From: Amphiura filiformis
Taxonomy: Eukaryota; Echinodermata; Ophiuroidea; Amphilepidida; Amphiuridae
Reading direction: 5' to 3'
Assembly: GCF_039555335.1 (NCBI RefSeq)
Contig: NC_092637.1
Span: 1,302,001-1,366,000 of the forward strand
Length of the DNA: 64,000 nt
Shown here: in pieces, positions 1 through 64,000 of the stretch
How the letters are laid out: every line of letters starts with the position of its first letter
How positions within the stretch are numbered: the stretch's first letter is position 1
The notes under the pieces: generated by a model
The model's database searches: none
Seen by the model: only the letters and a program-made list of their open reading frames with translations
Told to the model about the DNA's origin: nothing
Program-made: the position numbers and the translations under genes

Positions 1-534
1 CTGGCATACACATCGCATTACTGAAGAAGTCAACCGACCTGGTTGACGAAACTGTCTAACCGTGAGTAGAAACTTGGATTTGTTTACATAATTAATGAAC
101 TTTCTGGCATACACTGTCTTCTATACCACATCTTCTAGTACAAAAGTAAATGGAAGGATTTTTTTATATAAAATACACAGTATTGTGTTTTTAATTCACA
201 ATACAATAAAAAAAAAAAAAAAGATTTAGTGTCTATGGTTCTTCCTGTGTGAGATAATTATTGAAAAGGGGATTGTTTAAAGGCACTCATCAGCCTGAAG
301 TCGTAATCTACAAGGCCTTTGAGTGCCCTACAAGTTTCACAATGACTCCACTACCTGTAAATATGTTTAGCATAAATGGCTGAATAACATGAAGCAGTAC
401 TTCAACTTGAAAAGCTCTAGCCAAAGATATATGCAGGGGATATTTTTTTCTTACCGAGTAGAGATAACCTGTTTTATTAACTCGGAACTGACTAATCTAT
501 AACTTCTAACTTACCTTTTTCCATATTTGCCTAG
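1..534. other. Intron sequence, no exon seen
   Basis: A donor-like GTGAGT lies at 62-67, but the sequence before it has a stop in all three frames, so I do not call an exon. The stretch also holds an A-run near 208-223. It ends at the TAG acceptor of the first recognised FN3 exon. It is presumably intron of the phosphatase gene. Confidence 0.5.
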
Positions 535-816
535 TGCCAAACCCAGTACACAATTTCAGAGTGACTGGAACAACGTCCACCTCAGTAGGCCTTGCCTGGG
601 AAGCGCCAGATGGACCAGTAGACCAATATCATCTCTTTGTCTCCAATGTAGGCGGACCACAGCCTAGCCGTCCAATCAGCACCAACCCTAATGGACCTCT
701 TGTATATAATGTGACAGGCTTGAATCCATACAGTGACTATCAGTTCCAGATTGTCAATGTTGTTGATGGTGTGCAGAGCGCTGATTCTACAGTGACGGTA
801 CTAACCGGAGAAGATG
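535..816 (+). CDS. Phosphatase exon: complete FN3 domain
   Basis: A phase 1-1 exon of 94 codons. It shows the FN3 core pattern: PNPVHNFRV, SVGLAWEAP, DQYHLFV, then GLNPYSDYQFQIV and a final VTVLTGE strand. FN3 domains form the extracellular stalk and mediate adhesion or ligand contacts. The acceptor is CCTAG at 530-534 and the donor GTAAGA at 817. A single phase 1-1 exon per FN3 domain is a common module layout. Confidence 0.9.
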
Positions 817-3516
817 GTAAGAAATTATTGACGATTATAACATGATTAAACAAACTGAGGACAGTGGTGCATCATAACATTGTTTGACGGGAATAAGCAA
901 ACTGTGATAAAATGTTTATCTGTTTCGCCATCAAATCATTACCAAAGGAGGAATAGGAAAAGTGATCTCACGTGGAAATTGAACCCAGGACCTCTGGTTT
1001 ACGAGACCAGTACTTTAACCACTTGTCCACTGGAGCTTCATGATTATGCAGACTGGGAATTCAATCTGTAAGTGGTCCCTAAATCCTACCTCCTTCGTGC
1101 AAGACATCTCATACATCACTTTTCCTAATTCATCCTTTAATTAATGGCTCGATTGGCAAAACTGATTAAAATCTCATAATACTTAACCTTTAATAAGCTT
1201 TGATTTGATATAAAGACCATTTTACCTCTCTCAGCGAGGTATATAAGCCTACTCAACAATAACAACAATGAAAGAATAAAACTCATTTCAATGTTTAAGG
1301 GACTTTGGAATGTAAAACTGTGCATAAAAAGTGCATTTCATTCATTTCTAGTCATGTCAAAAAGGAGGACACAAACAGACTTCACCAGAACTTCAACCTG
1401 TAACCACATTCTTTATTTTGACACAAATTCAATAATATGATTTTGACAAGTTTTGTGTCGAATATTGAATTGATCATAGGAACACTCTAAATTGGCATTG
1501 CAAGGTTGATTATGATTTTTTTTAATTGATTATTGACTGACATTTTGTTAAATTTACCATAGTTCCTGGTGTACCAGGAGATCTCTTAGTCAGACAACTG
1601 AGTCCAAATAGTATCCATGTGGAGTGGGAGCCAACGAAGAACCCCAATGGCGAGCTACAAGGATATGTGTTGGTTATATCCAGACGGGATGTGTCCAGTC
1701 GGGTAAGACTGTTATTTATCACAATGTATCTTGTGAAAATATATTTATGTGATGTCTAATTACTAGAAAGTATTTGTTTCTAAAACAGATATAATCTTAA
1801 ATTTAATTAATTTCCCAGTAAATAAAACACAAAACGTTTTGCAGAAATATGTCGGGTTATATAAAAGGTATAAAATGTTTTAATAACATTGAGAAACATT
1901 TTTGAAAACCTGTAGCATTTTTTCATCAAACGTTTTAAAAATGTGTTCGTGTCATATATTCCCGACATTAAAATGTTTTTAAAACGTTTGACTAAAACCA
2001 AAATGTATTTATAACACGTTTATAACATTTGTGTGAAGGCTGACCTGAAAGTTATAGCAGAAATAGAAAAAGGAAAAAGACACAAAATGGGTCCATAGTT
2101 TCCGCTTGTTCACCAAAATTGATTAAGTATAACATTTGAACTTTTATACAAAGTTAAACCAAAATAGAGGATTTGGTTTTGAGTTCCAGTTAGTCCTAAA
2201 TTAAGGATAAGGGTTAGACTGCTTATTTGACAAAACCAGTGACGTAGACCCAAACAGTATTAATAGAGGTTATCCATGTTCTATAAGCTGCATATCCTAT
2301 CAACGACTGCTATACCTTGTTTAGGACATTCTAAAGAAGTACCTGCATGTGCAACCATGACTGTTTCAAAATAGCCCGCCAAGGTCATGCAGGTAACTCC
2401 GAGGTCGAGCATTGAATTAGTTTGAATGAGGAATACTACGGGAACCAGTGCCTTTTGTTAGAAGTCACACATGAGTAAAGTGGATAACCTCTATTGCGAT
2501 ATGTTTGTGTGTCGCTCACGGAGGGCAAATGGTGCACCTCCGGATTATTTTGCCACGCGGTCGGTAAACTTCGATTGCTTATTTGTGATCTACATCTAAG
2601 GCATTGTGCCAATACCTTGAGCTATTTGCACAGATCTTTATAATGCTAATGCGTACAGAAGCAAATTATCATTAAATTTCGGGCTGTTGCTGAAAAAACG
2701 CCGAAGATACACTAATTGGCTTCCATGAATGGCGGATTTATCATAACGTTACACACAGGGCAACTTTGAGTCGGTACGCGTTGAGTACAATCTTTTTTTC
2801 CTTGAATCGGTACTAGATTTATCTATGCATATGAAGAATTGTTTTCAAATAAATTTTGCAGATAAGAGAAAAAATGTTTTTAACACTTCCAATTTATTCT
2901 GCTTCAAAAACAAGGTAAACATTGTAAATGAGGAGATAGAGCTACCACTTGACCAATTGTGGTACCAGTTTGATGACCTTTCAGTCGGTTACGAGTACAC
3001 ATTCACCGTAGTAGTCGTGAATAACATTGGCAGAGGGGCGCCGTTGTGCTATGGACTATTTGTGCAACTTCGTGAAACAGGTAATTATCCGAGTTTGCTT
3101 TGGGGTACGTAATATGTGACCGTCCACCACGAATGAGCCGTAAATGTCCTCAATTGTATTCTGAGATACAGTGTAAAATGGGCATGAAGGTCATATTCAT
3201 AGGTATTTCAATTTGGTGCTACGTGTATCTCATTAAATGAGGTACACGTAGCACCAAATTGAGGTACCTATGAATACGACCTTCATGCCCATTTTACACT
3301 GTAACTCAGACTACAATTGAGGACATTTACGGCTCATTCGTGGTGGACGGTCACATATATCGTCATAATTTCTCTGTCATTTGTGGTAACTGTTGGTACA
3401 TTTGTGCAAAGATTATGGTTAAATAGAACATGATGACATTGATTATAAACCAGATTTCACGGAGCTACTTATCTCAACCACCCTACAAACCAATTCGGGT
3501 GTATGCACTCCCCTAC

Positions 3517-3568
<52 letters not shown>

Positions 3569-3974
3569 CAATCTTTATTTCCAAAATTAGTTTACAAAAT
3601 CATACAAACATGGCAACAAAATATTATGGAGGAGCTGTTGAAAGGTCAATGATGCCAGCAAGGACTGTGCCTAGAAGATGAAAATAACTACTGAACATTT
3701 CAAGCCACTGGCCAATCGATATTGTCAATCACACAAAACATGGATGCACGAAACCCTAACCCCCACCACATACACACCCCTACACATACAGTTACATAAT
3801 TCAGTACTTAACATATCCTTTCTTTCTTCATTGTACAGCACCACCACACACTGGGAAAACCCCGTACCGAACACCATATACCCACACACACACACCCCAC
3901 TCACCCCCACACACAAACAAGCACCCAGTTACATAACTCATTACTTACCTCTTTCTTTCTTTCTTTCTTTCTTT

Positions 3975-4042
<68 letters not shown>

Positions 4043-4043
4043 T

Positions 4044-4124
<81 letters not shown>

Positions 4125-7100
4125 ATACATTGTACAGCACCACCACAGACTGAGCATACTCCATACCGAACACCAGATTCTGAAAGGAACGAAGCTTACT
4201 CGATATCAATTACCTTCCGTGAGGATTTCTTCTTGCCCATATTTGGTCGTGTGGCTAACTACTCCGTATTGGTAGCAGAAGAACCTAATCCAAGTAAGAT
4301 ACAAATGAGTATTCATATCTTCATTATACAAACAAGATACTGTTATAAAAAATGTATCCAATCTTTAAAATAAAATTCACCAGAATTATTGCTGATTGCT
4401 GTCAAACTTGACTGAATAAGGAAATGAGCGTGGGGAGGTTCTTTGAGATGTGTTAAGTGTCTTGTCAGTTTTGCACTTACAGTCATTTGCAAAAACAAAC
4501 CAGAAGTTTTATATAATGCTATTTTCTTTTCTATTAGGGGAAGGTCAGATCTCACTAAGTCAGGTTGGTGAACCACCTCAAACCTATCGTAAGAGTTCAA
4601 CCCAACACGTATGGCCAGGTTATCAGGCGTCGCCTCGTGGGTACAACCCATTTGTCAGAGGTATTGCCAAACGTCAAGTTGGCGGCGACCAGGGCCAAGA
4701 TTCAATGGTGGAGTTTATTATCGGTACTGAAGAAGACTGCACTGAGGATCAGTTTTACTACTGCAATGGGTTTCTAAAATCTTACACATATTATCGGTAG
4801 GCTGAGCTTCTTGAAATACTTGTCAGCATTTTTTTAGATAGTCTATTTTTTCCATGGTTAGTATATAATGGTCTGTTGGTTTGGGTGAAGCTGTATGGAG
4901 GCACACTTTGTGTTGTCAATGTCAAGTAAGTGCCTAAGCCAAACTTTTGTCAAACCTGTGTTAGCATGCTGGTCCAAATGGAAAGCACAGGTGTTGGCCC
5001 TGATCTTTTATTCGTATATCCGCCATTTTGGATTTTTGCCATTTTGTGCATTTTGAAACCAAAGACCAATTTTTTCTTCATTTTTTAAAGTCCCCAATTA
5101 ATCTGCATGCAATTACCTATCATGTGAGACATGTGAATGGCTTGGCTTCGATTTAGTTTTCTTCTTCTGACAATTTTTACTTTCCGGGTTTTTAAGCCGA
5201 AGGCGATTTTTTTCTTCAAATTTTGAAGTCGCCAAGTAATCCTTGTACAATTATCGTTCATATAGTACATGCAAATTGGTTGGCTTCGACTTAGTTCTTT
5301 TTTTGAACTTTTTTGAACTAGTGATCGAGCGGTCTATGTACATCAACCCCTGTGAAAGAAGCATAATAATTGTGTAGCAAAATAGTTTTGTTAAATTCAT
5401 GAGATGACAAGGGCTAATTCAAATTGTTATATGAAGAGGAATTTACTTACACTCTATCCCATAGCAATAATGATGGACAATTGTTTTTCAAAAGTGATAT
5501 ATAGCTGGTCAATTTTGCATTACTAATCACCAATGATAATGAGGTTAATGCCCTTAAAGTACTACAAAGTACAATTTTAGGTCATCCGTGATAGCTTTTG
5601 TGTGTAATCCATGACAATAATCTCTTTACATTCCAGTGTGGCTATCCGTGCCTACGGCCTTGATGGCAACTACACAGATACACCATGGTCACAACCTTTG
5701 TCTACAGGTACGTGAATTTTGTAAGGTATTCATTAATAACCGAAACAAAATTGAATGAGTAATTACTCTTTTGCCTTACCTTAATGTCATGTATGAATAA
5801 AACATCCAATCTGATCAGATAAAGCATAATTGGTAACAAGTGACAACGTGCGCCCATACATTACGTAAACAGTGCGCAGTGATACCTCTCTGCTGCAGGT
5901 ATCCATGCCTTCAAAGTCGACACAATTGTACTTGGGAGTAGACTGACTATATATTGCAGCCCATTATGGTACAGAAAGAAATTAAGCAACCCTTACCTCC
6001 AAAAGGCTTATCTGACCCAATGTAAATCATTGCTTCTTTCCTATAGGTGTTAATATTTTGTGTTATTTCCAGATGTCAGTGTTTTGAATTGTGACCATTT
6101 TACAATTTTAATAAGTGTCCACCTCATTTTTTTCCAGGGTTCAATGTGTTATGGTTTGTGTATGCCTTGGTAGCTGTCGTTGGTTTTGTTGTGCTGTGTT
6201 TCTTCATTCTCCTTTGTGTGTGCTGTGGAGGGTAGGTCATGGAAAAAATTATCAAATATACGTAGCTATACAGCAAACGTGCTATTTTCATTATTCTTGG
6301 TAATGACCATGGTGATAACAATTATATATATATGAGGAATATGGCTGCAGTCAAGATAGCTCAATTGGTGTTAGACCGTGGTGCATTCATTTGTGGTGGT
6401 GCACGTATGAATCACCACAGTCACACCCCAGTCAAATACATGAAAAAAATCCAGCTAGCGCGAAAAAACGAACTGCTTATTGTCTCTGTTTACCTGACAC
6501 CCAAGGAATCTGACTGCAGTCAGGATAGCTCAATAGATAATAGACTGTGGAGCATTGGCTTGTGGTGGGGCATATATGAGCCACCACAGTCACAAGATTT
6601 TTCACATGAATAAAATCCAGCTAGCGTGAAATTCCCCTGGAAAAAAAGTGACTTTCAGATAAATATAAGTCATATGATGCTAGGGAACCTTTTGTTTCAT
6701 ATTTATTTATGTTATACATTTAGATATCTTGTAATTTTACAATTAATCCCTTTCACTCCTGACTATTCTTACAATGTCTCTGATTGGCTCAATACACGTT
6801 TAAGTCATCTTTGTGATAGGTATTAGAAACTGATAATTTGGCGAGTAGTGCCCATGGAGTTAAAACAATAGTTATTTTAAATAGACTGAGGCCTGAGAGG
6901 AAAACCACCTCTTTTAACCCATCCCCACGCATGCAGGCTTACCAATTCAAAACAAAACTGAACGTCTATTGTAGTTGTAAGGAAGGGTCCTCCCTTGACC
7001 CTGCAAGTTTCAAAGACTATATCACTAGCCCCAGGTCGTGCCTTCAGATTAATTTCAAACATATTTTTACTCTGATTTTTTCTCCAAGATGTGGCAAACC

Positions 7101-10100
7101 AGGTGAGAACGATTTCTTTGAGGACAGCAAAAAAGACAAGAATATGATGATAATGAAAACAATCGGCAGTAAAACATCGTCTATGGAGTCCAAACACATG
7201 AAAGACCAACCACACTCGCATCGTGCACCTTGGCGTCGCGCACCCACAGAGCGGTCGTATCAAGATCCGGTTCAAAAGCACCATCCTCCTTCCTCTAGAG
7301 CAGAGCCTCATAAACCGATGGCTAAGTCACATGTGTATGCCTCTCCGACGTCAAAGTGGAGCAAGTAAGTTACACCATGAATTTAAGAAACAGATAAACA
7401 GTTGAAAATCACCAAAACATTCCGCAATGAATTTCACAATAATTTTTTATTTGCATGCTCTAAAACATACTTTCTTACCAAAAAACTACAAACTTGCACT
7501 TATTGTTTTGTCATCATAGGCCTATCTATATTGATCAGTTTGCTGAGCACATGAGAATGATGAATGCAAGTAGTGGAATACTCTACGCAGATGAGCTCAA
7601 TGTAAGTTAAAATATAAGAAAATTCTACCTGTACTTTTAACAATCATTTTACGATAGGGATAATAGGGACAATATTTTAAATAGGGACAATATTTTAAAA
7701 ATGTTTTTCAAAATGTTATTGTAAACTATTTTTTTTGTGCAAACATTGTATGCCAAATAGTTTGCCAACACTTACATAACATTATGTGAATATATTGCAG
7801 TAGGTTATCAACAATGTTTGTAATGTTAAGGAAACGTTTTATACCACCTATATACCCTTTATATAACCCGACACTTTTGTGTTTGATGGGATAAAGTTCA
7901 ATTTTTGCTTCAGAGAACATATGGCTGTTCGCATGATGACGCAATCGCATCACGTGGGATACCGTACATATGTTTTGCGAATTGTGGTTTTTTGATGTTT
8001 GGTACGGTTAGGGTCCAATTTACAGTGATGATCATGTTTTGAACACATAGGAAATACCGGGAGGAAATGAAATGACTCTTAAAATATAACATAAAGTATA
8101 ACGTTTATCTATGCCCTTGACATTTATATTCCTTAAAATGAAGACCATAGTGGATAATGTACTCAAGTGCCATTTTGGCGAAAATGAGTTATTGACTGTT
8201 TTGAAGTCTTTGGGGTTTAGCAATTTTTTTCTCAAAATGTTGGCCGATATGACCCCTCAGAAGTAGGGGTCACATGAGGGGTCAACTGGGGTCAAATTTT
8301 CAAATTAGTCTGATCACTATCAAATTAGTGTCAAATTGCTCGTTGGGTCATAAGGATTACAAAAATATATGGTTTGTCATATCTACAACATTTAGTTAAG
8401 GAGTTATAAGCTCAAGGTCAACCAAAGGTCAAACGAGGTCAAATTTTAAGCAACATCCGGTTTACACAAATGATACATCAAATTGTTCCTCTCTATATGG
8501 GCATTCCAAAAATATATACTTCTAACTTATATTGCCATTCAATTTTGAGGAAAATCCATTTGTTTACAGCTGACCACTGATTGTAGTGGAAAAAAGACTC
8601 AAGTGCAAGATATCGATTATTGATTATAGAAAATCAATAAGTAACAATGTATTAATTTATAGCTGTAAAAGAATAATAGTGAATATAAGATTACTCCTGC
8701 AAGTTTTAGTACAAAATAATAAAGTTTGTGATCAGCAGATAAATTTCAAAACTTTAGACCCCATTTTCTCAGAACTAGTATTTTGGCACGTGAGCACTTC
8801 TTCCACTACAGTCTTCAAATTCAGTTTCATTGACCTATATACTAACGCTATGATTCCTCTTTGTCATACATAGAAACTGAATGATATTGGTGCCAACTTG
8901 CCATGCAATTTTCCCGGCAATTTTGCCTCTAATACTCCAGAGAAGAACAGATACAGGAATATCCTGCCATGTAATATATACTAACACTATGATTCCTCTT
9001 TGTCATACATAGAAACTGAATGATATTGGTGCCAACTTGCCATGCAATGTTGCATCCAATGCTTTAGAGAAGAACCGATACAGAAACATTCTGCCATGTA
9101 AGTGTGATAATGTAAATCAATGTAGTACTGATTAATATTGTAGCGTAAGTTAAATTTCCATCTTGTTCAGATTGGGTGCAACAAGCTTCACGCCCTGCGT
9201 CTTTGCGTCTTCACTGTTCTTATTGTATTTCTATAACTGATACCATTACGTATTTCTTATCTTGCATTTTCATTTGTTATAACTTTGTTGTTAATTGATA
9301 TGAAAACAACTTGAACTTCAACTTGAAGGCTGAGTGTGAGTGTAAAAACACCTTATGGGTACACACCTGCACCTTAAAATGCTCACCCATTGACTGACTC
9401 AATTGAATGGGTCCTTAAACATCTTCTTCTTGACGTGGGAGCTTCTAAGTACTTCAAAACATTTTCCATAAGTTTAAAATCAAACAAAGACAGCTAGAGA
9501 AACCTAACAGAGTCCCACAAACGTGTCCAAACGTTTCCTTAAATGAGTCTTTGACAAAATAAACTTGTATACTCCCGTAGCTCATAATCCTTGTTTTTCC
9601 TCTCACCAGACGATACCAATCGTGTTTGTTTACATGATCCACCGGATGGTTTGGACTACATTAATGCCAGCTATGTAGATGTGAGTACACGCAAAATTGA
9701 GTTCAAATGATAATATCAGTGCTATTGACAGCTGTTCATTAACGTGACAAATGTTTTACGCCATATTTTGAAACAATGTCCGCAATTTGCTCAACCATGT
9801 CTCTATCGCCTAATATAACATGAGATGGCATTATCTTAAGTGCCGAGTTGTTCCACATAAAAAATTCCATATTACATTAGGCGATAGACACGTCTGGGTT
9901 CCAAAACAATACCTTTATTCTCATTCTTAAACAGATTACCTGTAAAATCATGCACACTTTATGTCCATTTTTATCAAGTTTAACCAGTGACTCCCGTGTA
10001 CGAAATTGATGAATCCACTGAGTCCTTCATATTATACAGATGCAACATATTGCACAGCCCATGTCATTTTATGGGCAATGCAAAAGATACACCCAGCCGC

Positions 10101-13100
10101 GCTGTTCAATACCTTGCTGTGCTCTATTGTCTTAATATATATATTTGTTTTGCATTTTCAGGGTCACCATGGCAAAAATGAGTACATAGTAACCCAGGGT
10201 CCATTGCCTAACACTATTGAAGACTTCTGGGAGATGGTGTGGGAAAATGAAATTCCTACCATCATAATGAACACCAATCTAGTGGAGAATGGAAGGGTAA
10301 GAAAACCTATAAGACATTGCTCTTTTTGACTCAGTACTTGACTCCAGAGTAGACTTGTAGGTGGCTCCTGAAGTGACTAATAACTTGACTTGTGACTTAT
10401 ATTAACTTCTGACTTGATTCATAACTTGACTTGTGACTTCGTTCATAGCACTCTACCAATATATACTGCAAATATAATTAATAAAGGTGTGTTTAGACTA
10501 GAATCTTAAAATTGATGTCATAGCACCCTCAACAGCCACTATCTCCATAGTCTTACGTGTAAAACTCTTTTAGCCACAAACATAAAAACCTACCTGTGTT
10601 TCATCAATCATTATTACCAATTATTTGTTTAAATGTGTATATTATGTTTTTGTTAACTTTCAGGTAAAATGTGAGAAATACTGGCCAGACAGTGGTGAAG
10701 CCCAGTATGGCCGTATGACAGTCAAACTATTAAGTGAATCAGACACTCAAGAATGGACGGTTAGGACATTTGATGTCTCTAAGGTAACATAACACTTCAA
10801 TAGAAATGTTCCTTCTTTTTTTTTTTTTAAATGCAAAGAGATCTTTTTTCCATTGCTTGATTTCAGTTAATTCTGTTCACTTTCAGCCTTAATTCAAGCT
10901 GCTAAGTTTAATGGTTAAAAAACAAGCCTGACAAACCTTGTTAATTATTGTTTTCTGTTGTATTTTCTGATGAAGTTGCATTTGTTAATATTATGTATGG
11001 CAAAATGTATATTTTTAAAACAACGAACCAAACCAGAAATTGGAGGGCAATACAAACGTTTTTCAGCTTAACACACATTTGACATAAAAGGTGCAAACAT
11101 GGTACTTATTTATTCCTTCACCACATGATTAGGCTTGTGTTCTTCCCACACTTAATTGCACTAATGAGTAAAGATATCAACATTTTGCATATAGCAATTT
11201 TGAGAAATGTAACTGGACATGCACATTACATCAATACACATTTACAGTTTTTTTTAATAAGTTAATTTAGTTTCTTTAGTTTAGTAGCAAACTTGCACAC
11301 TCTCAGCACATTTGCCGCAAAAAAAAATACAATAATATCACAAAGTTAAACAGAATAGACAATTTTGCTTCACAATCTGGTGTCTTTTACCGCCTTTGCA
11401 TTCAAAGATCACTTGCAGACTTACTGTCAACAAGCTGTTATGGCAGGGTGGAAGTGGTCATGTGCGTATTTATAAATACGTATTTATAAATATAGTCGAA
11501 GCACACTGATATTGCATTAATAAATGTGAAACAATTATGTTGAATTAGTTTTTGTAGTCATGACAATTGCAACTTACATCAACAAATCGTATTGTTGCTG
11601 CAAAAAATCAAATGCTTACTTGCATGATGATAAATGAGTGGCCCAGTATAAAACCGGCCCATGGCACATTTTTGAAAAAAATAGAGGGCGCTGTTGAAAA
11701 TGTCAAAGGTCACCAAAGGTCATCCATACAAACATAACACACCATGAATGTAACTCGGGAATGTTGTCAATTTAATCTTTTAAGCATCAAATTTCTTATG
11801 TATTTTATTGAACATTCGTACATTTACAGTGCCGATTTCTCCCAATGACGAAAAATGTGCCATGGGCCATTCAAATAATTGAATGGCTCAGTGTAAAAAT
11901 GGCCCATTCCAATTTTGATAAAATTAGACTTTTAGGGTTAGTAGGTTTTTGGGGAAACATAAGATAGCGGGGCAGTTTTTACACTGGGACACTCAATTGT
12001 GAAAAAGCAACTTCCCTCGTTTGTTTCTTGTCCTCAGGACGGAGAATCCAAAGGACACGTAGGTGTCTTCCAATATCGCAATTGGCCGGACCAAGGTGCC
12101 CCACAAGATCCACGCTCTGTGCTGAAATTCGTGCAGACAGTGCGCGCCCAGCATCCTCGTAGATCAGGACCAGGAATAGTTGTGCTCTGCAGGTGAGATT
12201 ATGAGATATATACCTTAAAATATCCAAACTTTTGGTCAAATTTTGATCTTTTTTGACCGAACAAAAAAAAATCAAAAATTTGAGAAAACCAAATCTGGTG
12301 TTGTATCTTTAGCACACAAATATGCAATTTCCAATTAGGATATTTAGGATATTAAAGTTGTTAGGGTGGACAGAAAAAAAATTGGCATGGAAAATGAAAA
12401 TGCAGGAATCTGCCGTACTGATTGCATTCCTTGCATCATTTCCTTTTTGAAAATGCATACTTCTATATACTCATCATCATTACTTTTAAAGATACAATAC
12501 AAAATTTCCCAATTTGAGGGACCTTGCGTGCCCCCTTAAACAAAAACTTAAACTTTCGGTCATCCCTCCATGTAATATGCACGGAATATTACATATTCTC
12601 AAGTACCTTGTGGCAATATATACAGTTAAAGTTAACTGTATATACAGGTAAATATAACTGTGATTATACGTATTCTAAACATATCTTTATATAATATAAT
12701 ATTATATATTATAAGGCAGTATGGCAAGGGGTATTGTGGCATTCGGGGCACGCTCGTTGAATATGTTTATATACGTATTATTCCTATTCCAAACATTTCT
12801 GTATGTAATATAATATTATATATTATAAGGCAATATGGCAAAGGGTATTGTGGCATTCGGGGCACGCTCGTTGAATATGTTTATAAACGTATTGTGCCTA
12901 TTCCAAATATTTCTTTATATAATATAATATTATATATTATAAGGCAATATGGCAAAGGGTATTGTGGCATTCGGGGCACGCTCGTTGAATATGTTTATAA
13001 ACGTATTGTGCCTATTCCAAATATTTCTTTATATAATATAATATTATATATTATAAGGCAATATGGCAAAGGGTATTGTGGCATTCGGGGCACGCTCGTT

Positions 13101-16100
13101 GAATATGTTATAAACGTATTGCGCCTATTCCAAATATTTCTTTATATAATATAATATTATATATTATAAGGCACAATTTTGCAAAGTGTGTTGTGGCATT
13201 CTAATGTTCTTTGTGGAATATCCCGTTAGCAAGAGATTAGGGCGTGTCGAAAGTCATGCAGGGTGGTTGGTTGTCCATATTACCTAACCTGTGGGATCCT
13301 TCTGCCCATAAGTTCTCTTTAGGGTTCGTATCCGGGCTCAAAGCCGGTATGTCCAGGAGTTTTACTTTCTTATTTTCAAGGAATTCACCCACGCGTCGGG
13401 CTCTGTGGGCCGGGGCGTTGTTATCTTGGATCACGAAATTGTTCCCGAAGTCTCTTCTTGCAATCAGAAACTGTATCAAGAACATGCAGGTATTGATCCT
13501 GGATTATGTGTCCTTCTTCTGATTTCGACCGACTGTGAAATACTGCCCATACTGTTATTCCATCACTACATCCTTGGACTATATGAAGCATACAATCCTC
13601 AAGCAGGGTTTGACCAACCTGTCTTCGTACCTTGAATCGGCCATCATGTCTGTAGAAGCAGAACCGGGCCTCGTCACTGAAGATCTCATTACGCCAGTGG
13701 CCTACTGTCAAATCCCCGTGTCTCTGAGACCAACACAAGCGTGCATTCCGAAGTATCGGCTTTCTTATTGGTCGTCTTGCGCAAAATCATGCACTAACCA
13801 GTCTATCGTTCACTAGTTTCCCTTGACCCTTTTTTAAGCTGCAAGTTAGTGGGCGGGTTAGTGTAGTGGTCTTCTCACTCGCTTCTCACCGCTGTGGCCG
13901 GGGTTCAATTCCCCGCGGCGCCACATGTGAGTTTGGTTGCCGATCCATGATCGTCCTCGCAGGTTTTTCTCCGGGTGCTCCGGTTTTCCTCCTGTATCTA
14001 AAATCTGACTTCTTTCCATATCCCTGTCCCGTCATATCCGGATGGCATCCCTTGAATTTAGTAGCCTCTGAGCACTATTGGGATTAGCCTGGCTTCGGCC
14101 GAATGTTATAAATAAATAAAATAATAAATAAAACACCCAGAGTCCAACATTGTGGCTCAAGAACTGTCCGTCCGTCTGCCTGTAACACATTTTACGCACA
14201 GCGTAATTTAAATAATCGACTTGTTATTATCATTATTTTATTCCATTATGTATCCTCAAGTGCTGGAGTAGGCAGATCAGGCACCTTTGTAGCTATTGAT
14301 ATCTTACTGCAACAGCTAGCTGCCGGTCACAGTGAGACACTTGACATCTTTGGTGTATGCGCCAAGTTAAGGAGACAACGACGATACATGGTCCAAAGCA
14401 AGGCAAGTACTTCCACGTTGCATGTTCCTCTGTGTCTGTTGTATAGAGGTTTTCCTTTGTCAACAGTCAGTAACATGAACATAGATCAATTTCACAAAGA
14501 GTTAAGTTACGATTCATAAGACCTAAATCCATTGTAAGTCCCACGCCCGTTGTAACTCCTCCATATAGGATTTACATGTAACGATGGGGTTGGACTTGGA
14601 TGGTATGTTAATACGGTGCGTTGTAAAAGGTAGTGAAATCCATTTCTAATCAGAGAGGAGCAGGATTAGATTGGGGTAGAAAATATAAAGAAGGGCTTCT
14701 TGGCGACTGTCATTCCTTCGTCAAGTACAAAAATCTCCCTTCTCAGATTTGTCCTAACCATCCATTCTGTGCACGCGTCCTTCTCAAAGAGAGATGAAAC
14801 TTTTCCGGAAACGATGTAAAAAAAAGTAAAACAAAAAAATCGGGAAATTGAACTGATTTTTTAATTTTATTTTTTTTAAAGCAACCGAGGTATTTTCACA
14901 TAAAAAGAGCAAACAATTATTATATAAAGTAATACCCCTGTTACCCTTGCGATAGCTTGTTCTCCATGGGCCAGGTCGAATGCTCAATGTTTTGCATGTT
15001 TATTCTTACAGGAGCAGTACAAGTTTGTTCATCGAGCCGTGCAGGTGTACATGCAACAACAGGCCAATTATGAGTTGATGATCGACGGTGGTAGCAACTG
15101 GGCTATGGGCTCATCTGTTAGCGGAGCAGGGCCTATAGCATGTAAGTGTACATAAACATGATAAATGTAGGCGTAAAAACCCGAAGGGGTAGGGAAGTTC
15201 CGCAGAGAATCTGAAATTGGACCCATCACACATCTGGATTTATTCATATAGTGTTACACAAGCTCAACATTTTATGGCAAAACATAATCCTTGATAATAA
15301 AAATGTCCAACTCCTGACCAGTATAAAAGAACATTGCAATATGTAAGGACAATGTTACCTGCCCAAATCCTAGTATAAACAATAATAGTAATTACTGGCA
15401 TTTAGTTACTGCACAAACCTGGACAATTAGCCTGGCCAACGATGTTAGACAGATTTTTTGCCAAATGTAATACAATTTTACATTTTTTTCATTGTTTTTG
15501 TCCTCAAATTTGGGTGGCAGTTATGTGAAAGTGGATTGATTAAACAAATGCCCATTTTTATACCAAAATTGAGCTAGTAAACATGGTAAATCAGTCATTG
15601 TTTTGACCCCTGTGGAGGTCAAATCGTGACCTTTGGCCTTTTTGCTTATAACGCAAAAAGGGATGTCATAGATAGGTAAAACTATACTTTTTCTGGATCG
15701 CCATGGTATGAGGAATAATTTGGGGAACTTTCAACAGTATTTGGACAGTTTGAATTTTGACCACTGTGTGAACTTTGAATCACCATATCTCAGAATACTC
15801 AATGCTGATAGAGGTCCAGTAAACTTATTTTTGAAGTTGGTGGTCTTGAGAAGCAATATCCATAAATATCAAAAACAAAAGTATGGACACCAAAACAAGC
15901 TTCAGTGGCAAAATTGCGTTTGGCAGCCGGACTAAGACCATTGCTAAAGCACATGACAAGATGACTATCAATGTGTACAAGCATCACATAAGAAGGAGGC
16001 TTCAAGCTTTTGGGTACTCCTATTTGTCAACCTGTTTTTGTTAAGTCCATCTGTGTGTGATCATCTGTGATGACACTCTTGGTTCTGTTTTTGTTTTTGC

Positions 16101-16145
16101 TTTACAGATAGCAATGCAAGCATGTCAATCGATGGGGATCTCTAG
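535..16145 (+). CDS. Receptor-type tyrosine-protein phosphatase, R3-like (5' partial), 17 coding positions
   Basis: This gene encodes a single-pass membrane phosphatase that would remove phosphate from tyrosines of signalling proteins at the plasma membrane. Joining exons at GT-AG sites (one GC-AG) keeps one frame throughout: 2402 nt, or 799 codons plus stop with the shorter alternative exon, 803 with the longer. Approximate residues from the window edge: FN3 1-94, FN3 95-196, membrane-proximal domain 197-358, transmembrane helix 360-388, basic cytoplasmic linker to about 490, single PTP domain about 500-765, short tail. PTP landmarks are KNRYRNILPYD, YINASY, YIVTQGPLPNT, DFWEMVWE, WPDQGAP, CSAGVGRSG and EQYKF. 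One PTP domain behind FN3 domains, a juxtamembrane motif resembling PIHIDxF and a C-terminal YxN fit the R3 group (PTPRB/J/O/H-like), by recognition rather than search. The His usually preceding the catalytic Cys is Leu. Signal peptide and N-terminal FN3 domains lie upstream of the window. Confidence 0.9.
958..1036 (-). pseudogene. Degenerate tRNA-Thr(CGT)-like sequence (SINE head or tRNA pseudogene)
   Basis: Read on the minus strand, this has an anticodon arm CTGGT-CTCGTAA-ACCAG with anticodon CGT, an A-box-like AAGTGGTTAAAG and a B-box-like GGGTTCAATTT. The acceptor stem does not pair and the T stem is mismatched, so it is not a working tRNA gene. It lies in an intron and may be the head of a tRNA-derived retroposon. 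Confidence 0.5.
1563..1702 (+). CDS. Phosphatase exon: first half of second FN3 domain
   Basis: Starts in phase 1 and ends in phase 0. It encodes VPGDLLVRQLSPNSIHVEWE followed by an NPNGELQGYVLVIS strand, which are the A to C strands of an FN3 domain. The donor is GTAAGA. The rest of the domain lies in the exon 1.2 kb downstream. Confidence 0.85.
1815..2034. repeat. Copy of the AAACGTTTT / GGGTTATATAAA MITE family
   Basis: Contains CACAAAACGTTTT, GTCGGGTTATATAAAAGGTA and repeated AACGTTTTAAAA blocks that also occur at 7670-7890 and in the full-length element near 30.2-30.8 kb. It lies in an intron. The terminal CCCAGCAAACAC end is not preserved here. Confidence 0.6.
2262..2495. mobile_element. 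Small MITE with 15-bp perfect terminal inverted repeats
   Basis: AATAGAGGTTATCCA at 2262-2276 is the exact reverse complement of TGGATAACCTCTATT at 2481-2495. The 234-bp interior has no coding potential. No clear target-site duplication is visible. It lies in the intron that splits the second FN3 domain. Confidence 0.5.
2915..3080 (+). CDS. Phosphatase exon: second half of second FN3 domain
   Basis: Starts in phase 0 after CAAG at 2911-2914 and ends in phase 1 at GTAATT. It encodes VNIVNEEIELPL, the GYEYTFTVVVVNNIGRGAP strand pair typical of FN3 F and G strands, and a final ETG. A stronger-looking acceptor at 2860-2861 would give the wrong phase and hits a stop, so I chose 2915. The acceptor choice is the least certain part. 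Confidence 0.75.
3112..3358. mobile_element. Near-perfect foldback MITE, about 247 bp
   Basis: The left half, starting ATATGTGACCGTCCACCACG, folds back on the right half, which ends in the reverse complement. The arms are about 120 bp with few mismatches and the centre is AT-rich around 3230-3240. There is no coding potential. It sits just after the FN3 exon. Confidence 0.8.
3519..3925 (-). mobile_element. Probable 3' end of a CR1/L2-like LINE (5'-truncated)
   Basis: On the minus strand the block ends with TTTGGAAATAAAGATTG followed by a GATT tandem tail (AATC repeats at about 3519-3567 on the plus strand). Upstream is a G/T-rich segment like the 3' untranslated regions of CR1/L2-type LINEs. 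No reverse-transcriptase coding remains. It also contains an exon-like segment at 3839-3872 discussed among the findings. Confidence 0.5.
3950..4123 (+). repeat. (CTTT)n microsatellite forming the polypyrimidine tract of a splice acceptor
   Basis: About 170 nt of CTTT repeats with two slips (TTTTC near 3971 and 4041). It ends 14 nt before the acceptor TTGTACAG at 4130-4137. The open frames of poly Phe-Leu-Ser and, on the other strand, Lys-Glu-Arg are artefacts of the repeat. Confidence 0.95.
4138..4293 (+). CDS. Phosphatase exon: start of membrane-proximal extracellular domain
   Basis: A phase 1-1 exon. It encodes a proline-rich linker and then AYSISITF, an FFLPIFGRVANYSVLVAEE strand and a final NPS. 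The pattern of an I/S-rich strand followed by G-x-V-x-x-Y-x-V-x-V matches the membrane-proximal region of R3-type receptor phosphatases. A second in-frame acceptor exists at 4174-4175 (ACACCAG), which would drop the linker. Confidence 0.8.
4538..4796 (+). CDS. Phosphatase exon: membrane-proximal domain, middle part
   Basis: Starts in phase 1 after TATTAG and ends in phase 2 at GTAGGC. It encodes an extracellular stretch with PPQTYRKSS, YNPFVRGIAKR and a strand SMVEFIIGTEEDC, then YYCNGFLKSYTYYR, the start of the last extracellular beta strand. The three cysteines could form disulphides. The dibasic AKRQ motif is noted, but I do not infer cleavage. Confidence 0.85.
5055..5310 (+). repeat. Two diverged direct repeats of about 135 bp
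   Basis: The segment around 5060-5165 and the one around 5195-5300 share the order CAA/CGATTTTTTCTTC, AAGTC, CCAA, TGCATGCAATTA-like text and GGCTTCGAYTTAGTT. They diverge by roughly a quarter. They lie in the intron before the YGLDG exon. No coding content is seen in this intron. Confidence 0.6.
5637..5707 (+). CDS. Phosphatase exon: last extracellular strand
   Basis: Starts in phase 2 and ends in phase 1. It encodes VAIRAYGLDGNYTDTPWSQP, a typical final strand plus W-S before the membrane. NYT is a potential N-glycosylation site. The acceptor is TTCCAG and the donor GTACGT. Confidence 0.88.
6138..6231 (+). CDS. Phosphatase exon: transmembrane helix
   Basis: Starts in phase 1 and ends in phase 2. 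It encodes a strongly hydrophobic run of about 27 residues (FNVLWFVYALVAVVGFVVLC and onward) that ends in a Cys-rich LCVCCGG, a likely palmitoylation-type membrane exit. It separates the extracellular part from the cytoplasmic phosphatase. Confidence 0.9.
6345..6640 (+). repeat. Two tandem tRNA-like SINE units
   Basis: Two direct repeats of about 130-165 bp each begin CTGCAGTCARGATAGCTCAA, an A-box-like sequence (TAGCTCAAT), and each ends AAAATCCAGCTAGCG. The B box is degenerate. They sit in the intron between the transmembrane and juxtamembrane exons and look like a duplicated tRNA-derived retroposon. Confidence 0.5.
7089..7364 (+). CDS. Phosphatase exon: cytoplasmic juxtamembrane segment
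   Basis: A phase 2-2 exon of 92 codons between the membrane and the PTP domain. It begins CGKPGENDFFEDSKKDK and is then rich in Lys, Arg, His, Pro and Ser (HSHRAPWRRAPTERSY, KHHPPSSRAEPHK). I recognise no domain. The many Ser, Thr and Tyr residues could be regulatory phosphosites, which is inference only. The donor is GTAAGT. Confidence 0.82.
7520..7601 (+). CDS. Phosphatase exon: PIYIDQF motif leading into PTP domain
   Basis: Starts in phase 2 and ends in phase 0. It encodes KPIYIDQFAEHMRMMN, then SSGILYADELN. It corresponds to the conserved PVxLxxFxxH...F..E(Y/F)..L helix just before the catalytic domain of receptor phosphatases. It is followed by the pair of alternative exons. Confidence 0.9.
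7670..7890. repeat. Second copy of the AAACGTTTT / TATATAACCCGACA MITE family
   Basis: Contains AATATTTTAAAAATGTTTTT, GTTATTGTAAACTATTTTTT, AAACGTTTTATACC and TATATAACCCGACA, ending TTTTGTGTTTGATGGGA. This is close to the CGTTTTTGTGTTTGCTGGGA end of the full-length element near 30.8 kb. It lies in the intron before the alternative exons. Confidence 0.65.
8270..8420 (+). repeat. Dispersed repeat related to the foldback element at 34.6-35.4 kb
   Basis: The text GGGTCAAATTTTCA, CAAATTGCTCGT, GGTCATAAGGATTACAAAAA and TATGGTTTGT matches the arm of the foldback element near 34.74-34.84 kb. It is a diverged partial copy in a phosphatase intron. Confidence 0.5.
8874..8970 (+). CDS. Alternative phosphatase exon A (32 codons, phase 0-1)
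   Basis: Encodes KLNDIGANLPCNFPGNFASN and then TPEKNRYRNILP, the N-terminal part of the PTP domain with the KNRY substrate-recognition loop. The acceptor CATACATAG is shared with exon B and a TACTAAC branch-point match lies at 8840-8846. The donor GTAATA is weaker than that of exon B. It is four codons longer than exon B. Including both exons would shift the frame, because 97 is not a multiple of 3. Confidence 0.85.
9013..9097 (+). CDS. Alternative phosphatase exon B (28 codons, phase 0-1)
   Basis: Encodes KLNDIGANLPCNVASNALEK and then NRYRNILP. The first 36 nt are identical to exon A and the rest is diverged at both silent and amino-acid-changing sites. It has a strong donor (GTAAGT). The intron between A and B is only 42 nt, with TACTAAC at 8979-8985, so splicing A directly to B should be sterically blocked. 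B or A, not both, joins to the next exon in frame. Confidence 0.88.
9610..9680 (+). CDS. Phosphatase exon: DTNRVCL...YINASYVD
   Basis: Starts in phase 1 and ends in phase 0. It encodes YDTNRVCLHDPPDGLDYINA and SYVD, the conserved DxxRVxL...DYINA(S/N)Y strand of tyrosine phosphatases. The donor is GTGAGT. Confidence 0.93.
10162..10296 (+). CDS. Phosphatase exon: YIVTQGPLPNT and DFWEMVWE
   Basis: A phase 0-0 exon of 45 codons. It encodes GHHGKNEYIVTQGPLPNTIE, DFWEMVWENE, IPTIIMNTNLVENGR. These are PTP-domain core motifs (TQGPLP and the FWxMVWE helix). The donor is GTAAGA. Confidence 0.95.
10664..10783 (+). CDS. Phosphatase exon: KCEKYWPD...GRMTVKL
   Basis: A phase 0-0 exon of 40 codons. It encodes VKCEKYWPDSGEAQYGRMTV, then KLLSESDTQEWTVRTFDVSK. 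The CxxYWP motif and the following beta strands precede the WPD loop in tyrosine phosphatases. Confidence 0.94.
10784..12037. other. Phosphatase intron with MITE remains
   Basis: No exon is seen here. The part at 11634-11999 holds inverted copies of GTGGCCCAGTATAAAA and GGCCCATGGCACATTTTT. These resemble the element at 29775-30003, and the block is partly nested or rearranged. The remainder is AT-rich intron. Confidence 0.5.
12038..12192 (+). CDS. Phosphatase exon: WPD loop and catalytic cysteine
   Basis: Starts in phase 0 and ends in phase 2. It encodes GHVGVFQYRNWPDQGAP (WPD loop, general acid Asp at 12089-12091), a helix DPRSVLKFVQTVRAQH and the strand GPGIVVLC. The catalytic Cys codon is 12188-12190. 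The preceding residue is Leu (CTC, 12185-12187), where nearly all tyrosine phosphatases have His. The following Ser codon is split by the intron. Confidence 0.93.
12660..13210 (+). repeat. 114-bp tandem repeat, about 4.9 copies
   Basis: GTATTGTGGCATTCGGGGCA recurs at 12731, 12845, 12959 and 13073, with a diverged copy at 13187, which gives a constant period of 114 bp. Each unit contains an AT palindrome, AATATAATATTATATATTATA. As 114 is a multiple of three, a long open frame appears, but I consider it an artefact. It lies inside the intron that interrupts the catalytic loop. Confidence 0.9.
13225..13830 (-). mobile_element. Dead Tc1-like transposon fragment
   Basis: Minus-strand frames read RLVSA-stop-FCARRPIRK, then FSDEARFCFYRHDGR, VWAVFHSRSK, and, after a frameshift near 13430, VIQDNNAPAHRARRVGEFL and LSPDTNPKENLW. 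These are the DDE-type catalytic regions of Tc1/mariner transposases: the first Asp in FSDEARF, the second in QDNNAPAH and the acidic NPKENLW. Stops, a frameshift and missing ends show it is inactive. It is intronic. Confidence 0.9.
13850..14131 (+). mobile_element. tRNA-derived SINE
   Basis: Starts GGGCGGGTTAGTGTAGTGGT (A-box-like) followed by GGGGTTCAATTCCCC (B box) about 35 nt later. It then has a non-tRNA body (CTCCGGGTGCTCCGGTTTTC) and a tail of AAATA repeats to about 14131. It lies in the same intron as the Tc1 fragment and the 114-bp array, in sense orientation to the gene. Confidence 0.85.
14261..14402 (+). CDS. Phosphatase exon: SAGVGRSGTF phosphate-binding loop
   Basis: Starts in phase 2 and ends in phase 0. 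It encodes SAGVGRSGTFVAIDILLQQL, then a helix and LRRQRRYMVQSK. The Arg of the phosphate-binding loop (AGA) is intact. The donor is GCAAGT, a GC-AG intron. An alternative GT at 14407 would change the phase, so GC is preferred. Confidence 0.93.
14403..15011. other. GC-AG phosphatase intron, nothing else seen
   Basis: Begins GCAAGTACTT and ends TTCTTACAG. There are short poly-A and poly-T runs near 14820-14880. No repeat family or RNA gene is recognised. Confidence 0.6.
15012..15141 (+). CDS. Phosphatase exon: Q loop and C-terminal end of PTP domain
   Basis: Starts in phase 0 and ends in phase 1. It encodes EQYKFVHRAVQVYMQQQANY, then ELMIDGGSNWAMGSSVSGAG and PIA. The EQYKFVH segment is the Q loop and last helix of the PTP domain, with the Q-loop Gln kept. 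The rest is a Gly/Ser-rich tail. The last codon is split and becomes Tyr. Confidence 0.93.
15142..16107. other. Last phosphatase intron
   Basis: AT-rich intron from GTAAGT to TTTACAG. The block at 15590-16015 contains GAGGTCAAATCGTGACCTTT-like text seen in other dispersed repeats of the window. No exon is recognised. Confidence 0.5.
16108..16145 (+). CDS. Phosphatase terminal exon: YSNASMSIDGDL and stop
   Basis: The last 12 residues follow the split Tyr codon, then TAG at 16143-16145. The tail reads PIAYSNASMSIDGDL. Tyr-Ser-Asn is a YxN motif of the kind that binds Grb2-type SH2 domains when phosphorylated, and R3 receptor phosphatases are known for a C-terminal Tyr site. The functional reading is inference. 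Confidence 0.9.
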
Positions 16146-17310
16146 ACACCTTTATGGGAATCTATACACATCTTGAGTGATTCGCCCTTCATAAAATGAA
16201 CTAACAACCAGTGTTCTTCATAAAAAAAAGTTTGCATTAAATATACCACATCTTATGGCAGCATTGTATGTAAACACAACGAAAGAGGACAGAAACTTCT
16301 AAATTAAATGTGAAAGTTACAAACATTGGAACTGAACTGATGAATAGACTTTATCGCAGTCAAACAAAATTCTACCTCTCTGGCTGCAAGATAAATCTAG
16401 TATTGCTGAAGGGTAATTGCTTGTTGCCATAAATGTGTGGACATTTATTTAATTATATAATATTATGTTAGTATTAGTAGGTGAATGTTTAGTATATTTT
16501 TTCTAAAGAAGTTTGTACAGTTTTATTTTTATAAAATTAAATAAAGGGCGGGTCCCGGACAGAACCTGCTTCCAGTCAAAAGCTATCTCATTAGGCGATG
16601 AAAATAATATATCCGAAAAAGACATAAAACTATGGAACAATTTAGAGTCTCATTTTTGTAAGGAATTTCTATCTGGAAATCCCTCGTGTAATTCTGGCTA
16701 GAAATTCCCGAAATATCGAATCATGCTGTAAACATCTAGACATGTTCAACACCATCTGATCTCTTCACTATACCGTGTACATGGTATAACAATATTGATT
16801 AATCGAAACAACTTAGTGAGAGATCAGTGTTTCATGTCTTATTGGCTTTTAATGCGGTGTTCTGAATGTAAGGGTGCTAACTAGGAATTAAACAAAATAT
16901 TAATTCCGTACAGCTTAAAAAACACATAGCAAAGACTTGCAATTAATGGAGTTCACACAATTGTCTTTCAGACTTGAAAGCCTGTATACTTCATATGTAC
17001 CCGCACTTGGTACTATATTTTATGATAATGAATAAATTGAATGTGAAAGTTACAAACATTGGAACTGAACTGATGAATAGTACTTATCGCAGTCAAACAA
17101 AATTCTACCTCTCTGGCTGCAAGATAAATCTAGTATTGCTGAAGGGTAATTGCTTGCTGCCATAAATGTGTGGACATTTACTTAATTATATAATATTATG
17201 TTAGTATTAGTAGGTGAATGTTTAGTATATTTTTTCTATATAAGTTTGTACAGTTTTATTTTTATAAAATAAAAATGTATAAATAATACCATCGTCTTTG
17301 AATAAAGCAG
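16146..17310 (+). repeat. Phosphatase 3' untranslated region with a 240-bp direct duplication
   Basis: About 16302-16545 and 17038-17273 are near-identical, sharing AATGTGAAAGTTACAAACAT, CTCTCTGGCTGCAAGATAAA and GTTTGTACAGTTTTATTTTT. AATAAA signals occur at 16540, 17268 and 17301, so polyadenylation could use either copy. The 490 bp between them looks like an inserted element of unknown family; it contains a short open stretch with KLWNNLESHF that faintly recalls LINE C-terminal ends. Confidence 0.75.
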
Positions 17311-17399
17311 CTTACGCTCTGGTAGTTCTGAACTTGGGTGGCCAGACTGAGCAACCCTGAGCTGAGTGTAGCTGAGTGTGATTGGTCATTTCACTACTT

Positions 17400-17745
17400 T
17401 CATTAGTCTACTGTAGTAGACTCCTTTCATTTATCATCACTGTTTTCTGTCGTCACCTCTCTGATGCATGGGAAACGCCATCTTTCCTATTCTGATCCAA
17501 CAGCATATAGCTATTAATCTTTAACGTTGGTGGCTCATTCCGAAACCTGCCGAGAACCGCTCCTCCCGGGGAAAAAGGACCCGATGGTGCGGTTCTCGGT
17601 GGGCAGCGGTTTTCGGAGTGAGCCCTCAACTTGAAGATTTAGCTGTTGGCTCAAAACAGCATAGATGGCGCTTCCATGGTCAGAGGGGGAAGGTCAAAGA
17701 ACAGTGATTATTAAATAAAAAAGGGTCTACACAGTAGACTATACT
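17400..17745. mobile_element. Diverged foldback element, about 345 bp
   Basis: The left arm (TAGTCTACTGTAGTAGACTC ... CATCACTGTT ... GGCTCATTCCGAAA ... GAGAACCGC) is repeated inverted in the right arm (GCGGTTCTC ... TTTTCGGAGTGAGCC ... AACAGTGATTATT ... CAGTAGACTA). The arms differ by small indels, so the copy is old. There is no coding potential. Confidence 0.65.
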
Positions 17746-20033
17746 TTCATAGAATTAAGTTTCTTATGTGACGTTTTGAGGTGATGTGTACTGAACCTAA
17801 ATACCAGTAGGTGTTGATCAGAACTGAAATGCACTTTTAATGTACCAGTTTTGAATGTGGTTGGACCTTTTGAGAAAATGGCTCTAAAAAGTGGAACGTA
17901 CTAAGAAAGTTTGAATCCCCCTGCCAAGTGTTATAAATTGACTGTACACAGATAGCCAGCGTGAGCTCATTGTACATCCATGAATCCGCGCAGTTGTTTT
18001 TGTACCGTAAGTTTATAGCATTTGACCTCAGTGGGGAACATTCAAACTTTCTGAGTAGTTACTACTTTTAAGAGCCATATTTTAACCTCCTCCCATTTTC
18101 AAAAAAATGGTCCATTGCAAATGCATTTCAGCTCTGACGGATACCAGTTAGTAAATATCACCTCAAACCCCAAGGAATTTGATAATAACAGAACAATGTT
18201 GTATAATTGAAGTCCGAGATTGTGTCCCCCACAAAGCTCACATTCAACCTCATTAAATCCGCCATTTTAGGCATATGCACTACATTTAGAGTACCATAAT
18301 GTAAACGTTATATTGCCCAAAAAATAATGTTTGTGCGATGTCGTCACTAATAGGTGTATCGACGTCATAGATTAGTACTTGCGTTAACGTTGGAATTTGG
18401 TTGCCCGACGTCCGATCTTATAACAACGTCCTTACAGCATTTTCCCCCAATTGTGCCCACTGGGTTAAACCCGTTGCTATAATTCATCTTGTTACATTAC
18501 TTCTACAGTGAATAGGTTAAGAATGTATTTTAGGCCCTGTACGAACAACATATACGAATATCGAGAAGGCCTTCACTAGTCTTTGAACATGATAAAACGC
18601 AACTCGGCATAACGCAAAGCTTGGATATTTTTTAGTTTTTTATATCCACTATTCAAAACATAATGTATCACATGCGTTGATTGAAGAAACTAAGTATAAT
18701 TATGGCACTCGAAGGCATACCAAAATAGCGTGATCCGGTAACCAAGGATTTAGGCGTCAATGTAGCAAATTGACGACAAAGAAAAGGAAAGGTAGATTCT
18801 CCGCTGACCCATAACATACGGTATTGTTGGCGAATTCATACGCCTACAATTATTATCATGTCATGACCTATAAAATGTATAGTTGCTGCATCGAGCTATT
18901 ATTAGCTCGATGGTTGCTGGCAGTCCGTTCCAGGTTACGTGCGTTTGTGCATGCAAAACAAAGGTCTGTAATAGTTTTCATGATAATTGAATGAACTCGG
19001 CCTTCTGCGTTGCCGAATTTTGTAACATCAACACATTTATGAAAGAGATATCTATTACCAAAACCGTAACGCGGGGATTCATCGTTAACGGAACATAATC
19101 AACCCAAGGTATGGCCAACTTTTCTTTTTTGCATTTTAATAGAAAGTTCTTTAAGTTAATAATCATAATACCCACGCATATCTGTATCACGAGACCAACT
19201 TGATTAGACCAAATCATGCTAGGCGGTAAATCTCTTTGCAAAACCTTGTTCAGCGTCAATGCCTTAACCAAAACTATCAAAACGTGGGGAAAGGAAACTT
19301 CTTATTTCCCTATAAATTTCACCATATATACTGTAGATTTAAGACGGCGTCCATTAATATAGATTTTATGTTAATTCAATTATTTTATACAGTATTAGTT
19401 TTACATTGTGGGTTGAGCTACATGCTTATTTGTATACAGTCGAATCCAACGAAAACGTTACGCAACAGCCATGACAGGTGTTTTGAGGTCTAAAATGTGA
19501 AACGATTTGGTACATGGGGGCCAAAGGAAGCATTTGTGTTACCGTAATTATACCATTATACATAGAACAGGCTATCATTTACTGAAAACGCCAAAGGTCT
19601 AGCATACTTAGTTCTAAAGTTATGAAATTTTTTGATGTCTATTTTCTGATGTATTTTATTGTTTCTTACTCCAAATTTTTACCTTTATCTCAGTTTCAAA
19701 TTTGCCGCCTTTGGTAAACATGGAACAAATCGTGTCACAAATAGAAATATCTTGATCTTTCATTCCTTTCCTCCTGTAGAGTTTGTTCATTTCTCGATGT
19801 TACTTCCAAATAAACTGCAGTTTCGCAATTTGTGAAACGAATGGCGGTCAAAAAGTTCGTAGAACTCGGTATGCTACTTTGTCGCACGGTATTGAATTTG
19901 GTCTCATTTGAAAGCTTGTTCCTTCAAAACATAACTGCAAAGATATTAGATTTTTACATCACTGTATGTGGGCAGGGCACTCTTCAGAGAAAGCCTACCT
20001 CCATGAATTCACAGGTACTACCAGAAGTGAATA
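17746..20033. other. Intergenic, nothing recognised
   Basis: AT-rich sequence with short open frames only. A small palindrome (GCATCGAGCTATTATTAGCTCGATGG) lies near 18887-18913. I see no conserved domain, RNA gene or named repeat on either strand. Confidence 0.5.
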
Positions 20034-20236
20034 CAGGGTCATTATGGAAATTTCTCCGGACGGCGGTGAAAACTCAAATGAAACTTAACAATGTACAGTT
20101 GCTGTAACTGGTAATGAAGTCCTTGGTATTCAACAGGGTCATTATGGAAATTTCTCCGGACGGCGGTGAAAACTCAAGTGAAACTTAACAATGTACAGTT
20201 GCTTTAACTGGCAATGAAGTTCTTGGTATTCAACAG
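20034..20236 (+). repeat. Two tandem copies of a 100-bp unit
   Basis: CAGGGTCATTATGGAAATTT starts at 20034 and again at 20134. The two units differ at only a few positions and each ends CTTGGTATTCAACAG. The surrounding 19.8-20.9 kb has fragments of open frame, but I recognise no family. Confidence 0.85.
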
Positions 20237-21094
20237 CAATAAAATGGTTCGAGTTCAAGGATGGAATGAGCGTCCTTGAAGATCATCTAAGGTCCGAAAG
20301 ACTTGCTGACGTCACCACTAATGATATACGTGCTCGAACAGTGGCATTGATAATGAATAAAGAGCCAAATAAGAAAGAAACACTGGTGAATGTGTTTTCA
20401 ACATTAATCCATTAACATTGGGTATTCCAGGGTGTCTTCTAGATGGGGTCCCAGAATATTTATGTACAAAAGTGATACCAATTGACATATTCAAGTCCAC
20501 ACCTTCTATACACTTAGAATGAGGACCGAGGCAAGTTAGCAATCATAGAAGTATAGAAGCAATCTATATGTGGCCAAAGGTGAATGTGACTGTTCTTGGA
20601 TTGTGTCCTGTCCGCTATTCTTAGTTTGTCAAGCTGCCATTCACGACAGAGGGGTCAGTTAACTAAAGTAACCACATTGTGGTTCAGGCATGGTCTCCAG
20701 TTAGTGAAACCTATTACAGAATTTTAAGTCCTACCTTCATAATATCAGGTTTGCTGTTGATCAATGCTGGTGATCCTTCAATGAAGAGTGGCTCACGGAG
20801 CTATCGGAAGACTTCCATTTTGTTGACATAGATGGTTTCAAGAAAAATTGCGACGGGTGCATTAAGGTTTGTAGTGACCATGCTCAAGAGTGAGATAGAA
20901 ATAATTTGGCTAGTACATTTTCAAGTACCTTGTTCTACGAACTTATTAACCACCCCTCGTAACTAATAGACTCGGGCTCGTTTTTGTTTTAAGGGAGGGG
21001 GCTGATTTTGAAAAAGTGATATTGGTGGGGCGGATTTTGAAAATGTGGAATTTTTATTTCAAAATTTCAACCTTTATTGCCCAAAAAGGGCTAA
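20237..21094. other. Intergenic, unrecognised; dispersed G-rich repeat at right end
   Basis: No gene is seen. Near 20960-21055, GGGAGGGGGCTGATTTTGAA resembles, in inverse sense, the C-rich block at 46.9-47.1 kb (GGGGATGCTGATTTTG on the minus strand). This suggests a dispersed repeat family. Confidence 0.35.
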
Positions 21095-21665
21095 ATACAG
21101 GGTGTCCCAATAAAAACAGAATCCCCATTGCGCCCTCTTTTTCTCCTATTTCTGAAAAATTGATCAAATGTATTTTGGTATGTAAAGAATATTTAAATCG
21201 TTAGCTTTAATAATAAAAAAAGAAAGAAGAGATACCCTCTTTATAACACATAAAGGCATAAATAGCGAAGAAAAAAAGTTTAAGTTTGCAAGTATAGCAA
21301 GAGAAGTGCCATCCCATATCCATTTTGCCGACAAGTTAATGAAATTTAACCCAATCCATAGCCCATAGACCCACCAGTAAAGCCCATTCACTAAATAAAG
21401 CTCATTATTTTGATAAAGATATCATTAAGGAATACTTGATATTCACGCATGGTACATTTACTCCTTTTCAATCTTTGAAGTAGCCAAGCCTCCTCCGTGG
21501 ACGGAGTGAAAAACGGAAACATTTCTTTAAAAGAGCCGATTGCAATATTTCTTTCGGTTTGTTAAAGCTAACGAATGAGGGTTTCTTTACATACCATATG
21601 TGAGTTACCTTTCAGAAACAAGAGAAAAAGAGAGCGCAATGAGGGTTCTGGTTCTGTACATCTAC
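21095..21665. mobile_element. Mariner-like MITE with long diverged inverted repeats
   Basis: The left end CAGGGTGTCCCAATAAAAAC followed by ATTGCGCCCTCTTTTTCTCC, TTTCTGAAA, GGTATGTAAAGAA and CGTTAGCTTTAA is found inverted at about 21555-21660. Identity between arms is roughly 75-80 percent. CAGGGTGTCCCAA is typical of mariner-type ends. No transposase remains. Confidence 0.6.
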
Positions 21666-21793
21666 TTTTCGCTCGCAATACGCTCGCATGGAACTTTTTG
21701 AGCATTTGGCAGTTTTTGGACCGCCCCTCGCCCCCATGAATACGAGCCTGAATAGACTCAAATGCAATGGACATGTGTTTGTTCTAAAAGCAC

Positions 21794-22834
21794 CGTGACT
21801 ATATATTCGCGTTAATTTCATTATAAGCTTAAAACGCGTTGAAAACGCCAAATTGTAGTCAAAAATATATAATATTAGTAAATCACCAAAGCAAATGGTA
21901 ACGTAGGTACAAAATGTACGTGGAAAAGAACTGCAATAACTATAACAAACTATGTGCCCAAAGAGTTGTCTTTGGCATGTTGCTTTTTTGAAATATCACC
22001 AAAAATATCAAATTTTGGAAAAACGCCCAAAAATTTAAAACAAGCACTAATTCAAAATAAATAGATATTCGCACTCGGCGGCCCAATGACTACCTGCTGC
22101 TGTGATTTGGGGTAACTCGTTGCTTCCCCTCTCCAGATACCTGTACTTCAAGTTCGTCCATACCCCACGCCTAAAACTAATTTGTAACATACATACAGCC
22201 ATCCATCAACCCTATAGTCATCCGGCTGCACATACATACAGCCGGAGAAATAGTCTTTCCTTATCCAATTGGGCTATTCCAGTTGAAATCCATACACCCC
22301 TCATGGAAGAGATGTAGACTGCTGCCCTCAGTCGTCAACCGTCTGGATTGACGACTGAGAAAACTACGTGGAAAAAAAAGTGACGGATTTTGCAACAGGA
22401 TTCCGGATAGAGCATGCGCAGTTGTGTCCAAATTGACCTTTTGACCGAGTTTGTTGTTTTTAGAAGTTCAGAGCGCGATCTTATCACAGCGGCGCGGTAC
22501 AGCGACGCGGTACACGGGCGCCGCTAGTCAATCGCGCTACCGCGCACAACCAAAGTCGCATTGAATATTTTTCAGAAGTCCGTCATGATATGGACTGGAA
22601 GATTATCAGTCGTCACTACGAAGCATAACAAAGTACATGCGAAGTGTAGACGGCTGATTGGAATTAGTCTAGGAAGAGATGACTTTAATCTCCCACAAAG
22701 GGGTTGTAGATTTAAAATGAGGGTATTCATTCAAGTAATCCCATTTGAAATTCACGCTCCCTGTATGGGATATTAAGGTCACGTCTTCCATAGGGGGTGT
22801 ATTAAAATGAAATTAACGCGAATATATAGTCACG
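21794..22834. mobile_element. 1.04-kb element with perfect 29-bp terminal inverted repeats
   Basis: Positions 21794-21822 (CGTGACTATATATTCGCGTT and on) are the exact reverse complement of 22806-22834. The interior contains a hairpin with the 15-nt stem CTCAGTCGTCAAYCG at about 22327-22359, a CpG-rich patch at 22470-22555 and no transposase. This is probably a non-autonomous DNA transposon. Confidence 0.65.
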
Positions 22835-24714
22835 CTGCCGTATCAAATCTCATAAAAAGGCCACGACTGCCGAGTATGTTTTTATGTTTCCCGCACGAAA
22901 GCTTTCGTCAACATACTATACTTCTTTGGAAACGTTGACCTTTGACCATTATTTGCTATGACATTGATATGTAGACTTGATTGGGTATATTAAAAGCACC
23001 CCCGTTACTGAATTGTTTAGCTGGTCAGTAGATAATCCTACAGGGATACAGTCAGCATGGTCAATAGTTTAACATGGTGTGTGAGCATGATGAAAGACCC
23101 ATTATTGATTGGCGCAGATATTAAAGGCACAAGTCCTTTGCGTGCATAGCAGAAAATTGTATTAATATAATGGTTTTTTTGTAACTAAAATACTAACTGC
23201 ATTCTGCATTATGTATTTATCTATTTATTTAGGCCTATGCCTATTTATTTATTTACTGATTTATTTATTTACTTATTTGGTAGATAAGTAAAAAATTAGT
23301 AATATTTCGAAACACCCGAGGTTGTACTTATTGGGTTAAAACATCGATTTCTGGGGCCAATTTGTTTATTCGCGTTTTCTTACTTACCCTGCTGTTACTG
23401 CATGTAACGAGGAATCTTGCGATTATTTCATTTTATGATCTGATTTTGCCTTTTGCCTTATTTGGATGCTAATCCTTGTCGGAAAACTGACCACATATGT
23501 TTTGAACAGCACGCCTTTTTCCATTTTTCATGCAAGGTCAGATTCGATGAGACTTGCTTCTCTATTGGTCAATTTGGTTAATTAAAGAAATATTCCACCA
23601 ATCATATTTCTTCTTCTATCTTCTTCTATAGAGATACCCCCCCCCCAATTTGGTTATTAAAATTAGTCTCGTGTACGCTAGTTTATAGCCGTCCAGTGAT
23701 TGACGACTATCTATAGCTTACGTCTATACGAGTGGACCTGTAAAATTGAAATACTGGAATGAGGTGGGCCAGGAATAATAGACAAAGGGATAGGCATCCC
23801 AAGTTCCGTAACCAAACCGATGTAGCCTAGGTCTAGACAACAGGCGGATTAGCGGCCACTTTGTTTCTACATGATGTTATTCACGTGTCGATATACTTAC
23901 ACAAATAAATAAGTTAACAGGTTTACAATTTTACAATTATATTTTGAGTATACAATATATATATTATATTCTGTAGTAAATCGATGAATCGATGTTCAGG
24001 TATTATATGCTTGATAGAATTAAACTGTCTGACCAGCTAGTATTCTCCTCCGCCGTCAGTGTGATTCCAGTCACTCCACGTACCGTGTTGCGAAGGTGGA
24101 GGAGACTTAAGCTGTATTGACGAACACGCATGCGTCAAAAATGATGTAGCCTAGGTCGAACAATAGCGTGACGTAGTTCCCGACATTGTCCCTATGAACG
24201 CTCACCCTCCTGGGTGGGCGGAGCTGACTAATTTATGAATTGTATGCTGATTGACCCGGAAGTGGGAAACAGCTGTTGGATTGTGTTTACAAATTTCACA
24301 GAGCAAATTCATGATCAATGTGCCGATCACATGGCAAGATGTCACGTTGCACATTGGAAAACCGTCCATATTATGAAGAAAGCTTTAAAAGCAGCCGGGA
24401 TAAGCAGTAAAGTCATGTGCGCATATTATTTTAAATTAGACTTTACTGTTAGAATGAAGCTAAATATCTAAATATTATGCTGTCAATCAAAAATTCACAA
24501 ACTTTCAAGTATGGCAAGCCATTCGATCCAAAAAGCGTTGGTGCAATTGAAAGAGATGAAATTGGCATTTTGGGGAGGAAATTTCCAATGTTATCTGGTT
24601 GACCCGATAGCTTACAATTTCTTGACCAAAAAAATATATGACCAAAAAATTTGTGGAAAAAATTATTGGGGTCTTGGAGTTTGCCCTTTCCCCCTCCCTT
24701 AAGATTAAGGTTAT
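22835..24714. other. Intergenic with ATTT-rich tract
   Basis: An imperfect (ATTT)n tract lies at about 23210-23290 and a C-run at 23635-23647. Short open frames at 24235-24471 and 24511-24702 show no recognised domain. No RNA gene is seen. Confidence 0.5.
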
Positions 24715-25020
24715 AAAGATCTAAAAAAAGAATGCGAGATCAAGGATTTCACGTCTAAAAGACAAAGGAAACAGGTTTAGTGTAGTTAACCTCTCACGAT
24801 AGTCTAAATTAGGGTAATGTAGAGTATAGTTTGTTGTTCTCCTCTGTATGCCTTCAATTAATCGTATATTACGTTTTGATGTACCACTCCAGAGAGAGCT
24901 GGCATACTCCACATCACTTCTGACCAGTGCAGTAAAAAGTGTCCTTGTAACCCTTTCGGGAGCGTTACATCCTATTGCACGTTGTAGCCCCGCGATGGTG
25001 GTGGGGGGAGGGGGGGGGGC
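24715..25020 (-). mobile_element. LINE reverse-transcriptase C-terminal fragment (CR1/L2/Jockey-like)
   Basis: The minus strand encodes TRTLFTALVRSDVEYASSLW, then a helix with IEGIQRRTTNY and YRERLTTLNLFPLSFRREIL. This matches the thumb region of non-LTR reverse transcriptases (LVRPxLEYAxxxW ... QRRxTRxI ... YxERLxxLxLxxLxxRR). It is truncated at both ends and abuts a G-run at 25000-25018. It is a dead copy. Confidence 0.85.
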
Positions 25021-25049
25021 TTCAATATGAAATGGGTATAGGTGTTGGG

Positions 25050-25445
25050 CTGGCACTTTCGCAGTAAGGGGCATTCGGTGAGAGCAAAATGTAAAAAAAA
25101 TATGGGGTCATTGGGTGAGAGCATGATTGTTGGCATTCGGAGAGAGCAAAATGTAAAAAATATGCGGTCATTGGGGGAGAACATGACCTGTTTTTTAAAT
25201 GGAATCTTTGAGTGAGAACCGAAACAGCGTCACAGAAACCTCTAAAATCGATTTTAAATGGCTTCAAATTTCTTTGTTTTGTTTTTTCAAAATAAGTAAC
25301 AATGAAAGTTGCTGTTCAAATTGAACTTGTAAGGGTCTTTGGGTGACAGATCAAATGGAAAATTAGGGGGTCTTCGGGTGACAGAGCATGGTAAAAATAT
25401 GGGGTCTTTGGGTGACAGCGATGCTGAAACAAGGGGGTATTAACA
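25050..25445. repeat. Dispersed repeat made of GGTCATTGGGTGAGAGCA-type motifs
   Basis: The motif GGGGTCWTTGGGTGASAG or a close variant occurs at about 25106, 25170, 25334, 25368 and 25402, spaced irregularly with AAAATGTAAAAAATATG-like spacers. It has no stable open frame. The family is not identified. Confidence 0.6.
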
Positions 25446-25498
25446 GCCCTACATACGCGTCACCTCCAAAGTTGGAGTGCTCCCTGGGCTTTGGGTAA

Positions 25499-25572
25499 GC
25501 TAATCCTAATCCTAACTCTAACCCTAATCCCACACCTGACCCTAACCCTAATCCTAAACCTAAACTAACCAT
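25499..25572 (+). repeat. Degenerate telomere-like tract (CCTAAT/CCCTAA variants)
   Basis: About 12 hexamer-like units alternate CTAATC, CTAACT, CTAACC and CTGACC. The CCCTAA motif is the complement of the metazoan telomere TTAGGG. The tract is internal, short and mutated, so it is an interstitial relic or microsatellite, not a chromosome end. Confidence 0.6.
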
Positions 25573-26284
25573 ATCCCTAGTTTCGTTTACAAATACATGA
25601 ATGAATACCCCCAGGTTTCCCTTTTTGTGGCTTTTTCTTTTGATCATGTTGATGTTAGTGGGGTTATCAAAAATTATCCTTACCTGATCACTCCAACTTT
25701 CATCAAAAGGTTAATTGTTTTATTTGGATTTGTTTTCCATTTTTGGAATGTGCTAAACACATTAAACACATACAGGTACAGTAACTCATTACGCTAACGC
25801 TATTACAAGGGAATCCCATAAAACATACATAAACAAACTCACAAAACATTAATAGCCATAATTAATATTAAAAGCAGTAATGCATATCAGAATTGATTTA
25901 AGTACACCGATGTTTTTTTTTTAAATGGACATCAAACACACACCACTAATTGCAACGATATCCATTCTATATTTATCATTTTTCCTAAAGTTCACACATA
26001 TCAGAGTCTATGAAATTCCAAGCGATGCAACAGTACCTAATTTGCATAAATTTAAGTCAAATATGTTTAAAAACAATTTCTATGCTGTAGTTACTTGGTT
26101 AACATTGTAATCATGAGGCATATAAATTATGCGTAGGCGGTAACGGATCTCCGTGTTTCACACTATATTATGTTTATGATGTGATCGAATAACCAATTTC
26201 AAGACTGAAGTCAACGTTATAGTTATACAGAAAACCAAAATGTGAATTTCTAAAGCTTTACTGACCCGTAACATTCCACATAGT
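25573..26284. other. Intergenic, nothing recognised
   Basis: AT-rich. The short open frame at 25597-25797 has no recognisable domain and stops elsewhere interrupt it. Confidence 0.45.
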
Positions 26285-26660
26285 GATTTCATGATGTCTA
26301 TGCCATCCAGCATTGTATGCAGTATAATGTTTAACCTTTATACTGATTTTCCCACTTGGCATAATCATCATAAGTTAGCACTTTGTCTTGGTACATTATT
26401 TAAAGTTTTCCTTTTTGCATACACCTCAAATTCAAACGATAAACATGCAAACAATAATGTCGAGGGAATGATTCTCCTCTGTGTTATTTGTCAAAAATCG
26501 ACTGAATCTTATATTCATATGTTTTGCGATTGTGACAAAATCTGTCCCCTGTCATGCCTGTGGGATAATTTGAGCACTTTTATTGACATGAAATGTGGTG
26601 AAAATAGGGATTTTTCCAACTTTCGGAAAATGTTTGGCATGGATTAATTAAGCTCTAACA
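26285..26660 (+). mobile_element. Probable LINE 3' coding fragment (zinc-binding C-terminal end)
   Basis: An open frame encodes CVICQKSTESYIHMFCDCDK, then LWDNLSTFI. The pattern C-x2-C-x6-E-x3-H-x3-C, followed by a Trp-containing helix, resembles the zinc-binding segment after the reverse transcriptase of some non-LTR elements. The frame ends at TAA near 26647. I see no upstream reverse transcriptase. Confidence 0.5.
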
Positions 26661-26941
26661 TAATAGGGGTATTAACTTTTTGATTCTTTATCTGAAATTT
26701 TATATTTATAGATGTAGATTCCAGAAATGTAATCCAAATTTCCAGGCATTTTTAAAACTTGTGCAATCAAGCTGAAAACTGAATACAAAATTGCTGAGAG
26801 AACAGTTTGGTCAACATTTGAAGAAATTCACTTTTGATTTTGATGAAAATTGATCTTTTAAAAATTTCCCATTAAGTTGTATCAATTTTTTTCTTTTGAT
26901 TTAATTATTGGTTCTTGGTATTGTATTTTTACTTTTTAATA

Positions 26942-28491
26942 CAGGGTGTATCAAAATGATTGGTACCGGGATATGTGACATTTTCAAAAATATACCAAAA
27001 ATATAAAATTGCTAATTAATATAGTTTTTGTACTATAAATAGAAAGGGGCATATGTTAACTTATTGATCTAATAATCTATTTATTTATTTATTTATTTAT
27101 TGCATCATATTTACCCAGGATGGCCCGATCAGCTAAAATGCTGTTCTTACACGGGGCCCTGCATAACATTAAAAAACATACAGATACATGAGTATTATAA
27201 AAAAGCATAAACATATAAATCATAATTTAAAAGAGTATACCAATTTACAAGTACTTAAACTAATACAATGTTAAGAACAAATCATTACAAAGTATTACTA
27301 ATATTGGTAACTCAACATGGCACAAAATTATAATCAAATATATTGCACAAATCCGAATCAAAAGCAAACTCATATTGAACTCATATTCTCACCACACTCA
27401 AATATCCACCACTGCACTACTCCCCACACAACATTATCGTCCTCATATTACCACTACCGCACAAACATACACACCCCACACTACTTCACCCCTCACGTAA
27501 AAAATCACACCTATACACTCTAGAGTTGATAGGTTGATGCATTTGGGAGTTATTGTCATTTAAACGAAGATCGACGTAATCATGGCTTTACTTACACAAC
27601 ATAAGATGAATAGGTTCACTACTTGAGCCATTTGTTGCATATATGCTCTTTAATATCTCATCTCAGTCTACATAACATAAGATTGCTTTACACATGCTTT
27701 TAGAGAGATAGTTCCTGAAGTCCCTGCCTTAAGACTCTGGCAGTGTGAGGTGAAGCCCTATCTTGAATGAACTTAACACCTGGGATAGACCCATTCGGCC
27801 TTATGTAACTGCCCATATCAAATTTTGAAACATTGCAAGTTATAGCATGTTTGCATGGAATACGCCTTGCTCTTGGAAACTGTCTTTCTCTGCACTTCTC
27901 CATAGCTTCATGTCAACATAGATCATGACTGCACTACTGAAGTGTGAAATACTGTGGAGCCATTCCAATAACTTTTTACCAGGTCTAAACTAACCTACAC
28001 TGTCTACAGTCTATAGCAATTCTGCCACACCATCTACTTTGTAATCTCAATTTTTGTAAACTGCAATTAAATCACCGCCCTGGAAGGTGTTGATACACAA
28101 ACTTCTTTCACCTAAATCATTCAAGGCCAATAAATATTGATTAGAACATTTATATATACTATGAATGAAGAAATAGGCAAGGAAAATATTTAACATTTCC
28201 ATGATTTTCAACATATCATTCTCACAAGGTATTTGCAGTAAAATAGATCTTTGAAAATGGTGCGCTACTGATCCAGCGTTACGACGAAAAGTGTAAAAAC
28301 ACCTACTTTCCTTTAAAATCATGTAACTTCTGAACAGAATGTGCTATCTTTATGATCTAAAATTCTTAGAGAAGATAAAACTACTATAATTACAAATATT
28401 TAAACAATTAACCCCAAACTGGCACAAAAAATAGTAAAACAATTCGGCAAAAATGAGAAGTCGTCGGTACCAATCATTTTGATACACCCTG
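26942..28491. mobile_element. Mariner-like DNA transposon with 27-bp inverted ends, flanked by TA
   Basis: The left end CAGGGTGTATCAAAATGATT continues to GGTACCG, and the right end is its exact reverse complement. Both sides are flanked by TA, as expected of Tc1/mariner-type insertion. A decayed minus-strand frame at 27700-27903 includes FIQDRASPHTARVLRQ, which resembles the second catalytic Asp region of mariner transposases. A LINE tail has inserted inside it. Confidence 0.8.
27075..27535 (-). mobile_element. 5'-truncated LINE 3' end inserted in the mariner-like element
   Basis: On the minus strand a G/T-rich stretch is followed by GGCCCCGTGTAAGAACAGC, TCGGGCCATCCTGGGTAAAT and a poly(AAAT) tail (plus-strand TTTA repeats at 27078-27102). 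This layout is typical of CR1-like LINE 3' untranslated regions. No coding part remains. Confidence 0.6.
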
Positions 28492-29666
28492 TAGTAATGC
28501 ACGGCACTTCCTGCCATTTCCATTCATTTATGTATTTCAGAAAGCACATGGTTTTTCTTACATTTTTCCTTGTAAATTAAATGTTTTTCATGCTTTGTAA
28601 TAATGTGGGTTGAATGTATTGGATGTCGTGTCTTGTCCTGTCTTGCCTTCTTGATGTGGATGTGTCTTGAGTATAAGGGATGTGAGGTGTGAGAAGTTTG
28701 TGTTTGTGTGCTGTATTTTTGTTTTGTCTTTTGTTTTGTTTTTGTTTTTTATCTGTTCAAAAAACATAACAAGAACAACAACAAAAAAACAGTACTATAA
28801 TAGCTCATTCATTGTATTCACAATCTTTATAATACATTTATATGAAGCTATGTATTGAATACTGAGTAATGATTTTGCATTGAAGGGGTCTGGTGGATAG
28901 GCCATTATTTGTACACATGTTTTTCTTCCACCACCAGATCCAAGTACTGGGCAATAAACATGAAAAAAATAAATAAAAATAATTAATGTCGAAGGAACTA
29001 TATTAATACCCGAGATTCTGCTGTGCATTTAGAAGAGCGTTTATTTTACGCTGACAATTCTGTTTACGATATGGAAAAAAAAAATATCAATTTAAATTTG
29101 CTGTCTTCAACAGACTGAAGTCAATCTTATACAGAAAAACAAATGTGGCTTTAACCCAAGAACAACTGAACCATATTCTGTAACACGGACTACGAAGATG
29201 GGGGTTGTTGCAACCTGCACAGTAATTTTCAATTACAAACGTCATAATATTTAGTACTAATGTATAGCTATGGGTTGCTTCGATACAGTGATAACCAAAA
29301 TAAGTACAATAATTCCCCTCATACTGTTGCTATAATGTCATAATGTGAGGGTACCCATGCACATTTGGGATATTCTGGCTATGTACAAAAGTATAGGCAA
29401 AATTGATTTTCGGATAAAAAATCTACAAAAAATCATTGATTTTACTGTAGAAACATTGGTGCACGGCCCTATATGGTCATCTTTGATGGACGGTCCTACC
29501 CCGGGTAAGGGGCTGGGGTAAAAACTTTATCTCTAAAATGAGCGCAAATGATGGATCTACAAATGCGTAAACGCGAGCGTTTGTTTTATGAAGGATAAAA
29601 AATCTTAGGGTGGGGTGGTACAACCCCCTTTCGTAGGGATAAGGGCTCTGTAACCCACCTGCGTGG
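28492..29666. other. Intergenic, nothing recognised
   Basis: T-rich and A-rich runs near 28700-28800. No repeat ends, domains or RNA genes are seen. Confidence 0.45.
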
Positions 29667-29774
29667 GACCTAAGAGCATATCAGACACAGCAAACTGCAT
29701 TCTGAATTTCAAATAATTTTGATTTTTTTTTAAAATTCGCGGTATAATACAAATTCTATGCTAAATGTTTAATT
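29667..29774 (+). repeat. Fragment of the GTGGGAC foldback family
   Basis: The text GTGGGACCTAAGAGCATATC, GCATTCTGAATTTCAAATAA and GGTATAATACAAATTCTATG matches the arm of the foldback at 52.8-53.4 kb. Only about 110 bp of one arm remains. Confidence 0.6.
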
Positions 29775-30003
29775 TGCTCAGTATAAAAACGGCCCATAGC
29801 ACATTTTTGTAAAGATTTAGATGTTCAGGTGAAAGTGCCACACTGCCCTCTATGTACCTGCCACTGAAGTTGTTGTAAAGAATCCCCTTTTATTGCTAGA
29901 AGCAAAAGAAAATACCATTTCTTATATTTCCCTGTGAATTCAATATTGCAAAAGTCACTTTTTTTAATGACATATGTGCCATGGGCCGTTTTTATATTGA
30001 GCC
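29775..30003. mobile_element. MITE with about 35-bp inverted ends
   Basis: The left end TGCTCAGTATAAAAACGGCC, continuing CATAGCACAT, is mirrored by ATGTGCCATGGGCCGTTTTT ... TATTGAGCC at the right end. The family also occurs around 11.63-12.0 kb. No coding content. Confidence 0.7.
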
Positions 30004-30155
30004 ATTTTAACAGTCCTCCAAAATAAATGTATTGGTTTTAATTTTATTCAAGTTTTAAACCGCACCGAGAGTAAAGTTTCAAAAACAAAACTTACCTTGA
30101 TAAATAAATAAACGAAATCTGTGATACTTTTGTGACATCAGCGATCGACTGCCAT

Positions 30156-30828
30156 CCCAGCAAACACAAAACGTTTTCGACATCATTCGCAAAAGGTTAT
30201 AACAGGTTGTCAGAAAACGTTTAAATGTCGGGTTATATAAAGGGTACATTAATGGTATAAAACGTTTTAATAACATTAAATAACATTTGTTGGTAATTTA
30301 CTGCACAGAAAACATTTAAATGTCGGGTTATATAAAGGGTATAAAAACGTTTTAATAACATTCCAAAAACATTTTTGAAAACTTGGTACAAATCATTCTA
30401 AACAGAATGTTATTTTGGGGTTGAAAAATATTTTGCAAAAAAAATGTTTGCCCAAAATATTTACAATAACGTTTTTAAAATGTTTTTACGATCTTTATAT
30501 AGCCCGACATTTAAATGTTATTAAAACGTTTTGTAAAAAACATTTTAAGAACATTTCTGTGTTTGCTGGGTGCAAATATTTTACATAATGTTATTTAAGT
30601 GTTGACAAAATATTTGGCTAAAAATGTTTGCAAAAATAGTTTACAATGACATTTCGAAAACATTTTAAAAATATTGTTGTAGTGTGTTTTCATACAAAAC
30701 GTTTTAAAACGATTTCATGACCTTTATATAACCCGACATTTTAATGTTATTAAAACGTTTTTACCTAAACCAAAACCCAAAATATAACTTATTTAAAACG
30801 TTTTAAAAACGTTTTTGTGTTTGCTGGG
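30156..30828. mobile_element. Full-length CCCAGCAAACAC MITE (AAACGTTTT family)
   Basis: Begins CCCAGCAAACACAAAACGTT and ends with the inverse, AACGTTTTTGTGTTTGCTGG G. The interior repeats GTCGGGTTATATAAAGGGTA in both directions and many AAACGTTTT blocks. It contains a second internal GTGTTTGCTGGG end near 30561-30571, so it may be two nested copies. AT flanks both ends. Related fragments lie at 1815-2034 and 7670-7890. Confidence 0.8.
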
Positions 30829-31360
30829 ATGCTACAGCTATGGCTATATAAAAGACTACCGGCCACGTAGTGTACATATTCTTTATAAATTCTCGTCTTC
30901 TTTTAAAAAAAATTATAGGTGCATTATCCCTGATTAAATATTTTCATGTTGGAGTGTTTGACAATATCATTCATCACAAATCGTTGAAAGGATGTTATCT
31001 AAAATCCAAAAAATGGCAGCCCCATGAAATAACTAGATGGTCATTTAAAAACAAGTTATGAACTATGTAAATGATATCTGAAAACATAGCATGATAGCAA
31101 GTAAGATTGTATGGGGTATGGGCCTTTACAGAATAGCCTCATAATAAGCACAAAGTTGCATTTTGGATTGGCATCAAAAAGTCTATAATATTATGTGCTC
31201 TATTATTTTTTTGTTTATTATTTTTTCTTAAAATGTTAACTGCTTGATTGCGTATGACTAACAAATTCTTGTTTAAAGTTGATGTCTAACATGTTGAGAT
31301 ATTTATTTAATAAATAGTGTGTAGGTTCTAAAGTATCAATAATTTTAACTGTTTTTATAG

Positions 31361-31457
31361 ATGACGAAAGTCAAGACGAAAACATCTTGTGTAACCAAGA
31401 TGAATTTATCCTGGGTGATTATGCTATTATGTTTGGTTACAGCTGCCCATACACAGG
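31361..31457 (+). CDS. First coding exon of secreted EGF/TSP3 protein: signal peptide
   Basis: Follows an acceptor-like TTTTTATAG. ATG at 31361 gives MTKVKTKTSCVTK, and a second in-frame ATG at 31400 gives MNLSWVIMLLCLVTAAHTQ, an excellent signal peptide with likely cleavage after the AHT/AAH region. The exon ends in phase 1 at GTAAGT, which matches the phase 1 EGF exon 3 kb downstream (giving TQ-D-CGAGCG). The internal ATG may be the real start. Confidence 0.8.
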
Positions 31458-33225
31458 GTAAGTAACTATTTGACACCCTAATAATTGCCTACGTCATTAT
31501 TTGTAACTTACAGGATAAATGTTATTTAACATGGCTTCTGGGTAAAATGAAGTAAATTTTTGTTAATTTTTATGAAAATAGTGAAATAAAGTTTACTTTC
31601 GAGGCATTTTTTCGGTTTGAAAATTTACAAATTCGATAGTAACGTAATTTTGGTTCCTTTGTATATGACAAACCCGTTATTCTTACATACCAGTAACTCA
31701 TGGAACATTTCTCACTTAAAGCCATATTATAACATTTTCATACAAAATAGATTAGCATTTCTTTGCCATAAAATGTTAGCTTTTACTGTCAGATATATCC
31801 CCTTTTAGTTTTGAGCCGAACAACTAAGTAAAGAAAATTGGAATTTACTACCAGCGCGGATGTCGCCAATACGTATCACTCCTTCGGTCGTGTTATGGTA
31901 CGATCCTTTGTTGTGTAGATCACCGTCCCGCACGCCATGTACGTACTGTGAATAATTGTGAAAAAAAAAGAATTTTGAAAAATATTGCGGGCGTCCCCCT
32001 CAGAAAATGTTATAATAATGGCTTTAAGCATAGTTAAAACCAGAGAAATTATAATTGTAAACTGTCAAACCCAACAAAATAACTGGCAAAGATAATTTCC
32101 GATTTCCTAAAACTACTACCGCCAATTTTAATGAAGATAGTCACGGGGCACGGGCGTCAAGTGGATGTCGCCTGAATACAATTACAATTCCCTAATAAAA
32201 AGGAATGGTCGCTGTCATGTAAAAAATAGTTGTTTATTATATCATTTTCTTAATGTTTAACAAATCTCTTTATGTTATGTTATGTTATCTTATTTTCAGG
32301 TTTTTTTAGTTATGTTTATACTTTCCCCAAAATGCTTTCAGTAAATAACATTTTATTGATATATTGATGTTAATATATTTGATTATTATTGATATTGATA
32401 TAATAGTTTGGATTATTATTGATATTGATTTTGATATTTTGATTATTATTTATATTTATATTATTTGTTTTATTATTATTGATATGTGTAATATCTTTGA
32501 TTATAATAATTGATATTTATGTTAATATTTTTGATTGTTATTGATAAGAATAGTTTTGATTATTATTGATATTGATTTTACTATTTTTGATTATTGGTCC
32601 TGTGTCAGAACTTGGAGATACCTTTGTGTTACATAGTAAAAAAATGAAATGTTTCGAACATTTTACCTACACGTCTCATTTGAAGTGGTTCATCCTCCTG
32701 AGCATTTTGACACCGTTTTTATGGAAATCGGTTAAAAAATGAGAGAGGGCGGGCAAAAACAATCACAAAGTAGGTGGGATTTAACCCCACCTCTTTTTTC
32801 CACATTTACAATCATTCTGAATAAGTATTAGTCCTCTAAATGACCTTCTGTATTTATTTACTTGGTATTGATGTCTGGGAGTTCATTTAGACATTTTTTT
32901 ACTAGATTCAAATTTTTAATGGGGGGGTTAGATCAAATTTACGATACGAATCCCTCCTCCTAATCCTCCTCCTCCTAATCCTCCTCTCCTAATCCTAAAC
33001 CACCCTTGGCATATTTCATGCCAAACGTCATAAGAAAATATTAAAAATGATTTTAAAACAGGTTAAAAACATGAGTAATATAGAATAAATTAGTCTCAAT
33101 TTAAGACCTGATTGAATCTTCTAAGTGAAGGAATACTCAAGAGACAGTGTTTTGAAATCCAAGCTGCACATCAAAATGTAACAAAACCACCTTTTTGAGT
33201 ACCCCAGTATATGACACAGGATCTA
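31458..33225. other. Intron of EGF/TSP3 gene with AT-rich minisatellite
   Basis: At 32345-32600 a short unit, GATTATTATTGATATTGAT with variants, is repeated irregularly. A CCTCCTCCTAATCCT-rich patch lies near 32950-33000. No exon is recognised. Confidence 0.6.
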
Positions 33226-33435
33226 TTACTGATATTTATGTTAACTTTTTAAATTATGATTGATATGTGTAATATTTTTGATTATTATTGATATTGATGT
33301 TAATATTTTTGATTATTATTGATATAGATATTAATAGTTTGGATTGTTATTGATATTGATTTTAATATTTTTGATTATTGTTGATATTGATGTTAATATT
33401 TATTTTTTGATTATTATTGATATTGATATTTTTGA
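33226..33435 (+). repeat. GATTATTATTGATATTGATG minisatellite, second block
   Basis: The same AT-rich unit as at 32345-32600 (TTTTTGATTATTATTGATATT, about 30-36 bp with length variation), about six copies. The two blocks are 0.6 kb apart and may have been one array. Confidence 0.75.
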
Positions 33436-33534
33436 GTGGATGACCAGAACGTTGTGAAGAGTGGGAACACCAAAGTGGACTATACAACCCGGATGCTTTG
33501 ATGTCGGCCGCTGAGTCACGTGATAAAATAAAAT

Positions 33535-33812
33535 AAATAAATGTTGATATTTATACAGCACCTTTCACATGTATCAAAGCGCTTTACATTTATTCCGCTG
33601 TCATTAGAACATGTCAGCTGCCATACAATGCCTAAGGTATGATCATACCTTTGGGCGGCGCTTAATGGACAATATTCCTAACAGCTCCCCATTTCACCCC
33701 TGGTGAAATGGGGAAGCGCCCAAGTGCACAACACGATGGCACCGCCGGGGCTCGTACTCGCAACACTCCGATTGCGAGGTAGAGCATGTACCGCTTCGCC
33801 ACCGTGCCCGCA
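33535..33812 (-). mobile_element. tRNA-derived SINE, antisense
   Basis: On the minus strand a head GCACGGTGGCGAAGCGGTAC (A-box-like) is followed by GCGAGTACGAGCCCC (B-box-like). The body is GGGGAAATGG-containing and the 3' part carries AAAGCGCTTTGATACATGTG and a (TTTA)n-type tail at 33528-33545 on the plus strand. It is inserted in the intron before the first EGF exon. Confidence 0.7.
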
Positions 33813-33814
33813 TC

Positions 33815-34145
33815 ATCATCGCCGCAATCCACCGCGTCATGTCAGCTGCCGTTCCTTCCCGCAAGCAAACCCGCTGCCAGCCGTCTGACCTCGTTGCTTG
33901 TTGTCAGGCTCCGTCGAGACATCGTCACTCGACGCCCAGACAACGTCCGGTTTTGGTCGCTAGTCTCCGTTTTCCCCAGCAGCCTCTTGTCCCTTGCCGC
34001 CGTGTTGTCGCTGAAGGTCGTTCCCACTCGTCAGCGAAACTTGTTTTTCCTCTTTTTGTCGTCGCTTTGCCGTCAACATTTTGTGATTTTCACGTTCGTC
34101 ACCTTTCGTTGGTTATCGTCCGTCATAGTGTGACCGGACCTTTAG
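33815..34145. other. GC-rich block of unknown nature
   Basis: Markedly more GC-rich and CpG-rich than its surroundings, with three overlapping open frames of 61-115 codons that show no domain. On the minus strand it starts GGTCCGGTCACACTATGACG, which looks like a transposon terminus. The other end is not found. It is probably a DNA-transposon fragment. Confidence 0.4.
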
Positions 34146-34456
34146 CTCCTTTAAAGATATTTTCAATGGCAGCCATCTAGGATCATGCATGAGGTTCCAC
34201 CAAACAAACCATGGGTTTTGAGGTGTTATATTTTTGTTGTATGTCAACAAAATCGCTTACATTTTCAGGATGATCTTATTTCATGTTGTTATAAGCAAAT
34301 ATATTGCTCCAGATAACTCTTGTTAATAAATACATTAAGATAAAGTACCTTAAAGTTGCACTTTCTGTTATTGTTCCTTTTTGACTTTTTGAAATTGTTA
34401 CATTTAATGGCTGTACATTTAATTTGTTTTGCAACAATTCTTTTTATTTGCGACAG

Positions 34457-34552
34457 ACTGTGGAGCTGGTTGTGGTAATGGTGGGGTCTGTGTAGGGGAT
34501 CATCTGTGTGTCTGTCCTGAGGGGTTTACTGGTAACCTGTGCCACATAAACG
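34457..34552 (+). CDS. EGF-like domain exon 1
   Basis: A phase 1-1 exon. It encodes DCGAGCGNGGVCVGDHLCVC and then PEGFTGNLCHIN. The six cysteines are spaced C-x3-C-x5-C-x5-C-x1-C-x8-C with the G-F-T-G turn, a standard EGF module that folds with three disulphides outside the cell. Copies at 40151-40246 and 41046-41141 are almost identical. Confidence 0.92.
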
Positions 34553-34592
34553 GTAAATAAAACGTATTTGATCATTTCAGTGTCCTCACTCG

Positions 34593-35408
34593 TAGTAGGA
34601 GACCGTCCTGTAGAGTTCGTGACCAACTCATAGAACAAAGATTTGAAAGTTATTTTGGAATCTTTGATTGATTCTGAATCAATTTAGCTTGGGCTCAACT
34701 CCTGAAACTTCCGGGCATTCCGGGGAGTGGTCAATCAAGGTTACATGGGGGTCAAATTTTCAGAATGCTCCAATTATATTAAGTAATATATCAAATTACT
34801 CGTGTGGTCATAAGGATTCCAAAAATGTATAGTTTGTTATGTGTCAGACCTTTCAAGAGGGCGGTATGACGGAAAATGTTCATAGGTCAACGACCTTTTT
34901 GAATTCTGACCATAGTAAACAACGTCCGATTTTGGTGATTTTGGTGTCTAATTATATGTTTTCTTGCATGAGAAATACAACTACGCAAATTAAAAAACTA
35001 TACAAGGAACCGATGACCCTCTTTTGCAACATGGCTGCCAAAAGCCTCCATATTGTAATTAGGAGGTCATAGGTTCCTTATACATTTTTCGTTATAGTGC
35101 CCTCTTGAAAGGTCTGACACATAACAAACTATACATTTCTGGAGTTCTCATGACCACACGAGTAATGTGATATATTACTTAACATAATTGGAGCATTCTG
35201 AAAATTTGACCCCCATGTAACCTTGATTGACCACTCCCCGGAATGCCCGGAAGTTTCAGGAGTTGAGCCCAAGCTAAATTGACTGCCCGGAAGTTTCAGG
35301 AGGTGAGCCCAAGCTAAATTGATTCAGAATCAATCAAAGATCCCAAAATAACTTTCAAATCTTTGTTCTATGAGTTGGTCACAAACTCTACAGGACGGTC
35401 TTCTACTA
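34593..35408. mobile_element. 816-bp foldback transposon with 3-bp target duplication
   Basis: The arms of about 270 bp (TAGTAGGAGACCGTCCTGTA inward to GTGTCAGACCTTTCAAGAGG) are inverted copies and the centre, 34870-35085, is unique. TCG flanks both ends. The paralogous intron after the second EGF exon (near 40300) has an uninterrupted TTCGACTGACC, that is, an empty site with one TCG. A truncated relative lies at 41202-41715. Confidence 0.88.
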
Positions 35409-35929
35409 TCGACTGACCTTAATCTTGATAATCTGAAAAATAATAGCTTTACTGTATAGAAAGGATACTGACCCTAATTTGGGAAAGTCCAATTAGACAG
35501 TTTCTTCACACTTTTAAACTATGTTAATTTATTATAGGCCTTACTACCAGGTTAAATGTTGAATGTTACATCCTTTCCACAGTTCTACATTATTTATGTA
35601 TTCTCATTATTTTTATTGTTCTGATTGGGATCAGCAGGATGATTGTCCTTAATAAAACTTTGCTTTAATGTAGACCTACCTTACATGTCCTATATTAATA
35701 ATTATCTGCCTGTCTCCCTATTAAATTGCTAGATATATTTTTGAACTTCATGGGAGTTTTGTTTTCATGCACAGTTTATTTATGCAATATTATTGATGAC
35801 TATATTCATAGTGTTAACTCTTTCTGCAATGTACGATTATTCAAAACAAAACCTGAGTACTACACCGTGCTACCGTGCCCAAATAGAATATCTGTCATTT
35901 CCAGTAATAATGCTATTTAGGGCTCGGAT
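35409..35929. other. EGF/TSP3 intron, nothing recognised
   Basis: The first 100 bp are paralogous to about 40304-40405. The rest is unique AT-rich intron. No exon is seen. Confidence 0.45.
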
Positions 35930-36330
35930 TTTTGTCATTGAACAGTCCTCAAAGTAAACTTTATAAATTTAATGATATACTTAAAGTGTATGTAGCTGTG
36001 ATGAAAAGCCGATCATCAATTGAAAATTTTGTTTGACCTTTCATATTGAAGATTTACATTTTTCCCCAAAACACCTAAATTTTTTTGGTGTTTGGGGAAA
36101 ATCCATATCTTCAATACGAAAGGTCAAAATGTTTATATGATGGACGGCTTTTCATCCCAGCTACATACACTTAAAAAGTACATATCATTACATTTATACA
36201 ATTTACTTCGAGGACTGTTAAATTTTAAAAATATCAATTTTTAATCATTTGCCATAAAATGTGCATTATATCGCGAATTAAAAATGCCATTCGTGTATGA
36301 AGTGCTATGAGGTCCCACAAAAACACTGTG
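35930..36330. mobile_element. Truncated copy of the GTGGGAC foldback family
   Basis: AACAGTCCTCAAAGTAAACT folds onto AGTTTACTTCGAGGACTGTT-like sequence near 36205-36225, with CATATCTTCAATACGAAAGG at the centre. The right arm continues to GAGGTCCCACAAAAACACTG, but the corresponding left end is missing. The full-length relative is at 52815-53426. Confidence 0.75.
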
Positions 36331-36949
36331 TAAAGGTGGGTGACCCACCCCTGAAGTTGACTGTCGGCTGTGCATTTCTCTTTCCATTTACAGTTTTTAT
36401 TATTAGTTTTTTTTTCAAAAACTCATTATTAGTAGGACCATAATCCAGAAATAATTATCATTCATATTTAATGTGAAAATTTAAATCTGCATTATGCAAT
36501 TAAGTAAATTCATACAATATTTAAAGATATCCGCACCCCCACCCTCATCCCCGGCCCTTTCTAAGGAAGTAGAAATAATAAAGCAAAGGATTTTAGTTAG
36601 TCCAAGTACTCAGTACGCTAATTGACGACACTAGCCAATCAACAACATTTTAACTTGACATGCATTATGTAAAGGGGCTCCTATAACTTACATAGAAAAT
36701 AGTCCCATCTTTTGTTGTATTTGAGCCAATCCCTATTCATTTGCATGGGTTTTTGAACCCATATTCTGATCAAGATTACTCAATAATGTGCAAACTACGT
36801 ATGTGGGATAGGGTGACTTGGATTTGAATATATATATATGCTACCTTTTGATAAATTTGAGAGTGAAAGATACAAATTCTGGAGTGAAAGATACATGTCT
36901 TCATCCCATAATTTACGAGGTTGATGACTACTTCATACTCCCTCGAATA
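36331..36949. other. EGF/TSP3 intron, copied at 41.7-42.3 kb
   Basis: From about 36405 this sequence (CTCATTATTAGTAGGACCAT, CCGCACCCCCACCCTCATCC) reappears nearly unchanged from 41720. There is no gene content. It marks one arm of the segmental duplication. Confidence 0.6.
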
Positions 36950-38160
36950 GTGCATGACGAGATACAGGTGAAAGGTATATATAAACATTACCGTATCTCG
37001 ATTTGAAATTACTTCGTATTCTAGGTCGGTAGACACGAGTAGGGTTTAATCATCACCTAGCGAAGTCCGTTTCAGAGGTTTGAGCTTTCAAAACTCTATC
37101 GAGACCATATTCAGAGCAACTAAAGAAACGAGATGACGCGCCTTATACACCCGCGGAACTGTCGAAGTGATTGACAGGACGTGTCATAAAGGGAACTTTC
37201 CGTATGGAGAACAAACAGGTGTTAATTAACTTGGTCAGGGGTCCTTTTAAATAACCTATGCCATTCAGAAGGAATTTACACTCCTTTGTTCCTATTGAAA
37301 TTGTTTGGAGTCGAGTGGATATCAGACCACTTCGTATTCATGTTTAAAATATTGTTTTGACACAAATGTTCAGCGACTGCTGATTTTGGTGTGGTGCCAG
37401 AATCAGTGTCTCAGCTTCAAAGTTTTGGCAGTTTCACAAATGTACACTTTTTCAAAAGATCCACAAGTTATGGAATAGGTTGTTCCTGGCTGGAGATCCT
37501 TGGAAATAGGGTCCCTAAAGTGTACACGTTCCTTGTCGTCTTGCAGTATACACCTTCGTCTTGCAGTATACACGAAGGTGTTTCTTCTGAAGTACTTTGC
37601 GTATAACTTAGAGGTCCTAGCTACATATGGCAAGCTGATATATAGATGCATTAGGCGTAGGTTCATCAGTCGTGGGCGGTTGGGATGTAAAGTCATGAAA
37701 AAACTTAGAAGCGTACTTGTTTAGCTTCAAAGCTTATTGGATGTGAGTCTTTTCATGTTGTTAATCCTCAATGGTTGACGAAACATTGTCAGCTCGGGTT
37801 GGGGGATTCTGGATGATAGGAGTAAACGTTAAGGTACTGTTCAGTGTGGATTTTCAACCTGTAGTAGCAAGCAAAAGATCAGACTTTCTCTTAACGAGGA
37901 TGTCAAGAAAAGCAAGCTGGTCATTGGTCACCTCCTCATAAGTGAACTGGATAACTTCCTTACGAAGATTGTTGAGGTAGGTAAGCAAAGACTCTACGTG
38001 ATCGCATTTGATAATACAGAATGTGTAGTTCACATAAGGTTTCCAAATTCGAGGTCGATTAGGGATGGTCAAAAGAGATTCTTGCTCATAGAACTCCATG
38101 AACAGGTCGGCCACTGGTGGGGAAAGGAAGATCCCACCGTTAGGCCATTAGTGTGAAGGT
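36950..38160 (-). mobile_element. Penelope-like element fragment, copy 1 (dead)
   Basis: The minus strand carries, in order, reverse-transcriptase text PPVADLFMEFYEQESL, IWKPYVNYTFCII, LNNLRKEVIQFTYEE and LAFLDILVKRKSD, then the later SLPYVARTSKLYAKYF and the GIY-YIG-like YSITCGSFEKVYICETAKT. This is the layout of Penelope-like elements with a C-terminal GIY-YIG endonuclease. The catalytic YVDD is YVNY, and there are frameshifts. Copied intact at 42.3-43.5 kb. Confidence 0.8.
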
Positions 38161-38595
38161 ATATGTCTTATTCAAACATGAAATAAGCTTTGTTCAAACA
38201 AAACTCCAACATACGTCTATTTTCAGAAAAATAGACATTATGTCCTGTTGAGTAGTGCATATCATCTCTTTTCTTCAGTTCCTCTAAAGATGGCACATTA
38301 TTGAGTTCCGAAAGCTCGATCCTCAGAAATGGAATTCTCTATGCCATTATTAAACCCTATTCATTACCTTATCACAAATCTCCATTGTTCACCTTCATTA
38401 TTTTCGGTTTCCGTTGTTCATTCCTTTTGTTATTTATTGTTTTAGCTGGTTAGATACGCCTTCATTAAATTTTACGATTATACAGAAACATTAAACCCTT
38501 GATGAAAAATTACTGCACACACTTTCTTTGTGTGTTTAAAACATACCATACTTTTCAATATGATTGTAAAGCAATATTTAATTTTTAATTTTTAG

Positions 38596-39252
38596 ACATG
38601 GACGGTGATGGAATATCAGATGGTGAGGACAACTGTCCATCAAAACCAAATGATGATCAAAGCGATATAGATGGCGACGGTGAGGGAGATGCTTGTGACA
38701 ATGACATCGACGGCGACGGAGTAGAAAATATGAACGACACTTGCTCTTCCACATCAAACGCAAATCAAATCGACACAGAAGGCGACGGCATCGGTGATTC
38801 TTGTGATGATGATATTGATGGAGACGGGGTTTTGAATATTTGTGATAATTGTGTTAAAGTGCCCAACGAAGACCAGGAGGACACCGATAGTGACGGCCTA
38901 GGCAATCTATGTGATGCAGATAACGATGGTGATGGAATAGCGGATGAGTTTGACAACTGTCCAGAAGTACCAAATGATGATCAAATAGACACCGATGACG
39001 ACGGTGAAGGCGATGCATGTGACCCTGATATCGATGGCGACGGAGTAGAAAATGCCAACGACACGTGCCCTTTCACATTCCAGGAATATCAAAACGACAC
39101 AGATGGTGATGGAATCGGTGATGCTTGTGATGATGATATAGATAATGATGGGATTTTGAATGAGTGTGACAATTGTGTTAAAGTGGTCAATAAAGATCAG
39201 TTGGACACCGATAGTGACGGCCTAGGCAATCTATGCGACACTGCACCACCAG
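38596..39252 (+). CDS. Thrombospondin type 3 exon 1 (six calcium-binding repeats)
   Basis: A phase 1-1 exon of 219 residues. It encodes about six 36-residue TSP3 repeats with DxDGDGxxDxxDNC and DxDGxGxxCD signatures, for example MDGDGISDGEDNCP and DTDDDGEGDACD. TSP3 repeats wrap around calcium ions and are stapled by disulphides, as in thrombospondins and COMP. The end TAPPG joins in phase to the next EGF exon. An uninterrupted copy of two 108-residue units. Confidence 0.93.
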
Positions 39253-40150
39253 GTAAAATCTCTTATATCGTTTTTAGAATTCAGTTTATTCATAATCTCA
39301 TGCGCCTCCAGCTGCTGCTAGGCAGGGGACAAAATATGCAGTGCACCATGGGAACATTTCGACATTCAAAGCCCGCGTAATACGAATACAACAATTTAAT
39401 GTTTAAACAGTTAGAACGGTAGTCACCAATTTCTTTTGTTATGCCCTAAAAGTCGATCGATACATGTTAAAATCAGCACAATTTAGAAATACACTTTTTT
39501 GCTATGAAAGTAATTTTCTCGGTCAAATATAAAACAATATTTTTCCCTTCAGAAATGGCAGTTAAAAACATAGTGCTTGGATATACATTTAAAAAAAAGA
39601 GCAAATTATGCACTTCTGACCACCATGTCCATTTCAGATAATGCTACTCATCATGGCTTCCATGCACACAGAGTCTATTGCTCAGTGTAGTAAAGATAAC
39701 CTTTGAGTTGGAGCAAATTTCCTCAAAATGACTAGTGATTAATGTTACCAAACTTATGTCATGATGAAATATAATAATTTTTGAAAAATATAATGTGCTG
39801 ATCTTGAAAGATTGAACAATGTTTATGACTAGCACTATTCATTTTAAATAAAGCACTTATTGTTTAGCTCCTTATGGAGTTATTTTCAATGGCAGCCATT
39901 TATGATCATGCATGAGGTTCCACCAAACAAACCATGGGGTTTGAGGTGTTATATGTTTGTTGTATGTCAACAAAATCGCTTACATTTCAGGATGATCTTA
40001 ATTCATGTTGTTATAAGCAAATATATTGCTCCAGATAACTCTTGTTAATAAATACATTAAGATAAAGTACCTTAAAGTTGCACTTTCTGTTATTGTTCCT
40101 TTTTGAAATTGTTTAATTACCTTTTCAACAATTCTTTTTATTTGCGACAG
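39253..40150. other. Intron between TSP3 exon 1 and EGF exon 2
   Basis: The first 350 bp are paralogous to 46509-46860. From about 39870 (TTTTCAATGGCAGCCATTTA, GAGGTTCCACCAAACAAACC) the sequence is paralogous to 34150-34456, marking the start of the second copy of the EGF module. No other exon is seen. Confidence 0.65.
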
Positions 40151-40246
40151 ACTGTGGAGCTGGTTGTGGTAATGGCGGGGTCTGTGTAGGGGATGATCTG
40201 TGTGTCTGTCCTGAGGGGTTTACTGGTAACCTGTGCCACATAAACG
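40151..40246 (+). CDS. EGF-like domain exon 2
   Basis: A phase 1-1 exon that differs from EGF exon 1 at two bases, one of which changes His to Asp (VGDDLC in place of VGDHLC). All six cysteines are kept. Its downstream intron lacks the foldback element that exons 1 and 3 carry. If both neighbours are used, two EGF domains in a row follow TSP3 exon 1. Confidence 0.9.
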
Positions 40247-41045
40247 GTAAATGAAACGTATTTTATCATTCCAGTGGAACAAACATTTATTTTGTCCTCA
40301 TTCGACTGACCTTAATCTTGATAATTTGAAAAAACATATTTACTGCACAGAAAGAATACTGACCCTAATGTGGGAAAGTCCAATTAGACAGTTTCATCAC
40401 ACACAAAAAAACTATTTTAAAAACAGGAATGAGTAACAGGAATAAGCGAAAAGGGGAATTAGATTTATTTCTTGTGACCTCACTTTGGGGAGCACAAATG
40501 GTACCCATGACCAATAGTAAAGCAACATCCAAGAGGTTTGTGTGTAGTACACTCAGTGTGTATTAAATTAGCATGGACTGACCTGTTTATGAATTAAGCC
40601 GCCAATTTGGACTCAAGTACCCTGTGTAGTGGCCCCTAGATCTATTTTGAACATCATGTTTCAATGAGCATATCGAGCAAAAGATCAGGCTCTTCCTTAC
40701 GAAGATCAGTTGTTTTTTGTCTGTTTGGTTTTGTTTGTCTGCTCCAGGTTATCCTTGTTGTTTTTGCAGGTTTAGCCTTTGTGAGCCTTGGAACTGGTAA
40801 TTTTTGGCTATCGAACTTTGCCTACTTCCTATGCCTACATTTGCTGGTTTTGTCCCCCCCCTGCATATTGCCTAGTCTGTAATTTACGTGTTTTCCCACA
40901 TCAAGTTGGTGTACCTTGCTTGTTTTCTTACCTTAAAGTTGCACTTTATGTTATTGTTCCTTTTTGGACTTTTTGAAATTGTTTAATTACCTTTAATGGC
41001 TGTACAATTAATTTGTTTTGCAACAATTCTTTTTATTTGCGACAG
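40247..41045. other. Intron between EGF exons 2 and 3
   Basis: Paralogous to intron 1 up to about 40405, then unique to about 40925, where ACCTTAAAGTTGCACTTTAT resumes similarity with 34347 onward. A short piece near 40672-40710 (AGCAAAAGATCAGGCT) resembles part of the Penelope-like fragment. Confidence 0.5.
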
Positions 41046-41141
41046 ACTGTGGAGCTGGTTGTGGTAATGGTGGGGTCTGTGTAGGGGATCATCTGTGTGT
41101 CTGTCCTGAGGGGTTTACTGGTAACCTGTGCCACATAAACG
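41046..41141 (+). CDS. EGF-like domain exon 3
   Basis: A phase 1-1 exon identical in sequence to EGF exon 1 over its whole length, as far as I can read. This points to very recent duplication or gene conversion. It precedes the giant TSP3 exon and joins it in phase. Confidence 0.9.
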
Positions 41142-41201
41142 GTAAATAAAACGTATTTTATCATTTCAGTGTAACAAACATTATTATTTTGTCCTCACTC
41201 G

Positions 41202-41715
41202 TAGTAGGAGACCATCCTGTAGAGTTCGTGACCAACTCATAGAACAAAGATTTGAAAGTTATTTTGGAATCTTTGATTGATTCTGAATCAATTTAGATTG
41301 GGCTCACCTCCTGAAACTTCCGGGCATTCCGGGGAGTGGTCAATCAAGGTTACATGGGGGGGGGGGTCAAATTTTCAGAATGCTCCAATTATGTTAAGTA
41401 ATATATCAAATTACTCGTGTGGTCATGAGGATTCCAAAAATGTATAGTTTGTTATGTGTCAGACCTTTCAAGAGGGCGCTATGACGGAAAATGTTCATAG
41501 GTCAACGACCTTTTTGAATTCTGACCATAGTAAACAACGTCCGATTTTGGTGATTTTGGTGTCTAATTATATGTTTTCTTGCATGAGAAATACAACTAAG
41601 CAAATTAAAAAACTATACAAGGAACCGATGACCCTCTTTTGCAACATGGCTGCCAAAAGCATCCATATTGTAATTAGGAGGTCATCGGTTCCTTATACAT
41701 TTTTCGTTATAGTGC
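41202..41715. mobile_element. Truncated copy of the TCG-flanked foldback element
   Basis: The left arm and central region match 34593-35097, then the sequence jumps at GTTATAGTGCCC directly to the equivalent of 36405. The right arm and about 1.3 kb of the first copy are absent. A G-run at 41357-41366 is expanded here. Confidence 0.8.
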
Positions 41716-42279
41716 CCATTATTAGTTTTTTTTCCAAAAACTCATTATTAGTAGGACCATAATCCAGAAATAATTATAATTCATATTTAATGTGAAAATC
41801 TAAATCTGCATTATGCAATTAAGTAAATTCATACAATATTAAAAGATATCCGCACCCCCACCCTCATCCCCGGCCCTTTCTAAGGAAATAGAAATAATAA
41901 AGCAAAGGATTTTAGTTAGTCCAAGTACTCAGCACGCTAATTGGCGACACTAGCCAATCAACAACATTTTAACTGGACATGCATTATGTAAAAGGCTCTA
42001 ATAACTTACATAGAAAATAGTGCCTCTTTTGTTGTATTTGAGCCAATCCCTATTCATTTGCATGGGTTTTTGAACCCAGCTTCTGATCAAGATTACTCAT
42101 TAATGTGCAAACTACGTATGTGGGATAGGGTGGATTTGGATTTGAATATATATATGCTACCTTTTGATAAATTTGAGGTCCTGTCCAGAGGGGTCGGGGA
42201 CCACTGGAGTGAAAGATACATGTCCTCATCCCATAATCTAGAGGTTGATGACTACTTCATATACTCCCTCGAATAGTGC

Positions 42280-43510
42280 ATGCCGAGATACAAATGAAAG
42301 GTATATATAAACATTACCGTATCTCGATTTGAAATTACTTGGTATTCTAGGGCGGTAGACACGAGTAGGGTTTAATCATCACCTAGAGAAGTCCGTTTTA
42401 GAGGTTTTAGCTCTCAAAACTCGAGACCATCTTCAGAGCAACTAAAGAAACGAGATGATGCGCCTTATATACGCACGCGGAACTGTCGAAGTGATTGACA
42501 GGAAGTGTCAATTAGGAAACTTTCCGTATGGAGAACAAACGGGTTAAGCAACTTGGTCAGGGGTACTTTTAAATAACCTATGCCATTCAGAAGGAATTTA
42601 CATTCCTTTGTTCCTATTGAAATTGTTTGCAGTCGAGTGGATATGCCAAGCTTCCAAAAACTTCCTTTCAGACCACTTGGTATTCATGTCCAAAACATCG
42701 TTTTGACACACATGTTCAGCGACTGCTGATTTGGGTGTAGTGCCAGAATCAGTGTATCTGCTTCAAAGTTCTGACAGTTTCACAAATATGCACTTGTTCA
42801 CAAGATTCACAAGTTATGTCATAGATTGTTCCTGGCTGGAGATCCTTGGCAATAGGGTCCTTGAGGTATAAACGTTTCTTCTCAGAGTATGGTCGTCTTG
42901 CAGCATACACGAAGGTGTTTCTTTTGAAGTACTTTGCGTATAGCTCTGAGGTCCCAGCTATGTATGACAAGCTGATAGTTGCATTAGGCCAAGGTTCATC
43001 AATCGTGGGGGTTGGGATGTAAAGTCATGAACAAACTTAGAAGGGTACTTATTTAGCTTCAAAACTTATTGGATGTGAGTCTTTTCATAATGTTAATCCT
43101 CAATGGTCGACGAAACATTGTCAGCTCGGATTGGCGGATTCTGGACGATAGGAGTAAAAGTTAAGGTACTGGTCAGTGTAGATTCTCAACCTGTAGTATC
43201 AAGCAGAAGATCAGGCTTCTTAACGAGGATGTCAAGAAAAGCAAGCTGATCATCGGTCTCCTCCTCATAAGTGAATTGGATAACTTCCTTTACGAAGATT
43301 GTCGAGGTGGGTCAGCAAAGACTATACGTGATCGCATTTGATAATATAGAATGTGTAGTTCACATAAGGTTTCCAAATTCGAGGTCGATTAGAGATGGTC
43401 AGAAGAGCTTCTTGCTCATAGAACTCCATGAACAGGTCGGCCACTGGTGGGGAAAAGGAAGATTCCACCGTTAGTCCATTTAGTTTGAAGGTATATCTCT
43501 TATACAAACA
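42280..43510 (-). mobile_element. Penelope-like element fragment, copy 2 (dead)
   Basis: Paralogous to 36950-38160. Minus-strand text includes LTVESSFSPPVADLFMEFYE, IWKPYVNYTFYII and the GIY-YIG-like YDITCESCEQVHICETVRT. The same YVDD to YVNY change as copy 1 shows that the element was already dead before the block was duplicated. Confidence 0.8.
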
Positions 43511-43908
43511 TTAAATAAGCTTTGTTCAAACAAACCTCCAACATACGTCTATTGTCAGAAAAATAGAGTGATGTCCTGTTGAGTAGTGCATATCATCTTT
43601 TTCTTTAGTTCCTCTGAATATGGCACATTATTGAGTTCCGAAAGCTCAATCCTCAGAAATGGAATTATCTAGGCAAATATTAAACCCTATGCATTACCTT
43701 ATCACAAATCTCCATTGTTTACCTTCATTATTTTCGTTGTTCATTATTTCTTTCTTTTGTTATTAATTGCTAGTTTAATTTTACGATTATATGGAAACAT
43801 AAACCCCATGATGAAAAAAAATTACTGCAAACACTTTCTTTGTGTGTTTAAAACATACCATACTTTTCAATATAACTGTAAAGCAATTTTTAATTTTTTA
43901 ATTTTCAG

Positions 43909-46508
43909 ACATGGACGGTGATGGAATATCAGATGGTGAGGACAATTGTCCATCAAAACTAAATAATGATCAAAGCGATATAAATGGCGACGGTAAGGGT
44001 GATGCTTGTGACACTGATATCGACGGCGACGGAGTAGAAAATGCCAACGACACATGCCCTTTAATATCAAACGCAAATCAAACCGACACAGATAGCGATG
44101 GAATCGGGGATGCTTGTGATGATGATATTGATGGAGATGAGATCCAGAATAAGTATGATAATTGTGTAAAAGTGGCCAATCATGATCAGCTGGACACCGA
44201 TAGTGACGGCCTAGGTAATCTATGTGATGCAGATAACGATGGTGATGCAATACCGGATGAGTTTGACAACTGTTTAGCAGTACCAAATGATGACCAAATA
44301 GATACTGATGACGACGGTGAAGGCGATGCATGTGACACTGATATCGACGGCGACCGAGTAGAAAATGCCCTCGACACGTGCCCTTTCACATCCCAGGAAG
44401 ATCAAAACGACACAGATAGCGATGGAATCGGTGATGCTTGTGATGATGATATTGATGGAGATGAGATCCAGAATAAGTATGATAATTGTGTAAAGTGGCC
44501 AATCACGATCAGCTGGACACCGATAGTGACGGCCTAGGTAATCTATGTGATGCAGATAACGATGGTGATGCAATACCGGATGAGTTTGACAACTGTTTAG
44601 CAGTACCAAATGATGACCAAGTAGATACTGATGACGACGGTGAAGGCGATGCATGTGACACTGATATCGACGGCGACCGAGTAGAAAATGCCCTCGACAC
44701 GTGCCCTTTCACATCCCAGGAAGATCAAAACGACACAGATAGCGATGGAATCGGGGATGCTTGTGATGATGATATTGATGGAGATGAGATCCAGAATAAG
44801 TATGATAATTGTGTAAAAGTGGCCAATCATGATCAGCTGGACACCGATAGTGACGGCCTAGGTAATCTATGTGATGCAGATAACGATGGTGATGCAATAC
44901 CGGATGAGTTTGACAACTGTTTAGCAGTACCAAATGATGACCAAATAGATACTGATGACGACGGTGAAGGCGATGCATGTGACACTGATATCGACGGCGA
45001 CCGAGTAGAAAATGCCCTCGACACGTGCCCTTTCACATCCCAGGAAGATCAAAACGACACAGATAGCGATGGAATCGGTGATGCTTGTGATGATGATATT
45101 GATGGTGATGAGATCCAGAATAAGTATGATAATTGTGTAAAAGTGGCCAATCATGATCAGCTGGACACCGATAGTGACGGCCTAGGTAATCTATGTGATG
45201 CAGATAACGATGGTGATGCAATACCGGATGAGTTTGACAACTGTTTAGCAGTACCAAATGATGACCAAATAGATACTGATGACGACGGTGAAGGCGATGC
45301 ATGTGACACTGATATCGACGGCGACCGAGTAGGAAATGCCCTCGACACGTGCCCTTTCACATCCCAGGAAGATCAAAACGACACAGATAGCGATGGAATC
45401 GGTGATGATTGTGATGATGATATTGATGGAGATGAGATCCAGAATAAGTATGATAATTGTGTAAAAGTGGCCAATCACGATCAGCTGGACACCGATAGTG
45501 ACGGCCTAGGTAATCTATGTGATGCAGATAACGATGGTGATGCAATACCGGATGAGTTTGACAACTGTTTAGCAGTACCAAATGATGACCAAATAGATAC
45601 TGATGACGACGGTGAAGGCGATGCATGTGACACTGATATCGACGGCGACCGAGTAGAAAATGCCCTCGACACGTGCCCTTTCACATCCCAGGAAGATCAA
45701 AACGACACAGATAGCGATGGAATCGGTGATGATTGTGATGATGATATTGATGGAGATGAGATCCAGAATAAGTATGATAATTGTGTAAAAGTGGCCAATC
45801 ACGATCAGCTGGACACCGATAGTGACGGCCTAGGCAATCTATGTGATGCAGATAACGATGGTGATGCAATACCGGATGAGTTTGACAACTGTTTAGCAGT
45901 ACCAAATGATGACCAAATAGATACTGATGACGACGGTGAAGGCGATGCATGTGACACTGATATCGACGGCGACCGAGTAGAAAATGCCCTCGACACGTGC
46001 CCTTTCACATCCCAGGAAGATCAAAACGACACAGATAGCGATGGAATCGGTGATGATTGTGATGATGATATTGATGGAGATGAGATCCAGAATAAGTATG
46101 ATAATTGTGTAAAAGTGGCCAATCACGATCAGCTGGACACCGATAGTGACGGCCTAGGTAATCTATGTGATGCAGATAACGATGGTGATGCAATACCGGA
46201 TGAGTTTGACAACTGTTTAGCAGTACCAAATGATGACCAAATAGATACTGATGACGACGGTGAAGGCGATGCATGTGACACTGATATCGACGGCGACCGA
46301 GTAAAAAATACAAACGACACGTGCCCTTTCACATTCCAGGAATATCAAAACGACACAGATGGCGATGGAATCGGTGATGCTTGTGATGATGATATAGATA
46401 ATGATGGGATTTTGAATGTTTATGACAATTGTGTTAAAGTGGTCAATAAAGATCAGTTGGACACCGATAGTGACGGCCTAGGCAATCTATGCGACACTGC
46501 ACCACCAG
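43909..46508 (+). CDS. Giant thrombospondin type 3 exon 2 (about 24 repeats; one frameshift)
   Basis: A single exon of 2600 nt that encodes about 867 residues of TSP3 repeats, if one missing base is allowed for. The acceptor is TTTTCAG and the donor follows TAPPG as in exon 1. The repeating 108-residue unit has three TSP3 repeats: DIDGDRVENALDTCPFTSQE, DDIDGDEIQNKYDNCVKVAN and ADNDGDAIPDEFDNCLAVPN, each followed by a DxDxDGxGxxCD segment. At 44490-44495 the run in TGTAAAGTGG lacks one A found in all sister copies (TGTAAAAGTGG), giving a stop at 44535. With that base the exon is exactly phase 1-1, so I suspect a sequence error or a recent mutation. Confidence 0.9.
44024..46508 (+). repeat. 324-bp coding tandem repeat, about 7.7 units
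   Basis: CGGCGACSGAGTA recurs at about 44023, 44348, 44671, 44995, 45319, 45643, 45967 and 46291. The steps are 324 bp except one 323-bp step across the missing base. The inner units differ by only a few bases (for example GATGCTTGT versus GATGATTGT), while the first and last are more diverged. This is the pattern of recent unequal crossing-over or conversion. Confidence 0.95.
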
Positions 46509-49500
46509 GTAAAATCTCTTATATCGTTTTTAGAATTCAGTTTATTCACAATACCATACGCCTCCAGCTGCTGCTAGGGAGAGGACAAAATATGCAGTGC
46601 ACCATGGGAACATTTTGACATTCAAAGCCCGCGTAATACGAATACAACAATTTAATGTTTAAACAGTCAGAACGGTGGTCACCAAGTTTTTTTGTTATGC
46701 GCTAAAAGTCGATCGATACATGTTAAAATCAGCACAATTTAGAAATATACCTTTTTTCTATGAAATTAATTTTCCCGGTCAAATATAAACCAATATTTTT
46801 TTACTTCAGAAATATCAGTTAAAAACATAGTGCTTGGATATACATTAAAAAAAATTAGTCTTTTAGTGTGATATTTTTATAGGCTTTAAGTTCGCCCGCG
46901 AGCAGGCCCGAAGCCGTGGCGGGGGAGGGTGCGCCCCTCTAAATAAATGGAGGATTCTTATTCCTTTTGTGTCCAAATATATTCAATCCCCACCCCCCTC
47001 CAAAAAGGTTCAAATTTGGGGAAAAAAGTCCCCTTTTTCAAAATCAGCATCCCCCATCCCAAATAAATCCTCGCTACGGGCTTTTTTCGGAGTTAATTTT
47101 TTAGCACTTCAAACTTATACACTTTGCTGAAAAAGATATTTCCCACCTCTGTAAGGTCTATATATTATAGTTTGGTCAGAATTTCCGTTTTGATTTCACT
47201 TTTTTCACTTGCGACGTACTGCCAAATAAATCAACCATACTTCATTTCTAATAATTATAACCAGCCGATATAATCGCCATTTCTATTGGCTACATTGACT
47301 TGCAAAATCATCCATTGTGGGTACATTTGCGAGTTGATTTTGACAAAATTGATAGTCGGAATTGAATAATGGTGCAATCAAAACCGATATGACATAGCTT
47401 TGTTATGATTAAATTGAGGAATATCTTTCGTTAGCCAATTATGTTACTTTGAAAAGAATAACATTGACTGCGGCAGGTAACAATTTCCGTTGTCATCTGG
47501 TAATGTGTAGCTAGTTGTCATTATTATTAGACGACCAAATTCAGCAAACTGGGACAATGTATCGTTATTCGCCATATCATTACGTGGAAAGTGACTTATC
47601 AAATCGAAGCAGAAAAAACCCAGAACATAAAAAAATTCGTCATCATAACCTTTCAACCGTTTTAACCAGTCAATAGTATACAAATATTGACTGCTATGAG
47701 GGGCATGGTTACATTACAAGTCGGTCTCTATGCTTTTTGTACGATGACCCCATAAAATTTTCATAATCCCTGATAATAGCTGGCACGCGACGCCCGACGG
47801 GATAATTGCTTTACCACACAAGAATTTTGGAGTCGAATTTCAGTCAAGAAATTCGACTCCAAAACACCCCGAGGTCAGATTTATTTTTAGGCGACCATTA
47901 GCTCTGCGGCCTTGTGGCCGGCTCCTCCATTCAGTTAGCACTGTGTACTGTAGCATAGGGCTGTACTGTACATGTCCACACACCCCCACACACCCTTTCG
48001 TATTTGTTGTCTCACACAGCTCAGTTCCTTGCATTTCGTTGTTTTATATTTTCACATTTTTAACTGATTTTAATTGCACCATATTCCATACATTTTATAA
48101 TGTGAAGACAGTAATAATATTTTATGTATATTATTGCAATGAACAGAAAAAATTATTCAGATTAAAGCATGTTTGAATTGTTTTTAAAGCAAAGTGTGAA
48201 TATTTTTTCAGGGAAAGATTGGCATTTAGGCCTACTAGGCAATTTTATTTTAAGAAATAATAAGGCCGAGTAAAAAAAATACATGTTTCTCGTCCGCGCC
48301 CTCCTCCTTTTTTTTGAAGATTTTTCAATTTTTATTATTTTGTAAACTTTCAATTATAACTTGTTGAAAAAGATGTTTCATAAGTTGAAACTTATTTTAC
48401 AGCTTTGTAAATGCATAATACATCATTGGGGTCCCTAGAGGGGCCAACACCGACATCGCCTGGCTAATAATTGAATATATGAATACAAAAGCCACCTAAG
48501 TCCATACTTTGGCCAAATTGAGTTAAGCATGGGAAATTGTTGCTATACATAGGCCTGTCATATGCATGAAAGAACAACTCAAATTCATTCTCTGTGTCTA
48601 TTGGGCATGTGAAAAATAGCATGTATGAAAGAATCACCCAATTCCATGATTTGAGTCTTGTAACACATTGATTGAAATCCAGTATGTATAAAAGTCCACT
48701 TGTAACACATTCATTGCTAGAGAATGACTTTTGAACAAAAAATGGGTTTAATAAAGGAAAGTGTGTGGTTTATATTACAAGGCAGAATGCTTATCAACAT
48801 TATACATACCTGTGTGCATTATTTTGTATTCATACATACTCACGATATAACGACGTTTCTGATTGGATTTGCGCCCTTTTTGCTGGTCATAAATACCGTT
48901 TATGACCAGTACGCAGGGCATAAACAAGCTGCGTCACGCAGCGTTGGAACCCAATTAACACGATCCACGATTTGCCAGTGTTGCGTACACGCGCATGTCA
49001 CCGCGCCCATCTCACGCGCAGCGCAAAAGATGACGCGTATCACGCGTTGACTCCCGGCCGTTGACCTCACATGAGCCGAGCTGCTTCCTGCAAGTAGGCC
49101 TACTCATTTCTTCCAATTTATGAAGGAAAACGGTATGGAAATGTTATTTAAACTTGTAAACCCTTATTATTTTCATCTGTATTGAATTGCTAAGAATGTT
49201 GGTATATGAAGGGGTTCATTCATAGGATTTCAGGCATGATCGCTGTGCCCTCGGCTCACGCCTCGGGCATAAACAGCGATCATGCCCTCAATCCTATGAA
49301 TGAACCCCTAATTATCTTACTAGTGGTAATCTCATTCTAACATTGTTGTCTTTGTATATGATTCAAAAAACCAAAGTCCAAAATTTAAAATGAACCCCAC
49401 GAAGTCCCTGAAATGCTAATCGTCATACCTAATACAGGTTAATCCACTCATGTGCACGTAAAACCATATTGACCAGGTAAATCTAACTGAAGGAATTAAA

Positions 49501-51339
49501 ATGATACACGGGTTTTTCTCTCAAAATAACTTCGCATGGACTTATGTGGCTTTTGTATTCATGTATTCAATTACTTGGTACAGCAGGGATACTAAAATAA
49601 ATACCGGGGATCGATACACGTGAATTTGCTATGCACGAGTTTGACATGAGAAGAAAATCTTTGGATACCGGTGTAGAAAATGATGAATATCTCCCGTAAA
49701 TGATTTCGTATAAAGTAACCAGATGTGGTTCCTTGCACATGAATATATATTTTGAACAGATATGATAGTCATTAGCGTGCGCTTTGAGACAGTAAAAAAA
49801 ACCTGACAATAATTCCGCAATAATTCTGATTTATATGTGCAGAATTATATAGCGCAGTGTATAGGCCAATCGTGAAGGTTGTCTAAAAGAATATGACCTA
49901 TGGCATACCATGCTTGACTGACACACAGCGAGGTTAGTCACCGAGCTAATCGGGGCTATTGTCAGTAGCCTTAGTCAGATGTCCTCCAGCCTATTATGCG
50001 ACTGAACTATTAAACAGGTCGATATGTATAATGACCATGCGTGGCGGTGGATTCAATCTACCATGGCGATTTCTGCCATGAAGATACCGGGGCGATGACA
50101 CTGTGGGGCCTACCTCTCAAAACAATAAAATAAAAAGGGCCTACTCCTTTTACTCACATATCAATCTGTATGTCGAATATCCAAAATGTTAATCAGTGAT
50201 ATGGGTAGGCCTACTAGGCCTATTATAGGCCTAATTGCGCAATGTGTGGCGATTCTTCATCATATCGTCACCAGTTACAAATACGGTGCCACCGCGAATA
50301 GCGAACGGAGCGAGACTATACTCGCGATCAAGGGGGACACCAGCCGCGGGTCGGAGTCACAAACCACCTCGAGCGGAGCGAGACCCACTACGGGTTTCCA
50401 AGAGTGTGTTTTTTACAGTAGTTTATCTCCCTATGTGTAATATCGATACATGGTCAACTTAATATACTCTCTGTCGTACGTCGAAGTTTCATTTAATTTC
50501 TTAACTGGTGTTTCAAATAAAGAATATCTGGATTCCAAATAAAAGATAAAACTGACCAAGCACGTTGCTTAATATCTCAATATCTTAGGCCTAAAAAATT
50601 GTTTGATTGGCGGAACATAAAAAAATAGGTAGGTCGGGCCTAATTTTAGGGTCGGTCGGGGTTACGCCTGTCAAACAATTTTTTGGCCTTACGACGAAGC
50701 AAGGACCTGTATGAAAGAAATTAATAATATAATATTCTAAAAGTATGCAGAATTTCAACACAGCGCGGCGGCATTAGGATGGTCTCATTTCCATATAGAA
50801 TTATTATATCAGAATAACCAATTTTATTGCCCCGTCATCGACACATTGAAATTTCTTGGTCTTTATAAAAGACCATTCAAAAACGGGTGGAAACAGATAA
50901 ATATTCTTTTTTATTTAATACTTTTGCAAGCAGATCAATATGAGACAATTTTTTATCATAGAATTTTTGCCCCCCTCCCCCCATGGAGTTGAAATTTTGA
51001 CATTTGACCTTTTCCCCTATAACTCAAAAAATGTACATCGGAGATATGTCGAACTATAGTTTTTCTGAATCCATTTGACGAGAGCAATACATTGGTATGG
51101 TTTTCAGGAGGATTTGACCAAATTTGACCGGGAGCTACTCACATAAACTGTTCGCATGCGTGACCAAAAAACAAGGAATATGGGGTGTTTTTTTAGGCAA
51201 GGCAAGTTACGCGAGTGACGCATTTAGGGTCTAAAAACACTGATTATCAAGAAAAAGGGTAGTTTTCTGAAACTGATCAACTTGTTTAGGGTACCTTTTC
51301 ACATTTTTAGTAAATTACGAGTCCAAAAAGGGTACAACC
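46509..51339. other. Intron or intergenic with several hairpins, no exon recognised
   Basis: 46509-46860 repeats the intron after TSP3 exon 1. Near 46880-47090 is a C-rich dispersed repeat. Hairpins: GGAGTCGAATTTC/GAAATTCGACTCC at about 47829-47861; TGGTCATAAA/TTTATGACCA near 48882-48908; an imperfect 100-bp foldback at 49212-49309 (GGGTTCATTCATAGGATT inverted); and a diverged pair at 50585-50692. I see no further EGF or TSP3 exon on either strand. Confidence 0.5.
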
Positions 51340-51910
51340 TTATGTGCTAACCTTTTCAAGTATACCACGCAACACATGCGCTGCTCTTACAAAAATGTGC
51401 TACCCTTGTCCAATATACCAAGCTATGCATGTGCTGCCCATTAATAATCTTTTTTACACATTTGACCTATATTCCATTATGCATATGTGCTGCCCATCAA
51501 CCATTTTTGCTACAATTGCCAATATAGCACACTATACGTGTGCTACCCTTAAAAAAATCAGTGCTACTCTTAAGAAGTTTGTGGTAACCTTTTCCAATAT
51601 AGCACGCTATACGTACGTGTGCTACCCTTGTCCATATAAATACCATACTTTACATGTGCTGCCCTTAAACAATTTGTGCTACCCTTGTCACATGCTATAC
51701 ATTTGCTACCATACAAAATTGGGCTACCCGTGTCCATTATACCAAGATGTACATGTGCTGCCCTTTCAAAATTTGTGCTACCCTTTTCCAATATACCACA
51801 CAATACATGTGCTGCCATTTCAAAAATTGTGCTACCCTTTTCCAATATATCACACAATACATGTGCTGCCCTTTCAAAAATTGTGCTACCATTTCCAATA
51901 TACCACACAA
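51340..51910 (+). repeat. 54-bp minisatellite, left degenerate part
   Basis: Units built on CATGTGCTGCCCTTTCAAAA, TTGTGCTACCCTTTTCC and ATATACCACACAATA. Units at the left edge are strongly diverged and those close to the transposon match the consensus. This array continues on the other side of the inserted element at 54519. Confidence 0.9.
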
Positions 51911-51912
51911 TA

Positions 51913-54516
51913 AACGGTTCCAAAAAAGTAAGCCCCCCCTAAGACATTTTAGAATAATCCAAAACGGCTTGATCAATTCTTTTGTTTTAAAGTTTGGAAC
52001 GTAGACTGATTAGTTATGCATCAAGTGAGCGGGTTTTTGTTGCTACTTTTTATCATCTTCATTGCAAAATGCAGCCATTAATGAAAATTTCGGCCAAAAA
52101 AAGCTGCATTTTTTTACATAGGCTTTTAATGCTTCAACTTGTGTTTGACACTTTTTTCCTTTAAGTGAATAATTTAATCCAAAAGAAGCATAATTGAATC
52201 TAATTGAATTTAAGCTTTTCATGATTTAGGTGTCACACATTCAAAAACAGTTTTATGGTTCAGTGAATAAATTACAATGAATGCTGCAGCTTATTAAGGT
52301 TATTAATTATTTTATACTGTTGTGATTTGGTAGTTCACAGCATCTTACGAATGGTAGTGAGCTTTGGCAAAAACTGCATTGCTCAATTCATGGCGAGTGT
52401 GTAGAAGAATTAAAATATCACAGATATACTTTTATAGGTGTTGCGGTTCTTGAGTTACGTTGTAAAGAGGGCTGAAACAACAACACTTTTGTAAAACATA
52501 CATAACTCATTAACAACAATTAATTAAGCAAGTTTGCAAAGTATACGATTTGTAGAATGAACTTAAGCAAAACATCAAGGTGTTATTTTTCAATAAAATA
52601 TTGATCTAGATAATGAAAATCGATTTTTAGGATGCTTCGACCAACAATACCTCGTCTACCCTTAATGTCTTTCAATAATGAATAGGTCTTCCTTCATGTG
52701 AGATGGCTTCCAAGCATCGTTCTTCTCTGCTGTTGGTCAAGCTGCTTCCCCGCATGTTGCAGGATTTGCTGCAAAGTCCTTTAAGGGATCAGGAATGAGT
52801 GTTTTGGGCGTTTCGACAGTATTTTTTTGTGGGACATGAGAGCACATCAGACATATCGAATTGCATTCTGAATACGAAGAATGTCTTTCTGATATCAAAT
52901 AATTTTCATTTTTGAAATTCACGATATAATACAAATTTTATGACAAATTATTAAAATTTGATATTTTTCAAAATTTTGATATATAACAGTCCTTGAAGTA
53001 AATTTTATAAATCTAATGACATATTCTTAAAGTGTATGTAGCTGGGCGGAAAAGCCGACGATCAATTGAAAATGTTAACCTTTCATATTGAAGATATGGA
53101 TTTTTTCCCAAAAAGACCTAATTTGTTTTGGTGTTTTGGGAAAAAAAATCCATATCTTCAATACGAAAGGTTACAATTTTCAATTGATCGTCTGCTTTTC
53201 ATCCCATCTACACACACTTTAAGTATAAATCATTAGATTTATAAAGTTTACTTCGAGTACTGTTAAATATCAAAAATTATCAATTTTCAATCATTTGCCA
53301 TAAAATGTGTATTACATTGCGAATTTCAAAAAATCAATATTATTTGATATCAGAAGGACATTCTTCGTATTCAGAATGCAATTCGATATGTCTGATGTGC
53401 TCTAATGTCCCACAATAAATACTGTCCACACGTTCATACCCCATCCCTTAAGGTGGTGTTGTCCCTCACTTGTCCGCTTAAGTTGAATCTTGATAACGGC
53501 CACACATATAAATGTTTTTGAACCATTCAAGGAATGACCAATGAAACAAGTGTATAGGGATCCAGCATAAAAGGTCTAACCAGGATTCTGTTGCTCCATT
53601 GGTTAAATTAATCAATGAACATAAGATTTATCATTGATGTTACAGTTGTTCCTTCCTAATAAATTTATACAGTTGTTCCTTCCTAATAAATTTAATTAGA
53701 ATGAAAAAGTTGTTAAATTTACGCATTTTAATGCATACAAAAAGCCAATTTAGAAAAGTACAACTTTTGTTGATTCATAAATGGCTACATGATTACTCAC
53801 TGAACCATAAAACATGTTTGAAATGTGTAAAAATTACTTCATGAATATCTTAAAGGAGTATTACGTGATCCTAGCATCCTCTTTTTATGACATTTTTCAG
53901 TACATATCCACGAAAAAAACATATTCACAAAATTTCAGTTGATTCCGATATTGCGTTTGCGAGTTATGCATGATTATGTGTGTTACACTGCTCCATAGAC
54001 AATACGTTGTAATTTCGTTCAGGTGCACCAGAACGAAATTCAAATTTCACGATATCTTTGCTAAACGAATTAATCTGCAAGAAATATTTTGTACATAAAC
54101 ATTATGTAGCCAGAGGTTTCCAGTGATATAAAAATCTCATCCTTTTTTGAGAAAAGTGGAGGGATGAGGCTGTGGATCACGAAATGCCCTTTTAACTTAA
54201 GTTATTTTAATAAAAAAAACATTACAAAAAATATAGAAACATTCCTTTTTGATTAATTTTCTTCAAGTTAAAAAGGTCTGAAACCAAAAGTCATGCATAA
54301 AAAGCCTATGCAGAAAAGTGCAGCTTTTTTTTGGCCGAAAATTTCACAAATGACTGTATTTCTCAATGAAGATGATAAAAGATGACAACACAACCCCGTT
54401 CACGTGATGCATAACTAATTAGCCTATGTTCCAAACTTTAAAACAAGAGGATTGATCAAACCGTTTTTGGATTATACCAAAAATTATTAGGGGGGACTTA
54501 TTTTTTTGGAACCGTA
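51913..54516. mobile_element. 2.6-kb DNA transposon inserted in the minisatellite
   Basis: The ends ACGGTTCCAAAAAA(G/A)TAAG and then CCCCCCTAA are inverted copies, and inverted similarity extends inward for several hundred bp (TTTTATGGTTCAGTGA near 52252 against TCACTGAACCATAAAA near 53798). TA flanks both sides, and joining the flanks through one TA restores a perfect minisatellite unit. The interior has no intact transposase, only a short minus-strand stretch near 52740-52810. Confidence 0.85.
52815..53426. mobile_element. Full-length GTGGGAC foldback MITE nested in the transposon
   Basis: An almost palindromic 612-bp element: GACAGTATTTTTTTGTGGGA, AGAGCACATCAGACATATCG and GCATTCTGAATACGAAGAAT at the left are all inverted at the right. 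The centre has CATATCTTCAATACGAAAGG. Relatives are at 29667-29774 and 35930-36330. I see no clear target duplication. Confidence 0.85.
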
Positions 54517-54518
54517 TA

Positions 54519-57345
54519 CATGTGCTGCACTTTCAAAAATTGTGCTACCCTTTTCCAATATACCACACAATACATGTGTTGCCCTTTCACAAATTGTGCT
54601 ACCCTTTTCCTATATATCACACAATACATGTGCTGCCCTTTCAAAAATTGTGCTACCCTTTTCTAATATACCACAATACATATGCTGTCCTTTCAAAATT
54701 TGTGCTACCCTTTTCCAATATACCACACAATATATGTGCTGCCTTTTCAAAATTTGTGCTACCCTTTTCCTATATATCACACAATACATGTGCTGCCCTT
54801 TCAAAATTTGTGCTACCCTTTTCCTATATATCACACAATACATGTACTGCCCTTTCAAAATGTGTGCTACACTTTTCCAATATACCACACAATACATGTG
54901 CTGCCCTTTCAAAAATTGTCCTACCCTTTTCTAATATACCACATAATGTGCTGCCCTTTCAAAAATTGTGCTACCCTTTTCTAATATACCACAATACATG
55001 TGCTGCCCTTTCAAAATTTGTGCTACCCTTTTCCAATATACCACACAATGTGCTGCCCTATCAAAAATTGTGCTACCCTTTTCTAATATACCACAATACA
55101 TGTGCTGCCCTTTCAAAATTTGTGCTACCCTTTTCCAATATACCACACAATACATGTGCTGCCCTTTCAAAAATTGTGCTACCCTTGTCCAATATACCAC
55201 ACAATACATGTACTGCCCTTTCAAAATTTGTGCTACACTTTTCCAATATACCACACAATACATGTGCTGCCCTTTCAAAATTTGTGCTACCCTTTTCCAA
55301 TATACCACAAAATACATGTGCTGCCCTTTCAAAATTTGTGCTACCCTTTTCCTATATACCACACAATACATGTGCTGCCCTTTCAAAATTTGTGCTACCC
55401 TTTTCCAATATACCACACAATACATGTGCTGCCCTTTCAAAATTTGTGCAACCCTTTTCCTATATACCACACAATACATGTGCTGCCCTTTCAAAATTTG
55501 TTCTACCCTTTTCTATTATACCACACAATACATGTGCTGCCCTTTCAAAATTTGTGCTACCCTTTTCCTATATACCACACAATACATGTGCTGCACTTTC
55601 AAAATTTGTGCTACCCTCTTCCAATATATCACACAATACATGTGCTGCCCTTTCAAAAACTGTGCTACCCTTTTCCTATATACCAAACAATACATGTGCT
55701 GCCCTTTCAAAATTTGTGCTACCCTTTTCCTATATACCACACAATACATGTGCTGTCCTCTCAAAATTTGTTCTACCCTTTTCCTATATATCACACAATA
55801 CATGTGCTGCCCTTTCCAAAATTGTGCTACCCTTTTCCAGTAAATCACACAATACATCTGCTGCCCTTTCAAAAATTGTGCTACCCTTTTCCTATATACC
55901 ACACAATACATGTGCTGCCCTTTCAAAAATTGTGCTAACCTTTTCCAATATACCACACAATACATGGGCTGCCCTTTCAAAAATTGTCCTACACTTTTCC
56001 TATATACCACACAATACATGTGCTGCCCTTTCAAAATTTGTGCTACCCTTTTCCTAATACCACATAATACATGTGCTGCCCTTTCAAAAATTGTGCTACC
56101 CTTTCAAAAATTGTGCTACCCTTTTCCAATATATCACACAATACATGTGCTGCCCTTTCAAAAATTGTGCTACCCTTTTCCAATATACCACACAATACAT
56201 GTGCTGCCCTTTCAAAATTTGTGCTACCCTTTTCCTATATACCACACAATACATGTGCTGCCCTTTCAAAATTTGTTCTACCCTTTTCCAATATATCACA
56301 CAATACATGTGCTGCCCTTTCCAAAATTGTGCTACCCTTTTCCAGTAAATCACACAATACATCTGCTGCCCTTTCAAAAATTGTGCTACCCTTTTCCTAT
56401 ATACCACACAATACATGTGCTGCCCTTTCAAAAATTGTGCTACCCTTTTCCAATATACCACACAATACATGGGCTGCCCTTTCAAAAATTGTCCTACCCT
56501 TTTCCTATATACCACACAATACATGTGCTGCCCTTTCAAAATTTGTGCTACCCTTTTCCTATATACCACATAATACATGTGCTGCCCTTTCAAAAATTGT
56601 GCTACCCTTTTCCAATATACCACACAATACATGTGCTGCCCTTTCAAAAAGTGTGCTACCCTTTTCCAATATACCACACAATACATGTGCTGCCCTTTCA
56701 AAAAGTGTGCTACCCTTTTCCTATATACCACACAATACATGTGCTGCCCTTTCAAAATTTGTGCTACCCTTTTCCTATATACCACACAATACATGTGCTG
56801 CCCTTTCAAAATTTGTGTTACCCTTTTCCAATATATCACACAATACATATGCTGCCCTTTCAAAAATTGTGCTACCCTTTTCCTATGTATCACACAATAC
56901 ATGTGCTGCCCTTCAAAAATTTTGCTACCCTTTTCCAATATACCACACAATACATGTGCTGCCCTTTCCAAACTTGTGCTACCCTTTTCCTATATACCAC
57001 ACAATACATGTGCTGCCCTTTCAAAAATTGTGCTACCCTTTTCCTATATACCACACAATACATGTGCTGCCCTCTCAAAATTTGTGCTACCCTTTCCAAT
57101 ATACCACACAATACATGTGCTGCCCTTTCAAAAATTGTGCTACCCTTTTCCTATATACCACACAATACATGTGCTGCCCTTTCAAAATGTGTGCTACCCT
57201 TTTCCAATATATCACACAATACACGTGTTGCCCTTTTAAAAATTGTGCTACCCTTATCCAATATAGCACACAATACATGTGCTGCCCTTTCAAAAATTGG
57301 GCTACCCTTGTCCATTATACCAAGGTATACATGTGCTGCGTTGAA
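54519..57345 (+). repeat. 54-bp minisatellite, main array, about 52 units
   Basis: The consensus unit is CATGTGCTGCCCTTTCAAAA + TTTGTGCTACCCTTTTCCTA + TATACCACACAATA. Most units differ at one to three positions (AATTT/AAATT, CCAAT/CCTAT), and a few are shortened by 6-12 bp near 54940-55080. Degenerate units close the right edge at 57240-57345. Because 54 is a multiple of three, frames of up to about 511 codons stay open on both strands; I do not call them genes. Confidence 0.96.
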
Positions 57346-57799
57346 ATTTCAACCTGATTTCAACTAACCTTTAGGTTGAAATCGGGTTGAAATCAGGTTA
57401 GGGTGAAACTTCGACCTTGTGTCAACGTTGATTCAACGTCGAAATCCTAACCTGTGCCCCCAGGGTAAACACGATAAATAGCATTTTCATATTTGAACCA
57501 TTGTAAAATATTTAAGAACTTCATGATTTGATTCTGCACTTTGCGAATTCAATTGAACATTTTTCCATTTTGTTTTCGCATAATATGAATTAAAGGCTAC
57601 GTGAAGTTGGCTGCACAATTTGCTGCACAATGTGCGAAATTGGTGCACTATTTAGAATTTTGAATGCGTATTAAATGAAATAGATTGAACATTCGCTTAA
57701 TTGAAATTGAGAATGTAAGCGTTCATTCAATTTCGCGCGAAAAGGAATGACACTTATACTAAACTGAACGACCAAAGTTCGAAATTGGACGGGAAAACC

Positions 57800-57800
<1 letters not shown>
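57346..57800. other. GTTGAAATC-rich block, then unrecognised AT-rich DNA
   Basis: 57338-57455 consists of direct and inverted variants of GTTGAAATCAGGTT and CAACGTTGATTCAACGTCGA, a small palindromic repeat. The remainder to 57800 shows nothing recognisable. Confidence 0.5.
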
Positions 57801-57836
<36 letters not shown>

Positions 57837-57841
57837 GTAAC

Positions 57842-57924
<83 letters not shown>
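57801..57924 (+). repeat. (AAT)n microsatellite, about 41 units
   Basis: A nearly pure ATA/AAT run with a few G or C interruptions (AATAGTAAC near 57835, AATAGTAAT near 57880). It gives an artefactual poly-Asn frame on the plus strand. It adjoins the 120-bp tandem array. Confidence 0.97.
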
Positions 57925-57925
<1 letters not shown>

Positions 57926-59095
57926 GGTAGGACCGTAGGACTACTTTCATCTAAAACCCACCCACCCCGCCCACCCCATACACGTAGTAATACAGTAAAT
58001 AAGGAAAATGGGCCCCATGTAGGAGTACATGCAACAATGTATAAACAAAGGTCCTCCATAGGACTACTTGCATCTAACACCCACCCTCCACCCCAAACAC
58101 GTATGACTACTCAGTAAATAATAAAGAAAATGGGCCCCTGTAGGACTACATGCAACAAAGTATAAAAAGGTCCCCCGTAGGACTACTTTCATCCAAAGCC
58201 CAGCCACCCCACCCTATACACGGAGGACTACTCAGTAAATAATAAGAAAAATGGGCCCCTGTAGGACTACATGCAACAAAGTATAAAAAATGTCCCCTAT
58301 AGGACTACTTTCATCTAACACCCAAACACCCATCACACCCCATACACGTAGGACTAACAGTAATAAGGATATGGGCCCCTGTAGGATTACATGCAACAAA
58401 ATATAAAAAAGGTCCTCCGTATAACTACTTTCATCTAACACCCACCTACCCACCCCATACACGTAGGACTACTCAGTAGATAATAATAAGGAAAATGGGC
58501 TACTGTACTGTAGGACTTCGTGCAACAGAGTGTAAGAAAAGGTCCCTTTCATCTAACGCCCACCCACCCCACCCCATACACGTAGGACTACTTAGTAAAT
58601 AATAATTAGGAAAATTGGCCCATGTAGGACTACATGCAACAAAGTATAAAAAGGTCCCTGTAGGACTACGTTCATCTAACACCCACCCAACCCACCCCAT
58701 ACACGTAGGACTACAGTAAACAAGGAAATTGGCCCCCGTATGATTTCATGCAACAAAGTATAAAAAAGATCCTCCGTAGGACTACTTTCATCTTACACCC
58801 ACCCACCTACCCATACACGTAGGACTACTTAATAAATAATAATAAGGAAAACTGGCCCCTGTAGGACTACATGCAACAAAGTATAAAAAGGTCCCCCGTA
58901 GGACTACTTTCATCTAACACCCCACCCACCCCACCCTATACACGCAGGACTTCAGTAAATAAGGAAAATTGGCCCCCTGTAGGATTACATGCACCAAAGT
59001 ATAAAAAAGGTCCTCCGTAGGACTACTTTCATCTAACACCCACCCCATACACGTAGGACTACTCAGTAAATAATAATAAGAATAACAAAAGCAAA
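57925..59095 (+). repeat. About 120-bp tandem repeat, about 9-10 copies
   Basis: ACTACATGCAACAAAGTATA recurs at intervals of 113-130 bp from about 58026 to 58986. Each unit also carries CCTCCGTAGGACTACTTTCA, CTAACACCCACCCACCCCAC, CATACACGTAGGACTA and CAGTAAATAATAA. Units are fairly diverged and vary in length. No coding signal. Confidence 0.92.
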
Positions 59096-60188
59096 CTACA
59101 TCCACCCACCGAGTTTGAGCCCCGTACGAACTACGACGGCCTCACATTGACATTAGCAGTCACATACAAATAGACAAATTATATCTACAGAGAATATCGT
59201 ATAGATAAAGAAACACATTCACACTAATTACTAGCGTACACCCATAAAGTTACACCCAATCCTTTGTTTGCCCTTTTCCTTTTAAAAGGAATTTTTACTC
59301 AATTAAATTACCGGAGGATTTCAGCATGCGCAGTATATTGGCTCTGATTGGCCCTTGCAACAAGGTCGGTGATATTACAGTAAGCAAAGCAGTCAGGACT
59401 TGTGTGATGCAAACGAAATTGGATACCCCGCTATTATGCCCCGCGGCCTCTTGGTAGCATATGGTTTCTGCTGAATGCTATTGATTTAACACGGGCGCTA
59501 ATCGTGCTGATGACAGATGTACTTAATGGTATACCGAGGTAGCTCGGTATTCGAGACTCCAAAAAGCTTAGACAACAACTATAGGTCCAAGGTGATCTGC
59601 GCCTCGGGTCATAGCATGGTTTTGAGATCATCGCGGGCCTATAATCTTAACCATGTCCCGAATAAACCAGTCAATATTTGTTTTATATACCGAATGGATA
59701 CGTGGATGTTGCGATTGCGCAGTTTGATGGCAATAGTTCATTTTGAGGGCATATTTAATTCAATGACTGCACATTCAACCAATCAGATGACAGGAATCTA
59801 TATATGAGGTATATAACAGTCATTCATAACCTCATTAATATAGGCGAAGCCTGTAATCCAATCAAAAGAAATTGATTGCCTGACCGCGCACTAATTGCGA
59901 GGTCATTAATAACTCACATCACAATGACTCCGGACGTGCAACAATGACTTCTGCGCGCGCGTGCGTGTATAAGATACGCGTTATGGCAACGAACACGCCT
60001 ACGCGATGCCGTCGCGCTTCTGTGATTGGTAGCTCTTGTTGTCGGCGCGAATGTTATATTCGCCTGGTTGATTTTTTTGTGGGGTAGGTTACAACAATGA
60101 TTAAAACTGGTTATATTTTACAGCGTTTTATGGCATATAATAACATAAAATGCCATTTTGATTTGTTCAAAATATTAGATACGACGGT
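59096..60188. other. Unrecognised AT-rich DNA
   Basis: Short open frames only. A CpG-rich patch lies near 59940-60060. No exon or repeat ends are identified. Confidence 0.45.
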
Positions 60189-60376
60189 AATGAATGACAA
60201 TAATAACTTTGCACCATCTATTTTGAGGTCATTGTGTGAAATTGTCGGGTTTTATTTTGGGCCTTGGTATTTTTCCTCGGGAGCTACCGCTCCCTCGGAA
60301 AAATACCTCAGCCCAAAACGAAACCCTCCGATTTCACACAATGACCTCAACATAGATGGTGCAAAGTTATTATTGT
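60189..60376. mobile_element. Foldback hairpin element, about 188 bp
   Basis: AATAATAACTTTGCACCATC, TTTTGAGGTCATTGTGTGAA and GGTATTTTTCC on the left are all found inverted on the right, meeting at the centre GAGCTACCGCTC near 60283-60292. The arms are about 90 bp with few mismatches. Confidence 0.8.
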
Positions 60377-61646
60377 CTAAATATTGACTGGTTAAAACAG
60401 GTGGAAGATTAGGATGACGGATAAAACATTACTGACGATTTTGCATTTTGTATTTGATAAGGCAATTTCCAAGTAATCTAATGACCATAATATTTTGAAG
60501 GTAATAGAGAAATGTATTTAGGGATGAACAGGGGAAAGGGGAGAGTGAGAGACAAGACGAGCAAGTGAATTAATAGCCAGATAGGCAGTCAGTTTGGTCC
60601 CGCTCCGTCCACACAAACAGTCTGCCAATGATAACGAATAAGTTCTTTTTGACTGGCTATAACACTTTTCCCATGACGTCTTCCACCACGTACTGCTCGC
60701 CAGCTCTTTATTCAGCCAGGAGTTCAACCCACTGGCAATCAAGTTCCCGGATGTATTGTTTCTAATTACATTCTAATAGACTTTGCATTGTCGCTCTCTT
60801 AGCCAACTAGAAACAGCGTATACGTGGTCATTGGCAGACTGTTTGTGTGGAGGGAGGGTAACCAAACTGGCTGCGGAGGAGACTAGTAGGGAGAAAGAGA
60901 CATGCTATTATAAATCTGTAGCAAAAACATAAGAGGATGTCATTTTCTTCGGAAGGGGAGGTCATGAATATGTCGGTGACTGGAGTCAATATCAATGACT
61001 CCCTATCAATGACTCACCCCCCCATCTCGGGTTGAACATTTTTATGACACTCTCACCCCCTTCTGTTTTGATTGTAAGGTAAGTTACTAGCCCTTGATAA
61101 CTTTATAACACCCCTACAGTTGGTGTAAAAAATTATGACCTCCCTTTTTTGGTATAAAAATTCTATGACCCCAGTATATTCACGACCCCCCCATTCCAGA
61201 GAAAATGACAGCTTCCTAATTTGGATTATTTTATGTTTTGTACGCATGTGCTAGTCAATGTGACCGTCACGTCTGCACCCCTTTAGGATTATATTAACTG
61301 TATATGTCAACATTATCGAAATGTGTACAGTGCACCTGAGGCACTCCATGGATTATATTAAAGGGACGGTTTAAAATAATTCCGGATTCGTCTTATTCGT
61401 TTTATTTGCTTAGATGCAATGAATATTAACAAATAGGCCTACGTCAGTATTGCGTTTTTAGTATACTTCCAATCTTTTTCATCCACACAGTTTTAAGCGT
61501 TTATCATTATCGCCATAAGCAGCAGTTGCGCCGGCAGTATCCCTCGAAGACTTAATATTGTTATTATGGCAAACAACACCTTTATTCAAATATTTAAAAT
61601 ACTAATTAATTATTTAATTAACATTGCTTTTTTCTTAACATTTTAG
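60377..61646. other. Intron or intergenic, nothing recognised
   Basis: Two stretches share, in inverse orientation, CAGACTGTTTGTGTGGA and CCACACAAACAGTCTGCCAA (near 60610-60628 and 60835-60851), suggesting one more foldback element. No exon is seen before the Calx-beta exon. Confidence 0.4.
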
Positions 61647-61751
61647 ATACAATCAGCTTGATGACAAATGTCTACACGATCATTGAATCAGTTGGGAATT
61701 TTGATATTTTCATTCAGAGACACGGAGATATATCGACCTCATCAAATATCG
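61647..61751 (+). CDS. Calx-beta half-domain exon
   Basis: Follows TTCTTAACATTTTAG and ends in phase 1 at GTTAGT. It encodes DTISLMTNVYTIIESVGNFD, then IFIQRHGDISTSSNI. The pattern (Y-x-I-x-E-S-x-G-x-x-x-I-x-I-x-R-x-G) is that of the first strands of Calx-beta domains, calcium-binding extracellular modules. The phase (1-1) and strand match the EGF/TSP3 exons, so it may be a later exon of that gene. The second half of the domain would lie to the right and is not found before 64000. Confidence 0.7.
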
Positions 61752-62587
61752 GTTAGTTTGATGTCTTTGATTATATCGATTGCTTGACTATTATATCAAT
61801 TGATTAATATAGTTTAGATATCAACACAATATATAACATTTCAGTTCCAAAATGCATTTTCTACATGCAAGGATCGAAAATCTACAACTCACATTTGACC
61901 AAACTGCGCATTCCCTGCAAAAGAAAAGAATCTGACCTTGGCCAAAGCACGGGTCAAAGGTCATTCATCCGATTAAAATTTGTATTGCTGATTTCTTGTA
62001 TGATGTACGTTATAATGTTCGCATAATTATTTAGACGAGTCAATATTAAGTACAAAAATGGACGCACCTAGACAAAAATGGAAAACCAATATTTCTGCCC
62101 CGATTTCTGCTTGCTAGTGAGTCTAGACACCCTTCTGAACAATATATCCAAAAGGGCAAAAGAGCATTGAGCAAAAATGCTAATTGTATATTTCCAAATC
62201 CCCCCAATTCAGTTGGAAATCTGCAAATTAACAGTTTCTCACCTGTGCCCTTTTTGCCCTTTTTAGTTATGTTGTTCAGGAGGTTCTTTAGAGTCACTAG
62301 CAAGCAATTGGTGTTCCATATTTGTCCAGCTCATACATAATAAACTAGTCTTTATTCCGTGCAGCAAGAAAGCGGAGAAAGAAATATTACAATAATTAAG
62401 AAATTAAGGGTAATGCATTATCCTTCACACCCAAATTATGTGTCCGAGGCAGTAAATAATGGGTGAGGCACAGCCGAACTCATTTTTAAACATCGTTACT
62501 GCCGAGGACACATTATTTGCGTGTAAAGAATAATACGTTTGCAAAGTTACCCACCGTTAAAACCCTTGTTAAATATATCATTACATA
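61752..62587. other. Intron with an imperfect foldback
   Basis: 62400-62535 contains GTAATGCATTATCCTTCACA ... GTGTCCGAGGCAGTAA and its inverse (TTACTGCCGAGGACAC ... GTGTAAAGAATAATACG), a diverged hairpin. The rest shows nothing recognisable. Confidence 0.5.
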
Positions 62588-62607
62588 AACTATGAAATAA
62601 AAATAAA

Positions 62608-62684
<77 letters not shown>

Positions 62685-62911
62685 ATATCCATGTAATGTG
62701 TTTTTTTTAATTTTATTATTTTATGTTACATCTTGCATTTTTATCATTGCATGTGATGAGCATTAAATATACCAGCATCAGGGATCATGGCGTTGTTATT
62801 TTACATTTAGTTGTCTCATCTTTATAGGATGTATCGTTCTTTTAATATTAATGAATAAATAAGTAAATAGATAAATTTCTCATCTTTATAGAATGTATCG
62901 TTCTTTTAGTA

Positions 62912-62946
<35 letters not shown>

Positions 62947-63287
62947 ACAAACAAACAAACAAACAAACAAACAAACAAACAAACAAACAAACAAATCAAT
63001 CAATAAATAAATAAATAGCTGTGTAATGTGCTTTAGTTATAATTGTATGTTTCATCTTGCATTTTTATCATTTTCCGTGATGAGTACTAAACGATCATGG
63101 CGTTGTTATTTTGCATTTAGATATCTCATCTTCATAGGATGTATCGTTCTTTTAATATTAATAAATATATAAATAAGTAAATAAATAAATGTCCCATCTT
63201 TATAGGATGTATCATTCTTTTAATAAATAAATAAATAAATAAATAAATAGATTAATAAATAAATAAATAAATAAATAAATTTGTAGA

Positions 63288-63366
<79 letters not shown>

Positions 63367-63400
63367 ATAGATATATAAATATATAAATAGATAATTTATA
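62588..63400 (+). repeat. Composite AAAT/AAAC repeats with a duplicated 130-bp spacer
   Basis: (AAAT)n at about 62588-62689, 62911-62944 and 63222-63370, and (AAAC)n at about 62945-62993. Between them, a spacer with TCTTGCATTTTTATCATT, GATCATGGCGTTGTTATTTT and CATCTTYATAGGATGTATCG occurs twice, about 327 bp apart (from about 62694 and 63021). Open frames of Leu-Phe-Ile-Tyr type are artefacts. Confidence 0.9.
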
Positions 63401-63427
63401 TAAATAAAGGAAAGAATAAAATAACAA

Positions 63428-63519
63428 TGCCCCAATTCTTTACCAGCCTGCTTTTAAACGTGTATTACGTATTGGAATTATGCAATACACATTTTAAAAA
63501 ATCATACCAATTGGGGCAA
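63428..63519. repeat. Hairpin around CCCCAATT
   Basis: TGCCCCAATTCTTTACCAGC at the left and its approximate inverse ending ACCAATTGGGGCA at the right, with TGTATTACG and CAATACA inside. It may be a small MITE. Confidence 0.45.
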
Positions 63520-63770
63520 AATACTCTCATTTTTATTTATGAAACGTAAAAATTAAACAATTTTACAAAAGAGCACACTCTACCACTGACCTCACCAACA
63601 CATCAGAATATTTACACTCATCCACACCCACCTCATACCCATCCCCACCTTATTACTTCACCCACACCCCGACACACGAATAAGCCTACGCCTATCATCC
63701 AAAGCAACGAATACACACCCCTGTAACCACACACTACACCCCCTCAATATAACCCGTGTTTTTGCAATTT
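63520..63770 (-). mobile_element. Possible LINE 3' untranslated fragment
   Basis: A C/A-rich stretch with many CCACACCC and CACCCACA blocks resembles, on the same strand, those at 3720-3920 and 27410-27520. Both of these precede LINE-like tails. No coding part and no clear tail boundary here. Confidence 0.35.
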
Positions 63771-63936
63771 GTCACGTTGTGACAACAGAGGGCGCTGTGA
63801 TTGAAATGCATGGTGTGTTTAGGACGCATAATCTTTGGCCCCTTATGCGCAGTTGATGTCCTCTGATCACTGACGTTTCTATGAAAATGTCCGCTTATAG
63901 CCAATATATGTCCCTTTACGTCAACATATGTCCGCT

Positions 63937-64000
63937 AATAGGCAATGAAAAAAGGTCCACTTACGTCAATGTATTGCCTATCAGAGGACATATGTTGACG
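63937..64000. repeat. Inverted repeat at the right window edge
   Basis: CGTCAACATATGTCC(G)CTAATAGGCAAT is mirrored by ATTGCCTATCAGAGGACATA, continuing TGTTGACG, with an 8-nt spacer. The element may continue beyond the window. Confidence 0.6.

Follow-up and report, generated by a model that had tools for sequence, protein, structure and literature searches.

A tandem-duplicated, putatively mutually exclusive exon pair in the catalytic domain of an apparently R3-like receptor tyrosine phosphatase gene of Amphiura filiformis

Mutually exclusive exons (MXEs) that arise by tandem duplication are well known, and so is the enforcement of their exclusive use by steric hindrance and by incompatibility of reading frames. 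For example, exclusion in the human OGDH gene (exons 4a and 4b) is enforced by branch points lying 25-41 nt from the donor, as described in the available portion of PMC7969005, which also cites tropomyosin and actinin as further steric cases. In a survey of human MXEs, Hatje et al. 2017 took a distance of less than 50 bp from donor to branch point as a sign of potential steric interference, which applies to 57 (9%) of 629 clusters (PMC5740500, portion available). The same portion names a receptor tyrosine phosphatase gene, human PTPRS, among the MXE genes and does not give the position of the exons within PTPRS. A small swap inside the catalytic domain of a signalling enzyme is described in MAP kinases (Mapk14, and apparently Mapk9 and Mapk10; PMC1431701, portion available). 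Finally, the Dscam exon arrays grew by staggered homologous recombination, which takes place among neighbouring homologous exons and engages the upstream intron, as cited in the available portion of PMC5224494.

Here we describe a pair of exons from the genome of the ophiuroid Amphiura filiformis, found in a contiguous stretch of 64,000 nt (hereafter the window), which shares features with each of these systems. In common with OGDH it has adjacent homologous exons, a short intron and a branch point near the upstream donor (see PMC7969005, portion available, for the OGDH arrangement), but it belongs to another gene family, its branch-site match lies nearer to the donor (14 nt, against the 25-41 nt of OGDH) and, unlike in OGDH, near-identical acceptor regions show that the spacing was set by the breakpoints of the duplication. 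It resembles the MAP kinase case in affecting a small part of a catalytic domain, although the enzyme is a phosphatase and not a kinase, and it resembles Dscam in the putative recombination between neighbouring homologous exons with involvement of the upstream intron, although there are two exons rather than an array and no established docking/selector system. Among the matches listed in a search of the open-access literature on MXEs and phosphatases, none deals with this exon pair, judged by title and the start of the abstract. Two features stand out as unusual, namely the 14-nt spacing and the position of the breakpoints, which would explain both this spacing and the weaker donor of the first copy.

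The plus strand of the window carries the 3' portion of a gene for an animal receptor tyrosine phosphatase, which reaches from the left edge to roughly 16.1 kb. Its intracellular part was modelled as e1, e2, either exon 3A or exon 3B (listed further below), and then e4 to e10:

510 to 842, plus strand: open frame with an FN3 domain (Pfam fn3, E 9e-13), presumed to belong to the same gene
7089 to 7364, plus strand: exon e1 of the modelled gene, juxtamembrane by reading
7520 to 7601, plus strand: exon e2, the 5' partner of 3A or 3B
9610 to 9680, plus strand: exon e4, the 3' partner of 3A or 3B (DTNRVCLHDPPDGLDYINASYVD)
10162 to 10296, plus strand: exon e5 of the modelled gene
10664 to 10783, plus strand: exon e6 of the modelled gene
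12038 to 12192, plus strand: exon e7, with the WPD loop (WPDQGAP)
14261 to 14402, plus strand: exon e8, with the remainder of the PTP signature (SAGVGRSG)
15012 to 15141, plus strand: exon e9 (EQYKFVHRA...)
16108 to 16145, plus strand: exon e10, with the C terminus and the stop

Downstream of the frame at 510-842, further FN3-like exons and then a membrane-spanning exon at about 6139-6233 were recognised by reading only. The joined protein, in its A form and its B form alike, matches Pfam Y_phosphatase with an E-value of 3.3e-84. The FN3 domain upstream (on the same strand and presumed to be of the same gene) and the single PTP domain correspond to the layout of R3 phosphatases, and because the best single-domain PDB matches are PTPRB (256 bits) and Drosophila Ptp10D (235 bits), two-domain chains being higher in total score, we regard the enzyme as R3-like (PTPRB/PTPRJ/Ptp10D type) by its sequence. 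A self-BLAST of the window found no PTP exons other than the modelled ones at E <0.3, and no second phosphatase gene was found in the window.

KNRY, WPD, HCX5R and the Q-loop are classical motifs of PTPs. The modelled protein has KNRY, WPD, CX5R and a Q-loop stretch, with Leu replacing the His that precedes the Cys. The signature, VLCSAGVGRSG, is split over 12182-12192 and 14261-14282, and the His of HCX5R that is here Leu is found in all ten domain alignments (five chains) of the PDB matches. Such an unusual Leu before the catalytic Cys may alter catalysis. The intron 3' of e8 begins at 14403 with a GC donor (AAG/GCAAGT), which fits a GC-AG intron.

Broken minus-strand frames in a phosphatase intron (13240-13786), which we take to resemble a Tc1/mariner-type transposase remnant, lie beside a 114-nt tandem repeat (12671-13201); the minus-strand frame 13424-13786 has no Pfam match. 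A palindrome of 247 nt (95%) at 3112-3358, by reading also within a phosphatase intron, is perhaps a small inverted-repeat element, and a 242-nt stretch 3' of the phosphatase stop occurs twice (16300-16541 and 17033-17274, 96% identity). Farther downstream there are thrombospondin type 3 repeat arrays at 38589-39377 and 43902-46615, the latter made up of 7.7 copies of a 324-nt unit (97%), a block (36399-39238) repeated at 41718-44550 with 88%, and 54-nt satellite arrays at 51343-51912 and 54516-57339. The window contains no tRNA genes and no Rfam families at the gathering threshold.

Between e2 and e4 the gene contains two direct, head-to-tail copies of a short segment, in each of which an exon is preceded by TACTAAC, a run rich in pyrimidines and ATAG, and followed by GTAA:

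8836 to 8974, plus strand: duplication unit 1, 139 nt, with branch-site match, pyrimidine tract, acceptor, exon 3A and the first 4 nt of the 3A donor
8975 to 9101, plus strand: duplication unit 2, 127 nt, with the matching elements and exon 3B, directly abutting unit 1
8840 to 8846, plus strand: TACTAAC branch-site match for 3A, its A at -29
8874 to 8970, plus strand: exon 3A, 97 nt (KLNDIGANLPCNFPGNFASNTPEKNRYRNILP + 1 nt)
8910 to 8921, plus strand: TTTCCCGGCAAT, 12 nt of exon 3A that exon 3B lacks, located where the identical half gives way to the diverged half
8971 to 8976, plus strand: donor of exon 3A, GTAATA (CAT/GTAATA), without G at +5
8971 to 9012, plus strand: intron between the copies, 42 nt (other modelled introns 155-2068 nt)
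8979 to 8985, plus strand: TACTAAC branch-site match for 3B, its A at -29 and the 14th nt from the 3A donor
9013 to 9097, plus strand: exon 3B, 85 nt (KLNDIGANLPCNVASNALEKNRYRNILP + 1 nt)
9098 to 9103, plus strand: donor of exon 3B, GTAAGT (CAT/GTAAGT), a full donor

The similarity of the units is not due to chance (self-BLAST E 5e-40 and 1e-37 in two runs), and no third copy was found by self-BLAST in the window, where the other matches are 13-29 nt long with E 0.18 or worse. The original prediction of two adjacent exons of 97 and 85 nt is borne out at 8874-8970 and 9013-9097: both have an AG acceptor, a GT donor, phase 0 entry and phase 1 exit, all intact and fitting e2 and e4. So are the near-identical 5' parts that it described, the first 36 exon nucleotides being identical, with one difference in the 38 nt upstream.

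Since the duplicated unit starts 4 nt 5' of TACTAAC and ends within the donor, the branch site of the second copy sits 14 nt into the intron between the exons. Branch sites are understood here as sequence matches to TACTAAC, a motif that occurs within 70 nt of only two of the 11 acceptors examined, those of 3A and 3B. A 42-nt intron with a branch point about 14 nt from the donor had likewise been claimed, and the TACTAAC adenine is indeed its 14th nucleotide, well below the limit of about 50 nt between donor and branch point that delimits the steric subclass. Because of this position we infer that joining of A to B would be sterically excluded, the distance being too short for the spliceosome, and e2 would be spliced to A or to B and either of these to e4. 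Incompatibility of frames, which PMC5740500 (portion available) likewise uses as a criterion alongside steric distance, backs this inference. With A alone or B alone the modelled frame stays open until the stop with which e10 ends, while inclusion of neither exon shifts the frame and joining of A to B creates a stop at the junction codon, which agrees with the earlier claim that use of both exons breaks the frame; transcripts joined in this way would stop there and presumably be degraded. That cells join A to B on purpose, so that an early-stop transcript lowers the level of the phosphatase, would account for the immediate stop, and reads joining both exons occur in 83 of 377 frame-breaking human MXE clusters (PMC5740500, portion available), but the branch-site match 14 nt into a 42-nt intron argues against such joining here, and we consider it highly improbable. 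The claimed tandem exon duplication in the PTP domain with frame and steric incompatibility thus has the support of the sequence, and we regard it as likely that the two exons are a tandem-duplicated, mutually exclusive pair, and that the receptor tyrosine phosphatase whose PTP domain they help to encode is R3-like.

The two units did not diverge evenly. Aligned without the 12-nt gap they show 11 differences over 127 positions, one in the first 74 and ten in the last 53, and the 12-nt indel lies at the boundary of the conserved and the diverged parts. The contrast is significant if the alignment is split at the start of the gap (1/69 vs 10/58; Fisher P 0.0025) and also with a maximum chi-square permutation in which the split is not preset (P 0.019; 20000 permutations, position alone). 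It extends to near-neutral sites, with differences at 1 of about 36 vs 6 of about 12 (Fisher P 0.0005), where near-neutral denotes, in rounded numbers, the intron minus 7 branch-site and 3 acceptor positions, plus synonymous sites; for coding synonymous sites alone the comparison of the 5' and the 3' part gives P 0.042. Over the 16 codons that align in the 3' half there are 6.5 synonymous changes over 12.1 sites and 3.5 nonsynonymous changes over 35.9 sites, and at least 6 synonymous of 10 changes would have a probability of 0.02 under neutrality. In the ten codons of EKNRYRNILP there are 4 synonymous and 0 nonsynonymous changes (P 0.003 if neutral). These are tests on tiny samples, and the one on EKNRYRNILP does not tell which copy was constrained or until when; both copies nevertheless look selected. 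The pattern suggests an old age for the 3' halves, which selection would have maintained, and a more recent origin for the identity of the 5' parts.

Synonymous divergence between alleles, even in very polymorphic marine animals, is generally well below about 0.5 per site. This bears on the notion that the pair is an artefact of assembly, in which two alleles of a single exon were placed in tandem: such an error would look like a short and clean direct repeat with very little spacer between the exons, as seen here, but the 3' halves differ by about 0.5 synonymous changes per site before correction (6.5/12.1), and an artefact is accordingly very improbable.

To explain the uneven divergence, gene conversion had been proposed, and the pattern, near-neutral sites included, supports it, but conversion from a paralogue would leave the same pattern. 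In the history that we prefer, the duplication would be old and the first 74 nt would later have been homogenised by gene conversion between the copies. Alternatively, the duplication may be recent and conversion by, or recombination with, a phosphatase paralogue may have supplied one of the 3' halves, a history that likewise predicts a near-identical intron and first 36 exon nucleotides followed by a diverged remainder. Such a donor would need an exon of the same phase in the paralogue, none of which was found in the window, and we regard this alternative, which is compatible with mutually exclusive use, as somewhat unlikely.

Under the preferred history of an old duplication with later conversion, the 12-nt indel may be a trace left when the copies exchanged sequence out of register at AAT codons, which are repeated at intervals of 12 nt. 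Exon A contains the blocks TTGCCATGCAAT, TTTCCCGGCAAT and TTTGCCTCTAAT in succession, and the indel can be placed equally well in nine ways, with starts from 8905 to 8913. Had the copies exchanged sequence with an offset of one such block, the homogenised half would have been fused to the older one, with four additional codons as the result. Slippage of a 12-mer within exon A was considered as the whole cause; a recent slip is not favoured, the neighbouring blocks being alike at 9/12 and 8/12 positions, while an old slip would also do as the source of the length difference.

The copies differ furthermore in their splice signals. The full donor of B and its more open predicted acceptor are the reasons for which we read exon B as probably the default form, whereas A, less surely, would be a weaker or regulated form, given its donor and an acceptor that is predicted to pair with a single-copy sequence just 5' of unit 1:

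8819 to 8828, plus strand: ATTCAGTTTC, a candidate structural element, weak

ATTCAGTTTC is complementary over 10 nt to GAAACTGAAT, which spans both acceptors. When the nearest 100 nt were dinucleotide-shuffled, 8/1000 shuffles equalled this 10-bp match, as did 13/300 for the whole intron; with G-U pairs allowed, these numbers rise to 59/1000 and 192/300, and the shuffle test was made after the fact, the helix having first been spotted in a fold of the whole region. The predicted inner helix pairs with acceptor A at a probability of 0.98-1.0 in all six folded windows, and with acceptor B at <=0.02 in the three that reach the acceptor of B. Mean unpaired probability is 0.19 at acceptor A and 0.69 at acceptor B, the most open of 11 acceptors, yet the closure of A is equalled or exceeded by 9% of 200 random AG sites and by the acceptor of e10 (0.13), and there is nothing unusual in how the region folds as a whole (z -1.31; 18/200 shuffles as stable). 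Predicted folding at the acceptors may therefore impose a slight bias towards B and no more, and a docking/selector model would be only a weak addition.

The same differences could mean that only exon 3B is used and that 3A is a skipped or noise-level copy, kept intact by partial conversion or because it has not yet decayed. In favour of this, the donor of A lacks the G at +5 that all but one of the 9 other modelled donors have, and its acceptor is the more closed in prediction. However, the frame and both splice sites of A are intact and its EKNRYRNILP codons differ from those of B only synonymously, and we hold sole use of 3B to be unlikely.

Returning to alternating use of A and B, its consequences would be confined to a small part of the enzyme. 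The two proteins differ only before KNRY, where A has FPGNFASNTPE (11 residues) and B has VASNALE (7 residues), while KNRY (the pTyr-recognition motif) and the residues after it are identical. The exons had been described as coding for the segment before KNRY, which is true of the variable part, but KNRY itself lies inside both exons. Similarly, the four extra codons attributed to exon A are extra in relation to B but not to the normal length. Counted by eye in alignments, the stretch between G-x-x (or A-N) and KNR is 15 residues long in A and 11 in B; PTPRS D1, LAR D1 and Ptp10D each have 13 and LAR D2 has 6, so that A and B fall on either side of the three RPTP D1 domains counted. An interpretation of B as the ancestral 'canonical' length was dropped, the three D1 domains counted being intermediate. 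In alignment scores A is slightly above B against Ptp10D (62.8 vs 59.4 bits) and also against PTPRS D1 and LAR D1, and B is above A against PTPRS D2 and LAR D2.

The search for relatives covered collections of viruses, prokaryotes and plasmids, and no animal relative turned up there: viral contigs yielded no relative and plasmids no match, and among prokaryote genome contigs there was one bacterial match only. The latter, on a Chlamydiae MAG contig (L001, 738-1517), is a PTP-like protein, 28% identical to the PTP domain in the best segment.

Taken jointly, these features can be read as the outcome of a single duplication that gave exclusion at once, followed by an out-of-register conversion, with the element at 8819-8828 possibly setting the choice. 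We offer this combined account tentatively and consider it rather doubtful in its entirety. The left breakpoint of the duplication would lie just 5' of the branch site and the right one inside the donor, and the duplication would thereby have weakened the donor of the first copy (GTAAGT to GTAATA), made the frames incompatible and created an intron whose branch point is only 14 nt from its start. Because such breakpoints would give exclusion at once, no regulator would have been needed first. Conversion at an AAT codon of the 12-nt spacing would then have erased the divergence of the shared half and at the same time written the four-codon difference, and the single-copy element at 8819-8828 could mask either acceptor.

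As to function, a change beside the active site had been predicted. The loop before KNRY does vary, but the effect is likely to be modest, KNRY being the same in both forms. The KNRY loop shapes the pocket (PMC7320164 and PMC2638020, portions available), and the PTPRU version of the pTyr-loop region is sufficient to inactivate PTPRK (PMC7320164, portion available). Both enzymes encoded by the gene would keep the motif of the pTyr pocket; what would distinguish them is how long the preceding loop is and which residues compose it. Because KNRY is retained in both, a tuning of contacts with substrates or partners seems more likely than a switch of activity. If this is true, splicing allows a receptor tyrosine phosphatase to vary a loop that adjoins its substrate pocket, and the two forms would be worth assaying because swaps of the pTyr-loop region between PTPRU and PTPRK can change activity (PMC7320164, portion available). 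With breakpoints at the branch site and in the donor, exclusion would come with the duplication itself, and the layout would be a clean record of mutually exclusive splicing arising in one duplication step.
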